Positions 1 through 64,000 of a stretch of DNA of 64,000 bases are shown one piece after another. Numbering within the stretch: position 1 is the stretch's first letter; every line of letters begins with the position of its first letter. Both the position numbers and the translations under genes were made by a program. The stretch is from a virus: positions 1 through 64,000 of IMG/VR virus record IMGVR_UViG_3300031972_002122. One strand, given 5' to 3'. The notes under the pieces were generated by a model. That model did no database searches, was not told the DNA's origin, and saw only the letters and a list, made by a program, of their open reading frames with translations.

Positions 1-5
1 TATGT

Positions 6-1670
6 ATGGCGATCCCATCAGTATTTGCAGTAGTAAAACCACAAGACTTCACATTGAAGCCATTCAAGGCTTACAAGAAGTTTAACTTATCAAGCACAGA
101 CTTGACCAGTACTGCTAGTGGGTATAACTTAGTGGACGCCGTACACACTTCACTAAAAACTCCAATCGGATCAGCTAAGGCTGGAAACGATCCAACGAAT
201 TCATTTGACGGATCGTATCAACATATAATATGGCAATCATTCAACCACCTTTATTATAAAGACCCATACAACCCATTCGCTACATTTGAGCACTCAAATC
301 GAAGGTACACGTATAAATTTTTAAACTACTCGGCTAGTATCCTATCCACACCTTATAACGATTATGGTGAGATGATGAAGCCGCGGAGTATTTCTATTAA
401 CAATGCCACACATGGATTTGAATTGATCGACGATGGTAACGGTAATATTTATGATCGTGCTATTGATAGTTCAAGTTTTAAACCTAACTACGAATTAGTT
501 GGGTATTGGGGATTTAATAATGAATTTAGGCGAGCTAAATACCGAGCTAGTAATGTACTGAGGGGGAATCTTAAGTACGAATCTAGGGTATTTGAGCCTG
601 ATGACATGAGTGGTATCAAGAATATTAGATTCGATACTGGAGTGGCTAACACGGGCATGCACGCCGAATTCGATGGAACATCTTACATAATAACTCAGGA
701 TCGTCCAGAATTTAATCCAGACATAGACGAGACATTCGGGATTTCATTTTGGGTAAAGGCACCTGTAAGTCAATCGAACGAAGCAACCCAGTATAATTCG
801 ATTATATCTAAACGTGGCGTTATATCTAAGCGTGTGTTAGGAGTCAATCAGAAATATAATCAGAGTGATCAACTCATATCAACTAAGCATATATCTTCAT
901 CAATTTCGGACACATTGACTGACGTGTATGCGTACGATATCGAATTCATAAACTCGTCGGGTGGGAGTGATGCAGGTAAATTGCGTGTTCGATATTCCGA
1001 CGGAATTACCGTACAATCAATGACATCGTCAGTTGTTATTAGTGATGGGGACTATCACCACGTTGCTGTGAACATAGGGACTGGGAGTACTGGATTGTAT
1101 GTGGATGGTGCACTCGAATCGTCTATAAGTGGAAGGGCTGAAATATATAATAACCATGACTTAATGTTTGGTGCACTTAATCGGGCTGGCGATCAAGGAT
1201 TTTCTGGATCGTTAGACGAGATTAGAATATATAACAATGAAATCAGTAATGACGAATTAGCAACATTAGTTGATAGCAGTAGCATGGCTATGTATCAGAC
1301 TGCAGTCGTTGGTAATGTATTTTACCGACAGGGAAATATTGTCATAAGTCCATTACAACCATCGTATCTAAACGCATTCAAGAATACGTGGTCATCGAGT
1401 TACCGAGGAACCCATACTATTTATCAGTACGAGGCGTTATGTAGGGTTAAGAAGGGCTCATTTAATTTATCATACAATCCTACAGCTAGACGATCGTTCA
1501 AGTCTGACATGATCATAAACGACATGACTGGATCAGTTTTATATCCATATGCAACTACGATAGGGCTATATAATTCTGAAGGAGATATGGTGGCAGTTGC
1601 TAAACTCGGACAGGCAGTTCAAATGAGATCAGACACAGACATACATTTTTTAGTTAGATGGGACGCATAA
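6..1670 (+). CDS. LamG-domain virion protein (tail/baseplate or adhesin candidate)
   Basis: 554 aa. Residues about 217-415 show a LamG / concanavalin A-like lectin pattern: MHAEFDGTSYI, then ISFWVKAP, GDYHHVAV, GLYVDGA and GSLDEIRIYN, the usual strand order of these jelly-roll domains. The N-terminal 200 residues and the C-terminal 130 residues match nothing I recognise. There is no signal peptide or membrane segment, which fits a virion component. LamG domains in phages usually sit in fibres or baseplate appendages and bind glycans; that role here is inference. The gene begins five bases into the window, so an upstream start cannot be excluded. It is followed one base later by a homing endonuclease. 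Confidence 0.6.
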   Translation: MAIPSVFAVVKPQDFTLKPFKAYKKFNLSSTDLTSTASGYNLVDAVHTSLKTPIGSAKAGNDPTNSFDGSYQHIIWQSFNHLYYKDPYNPFATFEHSNRRYTYKFLNYSASILSTPYNDYGEMMKPRSISINNATHGFELIDDGNGNIYDRAIDSSSFKPNYELVGYWGFNNEFRRAKYRASNVLRGNLKYESRVFEPDDMSGIKNIRFDTGVANTGMHAEFDGTSYIITQDRPEFNPDIDETFGISFWVKAPVSQSNEATQYNSIISKRGVISKRVLGVNQKYNQSDQLISTKHISSSISDTLTDVYAYDIEFINSSGGSDAGKLRVRYSDGITVQSMTSSVVISDGDYHHVAVNIGTGSTGLYVDGALESSISGRAEIYNNHDLMFGALNRAGDQGFSGSLDEIRIYNNEISNDELATLVDSSSMAMYQTAVVGNVFYRQGNIVISPLQPSYLNAFKNTWSSSYRGTHTIYQYEALCRVKKGSFNLSYNPTARRSFKSDMIINDMTGSVLYPYATTIGLYNSEGDMVAVAKLGQAVQMRSDTDIHFLVRWDA

Positions 1671-1671
1671 C

Positions 1672-2400
1672 GTGAAGTATAAGGATTATGATATTACTCG
1701 ATATATTGATTTTTTAAATGAGTGTACTGTTACCGATAATTGTAATATACACAAGCATCACATAATACCAAAATTTATGGGAGGTACTGATGATGTGAGT
1801 AATTTAAAAGAGTTGACGTATGAAGATCATCAAAATGCGCACATGATATTAGGTAAATGTTTTCCAACAGAAAGTCATTATTTTAAAGGTAACATACATT
1901 CGGCACAATTAATACAAAAATGGATAGATTATCCAAATGATGAGTTGCGAATGTTAATAAGTAAAGTACATAAAAATCGCGTGGTATCTCAGGAATCAAT
2001 TAATAAGATGGTTCAAACTAGACATAAAAATAACTCATGGAAACATAGTCCATGTACTAAGCGAACTATGTCATTAGTACGTAAAGGTACTAATATGGGA
2101 ATTAACAATCCGAGGTATGGTAAACAGGTGTCAACTGAAACCCGTGAAAAAATAAGTAAAGCAGTTTCTGGTAAATCTAATGGCATGTATGGGAGAAAGC
2201 ACTCAACTGAAACTATTGAAAAAATGAAAAAGAGCTTGATTGGTAAACGTTCTGGTTGGATGAATGGTAGATCACGTGCAGTCAAAAATGTAGAGACTGG
2301 TGAAATTTATAAATATTTGGGAGAGGCTTCGGACACGATGGGGATAAGTTATTATAAAATTAGAAAACTAATTAGTAGCGGGGCATTGATTTATATATGA
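1672..2400 (+). CDS. HNH homing endonuclease with NUMOD3 repeats
   Basis: 242 aa, GTG start one base after the preceding stop. An HNH nuclease core lies at residues about 26-60 (HKHHIIPKFMGG, then NLKELTYEDHQNAH), with the His pair and Asn expected of the beta-beta-alpha-metal fold. Residues about 143-195 hold two NUMOD3-type DNA-binding repeats (NPRYGKQVSTETREKISKA and NGMYGRKHSTETIEKMKKS). The C-terminus (VETGEIYKYLGEASDTMGIS) looks like a NUMOD1-type helix. Freestanding genes of this design are selfish elements that cut intronless alleles of neighbouring genes. The gene looks more A+T-rich than its neighbours, a sign of separate origin. Its stop overlaps the next start (ATGA). Confidence 0.85.
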   Translation: MKYKDYDITRYIDFLNECTVTDNCNIHKHHIIPKFMGGTDDVSNLKELTYEDHQNAHMILGKCFPTESHYFKGNIHSAQLIQKWIDYPNDELRMLISKVHKNRVVSQESINKMVQTRHKNNSWKHSPCTKRTMSLVRKGTNMGINNPRYGKQVSTETREKISKAVSGKSNGMYGRKHSTETIEKMKKSLIGKRSGWMNGRSRAVKNVETGEIYKYLGEASDTMGISYYKIRKLISSGALIYI

Positions 2401-2426
2401 TCAAACTAACCGACATATTGCGTGAG
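2396..2426 (+). repeat. Direct repeat copy 1 at 5' end of ART-like gene
   Basis: The first 30 or so bases of the gene starting at 2397, coding MIKLTDILRE, recur identically at 2926-2956 as the start of the next gene. Identity stops sharply after the GAG codon, which is the Glu of a candidate LRE protease site. Confidence 0.85.
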
Positions 2427-2930
2427 GTTCTGAAGCGGAACATGATCACATCTTTCGATATCACGAAGGATCAGTTGAGTATGTTGGTACATGCGTCTAA
2501 GGATGAAGAGTATGAAGGACTTGGTATGGCGTATGGGGATTGGTTGGACGATGGTGCAACTCACGAAGAAATCGTCGATGATATGTGGAATTGGTTCTTT
2601 GAAAAGGATTTCCCAGAGGGCTTTAGAAATGTACCTGATCCGATTCCACTGAAGAGATATATAATGGCAAAGAGTGTAGACGATATTAATCTGGATGATA
2701 TAGGACAGTCTTGGTTTGCTACCGAGGGTGATGGATTCGATCAGGCACTTGCACATTTAGGTAAGGATCGAGATCGAGGTCACAATAAATTTATGATCAG
2801 CGCAGATGTTCCAATGCGTAATGTAAACATACCATATACGATAATGATCAGGAATATTAAATCGTATGAGAATGAGTTTGTTGTGGATAAACAGCAGGGC
2901 ATCAAAAATATTAAGGTAGAAGCTGTATGA
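2397..2930 (+). CDS. Putative ADP-ribosyltransferase-like internal head protein
   Basis: 177 aa. The N-terminus MIKLTDILRE ends in L-R-E, matching the (L/I)-x-E rule of T4-type prohead protease cleavage and resembling the capsid-targeting peptides of T4 internal proteins. Residues about 80-177 have features of an arginine-type ADP-ribosyltransferase: an R in LKRYIMAKS, a G-Q-S-W-F-A-T strand, and near the C-terminus YENEFVV, an E-x-E motif followed by a strand pattern (GIKNIKVEA) like that which ends ART folds. T4 packages and injects the ART Alt; a similar role is inferred. The start overlaps the HNH stop, and the end overlaps the next gene by ATGA. The ART assignment is a motif reading only. 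Confidence 0.5.
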   Translation: MIKLTDILREVLKRNMITSFDITKDQLSMLVHASKDEEYEGLGMAYGDWLDDGATHEEIVDDMWNWFFEKDFPEGFRNVPDPIPLKRYIMAKSVDDINLDDIGQSWFATEGDGFDQALAHLGKDRDRGHNKFMISADVPMRNVNIPYTIMIRNIKSYENEFVVDKQQGIKNIKVEAV

Positions 2931-2956
2931 TCAAACTAACCGACATATTGCGTGAG
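2926..2956 (+). repeat. Direct repeat copy 2 at 5' end of second ART-like gene
   Basis: Identical to 2396-2426, encoding the same MIKLTDILRE leader on a different downstream protein. A shorter third relic, ATGATCAAA, begins at 3688 at the end of this gene and runs into a stop after seven codons. Confidence 0.85.
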
Positions 2957-3691
2957 ATACTCATCGAGAACGACTACGATGATTCCCAATACGACCGAAA
3001 TTACCTTGATCAACGGCGAGAAAGGCTAATAGCCAAAATACGTAAAGATGTTAAGGATTATATAGCTGCTATGGAAAAAAAGTATGGAGATTCATACTAT
3101 GATGAAATGTCTACAGAAGAAAAGAACATATATAGTAAATTGAATAAAATTGCATACGGAGATTCACGGATGCGTGGTTCGTTTTCGATGAAGGCAATCC
3201 ATCAGTGGACTATGGCACTTAAAAAATTACGAAAAAAATACCCAAATATGGATGGGATTCGTGGTGATATAAAGTCTAAATATGCATATCATTACACTAT
3301 ATATGACAATTTAGATTCTATTTTTACAAGTAACACATTGTATACAAGTGGTGGGTCGGTGTCATTAACTACTAATAAAGATTTGATGAAGCGTAAGCCA
3401 ACTTTCTGGTATGGGGCAGTAAATCATAAGACGTTGGCTGTAAAATTCGTTCTGGATTTGCAAAAAATAATTAGAGATGGATATGAAATTTTAGTTGGTG
3501 ATGATGACCTTGGGACTCTTGAGGGTGAGGAAGAATTGAGATTGCGTCGTGATTTAAAGAATTTACGTAAGTATATTGTGAAGGTGATTGTATATAAATC
3601 GAACATATCCAGTAGTGAGTTAAAATCTACAATCGACCTTCTTAAGCAGAAAAACATACCGTATTATATAAATACTCGAGACTTTGAATGA
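2927..3691 (+). CDS. Putative ART-fold protein with capsid-targeting-like leader
   Basis: 254 aa. It carries the same MIKLTDILRE leader as the preceding gene, followed by ILIEND, which offers a second L-I-E site. The body differs: residues about 120-150 read YAYHYTIYDNLDSIF then GSVSLTTNKDL, and about 195-205 contain GEEELRLRRD. An H-Y-T strand, a 'SLT' strand and an acidic E-E-E-L stretch in this order recall H-Y-E type ADP-ribosyltransferase-like phage proteins. The middle is rich in Lys, Arg and coiled helix. The pair may be packaged with the genome and act on host proteins early, by analogy with T4 Alt; this is inference. Another unknown host-takeover activity is possible. Confidence 0.45.
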   Translation: MIKLTDILREILIENDYDDSQYDRNYLDQRRERLIAKIRKDVKDYIAAMEKKYGDSYYDEMSTEEKNIYSKLNKIAYGDSRMRGSFSMKAIHQWTMALKKLRKKYPNMDGIRGDIKSKYAYHYTIYDNLDSIFTSNTLYTSGGSVSLTTNKDLMKRKPTFWYGAVNHKTLAVKFVLDLQKIIRDGYEILVGDDDLGTLEGEEELRLRRDLKNLRKYIVKVIVYKSNISSSELKSTIDLLKQKNIPYYINTRDFE

Positions 3692-3701
3692 TCAAAAAAC
3701 T

Positions 3702-3717
3702 ATACTTATAATAAATA
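3702..3717 (+). promoter_or_regulatory. Late-promoter-like motif
   Basis: ATACTTATAATAAATA matches the recurrent TAYTTATWAnAAA motif. It lies 48 nt before the ATG at 3765, in the 73-nt gap after the second ART-like gene. An imperfect ATCCTC/GAGGAT inverted repeat lies between the motif and the start. Confidence 0.55.
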
Positions 3718-3764
3718 ACAATTAGTTATCCTCGTGAATGGTTATAAATTAACTGAGGATTGAT

Positions 3765-3995
3765 ATGCCAAACGTAAATGAATTTAACAAAAAAATTGAA
3801 ATTAGTATTGGGGCGATTGCTTTTATTATTGCGATCACCTTCTCTGCGACCAAGATATATTCATCCCTCACGACTATGGAGACGCGGATGGATAAACGAT
3901 ATCAGCGGCACGAACAGCATTTCGAAATGCTCGACGAACGTGTGAACAATTTAGAGATCAGGTTTAACGACCACGAGAAGTGTCCAGATCGGTAA
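3765..3995 (+). CDS. Small membrane-anchored coiled-coil protein
   Basis: 76 aa with GAGG upstream of the ATG. Residues about 12-32 (EISIGAIAFIIAITFSATKI) form one transmembrane helix. The remaining 40 residues are charged and heptad-like (RYQRHEQHFEMLDERVNNLE), ending in a short Cys-containing tail. One N-terminal membrane segment with a coiled coil is seen in small lysis-associated or superinfection-related phage proteins, but no family is recognised. It stands alone under its own late-type promoter, so it is probably expressed late. Confidence 0.6.
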   Translation: MPNVNEFNKKIEISIGAIAFIIAITFSATKIYSSLTTMETRMDKRYQRHEQHFEMLDERVNNLEIRFNDHEKCPDR

Positions 3996-4013
3996 TTAAA
4001 AGGGATATGTAAA

Positions 4014-4436
4014 ATGCTTAAGAACATTATAAAGGAAGTACTACAACTTTCAGAAGCTAAAGAAATAAAGAAAGATTCGTTCGAATATTTTTACATGGAC
4101 GAAGTGAAGGACATCGATAATATTAATGACGTCGAAGACTTAGGTGACCTTAAGAATGTTGAGGTATTTTTGATTACAGATAAGACGTATAAGAAAGATG
4201 ACCCCGGTACTGGTGAGTGGTTCAAAATCGACACCGAGAAGATTATAAAATATCTAGAGACATCGGTAGATAAATATTCAGCGGGTGATTATCTAGATTT
4301 TGGCGGATCGTTTACACTTGAGAACTGCCTTAATAAATTCATTGAACTAGAGTATGAATCTAAATGCTTTACCAATTGGGATGATTTCGTGGGTACGATG
4401 GACGGCGAAGTTGATAACGATCTTAATAAACTCTAA
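4014..4436 (+). CDS. Hypothetical acidic protein with LSEA leader
   Basis: 140 aa, very acidic, with AAAGGGA ahead of the ATG. The N-terminus MLKNIIKEVLQLSEAKE is an amphipathic helix ending in L-S-E-A, the same (L/I)-x-E-A pattern seen on proteins around the prohead protease, so it may be a packaged protein trimmed during head maturation. The remainder (DVEDLGDLKNVEVFLITD and later a Trp/Phe-rich acidic tail) matches nothing I know. It lies between a small membrane protein and the resolvase. Confidence 0.55.
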   Translation: MLKNIIKEVLQLSEAKEIKKDSFEYFYMDEVKDIDNINDVEDLGDLKNVEVFLITDKTYKKDDPGTGEWFKIDTEKIIKYLETSVDKYSAGDYLDFGGSFTLENCLNKFIELEYESKCFTNWDDFVGTMDGEVDNDLNKL

Positions 4437-4446
4437 ATAAAAAGTT

Positions 4447-4941
4447 ATGATATTAGCAATCGATCCGGGTTGCACTGAATCTGGTTACGTTGTAGTCGAT
4501 ACCGACTATAAAGTTTATGAACACGGAGTTGTAAGTAATGGAGAACTCTTATCGATCGTTTCCGACTTAGTGAATACTAGAATAGATACAGTCGTCATTG
4601 AGATGATGACTAGTTATGGGATGCCTATTGGGAAAACCTCCATGGACACACTGGTTTGGGTTGGACGATATTTTCAAGCGGTACCGTTTAATAATGTTTT
4701 CCTGATGGCGCGGTCTAAAATAAAAAGACATCTATGTAATAATATGCACGCTAAGGATAAAAATATTACCGTAGCTGTTAAGAATAGGTACCAACCAACT
4801 GGTGGTGGTGCTGACCCATTTAAAGGGACAAAAAAACAACAGGGCCCACTCTACGGTCTTAAGTCCCACACATTCGCAGCACTCGCTGTAGCAATAGCTT
4901 ATATTGAAAATCCTGAATTAATTTACGATATGAGTAGATAA
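4447..4941 (+). CDS. RuvC-like Holliday junction resolvase
   Basis: 164 aa. RNase H-fold resolvase of the phage RuvC type, which would cut branched recombination and replication DNA before packaging. It begins ILAIDPGCTESGYVVVD, with the first catalytic Asp in IDPG. The second acidic residue is in VVIEMM (about residue 53), and the C-terminal helix GLKSHTFAALAVAIAYIE replaces the bacterial D-x-x-D block, as in other phage RuvC-like proteins. Length fits the family. T4 uses endonuclease VII (gp49) for this job, so this is a functional substitute. It is followed by primase and the gp47-gp46 fusion, a replication-recombination cluster. Confidence 0.82.
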   Translation: MILAIDPGCTESGYVVVDTDYKVYEHGVVSNGELLSIVSDLVNTRIDTVVIEMMTSYGMPIGKTSMDTLVWVGRYFQAVPFNNVFLMARSKIKRHLCNNMHAKDKNITVAVKNRYQPTGGGADPFKGTKKQQGPLYGLKSHTFAALAVAIAYIENPELIYDMSR

Positions 4942-4960
4942 TTTTGTATATTTGCGCATA
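4940..4960 (+). promoter_or_regulatory. Bacteroidota-type promoter-like box before primase
   Basis: TATATTTG at 4947-4954 matches the -7 consensus TAnnTTTG described for Bacteroidota, six nt before the primase ATG. A weak TTTA lies 21 nt upstream in place of the -33 TTTG. A similar context (AATTTTGnATnTTTGC) recurs before the gene at 50936. Confidence 0.4.
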
Positions 4961-6009
4961 TGAAGCATAAAATATTGTCATTGCTAATATCGATTCTTGG
5001 TGAATCGCATAACACTACAGGTGACAATCATTCGTTTCGATGTCCAAATTGTAATCACCGAAAGAAAAAATTAGAAGTTGACATATTGAAGGGGTTATGG
5101 CACTGTTGGGTGTGTAACAGAGGTGGTAAGAATTTTTTCTCATTATTAAAGTGGATTAAGGCTGGTCGAGATAAGATGGATTCACTCGAAACCATTCTCA
5201 AAACTAAGCGACGAATTTATGATTCTAAAAGTGAGTATGTTGAAGCTAGTTGTGATCTACCCAAGGAATTTATACCATTATGGGAAATGCATCCTGAAAG
5301 TTTTTTTTGGAGAGCTGCTATAAATTACTTAAAGTCTAGAGATGTTCATATCGGCGATATTCTGAAATATGGAATTGGTTATTGTGATTCTGGTGTATAC
5401 AAGAACATGGTCATTATTCCAAGTTATGATGGATGTGGGCAGTTGAATTATTTCCAGTCTAGATCATTCATACCGAATGCTAGGATGAAGTTTAAGAATC
5501 CGCCCGTGAAGCGGAATGTTGTAGGGTTCGAGTTGATGATCAATTGGGACGAACCGATTGTGTTGGTAGAAAGCGCATTTGACGCTATCACAGTTAGGCG
5601 TAACGCCATACCGTTATTCGGTAAATCTATACCTAAAAAGCTTAAACGGAGAATTATTGATCATGGCGTGAAGCAAGTCAATATATGTCTAGACGCCGAC
5701 GCAATATCAGATGCGATCAATCATGCTAGTTATTTTCTAGGTAATGGTGTGGAAGTCAAACTAACCGAACTGTCGGGTGAGGATGACCCATCCAGTCTTG
5801 GGTATGGCGAGATATGGAAAAAACTAAACAACGCTATTCAATTTGATGAAAGTGTATTATTTGAACGGAGAATAAAAGATCATTTAGATGGAGAAGGTAA
5901 AACGTATTTACCACGTAGGAGACATTCACTGTCGACTATTTCAACGGCACAGCGAGTATCGGGAAGTTTTCGACCGAATGTTCAACATAATCAGGGAAAC
6001 AGGTACTGA
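4960..6009 (+). CDS. DNA primase (zinc ribbon plus Toprim)
   Basis: 349 aa. It makes RNA primers for lagging-strand synthesis, with the gp41-like helicase encoded at 55.8 kb. An N-terminal zinc ribbon is seen at residues about 23-48 (FRCPNCNHRK, then LWHCWVCNRGG), i.e. two C-x2-C pairs. A Toprim domain follows at about 150-260: YFQSRSF, PIVLVESAFDAITV with the catalytic Glu, and VNICLDADAISD for the D-x-D. The last 40 codons overlap, in another frame, the start of the next gene; this tail is Ser/Arg-rich and looks like overprinted sequence, not a conserved domain. The start sits just after a TATATTTG box. Confidence 0.85.
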   Translation: MKHKILSLLISILGESHNTTGDNHSFRCPNCNHRKKKLEVDILKGLWHCWVCNRGGKNFFSLLKWIKAGRDKMDSLETILKTKRRIYDSKSEYVEASCDLPKEFIPLWEMHPESFFWRAAINYLKSRDVHIGDILKYGIGYCDSGVYKNMVIIPSYDGCGQLNYFQSRSFIPNARMKFKNPPVKRNVVGFELMINWDEPIVLVESAFDAITVRRNAIPLFGKSIPKKLKRRIIDHGVKQVNICLDADAISDAINHASYFLGNGVEVKLTELSGEDDPSSLGYGEIWKKLNNAIQFDESVLFERRIKDHLDGEGKTYLPRRRHSLSTISTAQRVSGSFRPNVQHNQGNRY

Positions 6010-9004
6010 TGATGCTATAATTGTAGTCACTGGGGATATTGTTCATGGAAAGACTGATATGTCACCAGAGTTAATTTCCTTAGTATCTTATTTTTTCACT
6101 GGATGTGCGGATTTATGTACGACGTTGGTTATTGCTGGAAACCATGATTTTAATTTGGCAAATCCAAGTCGACTCGACGCATTAACACCGATCGTCGAAG
6201 CACTTAACCATGATAACTTAATATATTGGAAAGAATCTGGTGTTAAGACAGTTGGGAATGTTGCATTTTTTCATCACTCGATTATGGATGATGATTGGCA
6301 AGTTAACCTATCCAGTACGCTAGACCTCCCAGAACACGTGGATACTAAAATCGCACTATATCATGGAGCAGTTTCAGGGGCTACTACTGACATAGGATTC
6401 TCAGACTTTGCTGACGCTATCCCACGGAATAACTTTGATGCGTATGATATCACAATGCTTGGAGATATCCACAAAACTCAATACTTGGACGCTGACGAGA
6501 CTATAGCGTATTGTGGATCACTTATCCAGCAGGACTATGGGGAGCTACCAGAGCGAGGATTTTTACTTTGGGATGTACCAACACGGAAATCTACTTTCGT
6601 GTCCGTACCGAACGATTATGCGTACGTGACGATTAAAATAAATGGTGGGAAGATAATCGATCTTCCAGAACCACCACCTAAAGCTAGGATGCGTGTTATC
6701 CACGAGAATACTGATAAGTCAGTAGTTAAAGAAATTGTAGACAAAATAAAAGATCAATATTCGGTAAGTGAATTGCGTGTTACTGGAATAAAAAGTGAGA
6801 AATCACACCAAACTATTCAAGTTGATGATGTGATTAACTCTAGGAAGAGTGAAGTCCAAATGAAGTTGTATAGGGAATTTCTAGCTAATGAGGATTTAGA
6901 TGAAGACGTTTGGAAGGAGATTGATGCTATTAATAATGATCTAAATTCTCAAATACGAAACGTTGAAGTTTCTGGACGTGGAATAAACTGGATTCCGTTG
7001 GAATTTGAATTTTCAAATATGTTCTCGTACGGTACTGGTAATTTCATAGACTTCAGTGATATAGAAGGTATAGTTGGATTATTTGCACCTAACGCTAGTG
7101 GGAAATCTACATTGTTAGATTCGATTGTATTTTGTGTGTTTGATAAGTGTAGTCGGACTAGCAAGGCGGTCAATGTTATGAATAACCAATCTAGTGAATT
7201 TCATTGTAGATTCAAGTTTGCTATCGGTGACGAGGTATTTGAAATTATTAGAAATGCTAAACGTAACACAAATGGATCAGTTTCGGTTGCCGTTGATTTT
7301 TATAAAGGAGACGAATGCCTTAATGGTAAGCGGCGAGACGAAACCAATAAAATTATTCGAGACTACATCGGGACGTATGATGATTTTATACTAACGACAA
7401 TGTCAACCCAGAATGATAATCGATCGTTCATCGACATGACTAAAAAAGATCGCCAAGAATTATTGTATAGATTCTTGGACATTTACGTATTTATCGATCT
7501 GTTTAAATTAGCTAAGGAAGAGTCTAGGGATTTATCGTCACAAATTAAGTTACTTGGTGCCAATGATTTTAATCGAAATATTGAGAAATACCAGAATGAA
7601 ATAAAGATACTGAGTGATGAGTTGGTGATAGTTGACACCCAGATCGCTAAACTTACATCTAGCATCGATGAACTTACGATTGAGATCGAAAGTGCAAGTC
7701 AAAAAATGTATAACCTAGGCACTGTACTGGATATGGATGATTTGATTAGAGATCGTAAGCGAACCGTGGAGATGCTTGAAAGTGAACATGCGGCGATCCA
7801 GACCATAACTAATGAACTTGAAAGGGCTAAAAAAGATTTATCTGACTACACCGCAAAAAATCCAGTACAGGATGATACACCACTGACTGAGATGTTGGGT
7901 AAGTTAAATGATGCTAAGGCGTTAGTATTAGATGATAAGTTTAAACTCAACTCACTGCAGAAGGAACGTGAGCATTTACAATCTAAAGTTAAATCTCTAG
8001 ATACTCACGAGTACGATCCTAACTGTAAATATTGCGTACAAAATCCGTTCGTAAAAGATGCGCAAAAAGCTGAGAATCAGTTAGTTATAGTTAATGAAAC
8101 TATTTCTGAATTGGAGAAAAAGGTTATAGCTGAGGCTGAAATTGATCGCCGAATTACTACAATACAATCCCAACTCAGTGAACGACGCGCAGTTGTGGAC
8201 ACCATCGCAATATTGACTCGGGACTGTGAACGACAACAGAGTGGGTTAGACTTAGCCACATCTCAAATAAAAATAGTGGAATCCAAATTAGCACAAATTG
8301 ATGAAAACTTACAGAGATGTAAGAGTCAGCAAGCTCAGGTAGAGGAAAATGCAAAAATACAAGCTGAAATTTCTAGAACCCAGATGGCTAGAAAAGAACT
8401 ACAGGTTGAGTATTACAGTTTGGTTTCAGAGTCTAAGCAAAAAACTTCTGGGTTGAGTGCGCTTGAAGGTTCATTGAAGGGTGCACTTCAGGTTAAAGAA
8501 GACTACTTGAGGGCTACTAAAAAATATAAGGGGTACGAATATTTCATGAAGGCAGTTAATCGGGATGGTGTACCATACATGATACTTAAGAGGATACTCC
8601 CAGTTATTGAAAACGAGGTGAACGAGGTTCTGGAAGGTATTGTGGACTTTACATTCCAATTGAGTGTAGGTGAAAACGATGTCATTGAGGGGACTATACA
8701 GTATGGTGATAATCGATGGGCTATCGAGTTAATAAGTGGTATGGAAAGGTTTATCCTATCTATAGCTATTCGGAGTAGTCTCATACGATTGTCTGGACTT
8801 CCAAAGCCAAATTTCTTAGCTATCGATGAGGGGTTTGGTGTTCTAGATACTGACAAGTTAAATTCCATAAATATTTTATTCCAATATCTTAAGTCTCATT
8901 TTGATTTCGTACTTTGTATTAGCCACATATCAGAATTTAAAGATTATGTAGATCAACTTATTTCTATAAAGAAAATCGACGGGAGGAGCAAAATAACTTT
9001 GTAG
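5888..9004 (+). CDS. Fused SbcD-SbcC (gp47-gp46) recombination nuclease
   Basis: 1038 aa. A single chain joins the Mre11-like nuclease (T4 gp47, SbcD) to the Rad50-like ATPase (T4 gp46, SbcC). Nuclease motifs: VGDIHC (D12, H14), VTGDIVHGK (D50), AGNHDF (residues 83-88) and LGDIHKT. The ATPase half starts about residue 370, with Walker A APNASGKS (400-407), long coiled coils (about 555-890), a zinc hook C713-K-Y-C716 at the apex, signature LISGMERFILS and Walker B FLAIDEGFGVLD. The complex resects DNA ends for recombination-dependent replication. In T4 these are two genes, so the fusion is notable. The ATG at 5888 is fixed by the first catalytic strand and overlaps the primase gene by 122 nt. 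Confidence 0.92.
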   Translation: MEKVKRIYHVGDIHCRLFQRHSEYREVFDRMFNIIRETGTDDAIIVVTGDIVHGKTDMSPELISLVSYFFTGCADLCTTLVIAGNHDFNLANPSRLDALTPIVEALNHDNLIYWKESGVKTVGNVAFFHHSIMDDDWQVNLSSTLDLPEHVDTKIALYHGAVSGATTDIGFSDFADAIPRNNFDAYDITMLGDIHKTQYLDADETIAYCGSLIQQDYGELPERGFLLWDVPTRKSTFVSVPNDYAYVTIKINGGKIIDLPEPPPKARMRVIHENTDKSVVKEIVDKIKDQYSVSELRVTGIKSEKSHQTIQVDDVINSRKSEVQMKLYREFLANEDLDEDVWKEIDAINNDLNSQIRNVEVSGRGINWIPLEFEFSNMFSYGTGNFIDFSDIEGIVGLFAPNASGKSTLLDSIVFCVFDKCSRTSKAVNVMNNQSSEFHCRFKFAIGDEVFEIIRNAKRNTNGSVSVAVDFYKGDECLNGKRRDETNKIIRDYIGTYDDFILTTMSTQNDNRSFIDMTKKDRQELLYRFLDIYVFIDLFKLAKEESRDLSSQIKLLGANDFNRNIEKYQNEIKILSDELVIVDTQIAKLTSSIDELTIEIESASQKMYNLGTVLDMDDLIRDRKRTVEMLESEHAAIQTITNELERAKKDLSDYTAKNPVQDDTPLTEMLGKLNDAKALVLDDKFKLNSLQKEREHLQSKVKSLDTHEYDPNCKYCVQNPFVKDAQKAENQLVIVNETISELEKKVIAEAEIDRRITTIQSQLSERRAVVDTIAILTRDCERQQSGLDLATSQIKIVESKLAQIDENLQRCKSQQAQVEENAKIQAEISRTQMARKELQVEYYSLVSESKQKTSGLSALEGSLKGALQVKEDYLRATKKYKGYEYFMKAVNRDGVPYMILKRILPVIENEVNEVLEGIVDFTFQLSVGENDVIEGTIQYGDNRWAIELISGMERFILSIAIRSSLIRLSGLPKPNFLAIDEGFGVLDTDKLNSINILFQYLKSHFDFVLCISHISEFKDYVDQLISIKKIDGRSKITL

Positions 9005-9007
9005 TCG

Positions 9008-9022
9008 ATATTTATAGTAAAA
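9008..9022 (+). promoter_or_regulatory. Late-promoter-like motif
   Basis: ATATTTATAGTAAAA, a copy of the TAYTTATWAnAAA motif, lies between the recombination nuclease gene and the virion gene starting at 9029. It would mark the switch from replication to structural genes. Confidence 0.6.
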
Positions 9023-9028
9023 GTCTAA

Positions 9029-11575
9029 ATGATAAAATATACTAGGACAGGTAACGGTCTTCAAGACTTTGCTTCACAGATACCATTTATAGACACTGAT
9101 CAGGTTTCCAAAAACTACTTCAGGGTCAGTGGATTTCCAGATAGACTCTATGTTGGTAAGAATTCATTTCGAATATCTGGGAATGGTGATACACTAGTTC
9201 GTGGGTCTCGCATATATATTGACGTCGTGGATTCTAATGGTAATTTAATTTATCATGAAGTACTAAATATTGTCAATCGTGACAAAAGTAAACTAATAGT
9301 AATTCATGTATACCCAGACACGCCAGTAGGTGCTGCTACAGTTTATATAGCTGGGAGGGTTTTACGTGACCCTAGAACACAGGAAATGTTACAACAGTCT
9401 AGTGACCCATTCAGTACTGATCATAAATTGTATCCGAATGTGATGTGGGTCGGAAAAACTGTAGTCGTCCAAGGAGAGCAGAATAACACTCCAGTGTTTT
9501 TTGCGGGGGAGCCTAAGATAACATTTGGCGAGAAGTTTGTATCATATACCTCGGTGTCTGGATCATCTAGGTTGGTTGAAGTTACTGGTAGTGGGGGTGT
9601 TACTCTTTCATCTACCTCACGTATTATACCCAATCAATACTCGGATAAAAGTGTATTTAGTGATCAAATTATTGAGGGTGGGAGACGTGTTCGAAGATTT
9701 CCAGAAATAGAAAACAATTCTGGAAATTCGGATGGTGATATACAAGTGCCTGAGTTTTTCAAATTATCTAGAATTCAGGCTGGGTCGGCGTTATTTACCA
9801 AATCTATGGAAGGTGGTAAGATTACTATAACAGATATAGATGTTAGTAGGTATACACCAGACGATTACACTTCACCTCCACTTATCCCAGATTACTCAGC
9901 TAGTATAGTTGAAGTGATCAATGATACTACTATAGAGGTAGATAATCCATTTAATATAGCACGTGAATACACTAGCCCCACTGGTGAAAATAAACGCGTG
10001 ATATTTAATTCATTCATCAATCAACCATCGTATTCTATTTCGTATTATGACGATTCAGTAACTACACTGACAACTGACTCTTCAGAGTCTTTTGCTACTA
10101 TCGAATTTATGGGTTTAGAGCCATCCGCTGGACAAGTTGATCGTGTGAAGATTTCGTACAAACCCGTTGGGTCTTTTGGAGATTTTATTAATATTGGTGA
10201 GTTTCCAATAATAGAATCTAATTTTTTAGTTGATACTGATGTACATGTAATGACTCTGGATTCTGGACTTACGGAGAAACAGATTGGGTACCCAAAAGAT
10301 ACTAATGACGTGATACTGTATTGGACTGGTTCGAGTACTACCGTGACTGGTGTGGATTTAATAAAATCTGATAGTAAAATATCTGATGGATTTACCATTA
10401 CACATGATGGTATAGATAGTTCAGATAAGCACGTTGTGGTGACTGTCAATGATGACGCTAATATTAGTCTTATAACGGTCAAAAACACCGAATATAAATT
10501 AAAATTTAAGTCTCACCACGGCGGGGACACTGCAGGTTCTAATTCGTGGAGTGCCCCATATATGGACGTGTATGTATCTGGGTCTGGACTGGTTACTGAT
10601 CAGATACGTGGTGGTGGGAGTGCAAATCCATTGAACGATCTTTCATTGGGAACGTATATTGGGACGGTAGACTCTAAGTTTGGTAGAAAGCAAGATAGTG
10701 AGTTTTATTTTATAGCTAAAGATCGAAAAAATATTAAACCAATATTTGTCATTCGGTCTGGCGTGTGGGATATTGGGCAAATTGAACTGCTACCTAGAAA
10801 GGATAATGGATTCTCACCAAATCAGTCACGGTTGTCGATACCGTTAAATAATTTGAGACAGCGATCTGAACTTGTGATGGATTTTAAATATCTAAATGTT
10901 GATGGTCGACCTGCGAATGTAGATAGTCGAATTTACGGTGTCTATTTCGAGGGAGCTACCGACATACTTTCACAGTCGGTGTCGGCGGATATATCTACTA
11001 TTAAAACTGATATAAATGTCATATCTGGGAGTTTGAATCTGTTAAGTGGGTCATTTGAATCTTTCAGTGGATCATACAGTACTAGGGTAACTACACTGGA
11101 GACATCCCCCACTTTCCAAGGATTCATCGGCGACTTTGACCTTGTGGGGCAAGTATCATCGAGCTTCAATGTTGACTTGGGAACGCCGATCGAATGGAAC
11201 CCCCGAGCTTATAACGGATGTAGCATTAGTGGGAGTGAAATTACATTCGATTCGTCAATCGATAGTTCTTCACTATTTACACTCAATGCTCAAATGAATA
11301 TACGGGTTAGTGATGGTGCGAATTTTATAATGAAAACCGTTGGAAGTTCAACCCAATACCAAACGCTTGGTCTATTCACATCAGCTCTACATACGTCGGC
11401 ATCTGTTTCATTATCAACAACATTTGTTGTGAATCCGAATGACACGTTTGAGATGGGATTTATACATAAAAATGGATCGGTGGGTGGAGTTATAACAGAG
11501 CAGAATACAAATAGTAATCAGGGAATTATCAACACGATTGAAATAATCGGACGTGGTGTGGTAGTTATTCCATAA
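9029..11575 (+). CDS. Large virion structural protein, unknown role
   Basis: 848 aa, rich in Ser, Thr, Gly, Asp and beta-strand patterns, with very few Cys. The N-terminus (MIKYTRTGNGLQDFASQIP) and the early block YVGKNSFRISGNGDTLVRG suggest a virion baseplate or fibre-associated protein, but I cannot name the family. Near the C-terminus (about 650-700) is a short helical spacer with repeats SGSLNLLSGSFESFSGSY, a trimeric-fibre-like pattern, followed by a terminal beta domain (about 720-848). A late-type promoter motif directly precedes it. It could be a fibre or a baseplate appendage; an enzyme is unlikely since no catalytic motif is visible. Confidence 0.55.
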   Translation: MIKYTRTGNGLQDFASQIPFIDTDQVSKNYFRVSGFPDRLYVGKNSFRISGNGDTLVRGSRIYIDVVDSNGNLIYHEVLNIVNRDKSKLIVIHVYPDTPVGAATVYIAGRVLRDPRTQEMLQQSSDPFSTDHKLYPNVMWVGKTVVVQGEQNNTPVFFAGEPKITFGEKFVSYTSVSGSSRLVEVTGSGGVTLSSTSRIIPNQYSDKSVFSDQIIEGGRRVRRFPEIENNSGNSDGDIQVPEFFKLSRIQAGSALFTKSMEGGKITITDIDVSRYTPDDYTSPPLIPDYSASIVEVINDTTIEVDNPFNIAREYTSPTGENKRVIFNSFINQPSYSISYYDDSVTTLTTDSSESFATIEFMGLEPSAGQVDRVKISYKPVGSFGDFINIGEFPIIESNFLVDTDVHVMTLDSGLTEKQIGYPKDTNDVILYWTGSSTTVTGVDLIKSDSKISDGFTITHDGIDSSDKHVVVTVNDDANISLITVKNTEYKLKFKSHHGGDTAGSNSWSAPYMDVYVSGSGLVTDQIRGGGSANPLNDLSLGTYIGTVDSKFGRKQDSEFYFIAKDRKNIKPIFVIRSGVWDIGQIELLPRKDNGFSPNQSRLSIPLNNLRQRSELVMDFKYLNVDGRPANVDSRIYGVYFEGATDILSQSVSADISTIKTDINVISGSLNLLSGSFESFSGSYSTRVTTLETSPTFQGFIGDFDLVGQVSSSFNVDLGTPIEWNPRAYNGCSISGSEITFDSSIDSSSLFTLNAQMNIRVSDGANFIMKTVGSSTQYQTLGLFTSALHTSASVSLSTTFVVNPNDTFEMGFIHKNGSVGGVITEQNTNSNQGIINTIEIIGRGVVVIP

Positions 11576-11583
11576 TTATTAAT

Positions 11584-13320
11584 ATGAACAAGATGAATGA
11601 AAATAATAGTACGCAGAGTGGTGGTGTTGATGACGGGCCACGCTTCATGTATGGAAATCGTGCGACATACATGAAATTCGCACGTCGTATGGCGGACAGT
11701 CTAGGAATGTCTATCGAGGATTGGATCATGGATATGGAGAAAGAATTCGATATCGGTGCTGGTCGAGACGTTGCAGATACGGTATCATATTTCCCAACTG
11801 GGGATGCTGACGCCGTGAATCATGGTACGAATTACCACTCAGACGTATCCAGTGAGCAGGCGCATACTCTATGGGCAGCTCGCGCTGAACGGATTGCTAA
11901 GATCGCAAACTTAGATATCGAAGTTGTCGACGACATAGATGCTGACGAATCTAAGAAAGAGCCGATCGCCGAGGGGGTTATTTCGGAAAAACGTATTGGT
12001 GGATATCGGTTAGATAAATTTGAATTGCATAAATATAATGCTTTTAACGATTCTCCAACTCCAGAATTTAAAGGCGTGAAAGATTACGTACCTAGTGGGT
12101 ATCGACTTTATAGTGGTAGAATTTCTGTTACCTTGGATATTCATGGTGACTCATTGCCAATATCATTTGATTATGGGATTGGTCGAAATGTACCGGGCAA
12201 CATTACCCGTGACGAATTGATCAAATATCAACACGTGGACGCTAATATTAGTAATTATATACATAATGAAGATGATTTAGATCATGAAACACTATATCGA
12301 TCTATAGCTGATTTTATCGTCGAGTTGTATGAAGAATTTCCATTTGGTAGTATAACTGCGGACTGGCATTCAAAGGCTGGTCAAGTGTGGGATAATGTTC
12401 TAAATGTCCTACAATCGATTTTACCTTCAAACAAACGGGATGGAAATACATTATCTATCAGTGAAGGGCTATCAAATAATAATGTAGACGACACAGCCAC
12501 CGTGGATGAAGAACTCGGAACTGATGACAGAGAAGAGTTTGATAACGAAGATATACTTATACCTCCCGATTCTGAACGTAGTGGTGACGGTTCTGAGGAG
12601 GAAGAGCACGATTTCATACCAGCCGATGAAATAGAACCCGAAGATGGTGAAGACCCAACTAATCTTGGTGATGGATTTATCCCAGTTGAAGGTGGGTATG
12701 TGCAATATATTAGAGAAAATTTAGACGATCTAGGGATCGATACGTTGATGACGTTATGGGAAGATCAGTTGATTGAAGAGCATCACACGATTAAAGACGA
12801 ACAGATCGATTCTATCATTGAGGGGAATCTGGTTCATATAATTGGGGAAAAGTCATATAAAGATTTGAGGAGGAATGCCCCGCACTTCTTAAACATACGG
12901 GGCAAGTCGAAGGACACGCCCGGTTCCCGTTTCGTTAACATAGACGAAAAGAACATATGCCACTTTAAGACACCATCCCACACGCATGCTGGTGTGACGT
13001 ACGATCAGCAAGTTCATCTCATAGATTTGGAAGAAATAATGAAAACTCAGGGGGGGATTAAAAAACCACTAGAAATTATACGATTGGCATTGGAGGGTAA
13101 CATCGCAGTTCACTGTACTGATCCGTCGTGGAAGTTTTGGGGATTTCAATATATAGGAACCAAAGAAAAGTATGCAATAACTAAGGAACCTAGATACCCG
13201 AAGGTTAGAAATCCACGATTGAAGGGGTCGGTGTGTAAGCATTTGGATAACGTGTTATTTGTATTACCGTTCCAGAATACCAAGATTTTGAGAGATTTAA
13301 GACGTCAAAAACGTTTATGA
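11584..13320 (+). CDS. Unknown protein with C-terminal SWIM-like zinc motif
   Basis: 578 aa in three visible parts. Residues 1-120 hold a helical domain (RATYMKFARRMADSLGMSI). A very acidic linker occupies about 300-375 (SEEEEHDFIPADEIEPEDGE). The C-terminus (about 450-578) resembles a phage family with a C-x-C-P..F ... RNP ... CKH signature, here HCTDPSWKFWGF and RNPRLKGSVCKH. C511, C551 and H553 are kept, while the second Cys of the usual C-x-C is Asp513. Such SWIM-like fingers are seen in large phage virion-associated proteins of unknown role. The start could instead be the second Met (11593). Confidence 0.5.
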   Translation: MNKMNENNSTQSGGVDDGPRFMYGNRATYMKFARRMADSLGMSIEDWIMDMEKEFDIGAGRDVADTVSYFPTGDADAVNHGTNYHSDVSSEQAHTLWAARAERIAKIANLDIEVVDDIDADESKKEPIAEGVISEKRIGGYRLDKFELHKYNAFNDSPTPEFKGVKDYVPSGYRLYSGRISVTLDIHGDSLPISFDYGIGRNVPGNITRDELIKYQHVDANISNYIHNEDDLDHETLYRSIADFIVELYEEFPFGSITADWHSKAGQVWDNVLNVLQSILPSNKRDGNTLSISEGLSNNNVDDTATVDEELGTDDREEFDNEDILIPPDSERSGDGSEEEEHDFIPADEIEPEDGEDPTNLGDGFIPVEGGYVQYIRENLDDLGIDTLMTLWEDQLIEEHHTIKDEQIDSIIEGNLVHIIGEKSYKDLRRNAPHFLNIRGKSKDTPGSRFVNIDEKNICHFKTPSHTHAGVTYDQQVHLIDLEEIMKTQGGIKKPLEIIRLALEGNIAVHCTDPSWKFWGFQYIGTKEKYAITKEPRYPKVRNPRLKGSVCKHLDNVLFVLPFQNTKILRDLRRQKRL

Positions 13321-13332
13321 TAAATTAACTGA

Positions 13333-13348
13333 TACTTATTTATAAAAA
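13333..13348 (+). promoter_or_regulatory. Late-promoter-like motif with strong RBS
   Basis: TACTTATTTATAAAAA followed by AGAGGA and the ATG at 13363. The same promoter-plus-AGAGGA arrangement occurs before the sheath, tube and gp26-like genes. Confidence 0.6.
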
Positions 13349-13362
13349 GAGGATGTATACTA

Positions 13363-13944
13363 ATGGCTAAAAAAATGAAAAAAGAGCTAGAAGAAAGATT
13401 GCGTGAAGTTATTAAGAGTAAAATTCGGAGACTTCGAGAAGCACCAGTAATGCCTGATGAAGAGGAAGATGATGAATTTCAGCAAACTTCAGCTCCAGAC
13501 GTTAAAAGATCAAAGCCTGCGCCTGTAGATGGAAATGATTCCCAAGCACCTCAAGCTCCAGTCGAGCCGTCGAAAGCTGGATTTTCATCGGAACCATCAG
13601 CGTCCCCAGATGTGGCACCGTCTGAAGTACCGCCAGAACCAACATCGCCAGAAGTACCCGCGATGGATGAACCAGCGGCTGATGCTCCCGAGAGTGGTGA
13701 TGAAAAAATACGACAGGCTAAAGTTCGATTGTTTTTTGATAAAATGGCTGCCAATCCAACACTTATGAATTTATTGAAATTTACAAGTCCATTGGAACAG
13801 GCAGAAGCTATACATCAATTCGCTACTATGGTCGGTGTACCTAAAAGTCAAGTATTACCATTACTTAAGCAAATTAAAGACACGTCTATGGAACCAGAAA
13901 CTGATCCAAATCCTGTGGAGCGTGTAACACGAAGAAGAAGATAA
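13363..13944 (+). CDS. Hypothetical Pro/acidic-rich head-associated protein
   Basis: 193 aa. The N-terminal helix MAKKMKKELEERLREVIKS contains L-E-E and L-R-E, possible prohead protease sites. A long disordered Pro/Ala/Glu/Ser segment spans about 30-110 (PPEPTSPEVPAMDEPAADAP). A compact helical C-terminal domain (about 112-170: IRQAKVRLFFDKMAANPTL, TSPLEQAEAIHQFATMVGV) and a basic RRRR end follow. Composition suggests a scaffold-like or tethering role in head assembly, but no family is recognised. It is preceded by a late promoter motif and stands 1 nt from the next gene. Confidence 0.5.
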   Translation: MAKKMKKELEERLREVIKSKIRRLREAPVMPDEEEDDEFQQTSAPDVKRSKPAPVDGNDSQAPQAPVEPSKAGFSSEPSASPDVAPSEVPPEPTSPEVPAMDEPAADAPESGDEKIRQAKVRLFFDKMAANPTLMNLLKFTSPLEQAEAIHQFATMVGVPKSQVLPLLKQIKDTSMEPETDPNPVERVTRRRR

Positions 13945-13945
13945 T

Positions 13946-14638
13946 ATGGCAAATAAGTTACAAAATATAAAAGCACTCAAGCAGATGCTTTCTGGGAATC
14001 ACCACTCACAAACTAAAAAAACATTCTACTTCGGTAGGAATGAAAAGAAGTTAGAGTTTGAGGATAAGAAGCGGTCTGCGAAGGTAGGCGACGCTATAGT
14101 TCAGGAATTGACAACTACAAATGGCATGACTAGCTACAGGACACATTTTTGTATTGGACTGAATTCATTCCATACAGTGTCTGGTAAGTGGAAGTCTAAG
14201 GAAGAATACGATACTCACCAGAAAGAGATACGGGATATCCTAAATCCATTTAAGGCATGCAATCCTGACAACGAATCGTGTACTAAGAGTCATCCTAGTA
14301 AGATTGATGAGAAGTTGGCTAGGAAGACTGGTATGTGTGATTCGTGCTTGGCTAAATTCGAACTGCAGTTGCAGATTGGTGGGAAGTTTAATAATTACGC
14401 CATGGAAAAGATGCGTAACAATCTAAAGTCATGGATGCGCGATCAAGAGATAGAGTTAACTAAATGGAAAGAAGACCTTCAATCTGGTGTATCTTATTTG
14501 AATAATTCTGAGGGGAATGAGAGCTCTATGGAAAACTGGGAAGGTGATGTGGATGGTGTTATTAAGCGATTTGAGACTGAATTTTACGAAATGAAGAAGA
14601 TGATGTTTGATAACTATGGGATTAGCGAAGATGAATAA
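13946..14638 (+). CDS. Hypothetical protein with Cys-rich (possibly zinc) centre
   Basis: 230 aa, lysine-rich. The central part contains KACNPDNESCTKSHP and, 25 residues on, GMCDSCLAKFE, giving four Cys plus a His in a possible zinc site (about residues 108-140). The C-terminal 90 residues are helical and charged. It lies three genes upstream of the large terminase, in the area where a small terminase subunit could lie, but I see no specific evidence for that role. No RBS; it starts right after the previous stop. Confidence 0.5.
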   Translation: MANKLQNIKALKQMLSGNHHSQTKKTFYFGRNEKKLEFEDKKRSAKVGDAIVQELTTTNGMTSYRTHFCIGLNSFHTVSGKWKSKEEYDTHQKEIRDILNPFKACNPDNESCTKSHPSKIDEKLARKTGMCDSCLAKFELQLQIGGKFNNYAMEKMRNNLKSWMRDQEIELTKWKEDLQSGVSYLNNSEGNESSMENWEGDVDGVIKRFETEFYEMKKMMFDNYGISEDE

Positions 14639-14942
14639 TTATCGTAACAGACAGTTGGTGTGGATAGTTATCATACTTATTGTGTCACTTGGTGGGTATA
14701 TTTTAGCATTCTTTCAATTTAGGACTAATGCATCGCTAGCGGATCGGTTACTGAGTGATGATATGAATCGGATTGGTGTCATTGATGACGAATTATCAGC
14801 GATTAGGACGGATACGGCGATTACTATGGAAGAGTTGAAAAAGTCCCAGAATAAGATTAATAAACTTATCGAGGAAGCTCTTAAGCGTGATACTACTTCA
14901 CTCAATTTAGATGATGCGTTAAAAATTATAAATGAGTTATGA
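14631..14942 (+). CDS. Small inner-membrane coiled-coil protein (spanin-like)
   Basis: 103 aa from the ATG at 14631, which overlaps the previous stop; an in-frame TTG at 14607 also exists but is less likely. Residues about 8-27 (LVWIVIILIVSLGGYILAFF) form one N-terminal membrane helix. The remaining 75 residues are a charged coiled coil (MEELKKSQNKINKLIEEALK), presumably outside the cytoplasm. With the next gene, which overlaps by ATGA and has a signal peptide, the layout resembles an i-spanin/o-spanin pair that disrupts the outer membrane at lysis. It could also be another envelope protein. Confidence 0.6.
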   Translation: MNNYRNRQLVWIVIILIVSLGGYILAFFQFRTNASLADRLLSDDMNRIGVIDDELSAIRTDTAITMEELKKSQNKINKLIEEALKRDTTSLNLDDALKIINEL

Positions 14943-15310
14943 TGCGGTTAATACTATTCATACTATTAATGCCCACGATTGGGATAGCACAGATAGATTC
15001 CACGGTGGTATCGATTCAAAGTATTATAAATGCTGCTGAGACGATAAACATGCAAAAAGATAGTATCGCGGAGTTGAACTCCATAATTGACGAGATGGTC
15101 AATGAAAATAGAATTCAATCTATATTATTTGAACAGCAAGCCGCAGAACTTGACCTGATGTCAAAACGGGTAGTAATTTCTGATGGAATAGTAGACCGAT
15201 ATTTGGGACATGTTGAACCTGATAAGTGGTTTGATAGACCAAATATTCGTTTTATGATTGGTCTGTTAACTGCATACGTATCATCACTCATATACAAAAA
15301 CATACGATGA
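14939..15310 (+). CDS. Secreted coiled-coil protein with C-terminal TM (spanin-like)
   Basis: 123 aa. Residues 1-18 (MMRLILFILLMPTIGIAQ) are a signal peptide ending in AQ, a cleavage context very common in Bacteroidota. A periplasmic coiled coil follows (about 35-85), then PDKWFDRPNIRF and a C-terminal membrane segment (about 104-119, IGLLTAYVSSLIYKN). I recall phages of Bacteroidota encoding proteins with the same signal, coiled coil, 'KW' and TM order, plausibly acting as spanins. There is no lipobox Cys, so it is not a classical o-spanin. It overlaps the upstream membrane gene by 4 nt and directly precedes the terminase gene. Confidence 0.6.
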   Translation: MMRLILFILLMPTIGIAQIDSTVVSIQSIINAAETINMQKDSIAELNSIIDEMVNENRIQSILFEQQAAELDLMSKRVVISDGIVDRYLGHVEPDKWFDRPNIRFMIGLLTAYVSSLIYKNIR

Positions 15311-15319
15311 GGATGATGA

Positions 15320-16939
15320 ATGTCAACTAAAAAACCAACACAGCAACAAATTATACAACAACGTATACGGGAAGAGTATGTGCGGTGTGCTCAAGATTCT
15401 GTTCACTTTTTTAAAAAGTATGCGATTATTCAACACCCGAAGCGTGGTAAGATTAATTTTAATCTTTACGAATTTCAAGAGAAGACACTCCCACAATTTC
15501 AAAATAATCGATATAACATCGTACTGAAGGGTAGGCAACTTGGATTGTCAACACTAACTGCTGGGTATGCATTGTGGCGCATGTTATTTACCGATGACTT
15601 CAAGGTACTTGTTATAGCGACCACACAGGACGTTGCTAAAGAATTAGTATCCAAGGTTCAACTAATGTATGAAAAGCTCCCAGTGTGGCTAAAAAAGACC
15701 GCTAAGGAGGATGTGTTCAATAAGCTAGAACTTACATTTAAAAACGGGTCATCAATTAAAGCAGTTTCTAGTTCTGAGAAATCAGCCAGATCGCCATCTA
15801 TTTCTCTCTTACTGGTAGATGAGGCAGCATTTATAGATAAGATGGATGATATTTGGACTGCAGCTCAAGCTACACTAGCGACTGGTGGGGATGCTATCTT
15901 ATTATCTACACCAAATGGTATGGGTAATTTATTTCATCAAAAGTGGATGGAGGCTGTTGAGGGCACGTTTGACGATTTAGACGAGCCATTTAATGCTATA
16001 ATGCTCCCATGGCACTTACACCCAGACCGTGACGAGAAATGGGCTAAGAGTGAAAAGTCTAAACTTGGTGCTCGTAAATTTGCACAAGAGCATGATTGTG
16101 ATTTTATAAGTTCTGGACACACTGTTATTGAGGGTGAAATACTTCAATATTATAAAGAAAATATGGTCGTCGATCCGTTAGAGAAGCGGTATAGTGGCGA
16201 TTTATGGATTTGGGACTTCCCCAATTATAGTAAGAGTTATATGGTACTTGCCGATGTTGCTCGGGGTGATGGTGCGGATTATAGTACATTTCACATTTTT
16301 GATGTCGAGACTATGGATCAGGTGGCTGAATACAAAGCTAAGATTGGTACACGAGAGTTTGGACACATGCTCGTTAGTATCTCGATGGAATATAATCAAG
16401 CACTACTGGTTATTGATAATAAGAATATGGGATGGGATGTTGTGCAGGTTGCACTTGATCGTGGATACCCTAACCTGTACTACAGTTATAAAAATGATCC
16501 ATTTTTCGATGAAAATATTCACTTGCGGAAGAATTACGATTTGAAAAACAAGAAGGATATGGTACCGGGCATGACAGTTGGTCATAAAATCAGAATGAAT
16601 CTTATATCTAAATTGGAGATATATTTCCGCGAGAAAGCCATAGGGCTAAAAAGTATTAGAACGATTAATGAACTGTTTGTATTTCTTTGGGTAAATGGTA
16701 AAGCTCAGGCACAGAGTGGGTATAATGACGACTTGGTAATGGCACTAGCCATGGGGTTATTCGTTAGAGACACTGCATTGCGGATGCGGCAGGTTGGGAT
16801 TGATCTGACTAAGAAGTCGTTAAGTCAAAGTCATAAATTAGTTTACACTGCTAAGCGGACTGGTGACGACACATGGAAGATGGATTTGGGTGGAAATAAG
16901 GGTACTGAAGATGTGAGGTGGCTTTTAGGGCGTAAATAA
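15320..16939 (+). CDS. 17: Terminase large subunit (gp17-like)
   Basis: 539 aa, slightly shorter than T4 gp17. This is the ATP-driven packaging motor and headful nuclease docking on the portal. The ATPase half shows a variant Walker A KGRQLGLST (residues 70-78), Walker B SLLLVDEAAF (D166, E167) and coupling motif LLSTPNGMGN. The nuclease half shows an RNase H-like fold: LADVARGDGADYST with the first Asp, LLVIDNKNMGWDV and the late Asp in GYNDDLVMALAM. Its start is set by GAGGATGATGAATG. It is followed 16 nt later by the portal gene with a late promoter motif between. Confidence 0.95.
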   Translation: MSTKKPTQQQIIQQRIREEYVRCAQDSVHFFKKYAIIQHPKRGKINFNLYEFQEKTLPQFQNNRYNIVLKGRQLGLSTLTAGYALWRMLFTDDFKVLVIATTQDVAKELVSKVQLMYEKLPVWLKKTAKEDVFNKLELTFKNGSSIKAVSSSEKSARSPSISLLLVDEAAFIDKMDDIWTAAQATLATGGDAILLSTPNGMGNLFHQKWMEAVEGTFDDLDEPFNAIMLPWHLHPDRDEKWAKSEKSKLGARKFAQEHDCDFISSGHTVIEGEILQYYKENMVVDPLEKRYSGDLWIWDFPNYSKSYMVLADVARGDGADYSTFHIFDVETMDQVAEYKAKIGTREFGHMLVSISMEYNQALLVIDNKNMGWDVVQVALDRGYPNLYYSYKNDPFFDENIHLRKNYDLKNKKDMVPGMTVGHKIRMNLISKLEIYFREKAIGLKSIRTINELFVFLWVNGKAQAQSGYNDDLVMALAMGLFVRDTALRMRQVGIDLTKKSLSQSHKLVYTAKRTGDDTWKMDLGGNKGTEDVRWLLGRK

Positions 16940-16941
16940 TA

Positions 16942-16955
16942 ATACTTATTATAAA
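16942..16955 (+). promoter_or_regulatory. Late-promoter-like motif abutting the portal start
   Basis: ATACTTATTATAAA ends immediately before the portal ATG. If this is a -10-type element, transcripts would start at or just inside the gene, giving a leaderless message or use of a later Met. Confidence 0.5.
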
Positions 16956-18773
16956 ATGGCGTCATTTAGAGAAACTTTATCAAGACTATTCAGTCGTAAT
17001 GTGATAATTAAGCGTATGCCGGGCAACCGCCTCAAGGCATTCGATGTAACAAAATCGCAATCGGCTGGTGCTAGATCGATGAAATATGATCGACATGGGT
17101 GGCATCGATCTAAAAATACACTATCCGTTACTGGTTGGGGAACTGGGTACACGTCTGCTGAGATTGAAGCAGTTAGAAAACACATGTACGATGATTATGA
17201 AAATATGGATACTGACGGTATCATATCTTCAGCACTTGACATATACGCTGACGAGGCTACGACTCGGGACGCCAACGGTGAGCTACTAACGATCCGATCT
17301 CAGAACCCACAGGTTAAAAAAATCCTATATAATTTATTTTATGATGTATTGAACATCCAGAACAACTTATGGAGTTGGGTTAGGGGTGCGTGTAAGTATG
17401 GGGATTTCGTACTTTATCTTGTACTGAAAGAAGAAATTGGTGTAGTTAATGTTATACCTATTCATCCGTCTGTAGTTGAGCGGGAGGAAGGGTTCGATCC
17501 TGATAATCCAGAAAAATATCGATTCAGATATACTGGGGAAGCACTAAATATGTTGGAGAAGGATTACTTCGAAGAATACGAGGTAGCACATATTAGGATA
17601 TTGACCGATACCAATTATTTACCGTACGGTCGTTCAATTATTGAGCCGGGACGGCGTGAATACAAAAAACTTACATTACTAGAGGATGCGATGCTTATTA
17701 GCCGTATAATGCGGGCACCTGAGCGTCGAGTTTTTTATGTGGATATTGGGAACATTGCACCTGAAGAAGTTGATGGGTATATGCGCGATTTCATAGACGC
17801 CATGAAAAAGACGCCATTTATTGATCCCGTGACTGGTGATTATAATTTGAAGTATAATATTCAAAATATGCTAGAGGATTACCACATCCCTAGACGTGGA
17901 TCAGATTCTGGGATGGAGGTGGATACGTTACCCGGATTACAGAATGAAGGTCAAATAAATGATGTCGAGTATGTTAAGTCTAAATTACTCGCTGCTATTA
18001 AAATCCCGAAGGCTTGGTTAGGTTTTGATGAAAACGTTGAGGGTAAGGCAACGTTAGCTGCAGAGGATATTAGATTTGCGAGGACTACTGAACGAATCCA
18101 AAATTTTATTGTAGCTGAGCTATACAAGATTGCGGTAACGCATTTATACATACAGGGATTTGCGTCTGATGAGTTGCTAGACTTTGAGTTAACTCTGGCA
18201 AATCCATCAACTATTTACAAACGTCAGCAAATTGACCTCCTTAACGAGAAAATGAATTTAGCCACAAACATGATGGAATCTAGATTATTTTCTAACAAGT
18301 ATATTTATGAAAGGATATTCGATCTAAGTACAGACGAGTGGAAGGCTGAGCATGATCAAGTTATTGAAGACCTTAAGGAGACATTCCGTAAAGAACAGAT
18401 TTTCACGGAAGGTAATGATCCGAAGGTTACTGGAAAATCGTTCGGTACACCACATGATATGGCATCACTACAGATGGCGTCTAAATTGGACGGTGATGAA
18501 ATTAAAAATTTGTACACTACCGACGGTCGAGAAGATAATGAAGGACAGCCAGAGGCGACTGGTACGTTTGGTACGGATCGTGATAAAGCATTTGGTAGAG
18601 ACCCTGATGGTCGGAAGACCAATGATTCGGCAATCGATGTAAATTTGCAGGCTCATAACATGAGTCAACTGAATAAGTTTAAGGCAGTTAAACAATCCAT
18701 GATTCTCAACGAGGATACATCAAAGCATATAAAAATGTTAGATGAAAGTTCGTTGCTAGGTGATGAAGATTAA
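16956..18773 (+). CDS. 20: Portal vertex protein (gp20-like)
   Basis: 605 aa, somewhat longer than T4 gp20 (524 aa). It forms the dodecameric ring through which DNA enters the head. Typical portal segments are visible: DDYENMDTDGIISSALDIYADE, a wing region ending in IHPSVVEREEGF, the long helix with PYGRSIIEPGRREYKKL, and the crown helices. The block YVKSKLLAAIKIPKAWLG matches the conserved portal 'KLLAALKVPKAYLG' pattern. The C-terminal 100 residues are acidic and low in structure and end in SLLGDED. It is flanked by the terminase and by a small gene of the prohead-core region, as in marine T4-like phages. Confidence 0.93.
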   Translation: MASFRETLSRLFSRNVIIKRMPGNRLKAFDVTKSQSAGARSMKYDRHGWHRSKNTLSVTGWGTGYTSAEIEAVRKHMYDDYENMDTDGIISSALDIYADEATTRDANGELLTIRSQNPQVKKILYNLFYDVLNIQNNLWSWVRGACKYGDFVLYLVLKEEIGVVNVIPIHPSVVEREEGFDPDNPEKYRFRYTGEALNMLEKDYFEEYEVAHIRILTDTNYLPYGRSIIEPGRREYKKLTLLEDAMLISRIMRAPERRVFYVDIGNIAPEEVDGYMRDFIDAMKKTPFIDPVTGDYNLKYNIQNMLEDYHIPRRGSDSGMEVDTLPGLQNEGQINDVEYVKSKLLAAIKIPKAWLGFDENVEGKATLAAEDIRFARTTERIQNFIVAELYKIAVTHLYIQGFASDELLDFELTLANPSTIYKRQQIDLLNEKMNLATNMMESRLFSNKYIYERIFDLSTDEWKAEHDQVIEDLKETFRKEQIFTEGNDPKVTGKSFGTPHDMASLQMASKLDGDEIKNLYTTDGREDNEGQPEATGTFGTDRDKAFGRDPDGRKTNDSAIDVNLQAHNMSQLNKFKAVKQSMILNEDTSKHIKMLDESSLLGDED

Positions 18774-18793
18774 GCTTTGATCATAAAAAGTAA

Positions 18794-18806
18794 TATTTAT
18801 AAAAAA
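18794..18806 (+). promoter_or_regulatory. Late-promoter-like motif
   Basis: TATTTATAAAAAA, 22 nt before the ATG at 18822. Its presence supports choosing 18822 as the start of the next gene over the TTG at 18777. Confidence 0.5.
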
Positions 18807-18821
18807 CACGTTTGGTACAAT

Positions 18822-19661
18822 ATGAAAAAACTCAAGCACTCTAAGTATAAAAATACAGGAATTATATTCGAGATTTTGTCTCGAAATATAGTTAATGAGG
18901 TATTGAACAAGAAAAACTCTGTAAGTTTAGGAATGGTTAAGCGATATTTCTCGGAGGGTACCGAGCTATACAAAGAGCTTAAATATTATCAAACTTTGCA
19001 AGAGATCAATAAAAAGATTCGTAGGGTTGATAGCTTAATTGATGTCGTGATTGAAAGCTACGGAAAAACTATAAACCATGAAAAATTGGCTAGTGAGAAG
19101 TATCGACTGATTGGTGAAATTAAGAAGCATTACGATTTTGAGACTTTTTTCAATTCTAGAGTTTCTAATTATAAGTTATTAGCATCTGTGTACAAAATTC
19201 TGGAACACTCTGTGTCGGATAATCCGGGCGATTATATGAATTGTCGAGATGTTATCGCTGAACATATTAGCGGTGAAGATCAGAATGAAAATATATTAAC
19301 GGAAGTTCAGACTGTTTGGAAGACTGAAAACCCAGATATAAAAAGGTTAGCACAAAAAATTGTGGTTGAGAAATTCAACTCTAAATATCACGGATTGGGA
19401 TCGAAGCAAAAAGCTTTACTCAAGAAATTTATACATGAAGACGTGGAATCTACTAGTTTTAGAGATTATGTATACGGTGAAGTTTCTAATCTGAAAACTA
19501 AACTTACTCGAATTTCTAATGGCATTCAAAATAAAGTAATGCAAATTAAGTTGATGGAATGTATTAATCTGATGGATATTATCGTGTCGTCTAAATCAGT
19601 AAAGAACGAACACCTATCGTCTATGCTGAAATACTACGAATTAGTTGAGGAGCTATCATAA
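18822..19661 (+). CDS. Conserved hypothetical between portal and protease
   Basis: 279 aa from ATG 18822; the frame is open to a TTG at 18777, which would place the start upstream of the late promoter motif. The N-terminus MKKLKHSKYKNTGIIFEIL is a pattern I recall from marine T4-like phages at this same position. The protein is basic and mostly helical (VSLGMVKRYFSEGTELYKE, MLKYYELVEELS at the end). It has no enzymatic motif. A role in prohead core or portal-region assembly is inferred from position only. Its stop overlaps the next ATG. Confidence 0.6.
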   Translation: MKKLKHSKYKNTGIIFEILSRNIVNEVLNKKNSVSLGMVKRYFSEGTELYKELKYYQTLQEINKKIRRVDSLIDVVIESYGKTINHEKLASEKYRLIGEIKKHYDFETFFNSRVSNYKLLASVYKILEHSVSDNPGDYMNCRDVIAEHISGEDQNENILTEVQTVWKTENPDIKRLAQKIVVEKFNSKYHGLGSKQKALLKKFIHEDVESTSFRDYVYGEVSNLKTKLTRISNGIQNKVMQIKLMECINLMDIIVSSKSVKNEHLSSMLKYYELVEELS

Positions 19662-20356
19662 TGGGATTACTACAAATCATAAATGGAATTGATGATCGCT
19701 TTATCAACGAGGCTCAGGAAACATTCACAGTCGGCTATGAGCGAGACGGGAAGGAATATTCTCGTAATGTGAAGGCTAACAGTGAGTCTGACGCTAGGAA
19801 TAAATTTAAAGATATGATGGACGCCGATAACAATGACGTCAATGATTATAGAATTAAAGGTATTTTCAAAGCTACAGGGATGGACGAAGAGTTGGAGGAG
19901 ATGAACGTTACAGCTAATCTGGACGGTGGTGCTGGACAACCTAAAGTTCCTCACGCATTTCAGAAAAATAATCCAACTAAAAAGGATAAAGAGAAAGAAT
20001 ACAGTAATGCTACTAGTTCGACTGGATATGGTGTGGCACCCAAAACTAATAATTACATCAAGCGTCGAGATGAGATGTTTAATAGGGCTGAACATTTAAT
20101 TAATACCATTGATGAGGGTAAGTACACGGATTATCGTAATGATGATACTATGACACCTAAGAAGAAAATAAACACATCAATTAAAGAAGTGAACAGGCGA
20201 CTATATGAAATTGAGACTATGATTAACCATGCGATGCGTCTAAAGACTGAGACTGGTATGGAAGATGTGTTTTGGAAATCTACTAAGTCTAGATTCGCTA
20301 AAATATCAGAACGGATGCTTAGAATTGGAACAAAATTAAGAGAGTTTAATAAATGA
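19661..20356 (+). CDS. Hypothetical prohead-region protein with INEA leader
   Basis: 231 aa. The first 18 residues, MGLLQIINGIDDRFINEA, end in I-N-E-A, a match to the prohead protease rule. A small beta domain follows (about 20-70, EETFTV-like strand, YERDGKEYSRNVKANSESD). Then come the segment LEEMNVTANLDGGAGQPKVP, familiar from marine T4-like phages, and a helical C-terminus (about 130-231). Position between portal and protease suggests a core or internal head protein. GAGG precedes the start by 14 nt, and the stop overlaps the next gene (ATGA). Confidence 0.55.
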   Translation: MGLLQIINGIDDRFINEAQETFTVGYERDGKEYSRNVKANSESDARNKFKDMMDADNNDVNDYRIKGIFKATGMDEELEEMNVTANLDGGAGQPKVPHAFQKNNPTKKDKEKEYSNATSSTGYGVAPKTNNYIKRRDEMFNRAEHLINTIDEGKYTDYRNDDTMTPKKKINTSIKEVNRRLYEIETMINHAMRLKTETGMEDVFWKSTKSRFAKISERMLRIGTKLREFNK

Positions 20357-20916
20357 GAAACTACCCTAAAGGAATGCAACCATTTGTAAGTATTGCGTTG
20401 AGGTCGGATAATGCACTAGATGCCTACCATGCTGCTAAGGGAATTAAAGGCGTATCAAAACAAGACGCAAAATGGTTTGGTGACACGTTTGGTCGGGGTG
20501 AATCTGGTGAGCGTGTGGATATGAAAAGGGCTTTCGAATTATTCTATGACGAAGTCCAGAAGGGTCAGTATGTTATGGAGGGTGAGCTCGAGCGAATTAA
20601 GGAGATAATCAAGGAAGAGTTGTTGAAGGAGCAGGTTGAGGATTATATCAAGGCGTATCGATCTTTCGATTCTACGTACATGATGAGTGACGATCCTAGG
20701 GCATATAGTAGTGGGAGAGCTCAGGAACAAAAAATAAAAGATATCTATAACAACTTGAGTGATGTTGAGAAACGTCAGGCGGCGATATGGTATCGGGATT
20801 ATTTTGTGGAGAATGATATGTGGAGTGGGAGTGATATGAACAGATCAGTAACTAGGTGGAGACCTGAACAGGATTTCGATCCAGATTCATTTGACGGGAT
20901 TCACTATAGAGGATAA
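20353..20916 (+). CDS. Hypothetical prohead-region protein
   Basis: 187 aa, translationally coupled to the upstream gene by an ATGA overlap. The N-terminal 60 residues resemble a compact domain (FVSIALRSDNALDAYHAAKG, WFGDTFGRGE). The middle is a charged helix with several L/I-x-E sites (ELERIKEIIKEELLKEQVED). The C-terminus is Tyr/Trp/Asp-rich (AIWYRDYFVENDMWSG). I recognise no family. The protease gene follows 6 nt later, so it is probably co-expressed in head assembly. Confidence 0.5.
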   Translation: MRNYPKGMQPFVSIALRSDNALDAYHAAKGIKGVSKQDAKWFGDTFGRGESGERVDMKRAFELFYDEVQKGQYVMEGELERIKEIIKEELLKEQVEDYIKAYRSFDSTYMMSDDPRAYSSGRAQEQKIKDIYNNLSDVEKRQAAIWYRDYFVENDMWSGSDMNRSVTRWRPEQDFDPDSFDGIHYRG

Positions 20917-20922
20917 AATAAT

Positions 20923-21570
20923 ATGGCAAAACAATTATTAATTGAATATTTACCATTTACAATTAAGCCAAGCTTAATCAATGAGTCTACTGACCGTAAT
21001 GGTGGGCGTCTTATTGTTTCTGGGGTATTACAACGAGCTAATGCTAAGAATCAAAATGGTAGAGTATATCCACGTGGGATTCTTGAGAGGGAGATCACGC
21101 GATATATTGATACGGAAATTGCTCAAAAGAGAGCACTTGGAGAGTTAGACCATCCAGAAAGTTCGGTTGTGAACTTGCGAAATGTAAGCCACAATATATT
21201 GGAATGTGAGTGGGATGGTGATGACCTTATTGGTAAAGTAGAAATACTTGGTACGCCGTCTGGTAATATTTTGAAAGAATTATTTAAGGCTGGGGTTACG
21301 CTAGGTATCTCATCTAGAGGTCTAGGGTCTGTGAAAGAATTACATGAAAGTGATGGTACTGTCGAAGTCCAACCAGATTTCGAACTGATCACTTTTGATT
21401 TTGTATCAAATCCGTCTACCCACGGTGCGTTCCTATCACCAGTTGGTGAGAAGTCACTCGGGGAGGGAATGGTGAATGAGAGTATGATGAGAGAATTAAA
21501 CGAGTATGCCAAAGCAGAAACTTTGGTACGTGACATCATCTGCGAGCTATCAGGCGTGTGTTGTTACTAA
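20923..21570 (+). CDS. 21: Prohead core protease (gp21-like)
   Basis: 215 aa, matching T4 gp21 (212 aa). A herpesvirus assemblin-type serine protease that removes scaffold and trims capsid proteins after (L/I)-x-E. The catalytic His is in GELDHPES (H77) and the Ser in LGISSRGLGS (S130 or S131); the strand FELITFDFVSNPSTHGAFL is characteristic. Its own N-terminus (LLIEYL, then SLINES) contains candidate self-cleavage sites at L-I-E and I-N-E-S. An AGAGGA box lies about 15 nt before the ATG. A GIY-YIG endonuclease gene follows 16 nt downstream. Confidence 0.93.
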   Translation: MAKQLLIEYLPFTIKPSLINESTDRNGGRLIVSGVLQRANAKNQNGRVYPRGILEREITRYIDTEIAQKRALGELDHPESSVVNLRNVSHNILECEWDGDDLIGKVEILGTPSGNILKELFKAGVTLGISSRGLGSVKELHESDGTVEVQPDFELITFDFVSNPSTHGAFLSPVGEKSLGEGMVNESMMRELNEYAKAETLVRDIICELSGVCCY

Positions 21571-21586
21571 TCAATGAATTATACAT

Positions 21587-22378
21587 ATGAAATATTTAAT
21601 ATATAAAATAACAAACACAATTAACAGTAAAATATACATTGGGTGTCACATGACTGATAATGTAAATGATGGGTATATGGGGTCTGGAACTATACTTAAA
21701 AGAGCTTTTAATAAATATGGTAAAACAAGATTTAAAAAAGAAATACTTTTCGAATGTAATTCATATGAAGACATGATTTATAAAGAATCAAATCTCGTTG
21801 ATAAAGATTTTATAGAAAGGTCTGACACGTATAATTTAGTTACTGGTGGTATTGCGAGTAAAAAATATTCGAAAGATGTTATTGAACGAATGTCTGGAAA
21901 GGTTCCAGTCCTCGATAATCTTGGTTGTAAGTTTAAGGTATCGGTAGATGACCCTAAATATTTAAGTGGTGAATTGATACATACTAGTGTTGGGCAAACG
22001 CGAACTAAAGCAACTAAGAATAAAATTAGAAATAAAGCGATTGGGAGAAAAGTTAGTGAGGCGACGAAAAATAAAATAAGTGAATCTACTAGGGGTGAGA
22101 AAAACCATTTTTATGGTAAACGGCATAGTGCTGAAACTAAGAAACTTATTAGTAAGAATACTGTGGGTAGAACTCATGATTTTACTGATGACCATCGTAA
22201 AAATTTGAGTTTGGCTATGGTTGGAAATAAAAATGGCATAGATTCTACTCGGGGAACTATTTGGATAACACATCCCATATTAAAGAAGTTAAAAAGAATA
22301 CAACCAGTTGATTTATCTATATTTATTAATGATGGTTGGATACAAGGAAGAAAATTATGTCTGGTAAGAAAAAATTAA
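21587..22378 (+). CDS. GIY-YIG homing endonuclease (Seg-like) with NUMOD3
   Basis: 263 aa. The GIY-YIG nuclease domain occupies residues 1-85: KYLIYKITN, KIYIGCHM, NDGYMGSGTIL with the usual Tyr/Gly blocks, then KKEILFECNSYEDMIYKES with the catalytic Glu. NUMOD3-like repeats follow at about 145-215 (GRKVSEATKNKISES, KNHFYGKRHSAETKKLIS, GRTHDFTDDHRKNLS). This is the design of the T4 Seg nucleases. The gene appears A+T-rich relative to its neighbours and lies directly after the protease gene, a typical place for a mobile freestanding endonuclease. It overlaps the next gene by 22 nt. Confidence 0.88.
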   Translation: MKYLIYKITNTINSKIYIGCHMTDNVNDGYMGSGTILKRAFNKYGKTRFKKEILFECNSYEDMIYKESNLVDKDFIERSDTYNLVTGGIASKKYSKDVIERMSGKVPVLDNLGCKFKVSVDDPKYLSGELIHTSVGQTRTKATKNKIRNKAIGRKVSEATKNKISESTRGEKNHFYGKRHSAETKKLISKNTVGRTHDFTDDHRKNLSLAMVGNKNGIDSTRGTIWITHPILKKLKRIQPVDLSIFINDGWIQGRKLCLVRKN

Positions 22379-22752
22379 GCCTATTATCACTGTACGAACG
22401 TGCTGGTAAGGATATGTTCGATAAGGAATTCGAATACACGAAAGAAGAGCGTGGTGCGTTCATGGAAGCCGTTAAAAACTACGAGGCGTATGGTGAAGTA
22501 ATTCGTGGGTCGGAAATGTTAGGGGAAACAATTAAAGAAATATCCGAGCTAGTTGAGTTGGCTGGTGGATTTACGTTGAAGGAAACCGATGGTTGGTTCG
22601 ATAATGTAACTGCGACTAGACACGTCAAGCAGATGAAGGAAGCCGTAAAGGTTCTCCAGAAGGAAGCTCAGGAAATCATGAGCCGTCAACAGCGATTGGA
22701 AGCGGCGTATGAAGATGTTGGATCATTATTAGGGAGATATTACGATGTCTAA
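22357..22752 (+). CDS. Hypothetical prohead-region protein
   Basis: 131 aa from ATG 22357, which has AAGGAAG seven nt upstream; a TTG start at 22336 is also open. The N-terminus MSGKKKLSLLSLYERAG contains L-Y-E, in the manner of the other leader peptides here. The C-terminal half (DGWFDNVTATRHVKQMKEA, QQRLEAAYEDVGSLLGRYY) is a helical block I associate with marine T4-like phages near the head genes, function unknown. It starts inside the end of the homing endonuclease, suggesting that the endonuclease was inserted just upstream of it. Confidence 0.6.
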   Translation: MSGKKKLSLLSLYERAGKDMFDKEFEYTKEERGAFMEAVKNYEAYGEVIRGSEMLGETIKEISELVELAGGFTLKETDGWFDNVTATRHVKQMKEAVKVLQKEAQEIMSRQQRLEAAYEDVGSLLGRYYDV

Positions 22753-24208
22753 ACGTGTGGGTGATGAAATTAAGACTATCAAGGGTAAGAGTTTGGGGGT
22801 TATTGTTAAGCAGGGTAAATCCAAAAAGCGAAAAATAGTTAGAGTTTTAAAACTAGGAAATCAATACAGAGTACAGTACGGAAATTCTGTTTATGATATA
22901 GATAAATCTGAGATTGACTCTGAATTCAATACATTGATGGGAGAAAATAAAATGTCTAAGAAAAAATTAAGTTTAATGGAGGCTTATTACTCATTACGTG
23001 GTAAGACTCTTAACGAATCTGGTGGTACACTTAACCGTGGTGATTTTGCTTATCGTATAGTTGATAGTAAAAACGGCAAGTATATGTCATTGTTCCATGG
23101 AACTAAAGGATCGCGTACAATTCCAGTTGGTAAGTGGGTTGATGCTGATGTGATGCAGGTTAAGAACCCGGGCACGTCTAAGAATTTTTTTAAATCTGGA
23201 TGGCATGTAACTCCAAGTTTTGAAGAGGCGGCTGGATATTTAACTAACTTCAGGTCTAAAGCTAGTGAAAAGTATGTACTAGCCAAGGTTCAGGTGGATG
23301 GCGAAATCCGTAGAAAGCCACGGTCTAGAGCCAATGTGTGGCTTGCTGAAAAAATGAAAATAGTTGAAATACTAGGTAGACCTACTGTTGAAGGTATCGA
23401 TGAGGTTAATGCCGCAGATGCTTACGAGTTGATGGACATTAGTCCAATCGATGGTGGTGATGAGTTTGGGCGTGAAGATGAAACTCGACGAGGTACTGTT
23501 GAACAGAGTGTCAATGAATCGGATAGAGCTGAAGACTTTGCACAGAAATATAACCCAGAATACAAATATATCGTTTTTATCGATGGGACTCCTAAATCTG
23601 GTTGGGAATACTTTAGAGATGCTATAACTGATGGAATCCTAGATAGTGCATGGGGATATAACGAGAGTGAACTGGAAGATGAGAATCCCGAAGCTTTAAA
23701 TATACTCAATCGAATATTTGACGAATTCGGTGATGATATCGGGTTGGAGGATTTTTCTGAAATTAACGATATGATATCTAGTTTTAACCGAGCCATGTCT
23801 CCTGACGAGAGTGATGATAATGTTCGGATAGAACCAGTACCCTCTAACTTTGGTGGGGATCGAGACGGTCAATACGAAAGTGTAAACAGTCTAGATGGAT
23901 ACAAAAAATTGTTTACTGAAAATCTAAATAGATTAAATTCTGTGGGTCATAATAAATACAACATGGTTCGTGAGGATTATAAAGGTTGGCGGAATCGTGA
24001 GACGTGGAATGTAGCGTTGTGGCTTACGAAAGATAGCGGACTACGTTCGGCGGCTAAAGAATTCAACGAATCTTATAGGGGAAATCAACCATATCGAGAT
24101 TTCATTCAGTACATTGGGTTGGCTGGTGAGCGGACTCGGGATGCCGTTGATTGGATCAATCCACAATTGGATTATAGTTCATTGAATAAAATGATGGAGA
24201 AAATATAA
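22745..24208 (+). CDS. Multidomain putative internal head protein
   Basis: 487 aa in one frame, apparently built of modules. Residues 1-67 form a basic SH3/KOW-like beta unit (RVGDEIKTIKGKSLGV, LGNQYRVQYGNSVYDI). At 69 a new leader begins (MSKKKLSLMEAYYSL, then TLNESGG), with L-M-E-A and L-N-E-S sites and its own GGGAGA box, so translation may also start at 22949-22951. Residues about 100-215 are a domain with SLFHGTKGSRTIPVGKWV, GWHVTPSFEEAAGYL and WLAEKMKIVEIL, seen in phage proteins of unknown function. The C-terminus (about 410-487) has YKGWRNRETWNVALWL, a widespread phage/plasmid motif. It may be packaged and injected; the activity is unknown. Confidence 0.55.
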   Translation: MSKRVGDEIKTIKGKSLGVIVKQGKSKKRKIVRVLKLGNQYRVQYGNSVYDIDKSEIDSEFNTLMGENKMSKKKLSLMEAYYSLRGKTLNESGGTLNRGDFAYRIVDSKNGKYMSLFHGTKGSRTIPVGKWVDADVMQVKNPGTSKNFFKSGWHVTPSFEEAAGYLTNFRSKASEKYVLAKVQVDGEIRRKPRSRANVWLAEKMKIVEILGRPTVEGIDEVNAADAYELMDISPIDGGDEFGREDETRRGTVEQSVNESDRAEDFAQKYNPEYKYIVFIDGTPKSGWEYFRDAITDGILDSAWGYNESELEDENPEALNILNRIFDEFGDDIGLEDFSEINDMISSFNRAMSPDESDDNVRIEPVPSNFGGDRDGQYESVNSLDGYKKLFTENLNRLNSVGHNKYNMVREDYKGWRNRETWNVALWLTKDSGLRSAAKEFNESYRGNQPYRDFIQYIGLAGERTRDAVDWINPQLDYSSLNKMMEKI

Positions 24209-24639
24209 TGGAAGATTTTAAAAAAGATTCATTAATAGAAAATTATAATAGAATCGTTAGGGCTAAAAATAATCGTCTTAATGAGGCTGGGATGTTTTTT
24301 GGTCAGGGATTTATTAAAGAGAATAAAGTGTCTGGTGATGGGTTCGAAGCAATCGACCGTGGGGTTATATCTGGGTATGAAGAAGACAGTAAACTTGAAG
24401 GTGACGGCTTCCATGAGTGGGATGTTACTCTAAGTCGTCCATTGAATCTAGGTAACAATTACACTGATGACCATTTCGCGGAGGCATTGAAAGATGCTTA
24501 TGGTGATTCTGAGCTTTTAGATAATTTTCTAGAAACTGAAGTATCTCTGTCAGATACGATAAATTTTATTTACCGAGGAAATTACGGGAAACACAAAGAC
24601 ACGTGGGGTATGTCAGACCTGTCAGATTTCTTGAGATAA
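24208..24639 (+). CDS. Hypothetical acidic protein with LNEA leader
   Basis: 143 aa. The first 27 residues form a helix with two candidate protease sites, L-I-E and L-N-E-A (SLIENYNRIVRAKNNRLNEA). The rest is acidic and Gly/Asp-rich (EEDSKLEGDGFHEWDVTL, HFAEALKDAYGDSELLDNF) with no recognised domain. It starts one base into the upstream stop codon (TAATG). It is one of a run of small genes between protease and scaffold that share such leaders, so I infer a processed head-internal protein. Confidence 0.5.
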   Translation: MEDFKKDSLIENYNRIVRAKNNRLNEAGMFFGQGFIKENKVSGDGFEAIDRGVISGYEEDSKLEGDGFHEWDVTLSRPLNLGNNYTDDHFAEALKDAYGDSELLDNFLETEVSLSDTINFIYRGNYGKHKDTWGMSDLSDFLR

Positions 24640-24649
24640 TAATACATAT

Positions 24650-24919
24650 ATGAGTTTAAAAAATAATAGTTATAAAAAAAGAAAAATGAGTAAGAAAAAG
24701 CGTGAGTTTTTATCAATCTCACCCGGGAATCCAACGGGTGTCGATGTAGTCGATGGTGATATAAATTATGCACTTAGGGTGTGGAAGCGAAATGTTAAGG
24801 ATAGCGGCATCATGTACGAGTTGTATAAACGTCGCGATTACACAAAACCAACGACCGCACGTAGAAAGGTGAAGTTGGATGCGATATATAAACAGCGAAT
24901 TGGGAGTAAAACTAAATGA
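24650..24919 (+). CDS. rpsU: bS21 ribosomal protein homologue
   Basis: 89 aa. Residues about 38-85 match the bS21 pattern: INYALRVWKRNVKDSG aligns with the 'ALRRFKRxxxKxG' helix, then YELYKRRDYTKPTTARRKVK with the 'Y-x-KP-T-x-x-R-K' turn, then LDAIYKQR. A 36-residue Lys-rich N-terminal extension precedes it; an internal ATG at 24686 would shorten this. bS21 sits at the 30S platform next to the 3' end of 16S rRNA. Phage-encoded bS21 is known from marine and large phages, where it is thought to enter host ribosomes. It lies among small head-region genes, and its stop overlaps the next ATG. Confidence 0.75.
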   Translation: MSLKNNSYKKRKMSKKKREFLSISPGNPTGVDVVDGDINYALRVWKRNVKDSGIMYELYKRRDYTKPTTARRKVKLDAIYKQRIGSKTK

Positions 24920-25221
24920 TAAATAATTCATCGAAAAAGTCTAAAAAGTTCTCGATGGCGAATGTCGCCAAATCTGTTATACATGATCTACCATTGAATG
25001 AGTATGGTGAGGGTCGTGAAGTTGACATGACATCGGACATTGGTAATACTTGGTTCAATCCAGAAGATATTACCAAAGATGTACTAGCATATTTGATGCA
25101 GGAGTATGAGAATTCTACTGAAGATAACTCTAAGATGAACGCTGATTTTATCGATATCGAAGATGCAATTAATGCTATGGAACGTGGTATTAAAGAATTT
25201 AGGAAGATTACTGGAGTATAA
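24916..25221 (+). CDS. Hypothetical small acidic protein
   Basis: 101 aa, coupled to the bS21-like gene by an ATGA overlap. The N-terminus is Lys/Ser-rich and reaches L-N-E at DLPLNEYGEG (about residue 28), a possible protease site. The rest is acidic and helical (NPEDITKDVLAYLMQEYE, DIEDAINAMERGIKEFRK). No family is recognised. The coupling suggests co-expression with the bS21 homologue. Confidence 0.45.
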   Translation: MINNSSKKSKKFSMANVAKSVIHDLPLNEYGEGREVDMTSDIGNTWFNPEDITKDVLAYLMQEYENSTEDNSKMNADFIDIEDAINAMERGIKEFRKITGV

Positions 25222-25620
25222 ATGAAAATTGCTGAAGAGTATAGAAGATTGTTGCGTGAAAAGAAGATCAAGTACGACATGCAAAATGTCAATGGTGGAT
25301 TTTCAGGCGGTGTCGATATCGAGCCCGGACAACATGCTGGTGTGATGAACATATCAGTAAATATTTATGGCGGTAGTCAATCTACAGCACATGCGTATGA
25401 AGTGCCCCCAAGAATAAAAGAACTACAAGAAGCATTTATAGCGGCACGTCAGAAGGGCGATCCCGTAGCTGGTGAGCTCCATTCAGAACTCAAGGAATAC
25501 TATAGTAATCTAAAGCGTGCTATATCATTACACGTTGTAAAAGCTATGCAAATATTTGATCAACAAGCTAGTTCATCAATACAAGCAGCTATACAATCTA
25601 TCAACGCGAAATATCAGTAA
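25222..25620 (+). CDS. Hypothetical small head-region protein
   Basis: 132 aa, starting directly after the upstream stop. The N-terminus MKIAEEYRRLLREKK offers L-R-E. A short glycine-rich beta part follows (GGFSGGVDIEPGQHAG, ISVNIYGGS), then a long helical C-terminus (VPPRIKELQEAFIAARQKG to the end). It is the last gene before the structured 139-nt gap preceding the scaffold gene. No family is recognised. Confidence 0.45.
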   Translation: MKIAEEYRRLLREKKIKYDMQNVNGGFSGGVDIEPGQHAGVMNISVNIYGGSQSTAHAYEVPPRIKELQEAFIAARQKGDPVAGELHSELKEYYSNLKRAISLHVVKAMQIFDQQASSSIQAAIQSINAKYQ

Positions 25621-25759
25621 AATAACGTTTTACTAAAATTTCGCATATATATTATCGAACGTTATTACTGGATTCCAATATCCAGTACACGATATAAAAA
25701 AACCTATCCATTAAGATTCTCAATAATCTTACTAATTACAAATATGGAGTATTTGTACA
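25621..25759 (+). promoter_or_regulatory. Intergenic region with three hairpins before scaffold-capsid genes
   Basis: A 139-nt gap, the longest in the head module. It contains an inverted repeat AATAACGTT (25621-25629) / AACGTTATT (25658-25666); a 7-bp stem ACTGGAT (25667-25673) / ATCCAGT (25680-25686) with a 6-nt loop; and a 7-bp stem TAAGATT (25712-25718) / AATCTTA (25725-25731) with a 6-nt loop. A one-mismatch copy of the late motif, TACTAATTACAAA, starts at 25730. No T-run follows the stems, so these are not classical terminators. They may process or stabilise the message for the abundant capsid and scaffold. Confidence 0.5.
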
Positions 25760-26731
25760 ATGAGCAAAAGTTCAAATCTATTGCAAGAAGCGATCGCGGA
25801 CGCTAATAAGGTAAAGGAGATTGCCTACGAAAACGCGAAAGCTGCAATTGAAGAGGCATTTCAACCTAAGATTCAACGAATGATTTCTACGAAATTAGCC
25901 GAGGAAGACTATGAAGAAGAGATGCCACCAGAAATGGAACCAGAATTAGCACCTGAAGAGGAAGCTATGATGGGCGAAGAATACATTGATGATGGCAAAA
26001 ACGGAACGCCAGACAATCCACTTAAAAACGACGGTGACGCACAAACTGGTCTCGATGAGGAAGAAATCGACGAAGAGTTTGACAAAATTATCCGTGAATT
26101 AGAAGGTGGAATTGACAGTATTCAAGAAAAAGATGATGCTTACGATGAGAAAGCTGGTAACAGTAAGAAAAACATCGGAGAAATGGACATGCCAGTTGAC
26201 GGCGCAGAATCTGAAGAAGAGGGCGACGATCTGGATAATCTAAATCTAGAAGCATTGATCAAAAAACTTGAAGAGGAAGAGTTTGGTATGGAGCCAGAAC
26301 CAGCAGAAGCTGAAGATCAACCATTTGACACTATGCAAGCAGAAAATGCGCGATTGAAAGAAGAGAATCAGCAAGCTTTTAAAGCTTTAGCCGAGATGAA
26401 ATCGACTATGAATGAAGTGAACTTACTTAATTCTAAATTAATGTACAGTTCAAAAATTATTCAGTCGTTCGATCTTACTGAAGTGCAGCAAGTTAAAATT
26501 CTTGAAACTTTCGATAGAGCTAATTCTGTACGTGAAGTTAAATTGATTTACACGACTATTGGTGAGCATTACAGAGGTAAGAGTAGAAAGTCTACTAAAA
26601 AGGCTGTAACTGAGTCTGCATCACGTACAATTCGAACAGTTAAAGGCAACAGACGAGCTAAATCTGAGCAACTTATGGAAGGTGCTGAGAGATGGCAGAT
26701 TATTGCTGGATTAAAACCACTTAACGATTAA
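25760..26731 (+). CDS. 22: Prohead core scaffold protein (gp22-like)
   Basis: 323 aa, strongly acidic and helical, directly upstream of the major capsid gene as in T4. The N-terminus MSKSSNLLQEAIADANKVK begins with an L-Q-E-A site; many further L/I-x-E sites lie along the chain, as expected of a scaffold that the protease degrades. The acidic block (about 50-175, YEEEMPPEMEPELAPEEEA) is followed by a coiled coil (about 190-230) and a basic C-terminus. It is longer than T4 gp22 (269 aa). Position and composition give the call; sequence similarity was not tested. Confidence 0.82.
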   Translation: MSKSSNLLQEAIADANKVKEIAYENAKAAIEEAFQPKIQRMISTKLAEEDYEEEMPPEMEPELAPEEEAMMGEEYIDDGKNGTPDNPLKNDGDAQTGLDEEEIDEEFDKIIRELEGGIDSIQEKDDAYDEKAGNSKKNIGEMDMPVDGAESEEEGDDLDNLNLEALIKKLEEEEFGMEPEPAEAEDQPFDTMQAENARLKEENQQAFKALAEMKSTMNEVNLLNSKLMYSSKIIQSFDLTEVQQVKILETFDRANSVREVKLIYTTIGEHYRGKSRKSTKKAVTESASRTIRTVKGNRRAKSEQLMEGAERWQIIAGLKPLND

Positions 26732-26750
26732 CAAAAGGGAGAAAATTAAA

Positions 26751-28397
26751 ATGGATTTACAAAATCTATTGCCCAAAAATGAAAATAAGATACAGCGTAA
26801 GCGTGCTCTTGAGCTAACTGGAAAGTGGCAAAGAACAGGTTTGCTTGAAGGTCTTAATGGATATGAAAAGGGCAACATGGCACAGCTTCTTGAAACGCAG
26901 GCTAAGCAGCTTGTAACAGAGGCTAATGCAACTGGTACGTCAAGTAACAGTGAAGAATGGGCTGGAATTGCATTACCGTTGGTAAGACGTATATTTCATG
27001 AAATTTCTGCAAAGGAATTTGTTTCTGTTCAACCGATGAATTTACCATCAGGACTTGTGTTCTGGTTAGATTTCAAATACGGTACAGGACAACCCGGATT
27101 TAACACAGGTGCTGGAAAGGATAGTCAGAATGACTCACTTTTCGGTGTAACAGATGCTACTAAGGGTACATCAACGCACCCATATGCATCAAACGGTACG
27201 CCAAACGAAGGTCTATATGGACCGGGACGATTCGGATACACAGTAAATGATTATTCGTCATCTGCACTTACATTAGCAGCAGCGGCTTCAGCCACTGAGT
27301 ATGCTACTGGATCAGTTTCTGGTGCTAACTACAATTACAATTCTGAGTTTTCTCAGTCACTTGTAGTTGGTGGGTCATCATTAGCTACTGTAACTATTGA
27401 TTTAGACGCAGTAACTACTATCGTTAACCCTGATAAGAAAGGTGTGAGAGCATTTACAATTTCAGGTACAGGTGTAAACGATGTATACCGTGAGTTCACG
27501 AAGATTAGTTCAGATCAATCGCAGATTACTTTTGTAGTATCTGGATCAGGATTTGCAAACGATCTTGTATTGAATTATCACAAACAGCCAACAGACACTA
27601 CTCGTGGTGATTTCGAGGTTGGAAAAACGCAAGAAACGCCAATTGATATTCCAGAAGTGAACCTTGAGTTCCGTTCTGAGCCGATAGTTGCTAAGACTAG
27701 AAAGCTTAAGGCACGTTGGACTCCTGAATTTGCGCAGGATATTAACGCGTATCAAAACATTGATGCTGAGGCTGAATTAACAAGTATTCTTGGGGAATAT
27801 ATCTCACAGGAGATTGACTTTGAAATTCTTGACATGCTTCTTCAGGACGCTCAAACAACTGAATACTGGTCAAGCCGTATCGGATGGGAGTGGAATGGTT
27901 CAAATGGATTTGACACGCAAGCTACAAACGCAACAGCATACAACCAAGGAACATGGTTCCAGACTTTAGGTACTAAGATGCAGAAAGTTTCTAACCAAAT
28001 CCATAAGTTGACTATGCGAGGTGGAGCGAACTTTGCAGTTGTATCACCAGATGTCGCGACAATCCTAGAGAGTATCCCGGGATATGCTGCAGATACTGAC
28101 GGTGACAAGTTTAAGTACGCATTTGGAGTTCAGAAGGTAGGAACACTTAACAGTCGTTTCCAAATCTACAAGAACCCTTATATGATTGAGAATGTAATCC
28201 TTATGGGATTCCGAGGTAGTAACTATCTTGAAACTGGTGCGGTTTACGCTCCATACATTCCATTAATCATGACACCACTTGTCTTAGACCCAGACACATT
28301 CGAACCACGTAAAGGGGTAATGACTCGTTACGCGAAGAAAATGCTTCGTCCTGAGTTCTATGGTAAGATTTACGTAGACGGATTACACAGACTATAA
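26751..28397 (+). CDS. 23: Major capsid protein (gp23-like, HK97 fold)
   Basis: 548 aa, near the T4 gp23 length (521). The propeptide is about 57 residues; the likely maturation site is QLVTE|ANATG (E57|A58), which aligns with T4 FLTE|AE but has Val at P3. The mature part opens with WAGIALPLVRRIFHEISAKE and VSVQPMNLPSGLVFWLDFKYG, matching the gp23 'VQPMN.P.G..F' block. The C-terminus contains the conserved LGEYISQEIDFEI, KLTMRGGANFAVVSP and KKMLRPEFYGKIYVDGL segments. A GGGAG box precedes the ATG by 9 nt. A strong terminator follows the stop. Confidence 0.95.
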   Translation: MDLQNLLPKNENKIQRKRALELTGKWQRTGLLEGLNGYEKGNMAQLLETQAKQLVTEANATGTSSNSEEWAGIALPLVRRIFHEISAKEFVSVQPMNLPSGLVFWLDFKYGTGQPGFNTGAGKDSQNDSLFGVTDATKGTSTHPYASNGTPNEGLYGPGRFGYTVNDYSSSALTLAAAASATEYATGSVSGANYNYNSEFSQSLVVGGSSLATVTIDLDAVTTIVNPDKKGVRAFTISGTGVNDVYREFTKISSDQSQITFVVSGSGFANDLVLNYHKQPTDTTRGDFEVGKTQETPIDIPEVNLEFRSEPIVAKTRKLKARWTPEFAQDINAYQNIDAEAELTSILGEYISQEIDFEILDMLLQDAQTTEYWSSRIGWEWNGSNGFDTQATNATAYNQGTWFQTLGTKMQKVSNQIHKLTMRGGANFAVVSPDVATILESIPGYAADTDGDKFKYAFGVQKVGTLNSRFQIYKNPYMIENVILMGFRGSNYLETGAVYAPYIPLIMTPLVLDPDTFEPRKGVMTRYAKKMLRPEFYGKIYVDGLHRL

Positions 28398-28421
28398 GAA
28401 TAGTTTGGTGTGAATATAAAG

Positions 28422-28450
28422 AAGAGGATCAATTTGATCCTCTTTTTTTT
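28422..28450 (+). terminator. Rho-independent terminator after major capsid gene
   Basis: AAGAGGATCAA pairs with TTGATCCTCTT around a tiny loop and is followed by a run of eight T. It closes the scaffold-capsid transcript 25 nt after the stop codon. Confidence 0.92.
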
Positions 28451-28489
28451 GTTTACATTTGTTTTATATGAAAAACTTTTTTATCTTAG
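28433..28489 (+). promoter_or_regulatory. Tandem Bacteroidota-type promoter-like boxes
   Basis: TTTG (28433-28436), 17 nt, TACATTTG (28454-28461), and a second set, TTTG (28458-28461), 20 nt, TATCTTAG (28482-28489). Both fit or nearly fit the TTTG / TAnnTTTG spacing described in Bacteroidota. They follow the capsid terminator and precede the gene at 28513. The T-rich setting makes chance matches possible. Confidence 0.4.
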
Positions 28490-28512
28490 TGTTGTAAACA
28501 AAAAAGAACATT

Positions 28513-28794
28513 ATGACTTATTCTAATTTTAATCGACACGAACATATGACTCCCACGTTAGTATCTGTGGTGAGCGAATTGGGTTATACAATTGAGTGTA
28601 ACGAAACCCGTAATAAAGTTTTGGGATTACTTGATGGTTTTTATTATAACGACCTGTCTGAAAAGATACGAGAGTTATATGAGGACAACGAGATAGATAG
28701 ATTGACGTATAAAGTAGCTAATCATGTGTTATATGTGTGTGGTGGTTATCCTAAGATAACTGAACAGGATGTGCATATGATAAATTTGATGTAA
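28513..28794 (+). CDS. Hypothetical small protein
   Basis: 93 aa, first gene of a small accessory island between capsid and fibre genes. It is helical and charged, with MTPTLVSVVSELGYTIECN near the start and a C-terminal VANHVLYVCGGYPKITEQD. No domain is recognised. It has no Shine-Dalgarno sequence but an A-rich leader (AAACAAAAAAGAACATT) and candidate host-type promoters upstream, so it may be expressed earlier than the virion genes around it. Confidence 0.5.
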   Translation: MTYSNFNRHEHMTPTLVSVVSELGYTIECNETRNKVLGLLDGFYYNDLSEKIRELYEDNEIDRLTYKVANHVLYVCGGYPKITEQDVHMINLM

Positions 28795-28822
28795 ATTTGA
28801 ATGTTCACAATAAATAGATATT

Positions 28823-29053
28823 ATGCCTAAGAAAAAATTTAATAGTATACGTATGTTTTATTGGCACTCTATGTTTCCAATATCGGGATTCGAAGACATT
28901 CCACATAAAGCAGAATTTCCGTACACGTTAAAAAAACGGAATGAATTAATAAGTCGGTGCTTAGATGCTGGACATCCAGTCATGCTTAAGGAATATGTAG
29001 ATGGTCAGTTAACGGTATGTACGACTAGACATCGTGATTTTAGCCAACGATAA
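28823..29053 (+). CDS. Hypothetical small basic protein
   Basis: 76 aa, basic, with MPKKKFNSIRMFYWHSMFP at the N-terminus and a C-terminal SRCLDAGHPVMLKEYVDGQ. No domain or motif is recognised. It ends one base before the metallophosphoesterase start, so the two are probably co-translated. Confidence 0.45.
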   Translation: MPKKKFNSIRMFYWHSMFPISGFEDIPHKAEFPYTLKKRNELISRCLDAGHPVMLKEYVDGQLTVCTTRHRDFSQR

Positions 29054-29054
29054 T

Positions 29055-29717
29055 ATGTTCAAGACAAAAAAAATATGGATGATCAGCGACACTCATGGTA
29101 GACATAAAAACCTGAACGTCCCGCCAGATATAGATATAGTAATTCATAGTGGAGATGCGAGCGTTAATCGACTTCCAGCGTTAAATGAGCCTGAATATTA
29201 CAGGTTCCTGAATTGGTATAGTAACTTGTATATACCTGTAAAGGTGTTGATCGGGGGAAACCATGACACGGCACTGGAGTCTGGTATGATCGAAATTCCA
29301 GAGGGCATAATTTATTTATATAACGAGTTAGTTTCCATTGATGGTATGACGATATACGGTAGTCCATTTTCTCCAAAATTTGGCGATTGGTCATTCATGC
29401 TGGATAGGTTAAGTCAAAACCTAAAAGATTTGTGGGCACTCATTCCAACCGATGTAGACATATTAGTTACTCACACACCACCTTATGGTATATTGGATGA
29501 TATGGGATATAAACGAGTTGGGTGTGAAGTATTGTCAGATCGACTACAGGACTTAAATGTTGGTATTCACCAGTTTGGTCATATACATGAACAGTGTGGT
29601 CAGATACATAAGGGGAAGTATGATCAAACCATTTACGTAAACGCTACGACCACCGACCTTGGCTATAATTTGATTAATGACGGAGTTATACTGAATTACG
29701 AGTATTATGATGAGTAG
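29055..29717 (+). CDS. Calcineurin-like metallophosphoesterase
   Basis: 220 aa from ATG 29055; an in-frame GTG at 29034 overlaps the previous gene and is less likely. All family motifs are present in order: WMISDTHGRH (D-x-H), IVIHSGDAS (GD), LIGGNHDTAL (GNHD), LVTHTPPYGILD and FGHIHEQCG (GHxH). The THTPP and short length resemble the MPPED1/2-type subgroup, which acts on small phosphodiesters or nucleotides. The phage substrate is unknown; a cyclic-nucleotide or defence-signal target is possible but unproven. A terminator follows. Confidence 0.82.
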   Translation: MFKTKKIWMISDTHGRHKNLNVPPDIDIVIHSGDASVNRLPALNEPEYYRFLNWYSNLYIPVKVLIGGNHDTALESGMIEIPEGIIYLYNELVSIDGMTIYGSPFSPKFGDWSFMLDRLSQNLKDLWALIPTDVDILVTHTPPYGILDDMGYKRVGCEVLSDRLQDLNVGIHQFGHIHEQCGQIHKGKYDQTIYVNATTTDLGYNLINDGVILNYEYYDE

Positions 29718-29740
29718 TGAAAGAAATATCTTATTTTTAT

Positions 29741-29769
29741 GGGAATTGGCGGTGTCAATTCCCTTTTTA
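29741..29769 (+). terminator. Rho-independent terminator
   Basis: GGGAATTG (29741-29748) pairs with CAATTCCC (29756-29763) over a 7-nt loop, followed by TTTTTAGTTTT. It ends the metallophosphoesterase unit. Confidence 0.88.
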
Positions 29770-29782
29770 GTTTTATAAGGGA

Positions 29783-29795
29783 TATTTATAATAAA
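29783..29795 (+). promoter_or_regulatory. Late-promoter-like motif
   Basis: TATTTATAATAAA, directly after a terminator and overlapping the first possible ATG (29795) of the next gene. This is one of the clearest copies of the motif and supports a start at 29807. Confidence 0.65.
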
Positions 29796-29806
29796 TGGTG
29801 AAGAGT

Positions 29807-30031
29807 ATGGACAATAATACAAACTACACGGTTGTTAGAAATCGTATTAAATCTAAGTATGATTACCAACTTGGAGTCCTACGAGAATCGCTCAAGCGAA
29901 ATGTGGGAGAAGTTGATATTCTGGATATTGAACATCAATTAGAACTCCTAGCATCAACTAAAACTAAGTTGGATATTTTAGACGCTGTGGGGGGTAATTT
30001 GAATTATAACCAAAAACTTTTATTTGATTAA
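29807..30031 (+). CDS. Hypothetical small coiled-coil protein
   Basis: 74 aa from ATG 29807 (78 aa if the ATG at 29795, which overlaps the promoter motif, is used). It is charged and helical throughout (RIKSKYDYQLGVLRESLKR, DIEHQLELLASTKTKLDIL). No family is recognised. It precedes phoH by 8 nt and probably shares its transcript. Confidence 0.5.
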   Translation: MDNNTNYTVVRNRIKSKYDYQLGVLRESLKRNVGEVDILDIEHQLELLASTKTKLDILDAVGGNLNYNQKLLFD

Positions 30032-30039
30032 GGGAAAAT

Positions 30040-30684
30040 ATGGCAAAAAGAGGTCGTTCGGTTAACTTCGACATATCGCTGAATGATGAGCAGGTATTGG
30101 CGAAGGAAAGAATTTTATCAAATCCGTTTAACTTTCTAGAAGGTAAAGCTGGAAGTGGTAAAACGTTACTAGCAGTCCAAATAGCATTGGACAAATTATT
30201 TAAAAGGGAAGTTTCTAAGATAGTTATTACTAGACCTACCGTTGGGACTGAGGACAATGGTTTCTTACCCGGTACGTTTGAAGAAAAGATGGAACCTTGG
30301 ATGGTACCTATCAGAGACAATATGCGAAAAGTTTATAACCACCCAGATAAGTTGACGAAGATGGAGTTGGAGGGTGTTATTGAGTTGGTATCACTAAGTC
30401 ATTTCAGGGGTAGAACCTTTGAGAACGCTGTGTGTATAATCGATGAATTCCAGAACTTGACTAAACAGCAACTTATCATGGCACTGGGTAGACTTGGGAA
30501 AAACAGTGTGATGATATTTTGTGGGGACGAGCAGCAAATTGATTTGAAATTTAATAATGATTCTGCAATACATGTAGTACCAAAGATACAACTGTCGGAG
30601 TTTGTACATCGTACAAAACTACTTGAAAATCATAGACATCCAGCGGTTAACGAAGTTTTAGATTTATTACTTAACTATAACTGA
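30040..30684 (+). CDS. phoH: PhoH-like ATPase
   Basis: 214 aa. A P-loop ATPase of the PhoH family, very common in marine phages, with a proposed RNA-linked or phosphate-stress role that is not settled. Walker A is GKAGSGKT (35-42), followed by KIVITRPTVGTEDNGFLPG, the PhoH-specific block, and FENAVCIIDEFQNLTKQQL as Walker B, then MIFCGDEQQIDL. Length is standard for the short phage form. AAGGGA lies 6 nt before the ATG. The stop codon is immediately followed by a late promoter motif. Confidence 0.93.
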   Translation: MAKRGRSVNFDISLNDEQVLAKERILSNPFNFLEGKAGSGKTLLAVQIALDKLFKREVSKIVITRPTVGTEDNGFLPGTFEEKMEPWMVPIRDNMRKVYNHPDKLTKMELEGVIELVSLSHFRGRTFENAVCIIDEFQNLTKQQLIMALGRLGKNSVMIFCGDEQQIDLKFNNDSAIHVVPKIQLSEFVHRTKLLENHRHPAVNEVLDLLLNYN

Positions 30685-30697
30685 TACTTATAACAGG
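30684..30697 (+). promoter_or_regulatory. Late-promoter-like motif
   Basis: ATACTTATAACAGG touching the phoH stop and ending just before the ATG at 30698. It starts the fibre cluster. Confidence 0.5.
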
Positions 30698-31072
30698 ATG
30701 GCAGCAGGTAGATATTCATTTATAATAGAACAAGGTTCAACATTCACTCGACAGATTCAATATCTGGATGGTACAGGTTCTCCTGTGGATTTAACCGATT
30801 ACAGTGCGCGTATGCAGATTCGACAGAGTCACGACTCATCTACTACGATTGTTAGTTTGACCGATACTATAGGTTCAGATGGCTCTGGACTCGTTATAAC
30901 GGCAGCGTCGGGTACTATTGACATTAAACTGTCTGCATATTCATCTAGCTTATTATCGTTCGGTGGTGAGGCTGTATTCGATCTGGAGATATATAGCGGG
31001 TCTGGGGTAAGCCAGTACACGAAACGACTTATCGAAGGGAAAGTAAAATTAAGTAAAGAGGTAACTAGATAA
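30698..31072 (+). CDS. Virion protein, fibre or baseplate accessory
   Basis: 124 aa, all-beta in appearance. FIIEQGSTFTRQIQYLDGTG and VDLTDYSARMQIRQSHDS followed by GTIDIKLSAYSSSLL match a small family of phage baseplate or fibre-attachment proteins (immunoglobulin-like, BppU-type N-domain) in general pattern. It overlaps the following collagen-like fibre gene by one base. A structural role is supported by location; the exact role is unknown. Confidence 0.55.
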   Translation: MAAGRYSFIIEQGSTFTRQIQYLDGTGSPVDLTDYSARMQIRQSHDSSTTIVSLTDTIGSDGSGLVITAASGTIDIKLSAYSSSLLSFGGEAVFDLEIYSGSGVSQYTKRLIEGKVKLSKEVTR

Positions 31073-31692
31073 TGGGATTGGATATCATAAATATCACCGC
31101 AACTGACGGTCGAATAGATATCAACTCCATTGACCCATTTGCAGAATCTAGGATCGTGGTTGATAATAACAATCCGACCGATGTGATTAAGGTATCTGAG
31201 CCTGAACGGATAGTCGTTGACGGTCAAGATATCATAACTGGTAATATTCAGATTATAGCTGAAAATCAGATAGAAGTTATTAGAGTAGTTGAGCGAGGTC
31301 AGCAAGGGTCTAAGGGTGACAAAGGTGAAAAGGGTGACGTTGGACTATCTGGTGCTGGTAAGCCATTCTACGAAATACTTGAGGGTGAATTATACCAATC
31401 AACTGCATCTGTTTCAATATTTAGTAATTTCATGGTTACTGGGTCAGCATACATTACACAGGATTTAATAACTTACGGGAATATTGGAATAAATACAGCC
31501 AATCCATCATCGTTGTTTAGTGTAGTATCCGACGATGGTGCGCAAGATTTAGTAACAATACAGAGTCAGTCGGTGGATTATTTTAAGATAAATAATCAGG
31601 GAGTGGCGGTATTTGGTGAATTTGGATTCACACCAGACCCAATAACTGGTGGTATGTATTATGACGCGACGGGTTTTTATGTCGGAATTTAA
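31072..31692 (+). CDS. Fibre protein with short collagen-like stretch
   Basis: 206 aa. Beta-rich N-terminus (about 1-80), then seven G-x-y triplets at about residues 81-101 (GQQGSKGDKGEKGDVG), which would form a short trimeric collagen-like rod, then a beta C-terminus with SGSAYITQDLITYGNIGIN and YYDATGFYVGI. Such triplets mark trimeric tail fibres. It is expressed with the previous gene. Confidence 0.7.
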   Translation: MGLDIINITATDGRIDINSIDPFAESRIVVDNNNPTDVIKVSEPERIVVDGQDIITGNIQIIAENQIEVIRVVERGQQGSKGDKGEKGDVGLSGAGKPFYEILEGELYQSTASVSIFSNFMVTGSAYITQDLITYGNIGINTANPSSLFSVVSDDGAQDLVTIQSQSVDYFKINNQGVAVFGEFGFTPDPITGGMYYDATGFYVGI

Positions 31693-31693
31693 C

Positions 31694-31706
31694 TATTTAT
31701 AACAAA
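31694..31706 (+). promoter_or_regulatory. Late-promoter-like motif
   Basis: TATTTATAACAAA followed by CAGGAAAA and the fibre ATG at 31721. Confidence 0.6.
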
Positions 31707-31720
31707 CAGGAAAATAAAAG

Positions 31721-32992
31721 ATGGCAGAATGGAAAAAGCTGATCCACTCGGGGTCGGATGCCGAACTTAATAGTTTAACACTTAGCACTGCACTTAGTAC
31801 TGCAAACGGTGGTACTGGTGTGACATCGTTGAGCGATGTTACTGGTGATGGTAAAATAATAGTAACTGGTGGTACTGAGTCTGTCATTGGTGGTAATGTG
31901 ACACTAACAGTGGGCGGTGACGTAGCGTCTGGTTCATCACTGAATGATATTGCTGGATTGTCTAGTGCGGATGGTAATTTTATAGTTGGTAGTGCAACTG
32001 GGTGGGTTGTCGAAAGTGGTGCAACTGCTAGGACTTCCATAGGACTTGGCACTTCTGATAATGTGGAATTTGCGAATATAACAGTTAACGAATTAGTTAA
32101 CGATAGTACAGTCGCTGGAACACAACTTACAGGATCATTCAGTGGATCATTTACGGGTGACGGTTCCCAACTTACTGGATTACCTTCTGCGCCAATTTCG
32201 TCATATACCAATGCTGGTGATAATAGAATTGTTACTTCCGTAGATGCTACAACAGTTAATTCTGAGGTTAATCTAAAGTTTGATGGTACGAGGCTTGATG
32301 TTACTGGTGATTTAAAAGTTTCGAATGGTATTTCAGCTTCTGGATCATCGACATTTGGTTTTGGACCGGATACATTTACAGTGAACAGTACTGGGATTAA
32401 TGTTCCAAATTTACCGGGCGGTACTGACGACTCAGTTGTAATCCTTACCGCGGCAGGTGCGTTAGCTACTGACGAGATTGATTCTAGAGTGTGGGGAAGT
32501 TCACTTGTTGATGGTAGTGGTGGAGCTTCTAGAGTTACATATTGGAATGATACTAATTCGGTAACTAGTAATGCATCATTTACATTTGATGGTACTGACC
32601 TGACCGTTGGTTCGTCTGTATTTGGAACTGATGTAAATATCGCAGGTGACTTAGTCGTGCAAGGTACTGCATCATTTCAACACACCGATAGTCTATTAGT
32701 ATCTGATAAGTTTATACTGCTAAATTCGGGGTCTGCAACTGGTGATGGTGGTATAATAATTCAGTCTGGTTCTAATGGTTTTGGTAATGCGATTGGGTGG
32801 GATGATAGTGCACGTCGATTCGCATTCCAGATGGAGACTGTTATGGATGCTGGATTGTCTACGATGACGCCAGATGCATATGTAGCCGCAGTTATTGATG
32901 TGGATACTGCTGGTTTTGACAAAAATTCGTCAGTTCATCAAGTGGCTGGTAACATAATGGTATCAGGTTCTGAGGCTTGGATTTACATTTAA
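31721..32992 (+). CDS. Tail fibre protein A
   Basis: 423 aa, Ser/Gly/Thr-rich and beta-repetitive. The N-terminus MAEWKKLIHSGSDAELNSL is shared in pattern with the fibre at 33433 and with many marine phage fibres, and probably forms the virion-attachment segment. Repeats such as NGGTGVTSLSDVTGDGKII and SGSFSGSFTGDGSQLTG are typical of fibre shafts. The C-terminus contains FILLNSGSATGDGGIIIQSG and a folded end (about 330-423) that may contact the receptor or a chaperone. No enzyme motif. Confidence 0.75.
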   Translation: MAEWKKLIHSGSDAELNSLTLSTALSTANGGTGVTSLSDVTGDGKIIVTGGTESVIGGNVTLTVGGDVASGSSLNDIAGLSSADGNFIVGSATGWVVESGATARTSIGLGTSDNVEFANITVNELVNDSTVAGTQLTGSFSGSFTGDGSQLTGLPSAPISSYTNAGDNRIVTSVDATTVNSEVNLKFDGTRLDVTGDLKVSNGISASGSSTFGFGPDTFTVNSTGINVPNLPGGTDDSVVILTAAGALATDEIDSRVWGSSLVDGSGGASRVTYWNDTNSVTSNASFTFDGTDLTVGSSVFGTDVNIAGDLVVQGTASFQHTDSLLVSDKFILLNSGSATGDGGIIIQSGSNGFGNAIGWDDSARRFAFQMETVMDAGLSTMTPDAYVAAVIDVDTAGFDKNSSVHQVAGNIMVSGSEAWIYI

Positions 32993-33006
32993 TGTGATTT
33001 GATGAT

Positions 33007-33198
33007 ATGGGATTGGTCGAAAAAGAAAAAAAGAAAATAAACAGTGAGTTAGGTGTTGAAATTAAAAACAATCTAACGTTAGAAGAGGTTGAGATCATCA
33101 TTCGGGTGATGGGCTCGGCATCATTCCCAGTCAAGGATATTGAACCATTGTACAGGGCTATATATAAATTACAAGAGTTACGAAACAAATTAAAATAA
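33007..33198 (+). CDS. Hypothetical small helical protein
   Basis: 63 aa: LTLEEVEIIIRVMGSASFPVKDIEPLYRAIYKLQEL. A helix-turn-helix-like spacing of hydrophobic residues ending in a 'Y-x-A-I-x-K-L' helix. The next gene encodes a protein of the same size and similar pattern, so the two may be distant paralogues. Located between two fibre genes; role unknown. Confidence 0.5.
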   Translation: MGLVEKEKKKINSELGVEIKNNLTLEEVEIIIRVMGSASFPVKDIEPLYRAIYKLQELRNKLK

Positions 33199-33199
33199 C

Positions 33200-33385
33200 A
33201 TGCAACATAGGTTAACATTTACAACAAACGAATTACTAGTTATAAGAGAGTCAGTCCACGCTATAACGATAAAGGGTGTAGACGCACCAGTCGTTGCGGG
33301 AGTTCTAGACAAAGTCTATAAAGGAATTGAAAAAGCCGCTACCGCGACTGAACAGTCTAAAACGGATGAAAAACCTAAATCCTAA
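33200..33385 (+). CDS. Hypothetical small helical protein, possible paralogue
   Basis: 61 aa, one base after the previous gene. FTTNELLVIRESVHAITIKG and VAGVLDKVYKGIEKAA follow the same helix pattern as its neighbour, with a charged tail ending in KSKTDEKPKS-like residues. No family is recognised. A short GTGGTG/CACCA inverted repeat follows the stop. Confidence 0.45.
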   Translation: MQHRLTFTTNELLVIRESVHAITIKGVDAPVVAGVLDKVYKGIEKAATATEQSKTDEKPKS

Positions 33386-33432
33386 ATTGTGGTGTTATTT
33401 TCACCAAACGATTGCCTTAATAAATTGTAACA

Positions 33433-35154
33433 ATGACGAATTGGAAACGACTTATAGTATCTGGTTCAGACGCTAGTCTGAAGTCACTAGCCATATCTGG
33501 TGGTGACGTTATCATTGATGATGGTGATCGATTAGCTATTGGTAATGCTAATCCATTACATGATATTCATATTGGTAGTGCGAGTGGGTCGTTGGTAAGT
33601 CCAGCGGCTGATATATTCGTGAATAACGATGGGCGTGCCGATATCGTATTACGAAATAGTTTAAATGATATAGAATTTTCGTTATCTGCTGGTGAGGTGA
33701 ATAATTTCTTCATCGCTCGGGGCGATGCTGGTATGTCATTTGTCACGGCTGGTGCTGGTGCCATAGCATTCGATGCTGGTAGTGGTACGGATGAGGTTGA
33801 AGTAACTAATGGGGTAGTTGACATTAATGGTCGACTCGACGTCAATGGGCAATTATATTATTCCACACAAGGAAGTACAGCCACTTCACTAGTTGGTCGT
33901 GACTCTACTGGAAAACTTACCACGGATGTTTCTGGAATAACTTCAGGATTTGGTGGTGGTGAGTGGGGTCGTACTGGAACTACAATTTATTATAATAGTG
34001 GGTCAGTTGGTATAGATACTGAAACGCCAACAACTCTACTAGAGGTGAGTGGTACATTTAAAGCGACTGATAATTCATCGATCGGTGGTGAGCCATCGTC
34101 GGTCGCAACTTTCAGAATAGTTCGGGGCGAAAGCGTTCCTAAAGTTTGGACAGATGCAGCATTTTATGCGAATACGCCATTAGTAATTGAACGAAATGAT
34201 AATGCGTATGTGACGTTTTTGGGTAGTAGTAGTAAAACGAGTGGGTTTGTATTTTCCGATGAGGATGCATGGCTCAGAGGATCAATGATTTATAAGCATG
34301 CGACTGATATGTTGGTGTTTAGAGCGGGCGGTACAGAAACTCTATGGAATAGAAACGGTAATGTCGGAATTAAAACAGACGATCCACAAGCTTCATTAGA
34401 TGTTGGTGGGGATACTGATGAGACTATACATTTGGGAAGGGCTAAATTCGGTTCATATGTCACTGATTATATGTATTTGTCACACTTCGATAATGGGTCG
34501 GGTACGAATTATGCTATAAAGCAAGCTGCTGGAGGCTCCACAACGGTGAACGCAGCTTCAGGACAAGACGTGGAGCTGGCGATTAATAATGATCCAATTC
34601 TAGGTGTCTATGGGGCAACTAACCGAGTTGGAATTAATACGAACACGCCAACCGCATCGTTGCATGTGAGTGGTGGGGCTCATATTGATGGTGATACGTC
34701 TATGATCGGGGGACTACAGATAAATGCTGTATCACCCGGGGAATCAACTCATAAACTATTAACTTGGAATAGTTTAGGGGGTGCCGTTACATATTCGACT
34801 TCGAGTCTTAACCTCGATGGTGGTGCGACGATGACGATCGAACGTCCAGTAACCAATTATATTGATTATCCAATATTTAGAGCACCTTACGATTTAACGA
34901 TTTCTGAAGTTAATGCGGTGATTTATGGTGGGACGTCGGTGGACGCGTTATTAGTTTTTGGTACGGATAGGTCTAATCTCACTTCAAAATTGATTAGCTC
35001 GTCACATACAGTTGACTCGGCAACTGTTGGGAACACGTTGACATCGTTTAGTACGGCATCGATGCCGATGGATAGTTTTTTAATCTGTTCGATGAGTTCG
35101 AATGTGGGGAGCGTGCAACTATTAACTATATCAGTGAAATATAAAAAAGATTAA
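33433..35154 (+). CDS. Tail fibre protein B
   Basis: 573 aa. The N-terminus MTNWKRLIVSGSDASLKSL matches that of the fibre at 31721 almost residue for residue, so both probably attach to the same virion site. The shaft has repeated 'G-x-N-T-x-x-P-x-A-S-L-x-V-S-G' units (SVGIDTETPTTLLEVSG, RVGINTNTPTASLHVSG), a common fibre repeat. A terminal beta domain covers about 470-573 (YIDYPIFRAPYDLTISEVN). The gene lacks a late promoter or a clear ribosome site directly upstream. Confidence 0.75.
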   Translation: MTNWKRLIVSGSDASLKSLAISGGDVIIDDGDRLAIGNANPLHDIHIGSASGSLVSPAADIFVNNDGRADIVLRNSLNDIEFSLSAGEVNNFFIARGDAGMSFVTAGAGAIAFDAGSGTDEVEVTNGVVDINGRLDVNGQLYYSTQGSTATSLVGRDSTGKLTTDVSGITSGFGGGEWGRTGTTIYYNSGSVGIDTETPTTLLEVSGTFKATDNSSIGGEPSSVATFRIVRGESVPKVWTDAAFYANTPLVIERNDNAYVTFLGSSSKTSGFVFSDEDAWLRGSMIYKHATDMLVFRAGGTETLWNRNGNVGIKTDDPQASLDVGGDTDETIHLGRAKFGSYVTDYMYLSHFDNGSGTNYAIKQAAGGSTTVNAASGQDVELAINNDPILGVYGATNRVGINTNTPTASLHVSGGAHIDGDTSMIGGLQINAVSPGESTHKLLTWNSLGGAVTYSTSSLNLDGGATMTIERPVTNYIDYPIFRAPYDLTISEVNAVIYGGTSVDALLVFGTDRSNLTSKLISSSHTVDSATVGNTLTSFSTASMPMDSFLICSMSSNVGSVQLLTISVKYKKD

Positions 35155-35176
35155 TATATAACAAAAAGAATATATA

Positions 35177-35521
35177 ATGGCATTAAAGACAAACTACGAA
35201 TTAGATAATGTGATTTACAGCGACGCGTACTTACGAATTCACAAGATACGAACAGTTGCAGTTGATTATGAATATTTTGAAAACGTCGACGATCCAGAGC
35301 GACCAGATATTGCACAGGAACTGAAATGGAAGATTCGCTTAGAATCCTCAGCTACTGCATATGTATGGAACGGTAAAGAGTCTAGAGATAATAGAGCACA
35401 GCCACTTAAATGGTTTAGTTTTGAGTTTGAATATGATCTTGATAGTCCCAAAAATATATACGCACAGGCATACGATGCACTTAAAACTGCGAAGGAGTTT
35501 AGTGACGCTGTAGATGTTTAA
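35177..35521 (+). CDS. Hypothetical small virion protein
   Basis: 114 aa: MALKTNYELDNVIYSDAYLRI then RLESSATAYVWNGKES and YAQAYDALKTAKEFSDA. The pattern of a short beta domain and a terminal 'AYDALK' helix is seen in small baseplate or fibre-linked proteins of marine phages. Function unknown. A two-mismatch version of the late motif (AATATATAACAAA, 35153-35165) precedes it. Confidence 0.5.
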   Translation: MALKTNYELDNVIYSDAYLRIHKIRTVAVDYEYFENVDDPERPDIAQELKWKIRLESSATAYVWNGKESRDNRAQPLKWFSFEFEYDLDSPKNIYAQAYDALKTAKEFSDAVDV

Positions 35522-35534
35522 GACCATGATGCCA

Positions 35535-35547
35535 TATTTATAATAAA
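35535..35547 (+). promoter_or_regulatory. Late-promoter-like motif
   Basis: TATTTATAATAAA followed by GGAAATAATAT and the neck gene ATG at 35559. Confidence 0.65.
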
Positions 35548-35558
35548 GGAAATAATAT

Positions 35559-36728
35559 ATGGCTTCTGATCCTACAATATACGCTGGCTCGGCGAGTTTC
35601 TTCCCGGGCGACACCCCGTTTGGGTTCTACGACAACGACACACAGTTTCAATACGATGCTGAGAAGATGGCTAACTATTGCGCTAGGCGGTTAGGATATC
35701 CCGTTGTGGAAGTTGAACTAAATGAACTTCAATTCTTTTCAGCATTCGAGGCTGCAATCACGGAATACGGAAATCAGGTAAATACGTACAGTGCTAGGGA
35801 TAATATTTTAAATTTGATGGGATTCGATACTGGATCACAAGATATAAATCAAAAATATGTAGAGCCAACACTTCGTGGGTTATTTAGACTAGCTAAGCAG
35901 TACGGTAGTGAAGTTGGTGTTGGCGGTAATCTTACGTGGTTTTCTGGGAGTATTTCATTAGAGCCTAATAAGCAAGTATACGATTTAATATCAGATGCTA
36001 CTATCGAGACTGGTAGTTTCAGTACCGACGCATTTACTATACGTAAGGTATTTCATGAAGCTACGCCAAGTATTATGAAATATTTCGACCCACACCTTGG
36101 TACTGGTCTAGGTTCTCAACAATTTCTAAGTCAATTCGGTTGGGGTGGATTTTCAGCACCAATGAATTTCTTACTCATGCCGATGCATTATGATCTACTT
36201 AGAATGCAAGCTATTGAATTTAATGACCAGATTCGAAAGAGTGGATATTCATTCAAACTGACGAATAATCGCTTACGTATATTTCCAGTACCTCGTCAGG
36301 AAATGAAACTGTGGTTCAATTATACGTTGGACGCTGAGGCTGGACCGGGCGGTATCGGCGGTCAAGGTACTGACGGTGATGGTAAAATATCAGATCACAG
36401 TAATATACCTTACGGTAGACTTGTATATAGACATGTCAATGAGATCGGACGACAGTGGATTAGAAAATATACTCTAGCTATCTGTAAAGAAATGTTGGGG
36501 TATATTCGAGGTAAACACCAAAATATACCAGTTCCAGATGATGATACGACACTTAATCATGCCGATCTGATATCCGCTGCCGAGAATGAAAAAACCCAGC
36601 TAATAGAAGAATTGAGGGAAATGTTAGATCAGATGTCTAGACAATCACAGTTAGAGCGAAAGCAAGCTGAAGCTGACGTGTTAGCACAACAATTAGCAAA
36701 AGTACCATTGAAAATTTATATAGGATAA
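35559..36728 (+). CDS. 13: Neck protein (gp13-like)
   Basis: 389 aa (T4 gp13 is 309). Head-completion and neck protein that joins the filled head to the tail. The segment MANYCARRLGYPVVEVEL followed by FFSAFEAAITEYGNQVN is the gp13 hallmark ('RRLGxPVxxxxLxxxQxxxxIxxAxxxY'). The middle part contains LRIFPVPRQEMKLWFNY and a Gly-rich loop. The C-terminal 50 residues form a charged coiled coil (EELREMLDQMSRQSQLERK) beyond the usual end. The gp14-like gene follows 5 nt later. Confidence 0.82.
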   Translation: MASDPTIYAGSASFFPGDTPFGFYDNDTQFQYDAEKMANYCARRLGYPVVEVELNELQFFSAFEAAITEYGNQVNTYSARDNILNLMGFDTGSQDINQKYVEPTLRGLFRLAKQYGSEVGVGGNLTWFSGSISLEPNKQVYDLISDATIETGSFSTDAFTIRKVFHEATPSIMKYFDPHLGTGLGSQQFLSQFGWGGFSAPMNFLLMPMHYDLLRMQAIEFNDQIRKSGYSFKLTNNRLRIFPVPRQEMKLWFNYTLDAEAGPGGIGGQGTDGDGKISDHSNIPYGRLVYRHVNEIGRQWIRKYTLAICKEMLGYIRGKHQNIPVPDDDTTLNHADLISAAENEKTQLIEELREMLDQMSRQSQLERKQAEADVLAQQLAKVPLKIYIG

Positions 36729-36733
36729 ACAAC

Positions 36734-37285
36734 ATGCCGTTATATGGTGGCCCGAGAGATCGTGCATTAATTCGAAGAATAAATAATGAACTACTCCAAC
36801 GTATTATTGGGGTGGAGGTTGCTGTGTATAAACTAGCCGTAGCGGATATGGACTCCAACATTTATGGAGAATCTAGTGAAAAGCGGTACTACAATCCAAT
36901 GCGTGTGCATGCACTTGTTAGGCGAGATGACTCGATAGTTAACTTATCGGAGACGGGAGAGATCAGTAAGGATAAGACCTTGTCTATAGGATTCTTACGA
37001 GATGAGTTAGTTAATCTAAATCTTGTCATGGAAGTGTCTGATATCATCGAGTGGGATGGTGGGTACTATCAGGTAGACAATGTGCGGCAGTCATCAGGTC
37101 AGTGGTGGGGACGTAATCCAGATACCTCAATACCAATTGCTGAAGGAGATTCTGGGGATCATGGATATTCAGTGTCTGTTATTGTTGAAGTTCATAGAAC
37201 ATCAACGTCAAACCTTAATTTGGTGGAGACTCGGTCTGGGATCAATAGTCTAACTACTAAATCTAAATTGCCGAGGAATTTATAA
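36734..37285 (+). CDS. 14: Neck protein (gp14-like)
   Basis: 183 aa. Partner of gp13 in the neck. NIYGESSEKRYYNPMRVHA matches the 'LYGEa..K.f..p...' block of gp14 proteins in T4-like phages, followed by SIGFLRDELVNLNLVMEVS and EWDGGYYQVDNVRQSSGQW. Shorter than T4 gp14 (256 aa), as in other marine relatives. AGGA lies 9 nt before the ATG. It shares one base with the next start. Confidence 0.75.
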   Translation: MPLYGGPRDRALIRRINNELLQRIIGVEVAVYKLAVADMDSNIYGESSEKRYYNPMRVHALVRRDDSIVNLSETGEISKDKTLSIGFLRDELVNLNLVMEVSDIIEWDGGYYQVDNVRQSSGQWWGRNPDTSIPIAEGDSGDHGYSVSVIVEVHRTSTSNLNLVETRSGINSLTTKSKLPRNL

Positions 37286-38169
37286 TGGCACGTAACCAAG
37301 AAAGAATACCACCATTCGAAGAAGGATATCAGGCTGGTGAGTTGAATAGAGCAACCCAGATGCGTAGGGATACCGACACGGTAAAAATCCCAAAGGTAAC
37401 CTTATACGATATTGACTATGCGATTATGTATCATCTATCAACCAATATGAAACTAAAGGTTAGAGAAGACAATCGGATGATCGACGTCCCAGTACTGTAT
37501 GCTGACGGTGAGAAGTGGGCACAAATAAGATCGCGTGGATTTCTAAGGGATGAAAAAAATAAAGTGATGGCACCTATGATAGCCATTAGAAGGTCTAGTG
37601 TTGAACCAGACTCTAGATTACCATACCCAGATTTAAACAATTATGTACCATTCAGGAAGTTTTACCCATATAAGACTATGAACATGCAGTATGATAAGTT
37701 ATCTGGGCAAACGCTTAGAAAACCATCGTATGACTTTTACATGGTCGATGTACCTAATTATGTTAGAGTTCAGTACGACCTGATCATATGGACGAACATG
37801 GTTGAACAGATGAACGGATTAGTTCAAGCTATTGTGGCGGTTTCTAACCACTTGTGGGGGGACTACCACACATTTAGGGCAGTTGTTAATAACGCATCGA
37901 TGAACACCACAAATAATGTGGGGGAGGATAGGGTCGTATCAACTACGATATCTATGCAAGTTGATGGGTGGTTGCAGGAAGAATTTGAGTACCATGAGCC
38001 TACTATGCGGAAGGCACATACAGTTAAGACGGTAAAGTTCGAAAACGAGAAGGAAGAATTTGATTTTTACACAGAGATGCCGTCTCCGTTTTTTCCAAAT
38101 AAGCACATAAGCTCAGAACCCAAGCATATCCAGCTCATGAATAAGCGGCGAAATTTGAGATATCGATAG
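37285..38169 (+). CDS. 15: Tail completion / sheath stabiliser (gp15-like)
   Basis: 294 aa (T4 gp15 is 272). Caps the tail and binds the neck. The order matches gp15: VPVLYADGEKWAQIR, then MAPMIAIRRSSVEPD, YDFYMVDVPNYVRVQYDLII and WTNMVEQMNGLVQAIV, followed by STTISMQVDGWL, like T4's VPITYASKEHF, LTFEVNGWM blocks. It is located between gp14 and sheath as expected. The C-terminus has a charged tail ending NKRRNLRYR. Confidence 0.78.
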   Translation: MARNQERIPPFEEGYQAGELNRATQMRRDTDTVKIPKVTLYDIDYAIMYHLSTNMKLKVREDNRMIDVPVLYADGEKWAQIRSRGFLRDEKNKVMAPMIAIRRSSVEPDSRLPYPDLNNYVPFRKFYPYKTMNMQYDKLSGQTLRKPSYDFYMVDVPNYVRVQYDLIIWTNMVEQMNGLVQAIVAVSNHLWGDYHTFRAVVNNASMNTTNNVGEDRVVSTTISMQVDGWLQEEFEYHEPTMRKAHTVKTVKFENEKEEFDFYTEMPSPFFPNKHISSEPKHIQLMNKRRNLRYR

Positions 38170-38189
38170 TGTTTGGATTTTTTGAAACA

Positions 38190-38202
38190 TATTTATTACA
38201 AA
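38190..38202 (+). promoter_or_regulatory. Late-promoter-like motif with AGAGGA
   Basis: TATTTATTACAAA then AAGAGGATAG before the sheath ATG at 38219. Promoter and a strong ribosome site in one cassette. Confidence 0.65.
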
Positions 38203-38218
38203 AAGAGGATAGTTTAGA

Positions 38219-40054
38219 ATGGCAAAGAATGTATTTTTATCTCCGGGTGTATTTACCAGAGAATTCGATCTAAGCTTTATGCAAGACCCAATCGCACCAG
38301 TGGGTGCTGCAGTTATTGGGCCAGCGGTTCGTGGACCGGCTCTTGTACCTACCCCAATCTCTACATACTCAGAGTATATTCGTTGGTTTGGAGATACATT
38401 TACATCGGGGTCTGGACAACTTGAGCAAGAGTATAAATACTTGACATCGTATGCGGTACAGGAATATTTAAGATACGGTGAGGTAATTACTGTAGTTAGA
38501 ATTTTGGCAGGTGCTTACACCCCAGCATATTCGAATGTAATTAATTCATCATCATACCAATTAGAACTTGCAGGATCAGGCGCGTATGCAGCTAGTAATA
38601 TGTCGTTCAAGTTGGAAGCACTTACAGATGGTGACATCACAAATAGTGGTCAAAACTTAGCATCTATTTCTGGATCAGGATTTGACGCGGATAATGGAAC
38701 TGACGGTTTATTAGTTTCTGGATCGAAGTATAATATTCGGTGGGAAATTTCTGGAGTTGATGAGGCTAGAGGTACGTTTGATTTATTGATTAGACGTGGT
38801 GATGACTATAATTCTAGAAAGATCGTTCTAGAACAGTATTCTCAGCTTTCGTTAGACCCTAGCACGGCTAATTATGTTACACGTGTTATTGGTGATCAAC
38901 AATGGACACTAAGATACGATTCTGGTGGAGAACCATATCTTCAGAAATCTGGATCATATCCTAATAGATCGAGATTTATACGTGTTAAGGATGTACAAAA
39001 TACGTTAAATTATATAGATAACTCTGGACAAGTTAGAGATAGTTCATTGACTGGTTCATTACCATCTATAGTATCTGGAACATTCGGATATGGTAACGAA
39101 GGTAATGTGGCGCATCCACGTGCTATGTATCATGCTATATGGAACAACAATACACAAGGATTCAATCCAGCATCTGCTTCTGCGGGTAAAACTGCATACG
39201 AAGATGCGATCGACATCCTAGCAAATAAAGATCAATTTGACATCAACTTGTTGATGACTCCGGGTCTAGTCGAAGGTGGAGCAGATCATGCTAAAATAAT
39301 CACACGTGCAATTAATATGTGTGAAGATCGTGGTGATATTTTCTACATCATCGATCCGACTACATTTGGATCGACAGTAGGTCAAGCACAGTTAGCGGCT
39401 GAAGGTCGTAACACTAACTATGCGGGTATGTATTACCCATGGGTACAGATTCCTGATCCAGACTTAGGTCGTTCAGTATGGATACCACCATCTGCTATCG
39501 TACCGGGCGTGTTCTCATTCAATGACCTTGTAAGACATCCATGGTTTGCACCAGCGGGTCTTAACAGAGGTGGGTTAGATATCGCAGTACAAACTGAAAG
39601 ATTGATGACTCAGAATGATCGAGATAATTTGTACATTAAATCTGTGAATCCAATCGCAACTTTCCCACGTACTGGTGTAGTTGTTTGGGGTCAGAAAACA
39701 TTACAGAAGAAAAGATCAGCACTTGATAGAATCAACGTTAGAAGACTTCTTATCGATGCGAAGAGATTCGTAGCACAAACAGTTAAGTGGTTAGTATTTG
39801 AGCAGAATACGGTTGAGACACGTGCTAGATTTATAGAGTTAGTTGAACCTTATTTTAGAAGAGTCAAAAACCAGCAAGGGCTTTATGACTATCGAATTGT
39901 GATTGACGAGCGTAACAACACTCCAGATGTGATCGATAGAAATGAAATGCGTGCGAACATTTACTTAAAGCCAGCTAAGACTGCAGAATTCATTATAGTT
40001 GATTTCGTAGTTCTTCCAACTGGTGCATTGTTCCCACTTGACTCACAGGAATAA
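38219..40054 (+). CDS. 18: Tail sheath protein (gp18-like)
   Basis: 611 aa (T4 gp18 is 659). Forms the contractile sheath. The N-terminus FLSPGVFTREFDLSFMQDP is the standard sheath opening, with VGAAVIGPAVRGPALVPTP next. The C-terminal conserved domain (about 400-600) has RSVWIPPSAIVPGVFSFND, VVWGQKTLQKKRSALDRIN, VRRLLIDAKRFVAQTVKWL and FEQNTVETRARFIELVEPY. Codon choice seems more uniform here than in flanking genes, as for other abundant virion proteins. Confidence 0.96.
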   Translation: MAKNVFLSPGVFTREFDLSFMQDPIAPVGAAVIGPAVRGPALVPTPISTYSEYIRWFGDTFTSGSGQLEQEYKYLTSYAVQEYLRYGEVITVVRILAGAYTPAYSNVINSSSYQLELAGSGAYAASNMSFKLEALTDGDITNSGQNLASISGSGFDADNGTDGLLVSGSKYNIRWEISGVDEARGTFDLLIRRGDDYNSRKIVLEQYSQLSLDPSTANYVTRVIGDQQWTLRYDSGGEPYLQKSGSYPNRSRFIRVKDVQNTLNYIDNSGQVRDSSLTGSLPSIVSGTFGYGNEGNVAHPRAMYHAIWNNNTQGFNPASASAGKTAYEDAIDILANKDQFDINLLMTPGLVEGGADHAKIITRAINMCEDRGDIFYIIDPTTFGSTVGQAQLAAEGRNTNYAGMYYPWVQIPDPDLGRSVWIPPSAIVPGVFSFNDLVRHPWFAPAGLNRGGLDIAVQTERLMTQNDRDNLYIKSVNPIATFPRTGVVVWGQKTLQKKRSALDRINVRRLLIDAKRFVAQTVKWLVFEQNTVETRARFIELVEPYFRRVKNQQGLYDYRIVIDERNNTPDVIDRNEMRANIYLKPAKTAEFIIVDFVVLPTGALFPLDSQE

Positions 40055-40070
40055 AATTTGATTTAACTGA

Positions 40071-40083
40071 TATTTATTAGAAA
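40071..40083 (+). promoter_or_regulatory. Late-promoter-like motif with AGAGGA
   Basis: TATTTATTAGAAA followed by AGAGGAATATTAA and the tube ATG at 40097. Same cassette as before the sheath gene. Confidence 0.65.
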
Positions 40084-40096
40084 AGAGGAATATTAA

Positions 40097-40576
40097 ATGC
40101 CAAGAATAGTAGTACCTGATGCGCACCATCCGAGTTTGCAGTTTCGTTACCAAGTAACTACATCGAAGTTACCGAGTGCGCAACTTTATGCAAGATCGGC
40201 TCAACAGCCATCATTCGACAACGCTCCAGTGAGTGTAGAGCATATTAATTACTACTTCAAAGTGAAGGGTAAGACTCGGTGGAATGACATCACACTATCT
40301 TGCTATCAGTTTGAAGGAATAACAGCAAAAGAACTTTGGGATTATCTTAACGGTAGTCACCAAGAAGTTGAGGGTGCAGTTGACATGTACGCTCCATCAT
40401 ACAAGCATGATATGCAGCTAATGATATTAGCCCCAGACGGATCAACTCCAGTAGGGACATGGAAACTAGTAGGCGCATTCATTGCTAACGCATCGTGGGG
40501 TGACATGGATTGGGGAACTGATGACGTTATCCAATGTGATATTACCATATCATATGACTACGCAACTTTCAGCTAA
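40097..40576 (+). CDS. 19: Tail tube protein (gp19-like), paralogue 1
   Basis: 159 aa, as T4 gp19 (163). Stacked hexamers form the tail tube inside the sheath. Diagnostic segments: LQFRYQVTTSKLP, YARSAQQPSFDNAPVSVEH, FKVKGKTRWNDITLSCYQF and GAFIANASWGDMDWGTDDV, with a final ITISYDYATFS. It carries a late promoter and strong ribosome site of its own, so this copy is the best candidate for the main tube subunit. Two further paralogues follow at 40928 and 41416. Confidence 0.93.
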   Translation: MPRIVVPDAHHPSLQFRYQVTTSKLPSAQLYARSAQQPSFDNAPVSVEHINYYFKVKGKTRWNDITLSCYQFEGITAKELWDYLNGSHQEVEGAVDMYAPSYKHDMQLMILAPDGSTPVGTWKLVGAFIANASWGDMDWGTDDVIQCDITISYDYATFS

Positions 40577-40608
40577 TAAGTTAATTAATTAAACGAGGAA
40601 TTTTAAAA

Positions 40609-40836
40609 ATGAATGAAACTACTAAATCACTAATTAGACACATATTAACCGCAGTTGGTACTGTGTTGGTATTGGTTGGTGTAAACGGGGCAGTCCCAAT
40701 CGTAGACTTTTTACAAGAAAATCTTGACAGTATGTGGGAAGCAATCGTAGCGATTGTAGGTTTTGTAACTACATTGATTGGATTTTTTACAGATAAAGGT
40801 AAGCGGTTCGAGGTTAGAGCTGCCGAGAAATCGTAA
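40609..40836 (+). CDS. Two-TM holin-like protein
   Basis: 75 aa. Two membrane helices, about 11-31 (HILTAVGTVLVLVGVNGAV) and 44-62 (AIVAIVGFVTTLIGFFTD), with a short polar N-terminus MNETTKSLIR and basic tail. This is a class II holin layout, and the 'TKSxIRHxLTAxGTxLxLxG' N-terminus is one I associate with holin-like proteins in phage genomes. A holin times lysis by opening the inner membrane for an endolysin; no endolysin is visible in this window. GAGGA precedes the ATG, and a terminator follows. Its place between tube genes is unusual. Confidence 0.65.
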   Translation: MNETTKSLIRHILTAVGTVLVLVGVNGAVPIVDFLQENLDSMWEAIVAIVGFVTTLIGFFTDKGKRFEVRAAEKS

Positions 40837-40860
40837 ACTGAAAAGTTCGGAATGGATATA

Positions 40861-40892
40861 AAGGCATTTGCTACGGCAGATGCCTTTTTTTG
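40861..40892 (+). terminator. Rho-independent terminator after holin-like gene
   Basis: AAGGCAT pairs with ATGCCTT, with an inner TGC/GCA pairing around TACG, followed by seven to eight T. It separates the sheath-tube-holin unit from the second tube gene. Confidence 0.9.
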
Positions 40893-40901
40893 TTGTATGG
40901 C

Positions 40902-40914
40902 TATTTATTATAAA
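40902..40914 (+). promoter_or_regulatory. Late-promoter-like motif
   Basis: TATTTATTATAAA, 10 nt past the terminator T-run and 14 nt before the ATG at 40928, so it should restart transcription for the second tube paralogue. Confidence 0.65.
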
Positions 40915-40927
40915 TGAAGAGTATCAA

Positions 40928-41404
40928 ATGCCTAGATTAGCACAACCTGATGTATTTCACCCTAGATTGCAATTCCGTTATACGTGGTTTACGTCCCACT
41001 TACCGGGCATCTCGATATACGCAAGGTCAGCTCAACAACCATCGTTTGATAATAATCCAGTTACGGTGGATTTTATGAGTAGTTATTACAAACTAAAAGG
41101 TAAGACTCGGTGGAATGACATCACACTGACATGTTACCAGTTTGAAGGGATTACTGGTCGGGAGTTATATCAGTATTTGAATAATGATCATTTTAATGTT
41201 AGCGATGCCGTAGAAAACTTTGCAGATGAATATAAACATAAGATGCAATTGTTTTTACTTAACCCATTGGGAGTTCCGACTGGGATATGGACGTTGGAGG
41301 GAGCATTTATTGCGAATGCGTCATGGGGTAGTATGGATTATGGGTCGGACGAAGTTATGGAATGTGAAATAACTATTTCATACGATTATGCGGAGTTTTT
41401 ATAA
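40928..41404 (+). CDS. Tail tube paralogue 2
   Basis: 158 aa from ATG 40928; the frame is open back to 40868 but that stretch is the terminator and promoter. Very close to paralogue 1: YARSAQQPSFDN and KGKTRWNDITL are identical, and a 26-nt stretch coding the latter is unchanged, indicating a fairly recent duplication. It also keeps GAFIANASWGSMDYGSDEV and ends EITISYDYAEFL. It may form a minority ring, a tube terminator, or a host-range or length variant. The ribosome site is weak (GAAGAGT). Confidence 0.85.
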   Translation: MPRLAQPDVFHPRLQFRYTWFTSHLPGISIYARSAQQPSFDNNPVTVDFMSSYYKLKGKTRWNDITLTCYQFEGITGRELYQYLNNDHFNVSDAVENFADEYKHKMQLFLLNPLGVPTGIWTLEGAFIANASWGSMDYGSDEVMECEITISYDYAEFL

Positions 41405-41415
41405 AAGGAAAAATA

Positions 41416-41907
41416 ATGGCAAGATTATCACCATCTAGTTATAAACCAATTTTACAATATCACTTCAGTGTGAATTTTACGAAATACCCACTTCAGTTGC
41501 CGTTGCAAAATACTGCAAATTATGCGCGGGGTACCGATTTACCGTCAGCGGATAATAATCCAGTATTGGTTGAGTATGGTAATACCTACATGTATGTGAA
41601 GGGTAAGACTCGATGGAATGCTATTACTATGCAATTTTATTCATTATCAGACCCAGATACGAATAAGCAGATGTGGGATTATTTAGGAGTCCATCAAGAT
41701 TCTGACACGGGAGCTGATAGTTTCAAGGCAGATTATGCTGGTGATGTTGCTATAACCCTATTAAATCCAGACGAAACACCTGTAGGGACATGGACACTAG
41801 TCAATGCGTTCATTTCGAATATTAACTGGGGTAATGTTGATTGGGCATCTGAAGATGTAATTCAGCCTGAGATTACATTTGTGTATGATCATGCGGTCTG
41901 GTCTTGA
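41416..41907 (+). CDS. Tail tube paralogue 3 (tube-initiator or cap candidate)
   Basis: 163 aa. Same fold pattern but more diverged: NTANYARGTDLPSADNNPVLV, YVKGKTRWNAITMQFYSL, TPVGTWTLVNAFISNINWG and FVYDHAVWS. An insertion PLQLPLQNTAN sits near the N-terminus. In T4 the tube-like proteins gp48 and gp54 initiate the tube on the baseplate, so this third copy might play such a part; that is inference. AAAAGGAAAA precedes the ATG. Confidence 0.78.
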   Translation: MARLSPSSYKPILQYHFSVNFTKYPLQLPLQNTANYARGTDLPSADNNPVLVEYGNTYMYVKGKTRWNAITMQFYSLSDPDTNKQMWDYLGVHQDSDTGADSFKADYAGDVAITLLNPDETPVGTWTLVNAFISNINWGNVDWASEDVIQPEITFVYDHAVWS

Positions 41908-41923
41908 TATAAATTATTTTACA

Positions 41924-41936
41924 TACTTATACAAAA
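41924..41936 (+). promoter_or_regulatory. Late-promoter-like motif with AGAGG
   Basis: TACTTATACAAAA followed by GAGGTAATTAGTT and the ATG at 41950. A one-base-shorter variant of the motif. Confidence 0.55.
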
Positions 41937-41949
41937 GAGGTAATTAGTT

Positions 41950-42873
41950 ATGACAAACGTTGTTAATCCAATCCCTAACGGGGATGCAAATGAGCGTGCG
42001 ACCGCTGAACAGTCGGTAGCAAATGCTCAGGCTGAAATTCAAAAAAGAATGGACGCGTTGAAATCTGGTGAAGCTACTCCAGAAGAATTTAAGGAAATAC
42101 ATAAGCAGGAAATTGTTGAGGGTAACAAAAAATCAAAATACCCGACACTTATCGTAGACTTGCCTAGTAAGGGATTGTTATACCCCGAAAACGATCCACT
42201 GTCGGCGGGTACCGTGGAGATGAAATATATGACCGCTAAGGAAGAAGATATTTTGACCACTGAATCTTATATTAAGAAAGGTGTGGTTTTGGATAAATTA
42301 TTTCAATCATTAATTATTTCAAAAATCAATTACGATAATATGCTGATCGGTGACCGAGACGCTGTCATGATAGCAGCTAGAATCTACGGGTATGGTGAGG
42401 AGTATACGACCAAAGTCACAAGTCCGTCTGGAAATACGATGACGGTACCTATCGATCTTAACGAGGTTCCACATAAAGAAATAGACGAATCCATGTATGT
42501 GGGGCGGGAGAATAAATTCTTCTATACAACTATGGACGGGACTGAGATTGAATTTAAACTATTGACCAACGGAGACCAGAAAGAAATTCAAGCTAATTTG
42601 AAGAAAGTTAGACGGGGTGACTCACGGGATACGCAACTTACTTCTAGATTGTACCAAATGATACAAGCCATTGGTGGGAACAGAGATCGTAAGTTTATTA
42701 AGACGTGGGTCGAAAATGACTTTAGAGCAATTGATAGTCGGAAGTTTCGAGAGTATGTGAATGAGATACAACCGGGCATCGACATGTCCATCGAAATTAT
42801 CGATGAGGACACGGGGGAGCCCTTTCGTACTAACATTGCCATCGGACTCGACTTTTTTTGGACTAACATTTGA
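41950..42873 (+). CDS. 26: Baseplate hub assembly protein (gp26-like)
   Basis: 307 aa. LIVDLPSKGLLYPENDPLS, GTVEMKYMTAKEEDILTTE and GVVLDKLFQSLIIS, then LLIGDRDAVMIAARIYGYG-like text, match proteins annotated as gp26-like hub or tail assembly factors in marine T4-like phages. The first 60 residues are a polar leader. The natural end ...GLDFFWTNI is close to the usual 'FFWP' end. The last codons include a run of seven T (42853-42859) where a +1 shift would extend the protein into the next frame. The pair of overlapping frames right before the tape measure resembles other tail assembly chaperones. Confidence 0.72.
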   Translation: MTNVVNPIPNGDANERATAEQSVANAQAEIQKRMDALKSGEATPEEFKEIHKQEIVEGNKKSKYPTLIVDLPSKGLLYPENDPLSAGTVEMKYMTAKEEDILTTESYIKKGVVLDKLFQSLIISKINYDNMLIGDRDAVMIAARIYGYGEEYTTKVTSPSGNTMTVPIDLNEVPHKEIDESMYVGRENKFFYTTMDGTEIEFKLLTNGDQKEIQANLKKVRRGDSRDTQLTSRLYQMIQAIGGNRDRKFIKTWVENDFRAIDSRKFREYVNEIQPGIDMSIEIIDEDTGEPFRTNIAIGLDFFWTNI

Positions 42874-43063
42874 GTATAACCAACGAGTCTACGACCAGAT
42901 ATTTGACATAGCATTTTACGGTCAGGGTGGAATGACGTACGATGAGGTATTTAATATGCCAGTTAATTTACGGTCGTATTACTACGCTAAACTTGCGGAT
43001 ATAATGGAGTCTAGGCGTAAAGATGCAGAGCAAGCGAAAAACAATGCGGGACGCAAACGATGA
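42761..43063 (+). CDS. Tail assembly protein, probable +1 frameshift extension (gp51-like)
   Basis: The open frame runs 42761-43063, but only the part after about 42860 looks coding: GLTFEYNQRVYDQIFDIAFYG, GMTYDEVFNMPVNLRSYYY and a charged KDAEQAKNNAGRKR tail. This resembles the small 'I-H-x-G-N-G-G-(F/Y) ... Y-x-M-P-V-x-L-R' proteins that precede tape measures in marine T4-like phages. The first 33 codons overlap the gp26-like gene and read as shadow sequence. No good start codon or ribosome site is present at the conserved boundary, so expression by +1 slippage on TTTTTTT (42853-42859) is likely; ATG 42803 is an alternative. Confidence 0.6.
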   Translation: MRYNRASTCPSKLSMRTRGSPFVLTLPSDSTFFGLTFEYNQRVYDQIFDIAFYGQGGMTYDEVFNMPVNLRSYYYAKLADIMESRRKDAEQAKNNAGRKR

Positions 43064-43081
43064 TGTTTGTCGTCCCGTTAA

Positions 43082-43094
43082 TATTTATTATAAA
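43082..43094 (+). promoter_or_regulatory. Late-promoter-like motif
   Basis: TATTTATTATAAA followed by GGACATTACA and the ATG at 43105. Confidence 0.65.
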
Positions 43095-43104
43095 GGACAT
43101 TACA

Positions 43105-43368
43105 ATGGCTGATAAAATTAAAGTATATACCGAGGGTGTTTTCTCGTCAATTCTTAAGATGATTGGTGGTGGGAAGTTTCGAAAGGAAATGAGAAAGATA
43201 GAGAAGATGGCTAAAGACGATCCAGAGTTACAGGCATCGATAGAATCCGTTGCCAATCAAAATAAAGAACTACAACGTAGAATAAAGAATTTCTGCAAGC
43301 GAAATCCTCACCACGATATCTGTACAGGGAAGGGTGGGAAGTCTAAATTGATAGATGTGGAATATTAA
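43105..43368 (+). CDS. Hypothetical small basic virion-region protein
   Basis: 87 aa from ATG 43105, set by the late promoter motif and AAGGA upstream. Basic and helical: GVFSSILKMIGGGKFRKEM, then a coiled coil (KEMRKIEKMAKDDPELQAS, NQNKELQRRIKNFCKR) and a C-x8-C pair near the end (NFCKRNPHHDICTGKG). No family is recognised. It lies between the chaperone-like pair and the tape measure and may help tail assembly. Confidence 0.5.
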   Translation: MADKIKVYTEGVFSSILKMIGGGKFRKEMRKIEKMAKDDPELQASIESVANQNKELQRRIKNFCKRNPHHDICTGKGGKSKLIDVEY

Positions 43369-43383
43369 ATAGGAGTATAAATT

Positions 43384-46300
43384 TTGGCACTCGACCCGAA
43401 AACTGTAGCAGAACTTAATAGAATTATCAAGATACTTGCCTCAACTGGTAGTGAGGTTGGTAATAAGTCTCGTGAACTAGTCACGTTGATGTACGCAATC
43501 CAACAGGGATTTGTTGACGTCGGCGACAAGATGGATCAGGTATTATCTGATGTTGCTAGTGGTAAGTTTGAGAAAAAGAACTTCACGGCGTATGTTAAGA
43601 CGTTGGGTGTCACGAAAAAACAGTTAGTAGCTATCAGAAACATCCACGCAGAGGTTGGGAAGTTGACTGATGACCAGATTATAAAAGCTCGGGACTATGG
43701 TAGAATTCTCGATGATATAAACTCTAGCGATCGTGAGCGATATGATCTAACCACACTTACGTTAAGTGCGTTCGACAACATGAATTCCCAATTGAAGCAA
43801 CAACGTAAACTGGTCGATTCGATTGGTATCTCGTTCGGGGACAACGCTGGCTTGATTAATAAACAAATAAAGAAACATAAAGAACTGAGTAATGTGTTTC
43901 AGAACGAATTCCTACCAACTAAAGAGATTGAAGATCATTTATCAACTATAAATGACGTTGTTGATAATATTACTGGTAATAAATTTACACTAGAGGGGAT
44001 CGGGACTGTATCACCAGACGAAGCAATTAACGTTTTAGGTACTATATCTGATGAGCAACTTAGATTACTTCAAGTTGAGGCAGATGTTCGTAAGAAAAAA
44101 TTAAAAGAGTTTGCTGCTTATGCTTCGGGAAAAACTATTGATATTAAAACTGGTGAGATTTTCGGAAAAGATAAATTTAAAGCACTAAGTGGTGCTGCGT
44201 TGGCGAGTACTGACAAGATGCTCGAAAAGATGACAGCTAACTATGAGTCGATCGTTGAGCAAGCAATTGAACATGGTAGCCTGACAGAAGAGTTATTGGA
44301 TGGGTTGACGGATATTGAGAAAGAAGCTGTTAAGCACTTATACGTCATAACCGACGCCAATCAGATATATGAGAAGCAGTTAGAATTAACGAAAGAGAAT
44401 GCCAAGCATTTACTGAAATTCAGACCAGCACTAAGTGCTGCCGAGGATGCTTCGCGTGGGTTTGCTAACAGTTTAAAGGGTGCACTGGATGTTATTCCAA
44501 AGGGATTGCAAAAAATATTAGGTATAGAAAATGCTGTAGCTGACGTGGAAGCGTCTGGTAAAAAGGCTATTGGAGTATTCAAATCGAAGTTGATAGAAAC
44601 TGGTAGTGCTTCAGAAGCTGTCGGTGCGTCGATTAAAGCTTGGGGTAGAGGTATTAGTAGCTCCGTTGGATTCCTAGGTGGATTCGTAATACTATTAGGT
44701 GGATTATTTAAGTTAACTTCATCCATAGAGGGAAAATACAAAGATTTAGCACATCATCTTCACATATCTACAGGACAGGCTAAAGAGCTATATGCGGCTA
44801 ATTTGAAATTGGTAGCATCACAGAAGAACCAATTCTTGACGCTAAAGGACATATCAGACGTTCAGGCGGCTTATGTGCATGCGACTGGGCAAGTATTCGA
44901 TTTAACAGAGAAGGGCGGTCAGAAGCTCGCTATGAGCCTCGGTGAAATGGGTAAAGCGTTTGGGTATGGTGCCGAAACTGCCGTGGAAATATATGAAGTG
45001 TTCTCACAACTAGGTGCTGATAAGAAATTAGCGAATAAATTGCAGGCAGAATTGGGATTCATGAGTGAGATGGCAGGGCTATCTCCAAATATTATAGCAC
45101 ATGATCTTATAGAGTCTGCCGATATTGTAGCTACCTATTTTGGCGGAATGCCAGAAGCTGCTGGTAGAGCGGCTATCGAGGTACGTCGAATGGGTATGAA
45201 CCTGAAAACGGCTGGTGAGATATCTAGGAAGATGACACATGGGATGGAAGGGTTCATGACTGATATGTTTGAACTCGCAGCTATGGGTGGCCCAGACCTC
45301 TCCGCGGCGTTCGAACTCGGAGTCCGTGGCGATATCGAAGGGATGACAAAAGCTATTATGGAAAGTATCGGATCGTTAAGTGAATTTAACGATATGGACT
45401 TTTTACAAAAAGAAAAAATAGCAGCAACATTGGGAATGACTTCAGCCGAACTTGGTAAATCACTCATGTTGCGTGAAAAAATGGCTGGTATGAGTAAGAC
45501 TGAGCAGGATATTGTAAACTCTAATTTAGCATCGTTCGGTAATATAGCTGATATGGATCAGCAAGCAATTCGAGATAGAATAGCACAAGTTGAATCAACT
45601 CAGCGGCTGACAGTTGCGTGGGACAAAATTAAGGCGGTGTTTATTAAAGCTTTACTCCCAGCGGTTGAATCATTCGCTGATATGTTGACTGGAGCAGCAC
45701 CCGCAATCAATGCTATAATATGGGGGTTAGGTATTGTAGCCAAATTGGTGAAGGGTATATCGTGGTTTGTGGGTGGTATGTTAACTCCATTTAAAACAAT
45801 ATCTGGTATAGTTGACGGAACAACCGAAGGGTTGGAAGGCGTATTAAAAACATTAGGATCGATATTTATAGCATGGAAACTTTTAATAAAGCCTGCCTTC
45901 AAGTTCGTTAGACTTCTTAGAAATGGGAAAGGTATAATTAAATCAATGGGTGCATTCACGAAACCACTAGGTAGTATATTTTCTAAGATAATACCTAAAG
46001 GTTTCATGAAATCACTGGGCGGTATAAAATCCAAAGTTGGTGAATTATTATCAATGTCGGGTGGTAAGGGTGGCGGTGTGTCTGGGACTGTAACTGAGAC
46101 ATTGGCTGGGACTGTAACTGAGAAAGTCAAGGGTGGTAAGGCGAGTGGTATGGTTCCCGAGGTAGATTTACCCAAAGCTACTAGGGGGGCGGATAAAGTT
46201 AAATCTGGAATGGGTGACAACTTACGTAATTTCTTCAGTGGGTTGGGTGATGGATTAAAATCTATGAGTGGCACTAAAGTATTATCTGGCGCACTCAATC

Positions 46301-47460
46301 TAATCCCAGCATCGATTGGACTTGTGACAATGATACCCGGTGTCGTTGGTGCCAAACTAATATCAATGATAGATGGGGGTAGGTTAGAAAGTGGTCTCGC
46401 TGGAATGGCTAAGGGTTTGAGTGTGATGGGTAAAGGTAAAGTATTAGTTGGAAGTTTAGCACTGATAGCTGCCAGTGTCGGGTTTATAGCAATGATTCCT
46501 GCATCGATTGGTATGGCATTGTTGGGTGCTACAGCTCCATTAGCTGCCGCTGGGTTGGCTGTATTGGGACCGGCAATTGCAACATTCGGTGGGATTATGA
46601 TGTCTGGGGCTGGTGCCGTTGGATTGATAGCATTTGTTGCTGCTGCTATAGGATTGGGATATGCATTAAAATTAGCAGCTCCAGCGATCGCAGCATTTAT
46701 TCCAATAGTGGAGACATTTGGTACCATCATTCGCGCTGCATTTGATGGTCTAGGTACGGTTATAACTTCGATTGCAACTGGATTTGCAACTATGATGAAA
46801 GCTGTTACTATGGAACGTGTGGTAGCTATGACTGCGATGGGGCCAGCACTTATGAGTGCTGCCGCTGGTATTTTAGCAATTTCTGCGGCTATGGCTGGTG
46901 GATCGATAGCATCATTTTTCGGTGGTCGAGTATTAGATGATTTGGAATCATTGGCATCTATCGCAAATCCATTAGGTATAGCATCTAAAGCAATCGCATT
47001 ATTAGGTGAATCAATTAGACATTTAACTGAGGCATTAGCTGCAGCAGACTTCACTAAGCTGAGTGAATTCGAAAAACTTAAGGGAATAGCTGAGAATGTT
47101 GGTATTGGATTCAAAATGCGTGGTGGGGATGCTGGTGTAATACAACCCCCATCGTCAGAGTCTACAGCACAAAACGTGGCGGTGGCAGAACCACCAGCAC
47201 CAGAAACTACCGCACAGAATGTAGTTATTAAAGAGGTACCAGTATCGACAACTCAAGAATCGAGCACTACACTCGATCCAATACAACAAGCTGTTTCTGG
47301 GTTTGGGAGTGGTGGTAGTACTAAAAAGATTGAGTTGTTACTTGGTCAATTGATAAATGAGATGCGTGGGTTGAATCAACGACCGATTGTTGTTGATTTT
47401 GGTGATGGGACGTTGAAGACCTTAAACCAGAAGATGAAAGGAATGAATAATAATAGGTAA
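43384..47460 (+). CDS. Tail tape measure protein
   Basis: 1358 aa, TTG start with AGGAG 9 nt upstream. Sets tail length and occupies the tube lumen. Long helical N-terminal part (about 1-400, LNRIIKILASTGSEVGNKS), a hydrophobic segment at about 420-445 (SSVGFLGGFVILLGGLFKL), a folded section with GYGAETAVEIYEVFSQLGA, and a long Gly/Ala/Ile-rich membrane-like stretch (about 970-1110, VGFIAMIPASIGMALLGAT). The final part is Pro/Ser-rich with a small helical end. Its length is well over T4 gp29 (590 aa). Position after the assembly-chaperone pair and before baseplate genes supports the call. Confidence 0.88.
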   Translation: MALDPKTVAELNRIIKILASTGSEVGNKSRELVTLMYAIQQGFVDVGDKMDQVLSDVASGKFEKKNFTAYVKTLGVTKKQLVAIRNIHAEVGKLTDDQIIKARDYGRILDDINSSDRERYDLTTLTLSAFDNMNSQLKQQRKLVDSIGISFGDNAGLINKQIKKHKELSNVFQNEFLPTKEIEDHLSTINDVVDNITGNKFTLEGIGTVSPDEAINVLGTISDEQLRLLQVEADVRKKKLKEFAAYASGKTIDIKTGEIFGKDKFKALSGAALASTDKMLEKMTANYESIVEQAIEHGSLTEELLDGLTDIEKEAVKHLYVITDANQIYEKQLELTKENAKHLLKFRPALSAAEDASRGFANSLKGALDVIPKGLQKILGIENAVADVEASGKKAIGVFKSKLIETGSASEAVGASIKAWGRGISSSVGFLGGFVILLGGLFKLTSSIEGKYKDLAHHLHISTGQAKELYAANLKLVASQKNQFLTLKDISDVQAAYVHATGQVFDLTEKGGQKLAMSLGEMGKAFGYGAETAVEIYEVFSQLGADKKLANKLQAELGFMSEMAGLSPNIIAHDLIESADIVATYFGGMPEAAGRAAIEVRRMGMNLKTAGEISRKMTHGMEGFMTDMFELAAMGGPDLSAAFELGVRGDIEGMTKAIMESIGSLSEFNDMDFLQKEKIAATLGMTSAELGKSLMLREKMAGMSKTEQDIVNSNLASFGNIADMDQQAIRDRIAQVESTQRLTVAWDKIKAVFIKALLPAVESFADMLTGAAPAINAIIWGLGIVAKLVKGISWFVGGMLTPFKTISGIVDGTTEGLEGVLKTLGSIFIAWKLLIKPAFKFVRLLRNGKGIIKSMGAFTKPLGSIFSKIIPKGFMKSLGGIKSKVGELLSMSGGKGGGVSGTVTETLAGTVTEKVKGGKASGMVPEVDLPKATRGADKVKSGMGDNLRNFFSGLGDGLKSMSGTKVLSGALNLIPASIGLVTMIPGVVGAKLISMIDGGRLESGLAGMAKGLSVMGKGKVLVGSLALIAASVGFIAMIPASIGMALLGATAPLAAAGLAVLGPAIATFGGIMMSGAGAVGLIAFVAAAIGLGYALKLAAPAIAAFIPIVETFGTIIRAAFDGLGTVITSIATGFATMMKAVTMERVVAMTAMGPALMSAAAGILAISAAMAGGSIASFFGGRVLDDLESLASIANPLGIASKAIALLGESIRHLTEALAAADFTKLSEFEKLKGIAENVGIGFKMRGGDAGVIQPPSSESTAQNVAVAEPPAPETTAQNVVIKEVPVSTTQESSTTLDPIQQAVSGFGSGGSTKKIELLLGQLINEMRGLNQRPIVVDFGDGTLKTLNQKMKGMNNNR

Positions 47461-47465
47461 TTTTT

Positions 47466-47996
47466 ATGCCAAGACCTAGAGGTGGATTAGGATCGGAATT
47501 GTTTTACTTTAGACCAGCGTTGCCCGGGAAGGGGCTTCAGCCTAAGATATCATTTGATGCTCATATCACTGGTTTGACGGACTCTAGTAGCCCGGGGTGG
47601 GGTGAAAGTTATGACATGGGTCGACCCGATCCAGTCATGACATATGGTAATATGTCTAGAAATATTAATATATCGTTCATAGTAACTTCAGTTTCTAAAG
47701 AAGAGCAGACAATAAATTACTTGAAACTTAGAAACTTAGCTAATTTAACTTACCCAATATATGAGCAGGGTAAGGGGTATAACGCTCCACATGTGTATTA
47801 CGGTGTTGGGTTTCACTTGAAAGGGTATGGTATTCTCACGTCAATTGATTTTACGTGGGACGGTCAACAGCCGTGGACTGGAACTCCGCCTAGACCATTA
47901 TTTACGGACGTTACATTAAATATTCGTGTACTTGGTGATGATGCTGGGCAGCGACCAGAGTATCTTAATGGTGATTATAATTATTTTGGGGATTAA
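47466..47996 (+). CDS. Baseplate protein (tube-initiator / gp48-54-type candidate)
   Basis: 176 aa. RNINISFIVTSVSKEEQTI, KLRNLANLTYPIYEQGKGY, HLKGYGILTSIDFTWDGQQ and FTDVTLNIRVLG resemble the tail-tube-fold baseplate proteins that sit between tape measure and LysM protein in many myophages ('L..l.yP.y......PP.v.v.iG..lkG.v.sv.i.W'). I infer a tube-initiation role. The next gene, 2 nt away, carries the LysM domain. Confidence 0.58.
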   Translation: MPRPRGGLGSELFYFRPALPGKGLQPKISFDAHITGLTDSSSPGWGESYDMGRPDPVMTYGNMSRNINISFIVTSVSKEEQTINYLKLRNLANLTYPIYEQGKGYNAPHVYYGVGFHLKGYGILTSIDFTWDGQQPWTGTPPRPLFTDVTLNIRVLGDDAGQRPEYLNGDYNYFGD

Positions 47997-47998
47997 TA

Positions 47999-48307
47999 AT
48001 GCAGAGATACGAGAAATATGCAAACATAATAAAAACCGAGACGCAGCGAAAGCGTAGATACAGTACTATGTACTACCCATCTATTGAACGAAAGACTTCG
48101 GATATATACATAATTACTAGAAATAACGATCGGCTAGATTTACTTGCTAATAATTATTATGGTGATCCTAGATTGTGGGTTATTTTGGCGAAAGCTAACA
48201 AATTACATGCTGGGACGCTTAGGATACCAGCGGGTAGTCGACTGCGAATACCATACCCGTTAGATCGTGGTGATGTATTCAAACAATTTACAGATAAACA
48301 ATTTTAA
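47999..48307 (+). CDS. LysM-domain baseplate wedge protein (gp53-like)
   Basis: 102 aa. YPSIERKTSDIYIITRNND then RLDLLANNYYGDPRLWVIL, LAKANKLHAGTLRIPAGSR and LRIPYPLDRG form a LysM-type repeat with the usual 'ITxxxDRLDxLAxxYYGDxxLWWxIAxxN' text. T4 gp53 and many baseplate hubs carry such a domain to lock baseplate parts. Short gene, complete domain. It sits between a tube-initiator candidate and the hub. Confidence 0.78.
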   Translation: MQRYEKYANIIKTETQRKRRYSTMYYPSIERKTSDIYIITRNNDRLDLLANNYYGDPRLWVILAKANKLHAGTLRIPAGSRLRIPYPLDRGDVFKQFTDKQF

Positions 48308-48312
48308 AAGTT

Positions 48313-50352
48313 ATGGCAGAATCTTTATACAGACGTAGTCCTAAAGATATTTTCACTAAGACTGTTCAAGGTAGGTCTAAATTACTGAACGAGGCTCAAA
48401 CTATTGGTGGTAAATCAATTCAGATGGTTAACCCAGCGTGGATACAGATAACTGGTGTTTGTAACATGTGTAGTGGTAAGGTTGAAGCGATGACACTGCC
48501 TAAAGAAAAGGGAAATTGGGACGATCTGTATAAGATCAATGGACTCAAACCATCTCCAATACTTGAGAATGTAACGATAACGTATGGTGGTGATTGGGGA
48601 CTAGCACAAAAACTTACGGCAAATATAAAATGTTTTGATTTGGACACGTTCGATGCTGTTCGAAAAGCATTCTTAATGCCCGGTAACGAGATTTCCGCTG
48701 AATTTGGATACTCAACGTCTAATCAGTGGAATTCGCCAGAGCAAGAACATAATACTGTTGTTGGATTTAGAGTAGCGGTATTTTCATTTTCTGCTGGCGA
48801 CGATGGGACTTGGATTGGGTCATTCACTGCAGTATCTTCGGCGGAGGCTATAAAATCTATAGACTTGATGCAGGGGTTGTCCGACGATGGGTTAAAGTAT
48901 GACGTTGCTGGGAATATGGAGTCTAAGGAGCGGGTTGAAGTTAAGTCAATTGCGGAATTAGTAGCGTCAGATGCTCAACGTAATGGTTCTGAAAGTTTGA
49001 ACCGTGTAACTGATAGCAAAAGCGGATACGTTATCAGTGATTTTGCCAAATATGACCCTACCGACAGGGATACCATGCAAGCTTCTATGGTTTTGTATAC
49101 ATCGAAGCATTTATATCAGTGGGGTAAAATTAGTGAAGCAGGGGCTTCTATTAGAAGGTATTGGAAACGGTACTGGAATACGTGGGATGAGGCTGAGCAT
49201 ACAATTCATCAAGTGTATGTTACCTTGGGTTATATAGTCGATAGAGTTATAAACGACAAAATAAAAAAATCAGTCGAGTCGGCGATTCTTGGTGATGATC
49301 TTGAAAAATTTAAAAAGTTAAAAATCAGATTTCATAAAGAATTCTCACAGTCTAGGCTTCCACCGCTTGTAGAATCTGGTGATCCACTTTCTGTATTAAT
49401 ATTGGGTGACGGTGTTGGGTATTTTAAGGGAGAGAATGGTCGGGAGATGAGTTTCAATCACCTTAGAGGGCAGGATGAGGGAAAGCAGGAGCATGTTAGA
49501 GCACTCACTGGGTTGGATTTAAGGCTAGATAAAATACTTATCCATCGGGATGTGATGATGGGTGCACTTGGGGATGCTACTGATGAGAAGGTAAATGAGT
49601 CCGAGACAGTTGATCCGAAGGATACACAAGATACCGTCATCAATTTGAATGATTTCTTTAAAAAAATATTTAGCATAATAAAGGAATGTACGGGTGGTGC
49701 CCTAGCACTTAGACTTGTATACGATCCAGATGACGAATCTCGGGAGACGTTATTAGTAGTCGATCAGAACTATGGTGGAGATTCTGAAATTCCTTGCTTT
49801 ATTTTTAATCCAATCGACGGTGATGGGTCGACAATTTCGTGTAACATATCATCGAATGGTGGGTCGGGAGAATATCGAACTTCGATGTATTTAGCTAACT
49901 CTAAGAAGGGTGACGTTGCAGCTCGTATGCGTAATTGTGAACCAGAACTAGATGATGGTCGAAAAGTTAAGCGTGGTAAGGCTGAAGATCGTTATGGGGA
50001 AATTGTGTTATCACCGGGTCACATGCTATCGTACAGTTTCAGCGAAAAACAAATAGATGCACTGAAGGGTGTGATGGTAGACTTAACTAGATATTCGGGA
50101 AAGGCTCATGAACCGTTCGAGAATGTACACTGGCCGGGTATGACAATTGAATTAAAAATACATGGAGCGTGGGGTATTATACCGGGATGCGCTATAATGA
50201 CAACACAGGCACCCGTGGAATGGAGAGTCGGTGGGAAGAATATATATTTCATGGTTACTGAAGTTACTCATAATTTTAATCAATCGGTATGGACTACGGA
50301 TATCCGAGGGATCATGTCATTTTACGATAACCTAACAGAAGTAAAATTATAA
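48313..50352 (+). CDS. Baseplate hub protein
   Basis: 679 aa. The position after the tape measure and LysM genes and text such as LENVTITYGGDWGLAQKLT, IKCFDLDTFDAVRKAFLMP and NEISAEFGYS match large hub proteins of marine T4-like phages (gp27-related beta-barrel hub). LMQGLSDDGLKYD and later WHIRGIMSFYDNL-like C-terminal text (VWTDIRGIMSFY region) fit this. A possible proteolysis-like LLNEA near the start (residues about 25-29) also fits the L-x-E rule. No lysozyme domain is visible. The C-terminal 250 residues contain FIFNPIDGDGSTISCNISS and a beta-rich end. Confidence 0.65.
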   Translation: MAESLYRRSPKDIFTKTVQGRSKLLNEAQTIGGKSIQMVNPAWIQITGVCNMCSGKVEAMTLPKEKGNWDDLYKINGLKPSPILENVTITYGGDWGLAQKLTANIKCFDLDTFDAVRKAFLMPGNEISAEFGYSTSNQWNSPEQEHNTVVGFRVAVFSFSAGDDGTWIGSFTAVSSAEAIKSIDLMQGLSDDGLKYDVAGNMESKERVEVKSIAELVASDAQRNGSESLNRVTDSKSGYVISDFAKYDPTDRDTMQASMVLYTSKHLYQWGKISEAGASIRRYWKRYWNTWDEAEHTIHQVYVTLGYIVDRVINDKIKKSVESAILGDDLEKFKKLKIRFHKEFSQSRLPPLVESGDPLSVLILGDGVGYFKGENGREMSFNHLRGQDEGKQEHVRALTGLDLRLDKILIHRDVMMGALGDATDEKVNESETVDPKDTQDTVINLNDFFKKIFSIIKECTGGALALRLVYDPDDESRETLLVVDQNYGGDSEIPCFIFNPIDGDGSTISCNISSNGGSGEYRTSMYLANSKKGDVAARMRNCEPELDDGRKVKRGKAEDRYGEIVLSPGHMLSYSFSEKQIDALKGVMVDLTRYSGKAHEPFENVHWPGMTIELKIHGAWGIIPGCAIMTTQAPVEWRVGGKNIYFMVTEVTHNFNQSVWTTDIRGIMSFYDNLTEVKL

Positions 50353-50918
50353 TGCCACTTAAAAGACCATATTACGCACTACATCAAATTGTATCTGGTA
50401 AATATACTGCTGGAAACGAATTCGTATTATCCGATGGTAGCGATTATATAGGGTCGTACCATATTTTACCAAACACTCAGGTATTTACAATGCCTATTCC
50501 TAAACTTGATAGTGAGGAATTGTTTGCGAAACGAACTGACATCAGTGAGGTGGTGAAGCGATACAATCTGATAACTCAGCAGGACGCTAGTCGTTACGTT
50601 TCCCCTATATCACAGCAACCGATGCCGTCGACTGATGATTATGAATTTGGTGAGATACAACGATTTTTTGTACAGAAACGAAACAATCCTAGAATAACGA
50701 TTATGGAAATCGATGAGCCGCAGTTCAATAAAATCAATCAGACCAATGATCCGGGAATCAACGGCGTAATATGGAACAGCATACTAATACCGTGGGTTAT
50801 ATCTAAAATTCCACCAGAGGATGCTAGCATTATAAATCAACGATCACTAATTACCGCCGAGCGATCGTTTAGATGGATCAGTCGTTATGTTTCAAATTTC
50901 TTGGAATTCTACAAATAA
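50352..50918 (+). CDS. Hypothetical baseplate-region protein
   Basis: 188 aa, sharing one base with the hub stop. MPLKRPYYALHQIVSGKYT, NEFVLSDGSDYIGSYHILP and NTQVFTMPIPKLDSEEL form an N-terminal block I recall from virion proteins of marine phages, function unknown. The rest is mixed, ending TAERSFRWISRYVSNFLEF. It is probably the last gene of the tail module. Confidence 0.55.
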   Translation: MPLKRPYYALHQIVSGKYTAGNEFVLSDGSDYIGSYHILPNTQVFTMPIPKLDSEELFAKRTDISEVVKRYNLITQQDASRYVSPISQQPMPSTDDYEFGEIQRFFVQKRNNPRITIMEIDEPQFNKINQTNDPGINGVIWNSILIPWVISKIPPEDASIINQRSLITAERSFRWISRYVSNFLEFYK

Positions 50919-50935
50919 TTTTGCATTTTTGCTAG
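50901..50935 (+). promoter_or_regulatory. Bacteroidota-type promoter-like box before polymerase-like gene
   Basis: TTG (50901-50903), 20 nt, CATTTTTG (50924-50931), five nt before the ATG at 50936. The local text AATAATTTTGCATTTTTGC resembles the region before primase. It marks the change from tail to replication genes. Confidence 0.4.
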
Positions 50936-52267
50936 ATGGTGAATCTAATAACGTCTAAAAATGCGAATGACGTATTGTCAAACTTATCACGTGAAACTTT
51001 CTGGGTACCTATCCAGTCCGACTGGACGCTACATCATACACAGAACAGAATCAGTTCGATGTATATCTACGACATTCAGACTGAAAATGAGTATATCGTA
51101 GGGTTCCACTCGGTTGATATGGATAATATTGACTTTGATTGGTTTATGGATCGTCTCCCGAATGGTAGACGTTTCTGTTATAGATTGAGATATCTAAAGA
51201 CGGATACACCATTCGAGGACGCCGACATGTTAGTATGGTATAATACTGGAAAGCCAATAGAGCTTGATCAGGACGCGACCATGATATTCAGAAATTATCA
51301 CAGACGTTATAAGGGCATTAAAAATATAAATGATTGTATACCAATCATGAAAATTCTAGAATATTGTCGGAGTGTTAGAAATAAATTCGTATCGTATGGA
51401 TTAGATTACATTCATGTAAACTCTAAGGGCTATTTATTTTATAATGACGTGTACCTAAAATCGTTACACACAATAGAACTTGCTGGTATTTGTGTAGATA
51501 GTGAATTATTCAACGCTAGGTATAACAAAGATACTGATCCAATTGTATACACGGAATACAACCCATACACACTCACTGGTAGACCTAGTTCTAGATTTGG
51601 TGGGATTAATTTCAACTCATTGAATAAGAAGGATGGGTCACGGGCGATGATCGTTAGTAGGTTCGAAGGTGGGAGACTGTTTGAGATTGATTATGATAGC
51701 TATCACGTTAGACTGATCGGGAATATTATAGGTTTTGAACTACCAGACGGAAACTTACACGAACATTTTGCTAGGATATATTTCGGGAGGGATGATATAA
51801 CACCCGAGTTGTATGAAAAAAGTAAAACGATAACATTCCAGCAACTATATGGTAAAGTTAAGCCAGAATACAGTCATATAGAATTTTTTAAACGAATACA
51901 AGAGTTCATAGATAGTCAGTGGAATGATTACGAAACTGTGGGCTATTTTAGTAGTCCATTGTCTGGTCGTAAATTCAGGGAGGGGTGGTTTGATAGTATG
52001 AATAAATCTAAGATGTTCAATTATATCATACAATGTTTCGAGTCTGAGGTTAATGCTGTAGTGCTTAGTGATATTTTACAATATTTATATCAGAGAACCA
52101 GTAAAGTTATTATGTATACGTATGATGCGATAGTAATAGATTACGATCCGTTGGATGGTATTGATGTTATTAGGGGTATTATGAAACGGATGACCAAATT
52201 TGGATATCCAGTACACATACAAGCTGGACTTAATTATAATGATATGATTGATGTTAAAATCGACTAA
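50936..52267 (+). CDS. Degenerate family A DNA polymerase-like protein
   Basis: 443 aa. The C-terminal part shows family A palm motifs in order: TLTGRPSSRFGGINFNSLN (residues 212-230, like Pol I 'TxTGRLSSxxPNLQN'), motif A FEIDYDSYHVRLIG (D252), motif B KSKTITFQQLYG (K297, F301, Y305, G306) and a motif C relic MYTYDAIVIDY (D397). Compared with Pol I, the motif A Glu steric gate is His257, the motif B Arg is missing, and motif C H-D-E is Y-D-A. The N-terminal 200 residues look like a reduced exonuclease domain without clear metal ligands. A family B polymerase is present at 61.3 kb, so this is an extra, possibly specialised, enzyme. Confidence 0.72.
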   Translation: MVNLITSKNANDVLSNLSRETFWVPIQSDWTLHHTQNRISSMYIYDIQTENEYIVGFHSVDMDNIDFDWFMDRLPNGRRFCYRLRYLKTDTPFEDADMLVWYNTGKPIELDQDATMIFRNYHRRYKGIKNINDCIPIMKILEYCRSVRNKFVSYGLDYIHVNSKGYLFYNDVYLKSLHTIELAGICVDSELFNARYNKDTDPIVYTEYNPYTLTGRPSSRFGGINFNSLNKKDGSRAMIVSRFEGGRLFEIDYDSYHVRLIGNIIGFELPDGNLHEHFARIYFGRDDITPELYEKSKTITFQQLYGKVKPEYSHIEFFKRIQEFIDSQWNDYETVGYFSSPLSGRKFREGWFDSMNKSKMFNYIIQCFESEVNAVVLSDILQYLYQRTSKVIMYTYDAIVIDYDPLDGIDVIRGIMKRMTKFGYPVHIQAGLNYNDMIDVKID

Positions 52268-52280
52268 CTCGGGGCTATGA

Positions 52281-52664
52281 ATGGATTCATTGTTATTGTG
52301 CACGTTTGCACACAATTCGGATATAAAGCTAATAACTGACTACATATACCAGAACTACGAACTCGAGCGTGGGTCTATATTTGTTTTCGAGAACGAAGAC
52401 GATCCCGATGAAATGTTTTGTACTTATAATGTAGTGTCCGTTGACCATTTCATCGAAAATACTATAATGATTCATCGTAAAAAGGAATCTAACACGTTAT
52501 ACACTATAAACGCGTTGAATGAGATTATAAAGTTAGCTAATGGTGGCTACCTAGATAAAAATTTCATCGTAGACTGGACACTATACATCAACTCCATGTT
52601 ACTCTCAACAGACCAGTCAGTACGGGTAGTTCCACTCGTTCTAAAACACATCCTCAGAAAATAA
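52281..52664 (+). CDS. Conserved hypothetical upstream of SSB
   Basis: 127 aa. FAHNSDIKLITDYIYQNYE, SIFVFENEDDPDEMFCTYN and NTLYTINALNEIIKLANGG followed by YLDKNFIVDWTLYINSMLL. I recall this combination from replication regions of marine phages, always near the single-strand binding protein, but its role is unknown. It is acidic at the centre. A T-rich stretch without a hairpin follows the stop. Confidence 0.55.
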   Translation: MDSLLLCTFAHNSDIKLITDYIYQNYELERGSIFVFENEDDPDEMFCTYNVVSVDHFIENTIMIHRKKESNTLYTINALNEIIKLANGGYLDKNFIVDWTLYINSMLLSTDQSVRVVPLVLKHILRK

Positions 52665-52768
52665 TTGTATTTTTTTTACCTTTTTTCTTGTTAATTCGGA
52701 ATTATAATTGGATATTGCAGCCAATAACGATATTTTATTTTATTTATTAATTAAAACTTGGAATAATT
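52665..52768 (+). promoter_or_regulatory. A+T-rich leader of the SSB gene with late-type motif
   Basis: A 104-nt gap. It holds T-runs (52668 on), a small ATTGG/CCAAT inverted repeat (52707-52725) and TATTTATTAATTAAAA (52741-52756), a near match to the late motif. In T4, gene 32 protein represses its own message by binding an unstructured A/U-rich leader; this leader would suit that mode, but only by analogy. Confidence 0.4.
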
Positions 52769-53578
52769 ATGGACATTAGTCTTTTGCAATCAAAGTTAAA
52801 AGAGTTGAAATCTCAGAGCGGTGAGCGGAGAATTCTTTGGAAACCGAAGCCGGGCAAGCAGGTAGTTAGAATCGTACCTTATAAGCACAATCCTAACTGG
52901 CCCTTTGTCGAACTGTATTTTCACTACAACATCGCTAGTAAGACGATGATTTCTCCATCTTCATTTGGGAAACGTGATCCTATTAAGGAATTTTCTGAAA
53001 AATTACAATCGACTGGTGATCGTGACGATTGGAAGCATGGTAAACGAATCGAACCTAAGCGACGTACGTATGTGCCAATATTAGTACGTGGTGAGGAGAG
53101 TGAAGGTGTTAAATTTTGGGGATTTGGAACCCAAATTTATGAACAATTGCTCATGAAAATTGACGACCCAGATTGGGGAGATATTACACACCCAATGGAA
53201 GGTAGAGATATTACTGTGATGTTTGAAAAGGCGTCCGGTCCGAATTCCTACCCAAAAACTACGATCGACGTGAAGCCTAATCAAACGGTTGTTACTGAAA
53301 ATCGTGAAGTTTTAGAGTCTATGAAAGATATGCCAGAACTACCTACACTGTGGGATGAACCTTCATATGAAGAGTTAAAGGCTATCTTAGATGAGTATGT
53401 TGAGACTGGTGAGACTGTTCAGGGAAATACTGGTGCGAGTACGAATGCTGAAACTGACACTGCAACTACTGAAGCGGTAGCTACTGGAACTAAACCAGTG
53501 TCAACTGAAAATTCGACGTCTACCAAATCTGACGTTATGGAAGCGTTTGGTTCTTATTTTGACAAAAAAGGATCGTAA
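52769..53578 (+). CDS. 32: Single-stranded DNA-binding protein (gp32-like)
   Basis: 269 aa (T4 gp32 is 301). Binds ssDNA in replication and recombination. RILWKPKPGKQVVRIVPYK and NPNWPFVELYFHYNI give the gp32 core opening, with AKRRTYVPILVRGEE-like text (RRTYVPILVRGEESEGVKF) and WGFGTQIYEQLLMKIDDPD next. The sequence has no Cys at all, so the T4 zinc subdomain is absent. The tail (about 215-269) is Thr/Ser/Glu-rich and ends in DVMEAFGSYFDKKGS, matching the acidic partner-binding tails of SSBs. UvsX follows 2 nt later. Confidence 0.9.
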   Translation: MDISLLQSKLKELKSQSGERRILWKPKPGKQVVRIVPYKHNPNWPFVELYFHYNIASKTMISPSSFGKRDPIKEFSEKLQSTGDRDDWKHGKRIEPKRRTYVPILVRGEESEGVKFWGFGTQIYEQLLMKIDDPDWGDITHPMEGRDITVMFEKASGPNSYPKTTIDVKPNQTVVTENREVLESMKDMPELPTLWDEPSYEELKAILDEYVETGETVQGNTGASTNAETDTATTEAVATGTKPVSTENSTSTKSDVMEAFGSYFDKKGS

Positions 53579-53580
53579 TC

Positions 53581-54765
53581 ATGGCTAGAAAAAAGAAAGC
53601 AACTGGGGTATCGATGGTAGACGTGACCAAGAATGTATCTGCTAGTTTACAGAAGATGTTCAAAAACACGGGCATTAATATTCAGAGTGGTATCACTGCG
53701 GATAGTTCTGCAAATGTAACTACGTGGATACCTACAGGATGTAGACCTTTAGACCTAGCTATTAGTAATTTACCAGACCGCGGGGGTTTTCCTTGCGGTC
53801 GGATTACTATCCTATATGGACCGGAGCAATCAGGTAAGTCATTACTAGCTATGCATGCGATCGCCAATACACAAAAGCTCGGTGGTAAAGCAGTTTACAT
53901 AGACGCCGAGTTTTCAATCCATGAGGAGTTCGCGAAGTCTATAGGAGTAGACCTAACTCAGTTAGATTATCTAGCTGAGAATCAGGCGGAAACGATTATG
54001 GTACTGGTTGAAGGGTATTGTTCAGAATTTAGAAAGAACTTCCCAGATACGCCACTGACGATTGTTGTAGATTCCATCGCTAGTATGGTCACTGAAGACA
54101 ATCTAAAGAATGGTCACAATTCAGTTGGTTATGATACGTCGTTATCTAAACTGTTATCAACTAGCTTGAAAGTGTTGGGTAGAGTTGTATCTGAGCATAA
54201 TGTTGCACTGATATTTACCAATCAGGCTAGGATGAAAATGAATATACAGAATCCTAGAGAGAATCCGTACAAGCCATTTGGCGGTCAGGCAGCACCACAC
54301 TACGCATCGCTGATAATCTTCATGGAGAAATCTTCGAAGATTAAGGGTAAGGTGAAGGGTGAGGAACGGTTGATTGGGAGATCGGCTAGAGTTCGGACTA
54401 TTAAGAATAGGCTAGCACCTCCAGAGGTATCGTTAGTACTCGATATATACTTTGACCGAGGTATCGACGACTTTGAGAGTTGGTACAACATGGTTAAAGC
54501 GTTCGGTAACGTTACGTTTAACGGTGCTTGGATATCTTACACGTCGAAAGACGGTCGTGAATTTAAGGAAAATGGTTGGAATAAGTTTTGTAAAAAAGTT
54601 TTAGAACCAAATCCAGACATAGCTGAAGAAATTTGGTTACATACAGCTAATGAGTTTATCGTCAAGTATAAAAATAGGGACGAGGATACTGAAGGCATGG
54701 AAATTGTTAGGGAGTCTGAATTAGACACACCAGCGAATAAACTGAATAGTGATGGAGGCAAATAG
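53581..54765 (+). CDS. uvsX: UvsX recombinase (RecA family)
   Basis: 394 aa, as T4 UvsX (391). Pairs homologous strands to start recombination-dependent replication. Walker A YGPEQSGKSLLAM (about residues 80-92), then KAVYIDAEFSIHEEFA, Walker B TLTIVVDSIASMV and NVALIFTNQARMK for the loop. The region KPFGGQAAPHYASLIIFME is the L2-like and UvsX-typical text. It overlaps the next start. Together with gp32, the gp46/47 fusion and RuvC-like protein this completes a recombination set. Confidence 0.94.
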   Translation: MARKKKATGVSMVDVTKNVSASLQKMFKNTGINIQSGITADSSANVTTWIPTGCRPLDLAISNLPDRGGFPCGRITILYGPEQSGKSLLAMHAIANTQKLGGKAVYIDAEFSIHEEFAKSIGVDLTQLDYLAENQAETIMVLVEGYCSEFRKNFPDTPLTIVVDSIASMVTEDNLKNGHNSVGYDTSLSKLLSTSLKVLGRVVSEHNVALIFTNQARMKMNIQNPRENPYKPFGGQAAPHYASLIIFMEKSSKIKGKVKGEERLIGRSARVRTIKNRLAPPEVSLVLDIYFDRGIDDFESWYNMVKAFGNVTFNGAWISYTSKDGREFKENGWNKFCKKVLEPNPDIAEEIWLHTANEFIVKYKNRDEDTEGMEIVRESELDTPANKLNSDGGK

Positions 54766-55810
54766 ACTCAAGAATCTTTTTTCTAAATTTAAAGAGGAAC
54801 AAGACGCTATTAAGGACAGAAATAGTCGTGTGTTGATCGTGGATGGTTTGAATATGTTTATTCGATCATTCGCGGCATCACCCGCTATGAATGAGCGTGG
54901 TGAGCACATCGGTGGGACAATTGGGTTTATGAAGTCATTCTTCGCTGTTATTAGACGCTTCCGACCAACACGGTGTGTGTTAGTGTTTGATGGGTTAGAT
55001 GGCGGTGCTAGACGTAGAAAGAAGTTTCCAGAATATAAATCTGGACGTAAAAATCGTGACAGATTGAATAGATTTTTTGAACTTGATGGTCATCTAACCG
55101 AAGGTGACTCATTCCAAATTCAGTTCGGTAATCTAGAACAATTACTGAACACGTTACCAATAACCATGATGTCAATCGATTATATAGAAGCGGATGACGT
55201 TATCGGGTATATATCGAAAGAATATTATAGTTATACAGATGTTGGGGATATTATAATTGTGTCCGCCGACAAGGATTTCTTGCAGTTGGTCGATGAGCGT
55301 GTTACCGTTTACAGCCCAATAAAAAAGAAATTATACGATATTGATCTCGTTAAAAAGGAGTTCAACATATCACCAAACAATTATCTCACTTTTAGGACTT
55401 TAACAGGCGATGTGTCTGATAGCATACCCGGTGTCAAGGGTGTTGGGTTAAAAACCCTACTGAAGTATTTTCCAGAGATTATAGAAGGGGACGTCGATCC
55501 ACGGGGAATAGTTCAGTTAGCTAATCAGAAAATCGAGGAGGGTAGTAAGCGCAAGACCTATCAAAATGTGGTCAATGCGGCAGATCAAATTGATGTGAAC
55601 TGGGACTTGATGCAATTATCAAATGTGGATATCCCAGACGCTAAACGGACTATAATACGTAGTATTATGGATGCGGAGGTTTATAAGTTAGATAAGCTTA
55701 GACTTAAGAAGCTTATTTATAAACATGGTCTCAACGACCACATACCACGATTTGATGAATGGATATACTCATCATTAACACAGTTAGACTTATATGCAGA
55801 ATCTGAGTAG
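54752..55810 (+). CDS. 5'-3' exonuclease / flap endonuclease
   Basis: 352 aa from ATG 54752, which overlaps the uvsX end (a GTG one codon earlier is also open). Removes RNA primers and flaps, equivalent to T4 RNase H. Motifs: LIVDGLNMFIRSFAA, CVLVFDGLDGGARRRKKFP, SIDYIEADDVIGYIS, VSADKDFLQLVDE and LTGDVSDSIPGVKGVGLKT (the H3TH region). All acidic metal ligands appear to be present. Slightly longer than T4 rnh (305 aa). It overlaps the helicase gene by 17 nt. Confidence 0.92.
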   Translation: MEANRLKNLFSKFKEEQDAIKDRNSRVLIVDGLNMFIRSFAASPAMNERGEHIGGTIGFMKSFFAVIRRFRPTRCVLVFDGLDGGARRRKKFPEYKSGRKNRDRLNRFFELDGHLTEGDSFQIQFGNLEQLLNTLPITMMSIDYIEADDVIGYISKEYYSYTDVGDIIIVSADKDFLQLVDERVTVYSPIKKKLYDIDLVKKEFNISPNNYLTFRTLTGDVSDSIPGVKGVGLKTLLKYFPEIIEGDVDPRGIVQLANQKIEEGSKRKTYQNVVNAADQIDVNWDLMQLSNVDIPDAKRTIIRSIMDAEVYKLDKLRLKKLIYKHGLNDHIPRFDEWIYSSLTQLDLYAESE

Positions 55811-57167
55811 ATACGGACATGGTTTTCAAGTAAAGTTATTGGCTTGTTTATTGACTGATGTTCATTTTAGTAGTAGGATTTTTGATATTCTGAGATCGGA
55901 ATATTTCGATTCTGAAGCACTTGCATGGTTATGTGACGTGGTACTTAAGTATTATCAAACATATCACTGTATAGCGACTATGGACGTCCTTAAAGTAGAA
56001 ATTGATAGCATTTCAGATGAAAACTTAAAGGCTGAGGTTGTGAAAGTGCTTCGGGAGTCTTACGGTAGCGTGGAATCTTCCGACTTACAATTTGTGAAGG
56101 AGTCTACAATCGAATTTTGTAGAAATCAGGAATTGCAGTTTGCCATTATGGATTCCGTTGATATGATCAAAACTGGAAATTTTGAAGGTATTAAAAAACG
56201 CGTTGATGAGGCATTAAAAAAGGGTGAAGACACTAACGTTGGGTTGGATTATTTGACGGAGATTGATCTTCGGTATGAAGATATGGCGCGGTCACCTGTT
56301 ACTACTGGTTTTCCTTACGTAGATTTTTTAACTCAAGGCGGATTGTCTGGTGGTGAGCTGGGTATTATTGTCGGTCCGGGTGGGTCGGGGAAGTCTTGGG
56401 TACTGGCTACGATGTGTGCCAATGCAATGATCGCAGGGCATAAAACATTATACATAACGTTGGAACTTGGTGAGGCATACGTAGGCGTCAGGATCGATTG
56501 TATATTAACGAGTATTCCGATGAACGAACTTAAAGAGAATCGGGAGATTATTAAGAATAGACTGAAGCGAGTGACTGGTTCACTTAAAATTCAATGGTAC
56601 CCCACTAGAAATTTATCTACAGTTGGGTTGAGATCATTATTAGATCGGATGTCTTTGCTTGGAGAAATGCCCGAGGTTATCTATCTAGATTATGCGGATT
56701 TGATGCGGCTTAGTAGCTCAAAGTCTAAGCGGAAGGATGAAGAGTTGCAGGAATTGTATGAAGAGATACGTGGTATTGGCGGTGAGTACGACATACCAAT
56801 ATGGTCAGCATCTCAAGCTAATAGATCGAGTCATGCTGATGAGGTTGAGTTTGTGGACGCTGGAATGATATCTGAAAGTATGGGAAAGCACTTCACCGCA
56901 GATTTTATGATGTCTATTTTAAGAAAAGAAAAGGATAAAATGTCGGACACTGCCAAATTTCATATTATAAAAAATAGATTTGGGGAGGATGGTGTGACAT
57001 TACTGTCTAAGATGGATACTCAACATGGCGTACTTGAGATTTATAGACCTAATAGTCAGAAGAGCAGAGACTTAGAGGATAAGATAATTGAGAATGAGAC
57101 TAAGCCAGATATTAAGCTGAAGGGGCATTATGAAAAATTCTTCGGCGATCAGGAGGCTAAAGCATGA
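55794..57167 (+). CDS. 41: Replicative DNA helicase (gp41-like, DnaB family)
   Basis: 457 aa, near the length of T4 gp41 (475). Hexameric 5'-3' helicase working with the primase. N-domain helices (about 1-110), then GFPYVDFLTQGGLSGGELG and Walker A VGPGGSGKSWVLATM (about 195-209), LYITLELGEAYVGVRIDCI, Walker B PEVIYLDYADLMRL and IPIWSASQANRSS (H4-like). The final acidic tail is typical. The start ATG lies inside the flap nuclease gene. Confidence 0.93.
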   Translation: MQNLSRYGHGFQVKLLACLLTDVHFSSRIFDILRSEYFDSEALAWLCDVVLKYYQTYHCIATMDVLKVEIDSISDENLKAEVVKVLRESYGSVESSDLQFVKESTIEFCRNQELQFAIMDSVDMIKTGNFEGIKKRVDEALKKGEDTNVGLDYLTEIDLRYEDMARSPVTTGFPYVDFLTQGGLSGGELGIIVGPGGSGKSWVLATMCANAMIAGHKTLYITLELGEAYVGVRIDCILTSIPMNELKENREIIKNRLKRVTGSLKIQWYPTRNLSTVGLRSLLDRMSLLGEMPEVIYLDYADLMRLSSSKSKRKDEELQELYEEIRGIGGEYDIPIWSASQANRSSHADEVEFVDAGMISESMGKHFTADFMMSILRKEKDKMSDTAKFHIIKNRFGEDGVTLLSKMDTQHGVLEIYRPNSQKSRDLEDKIIENETKPDIKLKGHYEKFFGDQEAKA

Positions 57168-57194
57168 TATAACTTAAACCTATTGTTTGTAACG

Positions 57195-57323
57195 ATGAAA
57201 AAATATATGATTTTTTTTACTCAAAACGGAGGTGAAAGGTGTTACTCGTGCATATTTATTAACGAAACGGAGCAATTTCGCTCTGGAAATTTTAACCATA
57301 GAATATTTGAGGGGGGCTATTAA
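57195..57323 (+). CDS. Small ORF, 42 aa
   Basis: MKKYMIFFTQNGGERCYSC then IFINETEQFRSGNFNHRIF to a stop at 57321. It fills the gap between helicase and reductase genes. A TATTGTTTG box, close to the Bacteroidota -7 form, lies six nt before the ATG. A C-x2-C pair is present. Coding is plausible because the gap is otherwise unexplained, but no homologue is known to me. Confidence 0.4.
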   Translation: MKKYMIFFTQNGGERCYSCIFINETEQFRSGNFNHRIFEGGY

Positions 57324-57383
57324 TTGGTGTATTTGTATAGATACGCCCCTAAATACTATTATCTAATTTTAAAGGAGAATTTA

Positions 57384-59237
57384 ATGAACGTTGGTCAAGA
57401 AATACTATCCGACATCACGGTACACATGAAATATGCTAGGTACGTACCAGAACTGAATAGACGAGAAAACTGGTCTGAACTTATAGATCGAAATGTTGCT
57501 ATGCATAAAGAACGATACCCAAAATTGGTGGACGAGATCGATTCCGCTTACAAATTTGTGAGGGATAAGAAAATTTTACCATCAATGCGTAGTCTTCAAT
57601 TTGCTGGAAAACCCATTGAGATAAGTCCTAATCGTGTTTACAATTGTGCTTATCTACCAATAGACGATTGGCGAGCATTTTCTGAGGTTATGTTTCTATT
57701 ACTCGGTGGGACTGGTGTTGGGTATAGTGTTCAGCAACATCATGTTGACGAATTGCCAGATATTCTTAGACCTAGGGAGGACAGAACTCGGCGATACCTA
57801 ATAGGTGATTCTATTGAAGGATGGGCAGATGCTATTAAGGTTTTGATGAAATCGTATTTTTATGGTGGGTCGAGGTTGAAGTTTGACTTTAGTGATATCC
57901 GACCGAAGGGTGCTAGATTGGTTACTAGTGGTGGTAAAGCACCCGGACCACAACCTCTACGAGAATGCTTAGTAAAAGTCGAGGGGATTTTAAGTTCAAA
58001 ACAAACTGGAGACCGATTAACACCCATCGAGGTTCATGACGTGGTTTGTCATATAGCTGATGCAGTTCTAGCTGGTGGTATTCGGAGAGCTGCATTGATA
58101 TCATTATTTAGTGCGACTGATGAAGAAATGCTTGCAGCTAAGTCTGGGAACTGGTGGGAATTGAATCCACAGCGTGGTAGAGCAAACAACTCCGCAGTAC
58201 TTCTTCGGTATAAAGTTGATAAGGATTTCTTTTTAGAATTGTGGGAGAAGATACAAGCATCGGGTGCTGGTGAGCCGGGCATTTATTTTTCGAATGATAA
58301 AGACTGGGGAACGAATCCATGCTGTGAGATCGCATTACGACCATTTCAATTTTGTAATTTGACTGAAGTTAACGTTAGCGACGTTGAAAGTCAGGAAGAG
58401 TTGAATGCTAGAGTTAGTGCCGCGTCACTGATCGGGACATTACAAGCTGGCTATACAGATTTCCACTATCTCCGACCAGTATGGCGACGTGTTACTGAGA
58501 AGGACGCGTTGGTAGGTGTTAGTATGACTGGAATTGGGTCAAATAAGTTGGTGGAATTAGACTTGAAAGAAGCTGCTAAGATAGTTAAAGACGAAAATAA
58601 ACGAGTCGCATCTCTTATTGGAATAAATACTGCAGCTCGATGTACAACTGTAAAGCCTGCGGGTACTACATCGTTGGTGTTGGGATGTTCGTCGGGTATC
58701 CATGCTTGGCACGATGAATATTATATAAGAAGAATTCGTGTTGGTAAAAATGAAGCAATCTATACATACTTATTAGAGAACCACCCAGAACTTGTTGAGG
58801 ATGAATACTTTAGACCTCATGATACTGCGGTAATATCAGTACCTCAGAAATCTCCAATCGGGTCGATACTTAGGAGTGAATCTCCAATCCAATTGTTGGA
58901 GAGGGTTAAGCGTGTATACGGCGAGTGGGTTAAACCGGGTCATCGACGTGGGAATAACACACACAATATATCCGCGACTGTTAGTATCCGTGAACATGAA
59001 TGGGCTGCGGTAGGTGAGTGGATGTGGGAGAATAGACTGTCTTACAACGGACTTTCAGTACTGCCATACAACGGTGGGACTTACACACAAGCACCATTTG
59101 AGACGTGTGATCAAGAAACGTATGAAACCATGATGCAAACTTTACAAGAAGTGGATTTAAACAATATCATCGAATACGATGACAATACAGACCTTAAGGG
59201 TGAAGTCGCTTGTGCTGGTGGAGCCTGTGAAATTTAA
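57384..59237 (+). CDS. nrdJ: Class II (B12-dependent) ribonucleotide reductase
   Basis: 617 aa from ATG 57384, which has AAAGGAG 8 nt upstream; a TTG at 57324 is open but lacks this. Makes deoxynucleotides with adenosylcobalamin, so no oxygen-linked partner subunit is needed. YNCAYLPIDDWRAFSEVMF (C88), GGTGVGYSVQQHHV, and NPCCEIALRPFQFCNLTEV carry the active-site cysteines. The C-terminal CAGGACEI keeps the C-x4-C redox pair of monomeric RTPR enzymes. It is shorter than the Lactobacillus enzyme (739 aa). The only visible nucleotide-supply enzyme in the window. Confidence 0.93.
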   Translation: MNVGQEILSDITVHMKYARYVPELNRRENWSELIDRNVAMHKERYPKLVDEIDSAYKFVRDKKILPSMRSLQFAGKPIEISPNRVYNCAYLPIDDWRAFSEVMFLLLGGTGVGYSVQQHHVDELPDILRPREDRTRRYLIGDSIEGWADAIKVLMKSYFYGGSRLKFDFSDIRPKGARLVTSGGKAPGPQPLRECLVKVEGILSSKQTGDRLTPIEVHDVVCHIADAVLAGGIRRAALISLFSATDEEMLAAKSGNWWELNPQRGRANNSAVLLRYKVDKDFFLELWEKIQASGAGEPGIYFSNDKDWGTNPCCEIALRPFQFCNLTEVNVSDVESQEELNARVSAASLIGTLQAGYTDFHYLRPVWRRVTEKDALVGVSMTGIGSNKLVELDLKEAAKIVKDENKRVASLIGINTAARCTTVKPAGTTSLVLGCSSGIHAWHDEYYIRRIRVGKNEAIYTYLLENHPELVEDEYFRPHDTAVISVPQKSPIGSILRSESPIQLLERVKRVYGEWVKPGHRRGNNTHNISATVSIREHEWAAVGEWMWENRLSYNGLSVLPYNGGTYTQAPFETCDQETYETMMQTLQEVDLNNIIEYDDNTDLKGEVACAGGACEI

Positions 59238-59251
59238 TAAAATTAAGAATT

Positions 59252-59641
59252 ATGAATAGTTACAATGTAAAAGTCAATTCAGACACAACGATCAATTTGG
59301 AGTACAACTCTGGTTTAATCTCTTTAGGGATGAAGGAACCAGATAGTGCTCCAAATTATCATCGGGTAAATTTTAAAATAGTATTTTCTGGAACTGAATA
59401 TAATATCGCAGAAGACGTTAAGAGTCTAGATTTAGAATCTTGGATACCTGCCGCATTTGATAATACTCTTATTATAGATTCGACTGATAAGGAATCGATT
59501 CTAGGTGTGCGTGTAATTGTCGCTGAACGTAGAACACTCGTTTATGTTGGTAAGCTTTTGATGAGTATGTTGCAGGCTAAGCTGGACGTAGTGGGTAATG
59601 CGACTACTATCGACAGTGTGACGTTTGTTGAATTAAATTAA
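59252..59641 (+). CDS. Hypothetical protein
   Basis: 129 aa, mainly beta: MNSYNVKVNSDTTINLEYN, HRVNFKIVFSGTEYNIAED and a C-terminal LVYVGKLLMSMLQAKLDVV with TIDSVTFVELN. No Cys and no domain I recognise. It sits between the reductase and the HTH-phosphoesterase gene, 7 nt from the latter, and is probably transcribed with them. Confidence 0.5.
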   Translation: MNSYNVKVNSDTTINLEYNSGLISLGMKEPDSAPNYHRVNFKIVFSGTEYNIAEDVKSLDLESWIPAAFDNTLIIDSTDKESILGVRVIVAERRTLVYVGKLLMSMLQAKLDVVGNATTIDSVTFVELN

Positions 59642-59648
59642 AGGAATT

Positions 59649-61256
59649 ATGGGTAAGTTTAAAAAGTTATCAGATGAAGATATTGAATATATCAAAGCCA
59701 TCTATTTTACTAATATATCACATCAGGAAAAGTTAGATATACTAACTGCTAAACACGGTGTTGTTGGTCGGACAGTTCGTCAATGGTGGATTAAATTAGA
59801 ACTGACTGAGGCTGGTCGTATTAGAAAACTGCCAAAGGTTTTACGTGATGCTCGGGAGAAAGAGATTGATGTTGAAACTGAAATCATTATGGTTACTGCA
59901 GCTCAAAATAAGACTATCGCTAACAGACCTATGTATGAAAATATGCAGGCTTATGGAAAGTTTATGGAGAGTGAATTTGGGAAGAAATCTCAAATCGTAA
60001 TAATACCATCTAGGTATAGAAATCCAACATCTCCAGTGGAAGCTGAAAAGAAGAAGGTAGATATGTGGTGGGACTCTTCAGTTGTACCTGATATATACTA
60101 TAATAAGCTTTTATTTGGTGACGTGATGATATCAGCCACTAGTAGGATCAGACCTACTGCTAACATGCCACTTAGTGGTTATGAAAGTTTAGCTTCAGAT
60201 AATCATTTAATAATTGGACACCCACGTTTACATTTAAAGGTTATGCCTAGATTTCGGAATGACGATCTACGTATAATGTGTACTAGTGGCTACGTCACTC
60301 GAAAAAATTATTCGGATTCTAAGGCTGGTGATAAAGGATTTGTACACCATTCATATGGTTTTGTTGTAATTGAGAAAAAACCTGATGGTACATGTTACCC
60401 ACCACGTATTGTTAAAGTTAAAGACGACGGATCATTTATAGACTACAAATACAGTGTTAGTGATGGTGATGTGGCTGTTATTGACGAGGCGGCTGCTTAT
60501 GTTTGGGGTGATATTCACCACCGAGAACTCAATAAGCATAAATACAAGGCTTCCATGAAATTAACTAAGGAGTTAAATCCTGAAAAGACTGTATTTCATG
60601 ATCTTTTTGATGGGTCGACGGTGAATCCTCACGAAAAGGATGATTTGTTCATTCGGAAGCTCAAAATTACTCAAGGGCTACATATAGTTGATGAAGAGGT
60701 GGAGGAAAGTCTTAAATTTCTGAAGAAATTCTCTAAGAAATACAAGGGAGACATATACGTGGTTCAAAGTAACCACGACGACTTCCTAGATAGGTATATT
60801 AATAAGCAAAACTGGAAAAATGATCTACATAACTCAGGGGCTTATCTTAAATATGCAGCTATACAACAGTCAACTGATCTTAGGGAATATGGAAACATTT
60901 ACGGAGCCATTATTTCTGAAAGATTCAAGGGTAAAATAGTATATGTGCGTAATAACGAGTCACTTAAAGTGCAATCGTACCAGTGTGGGTATCACGGTGA
61001 TCACGGTGTAAATGGTGCGCGGGGAAGTATAACTTCATTTAAGCGACTAAACACTAAAATGATTCATGGTCATGGTCACACACCAATTATGATGGATGGG
61101 GTTACTATGGTCGGTGTTTCGTGTAACCTTTGGCAGTATTACAATTCTAAGGGGCTGTCTAGTTGGGCGTATGCTGATTCTATAATTCATAAGAACGGTA
61201 AAAACCAATTAATAATATTTGATGATAAAACTTTTGAGTTTACAAATTTGAGGTAA
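59649..61256 (+). CDS. HTH-metallophosphoesterase protein (A1-like candidate)
   Basis: 535 aa. N-terminus (about 1-50) has a helix-turn-helix look: ISHQEKLDILTAKHGVVGR then TVRQWWIKLEL. The C-terminal half is a metallophosphoesterase: VWGDIHHRE (D288, H290), VFHDLFDGSTVNPHE, IYVVQSNHDDFLDRY for the N-H-D block, CGYHGDHGVNGARGS and MIHGHGHTPIM for the final His motif. Pre-early A1-type proteins of T5-like phages have, as I recall, a similar make-up and are linked to host DNA breakdown; the relation is uncertain. Co-transcribed with the DNA polymerase gene, whose start overlaps its stop. Confidence 0.65.
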   Translation: MGKFKKLSDEDIEYIKAIYFTNISHQEKLDILTAKHGVVGRTVRQWWIKLELTEAGRIRKLPKVLRDAREKEIDVETEIIMVTAAQNKTIANRPMYENMQAYGKFMESEFGKKSQIVIIPSRYRNPTSPVEAEKKKVDMWWDSSVVPDIYYNKLLFGDVMISATSRIRPTANMPLSGYESLASDNHLIIGHPRLHLKVMPRFRNDDLRIMCTSGYVTRKNYSDSKAGDKGFVHHSYGFVVIEKKPDGTCYPPRIVKVKDDGSFIDYKYSVSDGDVAVIDEAAAYVWGDIHHRELNKHKYKASMKLTKELNPEKTVFHDLFDGSTVNPHEKDDLFIRKLKITQGLHIVDEEVEESLKFLKKFSKKYKGDIYVVQSNHDDFLDRYINKQNWKNDLHNSGAYLKYAAIQQSTDLREYGNIYGAIISERFKGKIVYVRNNESLKVQSYQCGYHGDHGVNGARGSITSFKRLNTKMIHGHGHTPIMMDGVTMVGVSCNLWQYYNSKGLSSWAYADSIIHKNGKNQLIIFDDKTFEFTNLR

Positions 61257-63793
61257 TGTTTCAGAACATATATTATGATAGATTTAATGAAGAAATACAT
61301 CTGTGGGATGACGAGTTGGGATATAACCGATTCCCATATAAAAAGTATGCATATCTAGTCGACCCAGACGGTAAGTATAAAACCATGGACGGGAAGAATG
61401 TTCGCAAAGTTACTTCGTGGAGTAAGGATGCTGAAACTCTTGGTATGGTTTATGAGGGGGATGTGAAGCCAGAGATGCGAACGCTTATCGACCTATATGG
61501 TGAGAGTGATGAAATATCTACAAATCACTGTGTGTTCTTTTTTGATATTGAGGTTGCCAAGGAGGGGAAGTGGAGCACTCCAGATGAGGCTAAAAATACA
61601 ATCACGTCAATTTCCTACTACGATTCTATTAGTAAACGATATACTTGTCTAATCTTGGACAGGTTGGATAGAATCAAGGACGGGGTAATTGCTGGTAGTG
61701 AAGTGAAGCGATTCAGTACCGAACGGGAAATGTTACTATACTTCATTGAGGTTTGGAATTCGCTACCCATTAGTATCGTGACTGGGTGGAATGTTTTGTG
61801 GTACGATTTAGTGTACCTATATAACCGTATTGAGCGTATAATCGGCAAAGGTCAGGGTAAATGGTTGAGTCCAATTAAACGGGTTGACTATTACACTACT
61901 AGACGTGGTGATAAAGTATTTAAAATCGGTGGAATTAGTATTCTTGATTATATGCAGTTATATAAAGAGTTTACATACACTGAGCAATCTAGTTATGCGC
62001 TAGATGCCATATCTAAATACGAACTTGGAAGGGGTAAAGTAGATTATGAGAAGGATTTAGATCACTTGTTTGAGACTGATCCTGTAAAGTTCATCGAATA
62101 TAACGTTGAAGACGTTAGACTGATCGTCGACTTAGATGATAAGTTAGATTTTATAGCAATAGCGATGGGTACATGTCATAAAGGACACGTCCCATATGAA
62201 GACGTTTTCTTCACATCGAGGTATATGGAAGGTGCGTGTCTTACCGAAACTAAGAAGCGTGGGATCATCGCTACGAGGAGTAATCGGGATAGTGGGGGTA
62301 AGGCTAAGGGGGCATTCGTTAAGTCCAGTAGACCCGGACGATATGAGTGGGTATATGACCTTGATTTAACCTCACTATACCCATCAAATATTATGTCATT
62401 AAATATTTCACCCGAGACTAAAGTTGCTAAGATAATAGACTGGAGCTCGGAAGACTATTTACAAGATGTTGATCGAGATTTCACGATGGAACATTTCTTG
62501 CCTGATGGGGAATCTCAAATGGCTAATATTCCACTTAAAAAAATACGTAAATTTTTAGAAGATACTGGTTACAGTATTGCTGCTAATGGTGTCATATACC
62601 AGACCAAAACTCAGGGATTGATTCCAAGTCTTTTAGATATGTGGTTCGGGGAGCGGAAAGCATATAGGAAACTTGCTAGTGAAGCGCATGAGCGGGGGGA
62701 CATGGAAACGTATGGATATTACAACCGTAAGCAGAAGATTCAAAAAGTATTACTGAACTCACTGTATGGAGTTTTACTACTGCCTGTATTCAGGTTTTAC
62801 GATAAAGATAATGGTGAAGCGGTTACATTGACTGGTCAGCAGTTGATTCACTTCACAACTAAAATGGCTAATCATTTTTATAATAAGGAGTTAGGGACTG
62901 ACGGTATCGATTACTGTTTATATACAGATACCGATTCGGTTTTTTACGAATCCATGCCGATAATTAATCATCGTTATGGTAAGGTAGATGAAGCCGACAT
63001 CCCAGAGCTATCAATTCAAGTAGCAACTGAAGTTCAGAATTTTATCAATAAAGCGTATGATGTGTACGCTGAAAAGTTTCACAACATAACTGAACATCGG
63101 TGGGATATTAAGCAGGAGCTAATAGCTAGGAGGGCGTTCTGGGGTGCTGCGAAGAAGCGGTATGCCATGTGGATTGTTCGTGAGGGTAACGAGGTGAAGG
63201 ATGAGGCTGATATTAAAGGATTTGACTCGGTTAGAAGTAGTTTCCCAAAACTATTTAGATCGTTCATGGAAGAACTTATTATTGACATTTTGCATGATGG
63301 AGACCCAGCGTCGTTAAATAGTAAAATAATTCAATTTAAGCGTCAACTATTTGATTATGATGTCATGGATATAATGAATCCAACTTCGGTGAAAGACATT
63401 GACAAGTGGCGACCTATGAAGAAGGGTATTGATGGGGGTGACGTTGTGGATAAGGGAGTGCGGTTTATGAAATCTACACCGATACATGTAAAATCTGCAA
63501 TGAATTATAATCGACTCATGGAGGCGTTGGGAATAAATTCGGCACCTAATGTTGAGAATGGTGATAAGATATTATGGACATATTTAAAAGATAATCCGTA
63601 CGATTTCAACACAATTTCGCTGATGGGTTATGATGATCCAGAAAAAATTGTTACATTTGTCAACAAGTATATAAATCGGGATAAACTTTTTGATAAGGCA
63701 CTCGGTGGAAAACTTCAATCTATTTGGGATGATTTGGGATGGGGTAGAATTGTGATGAATCCTAATGTATCTAAATTTTTTATATTCGATTAG
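61256..63793 (+). CDS. 43: Family B DNA polymerase (gp43-like)
   Basis: 845 aa (T4 gp43 is 898). Main replicative polymerase. Exonuclease motifs: Exo I FFDIEVAKEG, Exo II TGWNVLWYDLVYLYNRI, Exo III YNVEDVRLIVDLD. Polymerase motifs: A DLDLTSLYPSNIMSLN, B KVLLNSLYGVLLL, C YTDTDSVFYE. All catalytic acidic residues are kept. The C-terminus ends in NVSKFFIFD, with hydrophobic/aromatic residues such as those that bind a sliding clamp in T4-like polymerases. Starts within the preceding stop (TAATG). Confidence 0.96.
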   Translation: MFQNIYYDRFNEEIHLWDDELGYNRFPYKKYAYLVDPDGKYKTMDGKNVRKVTSWSKDAETLGMVYEGDVKPEMRTLIDLYGESDEISTNHCVFFFDIEVAKEGKWSTPDEAKNTITSISYYDSISKRYTCLILDRLDRIKDGVIAGSEVKRFSTEREMLLYFIEVWNSLPISIVTGWNVLWYDLVYLYNRIERIIGKGQGKWLSPIKRVDYYTTRRGDKVFKIGGISILDYMQLYKEFTYTEQSSYALDAISKYELGRGKVDYEKDLDHLFETDPVKFIEYNVEDVRLIVDLDDKLDFIAIAMGTCHKGHVPYEDVFFTSRYMEGACLTETKKRGIIATRSNRDSGGKAKGAFVKSSRPGRYEWVYDLDLTSLYPSNIMSLNISPETKVAKIIDWSSEDYLQDVDRDFTMEHFLPDGESQMANIPLKKIRKFLEDTGYSIAANGVIYQTKTQGLIPSLLDMWFGERKAYRKLASEAHERGDMETYGYYNRKQKIQKVLLNSLYGVLLLPVFRFYDKDNGEAVTLTGQQLIHFTTKMANHFYNKELGTDGIDYCLYTDTDSVFYESMPIINHRYGKVDEADIPELSIQVATEVQNFINKAYDVYAEKFHNITEHRWDIKQELIARRAFWGAAKKRYAMWIVREGNEVKDEADIKGFDSVRSSFPKLFRSFMEELIIDILHDGDPASLNSKIIQFKRQLFDYDVMDIMNPTSVKDIDKWRPMKKGIDGGDVVDKGVRFMKSTPIHVKSAMNYNRLMEALGINSAPNVENGDKILWTYLKDNPYDFNTISLMGYDDPEKIVTFVNKYINRDKLFDKALGGKLQSIWDDLGWGRIVMNPNVSKFFIFD

Positions 63794-63794
63794 T

Positions 63795-64000
63795 ATGGAT
63801 AAAGTGTTATTGCATCGGGTTATAGGTTCTGGTTTTATACGTGGTATTTGCGATCGTGCGGTTTTATTTTTTGATGGTCGTAATCTATGTTGTGAGTTTA
63901 TTTCTGAGAATAAAATATTAACTGGACGTGTTGTGTCTGTTAAATTTAACGACGGTAATAACTTTATAGGAGAGCATAAAATAGGTCTACCGAGTATTGA
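63795..64000 (+). CDS. Hypothetical protein, truncated by window end
   Basis: At least 68 aa from ATG 63795, one base after the polymerase stop, with no stop before the window ends. MDKVLLHRVIGSGFIRGIC, AVLFFDGRNLCCEFISENK and VSVKFNDGNNFIGEHKIGL suggest a beta-rich fold. Not recognised. Confidence 0.55.
   Translation, partial: MDKVLLHRVIGSGFIRGICDRAVLFFDGRNLCCEFISENKILTGRVVSVKFNDGNNFIGEHKIGLPSI

Follow-up and report, generated by a model that had tools for sequence, protein, structure and literature searches.

A phage bS21 gene between protease and capsid genes

Why do phages carry the ribosomal protein bS21, and do specialised ribosomes select mRNAs? Both questions are raised by the window (the whole stretch analysed: 64,000 nucleotides, positions 1 to 64,000 of IMG/VR virus record IMGVR_UViG_3300031972_002122, which is 128,570 bp long and possibly a fragment). 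Here a bS21 gene lies among virion genes that are led by Shine-Dalgarno (SD) sequences. In Bacteroidota hosts bS21 normally conceals the anti-SD, and SDs usually go unread there. In Flavobacterium johnsoniae, a pocket of bS21, bS18 and bS6 holds the 16S tail, and when bS21 or its C-terminus is missing, initiation is faster on the strongly SD-led rpsU mRNA and slower on SD-less mRNAs (PMC9976891).

The ORF at 24650-24919 (89 aa; all coordinates are on the + strand of the window unless the record is named) bears out the bS21 homology proposed by a sequence-only reading. It matches Pfam Ribosomal_S21 (PF01165, E 2e-12; 47.1 bits, the cut-off being 27), with residues 31-83 aligned to positions 2-55 of 55, as well as PHROG 21469 'ribosomal protein S21'. 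Because Met13 is nearly invariant in an alignment with 54 relatives, translation probably starts at 24686, giving a protein of 77 aa (24686..24919). In the clade alignment, a basic, phage-specific N-terminal extension, MSKKKREFLSISPGNPTG (24686..24739), precedes the bS21 core. Tyr80 of the long ORF (codon 24887..24889) aligns with Tyr54 of the F. johnsoniae protein, which stacks on the anti-SD (7jil chain z). The window protein thus shares the aromatic residue of Bacteroidia-type bS21s, but it differs from them in length (77-89 aa with the basic extension, rather than about 64 aa without one) and in lacking the very strong SD on its own gene that serves autoregulation; neither 24650 nor 24686 is SD-led.

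An AlphaFold2 model (pLDDT 91), made from an alignment that omitted row 2 (phages collection) and three further rows, predicts helices at residues 15-22, 38-52, 54-62 and 67-88 and places an extra short helix within the N-terminal extension. The top viral Foldseek match of this model was RpsU (probability 1.00, at a modest E of 6e-3), and the top PDB matches were mitochondrial small-subunit chains at only E 0.26. A search with the bS21 protein itself (P0001) drew a blank in viral_contigs and, at E 1e-5, in the phages collection; relatives were found with the capsid protein.

The window belongs to a T4-like myovirus. It encodes a T4-type terminase large subunit (15320..16939, PF03237), a gp20-family portal (16956..18773, PF07230, E 1.6e-69), a head maturation protease (20923..21570, phrog_207, E 4.9e-55), a gp23-family major capsid protein (MCP; 26751..28397, PF07068, E 4e-74) and a tail sheath (38219..40054, phrog_23, E 2.5e-72). 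The bS21 gene sits between the protease and capsid genes and is co-directional with them. It occupies the same place in the closest annotated relative by capsid, 'Microcystis' phage Mel-JY01 (57%); no bS21 was found in the record of the second, Flavobacterium phage immuto (53%).

Several other features of the record were noted. Homing endonuclease genes lie at window 1672-2400 and 21587-22378 (phrog_655; NUMOD3 with GIY-YIG), the second of them within the head gene block, and Rfam gave no match within the window. Outside it, record positions of about 66-89 kb (L002 and L003) carry a run of genes resembling glycosyltransferases, sugar epimerases and a DegT-like aminotransferase, as judged by their first residues only. 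Among small genes at about 99.5-121 kb (L003:15520-19485 and L004:3240-17129) there are 26 tRNA genes. A PurZ-like adenylosuccinate synthetase gene (L004:5600-6748, record 109600-110748; phrog_1211, E 1.6e-43) suggests that the phage may make 2-aminoadenine DNA; there is a DNA polymerase gene at window 61256. Close to the record end, a low-complexity repeat stretch (L005:2829-4529, record 126.8-128.5 kb) is possibly an assembly end or a repeat gene.

Many virion genes, but not bS21, are SD-led

We scored ATG genes of the record for SD cores 5-18 nt upstream. SDs were found on 21 of 38 genes in the virion block (13.4-42.9 kb) versus 25 of 121 elsewhere (Fisher p 1.5e-4; our Fisher values ignore relatedness), with an internal-ATG control of 14%. 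The virion block of immuto had none on its 33 genes. The SD boxes that the sequence-only reading had noticed at 13363, 26751, 38219, 40097 and 41950 are all present, and its two SD-less starts, 4960 and 50936, were confirmed. SD-led genes include those for the terminase (GAGGA), the protease (AGAGGA), the sheath, the tail tube (40097..40576, phrog_4542), a second tail-tube-like protein (41416..41907, phrog_4542; AAAGGA) and the baseplate hub (41950..42873, phrog_150; GAGGT). Those without an SD are the portal, the DNA primase (4960..6009, phrog_47, E 2.3e-43), a DNA polymerase-like gene (50936..52267, phrog_17) and a DnaB-like helicase (55794..57167, phrog_19, E 3e-72); the DNA polymerase (61256..63793, phrog_262, E 6.8e-180) has no usable SD.

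All six genes around bS21 are SD-led: a DUF7249-domain gene at 22745 (AGGGAGA, SD region 22727..22740), genes 24208 (GGAG, 24190..24203), 24916 (GGGAG, 24898..24911, within the 3' end of bS21) and 25222 (GGAG, 25204..25217), the putative scaffold gene 25760 (GGAG, 25742..25755) and the capsid gene 26751 (AAAGGGAG, 26733..26746, about -8.6 kcal/mol). The bS21 gene alone has none, the leader of both candidate starts (24625..24685) being SD-less.

The same division by gene class, which the sequence-only reading had suspected, recurs among relatives. In 14 bS21-carrying genomes or large contigs, SDs precede 125/196 virion genes, 14/93 replication genes and 10/59 genes led by Bacteroidota-type promoters, while five that lack bS21 have SDs on 2/72 virion and 0/29 replication genes. 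Carriers and non-carriers differ in this way for the MCP (14/14 versus 0/5), tube (12/12 versus 0/5), sheath (12/13 versus 0/5) and scaffold (12/14 versus 0/5). Among the carriers, primase (0/12), DnaB (0/10) and exonuclease (0/11) genes are SD-less, ribonucleotide reductase is an exception (SD on 4/4), and some virion genes often have no SD, namely portal (SD on 1/13), terminase (4/13) and tape-measure. The class contrast was stable under four SD definitions, mock windows were low, and spacers peaked at 5-10 nt. No difference between virion and replication genes was found in T4 (19/27 versus 10/15) or in pelagiphage HTVC008M (12/24 versus 9/15), whose hosts read SDs.

bS21 and SD use tend to come and go together

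Capsid searches of viral_contigs, filtered for 5 kb or more of upstream sequence and eight or more scored genes, yielded 161 MCP loci; the counts below include every scored gene, whether or not it was recognised as a virion gene. The 81 loci with bS21 had SDs on 776 of 1487 genes (median 55%, internal-ATG control 8%), and the 80 without bS21 in the locus on 126 of 1231 (median 9%, control 12%). Thinning at 95% capsid identity left 118 rows. With SD-rich defined as 30% or more, 56 rows were SD-rich with bS21, 57 SD-poor without it, and five discordant (two and three), so that 113 agree. The capsid gene itself was SD-led in 55/59 phages with bS21 versus 5/59 without (mock windows 5/59 each). Phage bS21 and SD-led virion genes are thus linked across the clade.

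bS21 changes state seven times on the capsid tree and five times on a tree of portal, protease and capsid, and SD use follows in most cases. The window's clade has a sister without bS21 (L025/L335, SH-aLRT 93; L021 (= G012) and L027 (= G017) lie near it by capsid), which also lacks the SDs. An independent-pairs sign test of the association was not significant, and could not be, since only two supported independent pairs exist.

The five capsid-SD exceptions all come from one clade, the L303 group, in which bS21 is absent, locus SD use ranges from 0 to 41% and the MCP is SD-led in five members. These (L303, L304, L302, L316 and L295) have AGGA-type capsid SDs and locus values of 16-41%, an unexplained intermediate state. 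Among the discordant rows, L264 and L044 carry bS21 with few SDs, L264 without the typical N-terminal extension and L044 with it.

Of the 59 bS21s of MCP relatives, 57 have an extension of at least eight residues, which is usually basic and in many cases includes a PG motif. Lys at F. johnsoniae position 24, where hosts mostly have Glu or Asp, is near-constant in the clade, and Trp at position 19 is common. The typical extension is absent from the bS21s of LR756508, LR756504, LR756501 and G068, and SDs are rare on the genes examined there. We therefore rejected the idea that any bS21 accompanies SDs.

The bS21 gene seldom shares the leader of its neighbours. After thinning it is SD-led in 4 of 58 loci, and the Mel-JY01 group accounts for three of these; within SD-rich loci the figure is 4 of 55, versus 243 of 324 for genes within three positions of bS21.

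A probable Bacteroidota host

The signal from strict counts of TTG-N-TAnnTTTG was weak in the window, so we used a weight matrix from other phages instead, trained on 71 sites (TTG-N20-TAnnTTTG, the motif known as the promoter of Bacteroidota) from Mel-JY01, G085, G087, G012 and G017. Across the window record it found nine sites scoring 8 bits or more, where shuffles predict 1.1; eight of these fall in the tRNA-rich region (102-121 kb) and one at 28457. The HTVC008M control gave 2 versus 1.5 expected, and immuto 11 versus 0.9. Together with Tyr at position 54, this supports the Bacteroidota host supposed at the outset. Gene affiliation was uninformative: hits of the DegT-like aminotransferase were mixed (Prochlorococcus, Planktophila, Bacteroidota, OCS116), its cellular matches being 61-65% identical and from unrelated phyla. 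Mel-JY01 (PP395634.1, L122-L125), labelled a Microcystis phage, has about 17-21 Bacteroidota-type promoters with a sharp 20-nt spacing, and its host label deserves re-test.

We also sampled 10-20 kb from each of 20 Bacteroidota-phylum genomes (L500-L519). SD-led genes made up 0-12% in the seven with Tyr54 and 6-50% in the thirteen with Arg54. Because the window protein has Tyr54, the phage's host is likely SD-poor.

A proposed translational switch

We propose that the phage uses bS21 to drive a translational early-to-late switch in an SD-blind Bacteroidota host, a reading in which our confidence somewhat outweighs our doubt. Such a switch calls for SD-less leaders on bS21 and replication genes and for SDs before virion genes, which is the pattern seen. 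Early mRNAs and that of phage bS21, being SD-less, would be translated by unmodified SD-blind host ribosomes. Phage bS21, with its basic extension and altered N-terminal helix, would then displace host bS21 from the 30S platform, leaving the 16S 3' tail free for SD pairing, and ordinary-strength SDs on capsid, scaffold, protease, sheath, tube and neck genes would recruit the modified ribosomes. Stated in full, phage bS21 would alter the host ribosome's mRNA-selection code in mid-infection, the early and switch genes being written in an SD-less code and the virion genes in an SD code readable only afterwards; this we hold to be just on the probable side of even.

How the tail might be released is constrained by residue 54. 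As the window protein keeps its Tyr, simple loss of the anti-SD stacking contact is not the mechanism here, and we rejected loss of the aromatic residue as a general means of release, because most of the clade keeps one. The N-terminal extension and the altered helix are candidates for this role. If a phage bS21 filled the site but left the tail unbound, it could favour virion mRNAs much as bS21-lacking ribosomes favour rpsU. Several points count against the switch. bS21 changes state few times on the trees, some loci are discordant, and portal, terminase and tape-measure genes often lack SDs. Chen et al. read an aromatic residue 54 as keeping the anti-SD blocked (PMC9723584). The autoregulatory SD of F. 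johnsoniae is far stronger than the phage virion SDs. Finally, HTVC008M bS21, which does incorporate into E. coli ribosomes, impaired them in vitro rather than redirecting them (PMC6375957).

An alternative places the difference in the hosts: phages with bS21 would infect Bacteroidota that read SDs and those without it SD-blind ones, with bS21 as an accessory that has nothing to do with this and boosts late translation. Many Arg54 genomes do use SDs (up to 50%) and Tyr54 genomes do not; Arg54 occurs in 15 of 59 phage bS21s and Lys54 in Mel-JY01 and L348, and Mel-JY01 has SDs on many other genes too (62/181), so phages with Arg or Lys54 may indeed infect Bacteroidota already reading SDs. However, the window and most of its clade have Tyr or Phe54, the type of SD-poor hosts, the replication and promoter-led genes of bS21 carriers are mostly SD-less, unlike those of phages of SD-using hosts, and bS21 is SD-less among SD-led neighbours. 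We regard this explanation as unlikely, though it keeps a real share of our belief.

A second possibility, quite improbable in our estimate, is that phage bS21 acts like the host protein: ribosomes would be replete and the anti-SD hidden, phage mRNAs would be favoured in some other way, as Chen et al. suggest, and the SDs would serve, for example, mRNA stability. It would suit the aromatic residue 54 (Tyr, Phe or His) of 40 of the 42 distinct phage bS21s in our first comparison, the scarcity of SDs near the host-like bS21s of huge phages, and the co-expression of bS21 with structural genes in lake phages reported in PMC9723584, but it leaves unexplained why virion SDs occur mainly with N-extended bS21s and at the spacing of functional SDs, and why relatives without bS21 fall below the internal-ATG rate (2/72). 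We give little credence to the reading that SD strength merely tracks expression level, with bS21 needed in small amounts and ribosome specificity unchanged, for although capsid, tube, sheath and scaffold genes carry SDs most consistently and portal and terminase often have none, SDs should bring no benefit on SD-blind ribosomes, the relatives without bS21 make equally abundant proteins from SD-less genes (0/5 for each of the four), and T4 has no comparable class difference.

If the translational switch is right, the phage may offer a natural example of a virus that changes ribosome specificity between its early and late genes. A clade in which the presence of a single ribosomal protein tends to go with a particular leader code gives a concrete prediction.

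Comparison with known systems

Earlier papers already describe phage bS21, its N-terminal extension, a connection with late genes and the idea of ribosome hijacking (PMC6375957, PMC7162821, PMC9723584). A search of published papers, mostly open-access ones, did not turn up the SD pattern.

HTVC008M (Mizuno et al. 2019, PMC6375957) is likewise a T4-like phage carrying bS21, but its host is alphaproteobacterial, its bS21 has no N-terminal extension in the alignment, and its SDs lie on replication and virion genes alike. The rpS21 of huge phages (Al-Shayeb et al. 2020, PMC7162821) resembles the window protein in a basic-rich N-terminal extension, predicted there to favour phage mRNAs; the accessible text ties SD use to rpS1 rather than rpS21. 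In three uncultured huge-phage records (LR756508, LR756504, LR756501) bS21 is unextended and few SDs lie nearby.

The Bacteroidetes jumbo phages of Chen et al. (2022, PMC9723584) are similar in several respects: bS21 lies near the genes for terminase, portal, protease and capsid, Bacteroidota hosts were inferred, the residue at position 54 is aromatic and a late-stage takeover of ribosomes was proposed. Those genomes measure 293-331 kb and encode bS21 on the opposite strand, whereas here it is co-directional within a 128,570-bp record. The authors argue that the anti-SD stays blocked; in the sections consulted, the SDs of phage genes are not analysed.

The proposed switch resembles the bS21-lacking ribosomes of F. 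johnsoniae (McNutt et al. 2023, PMC9976891), in that a change of bS21 at the platform shifts preference from SD-less to SD-led mRNAs. There, the change is absence of bS21 and the target is one extremely strong SD, on rpsU; in the phage, we propose replacement by a bS21 whose own gene is SD-less, and many virion genes carry ordinary SDs.
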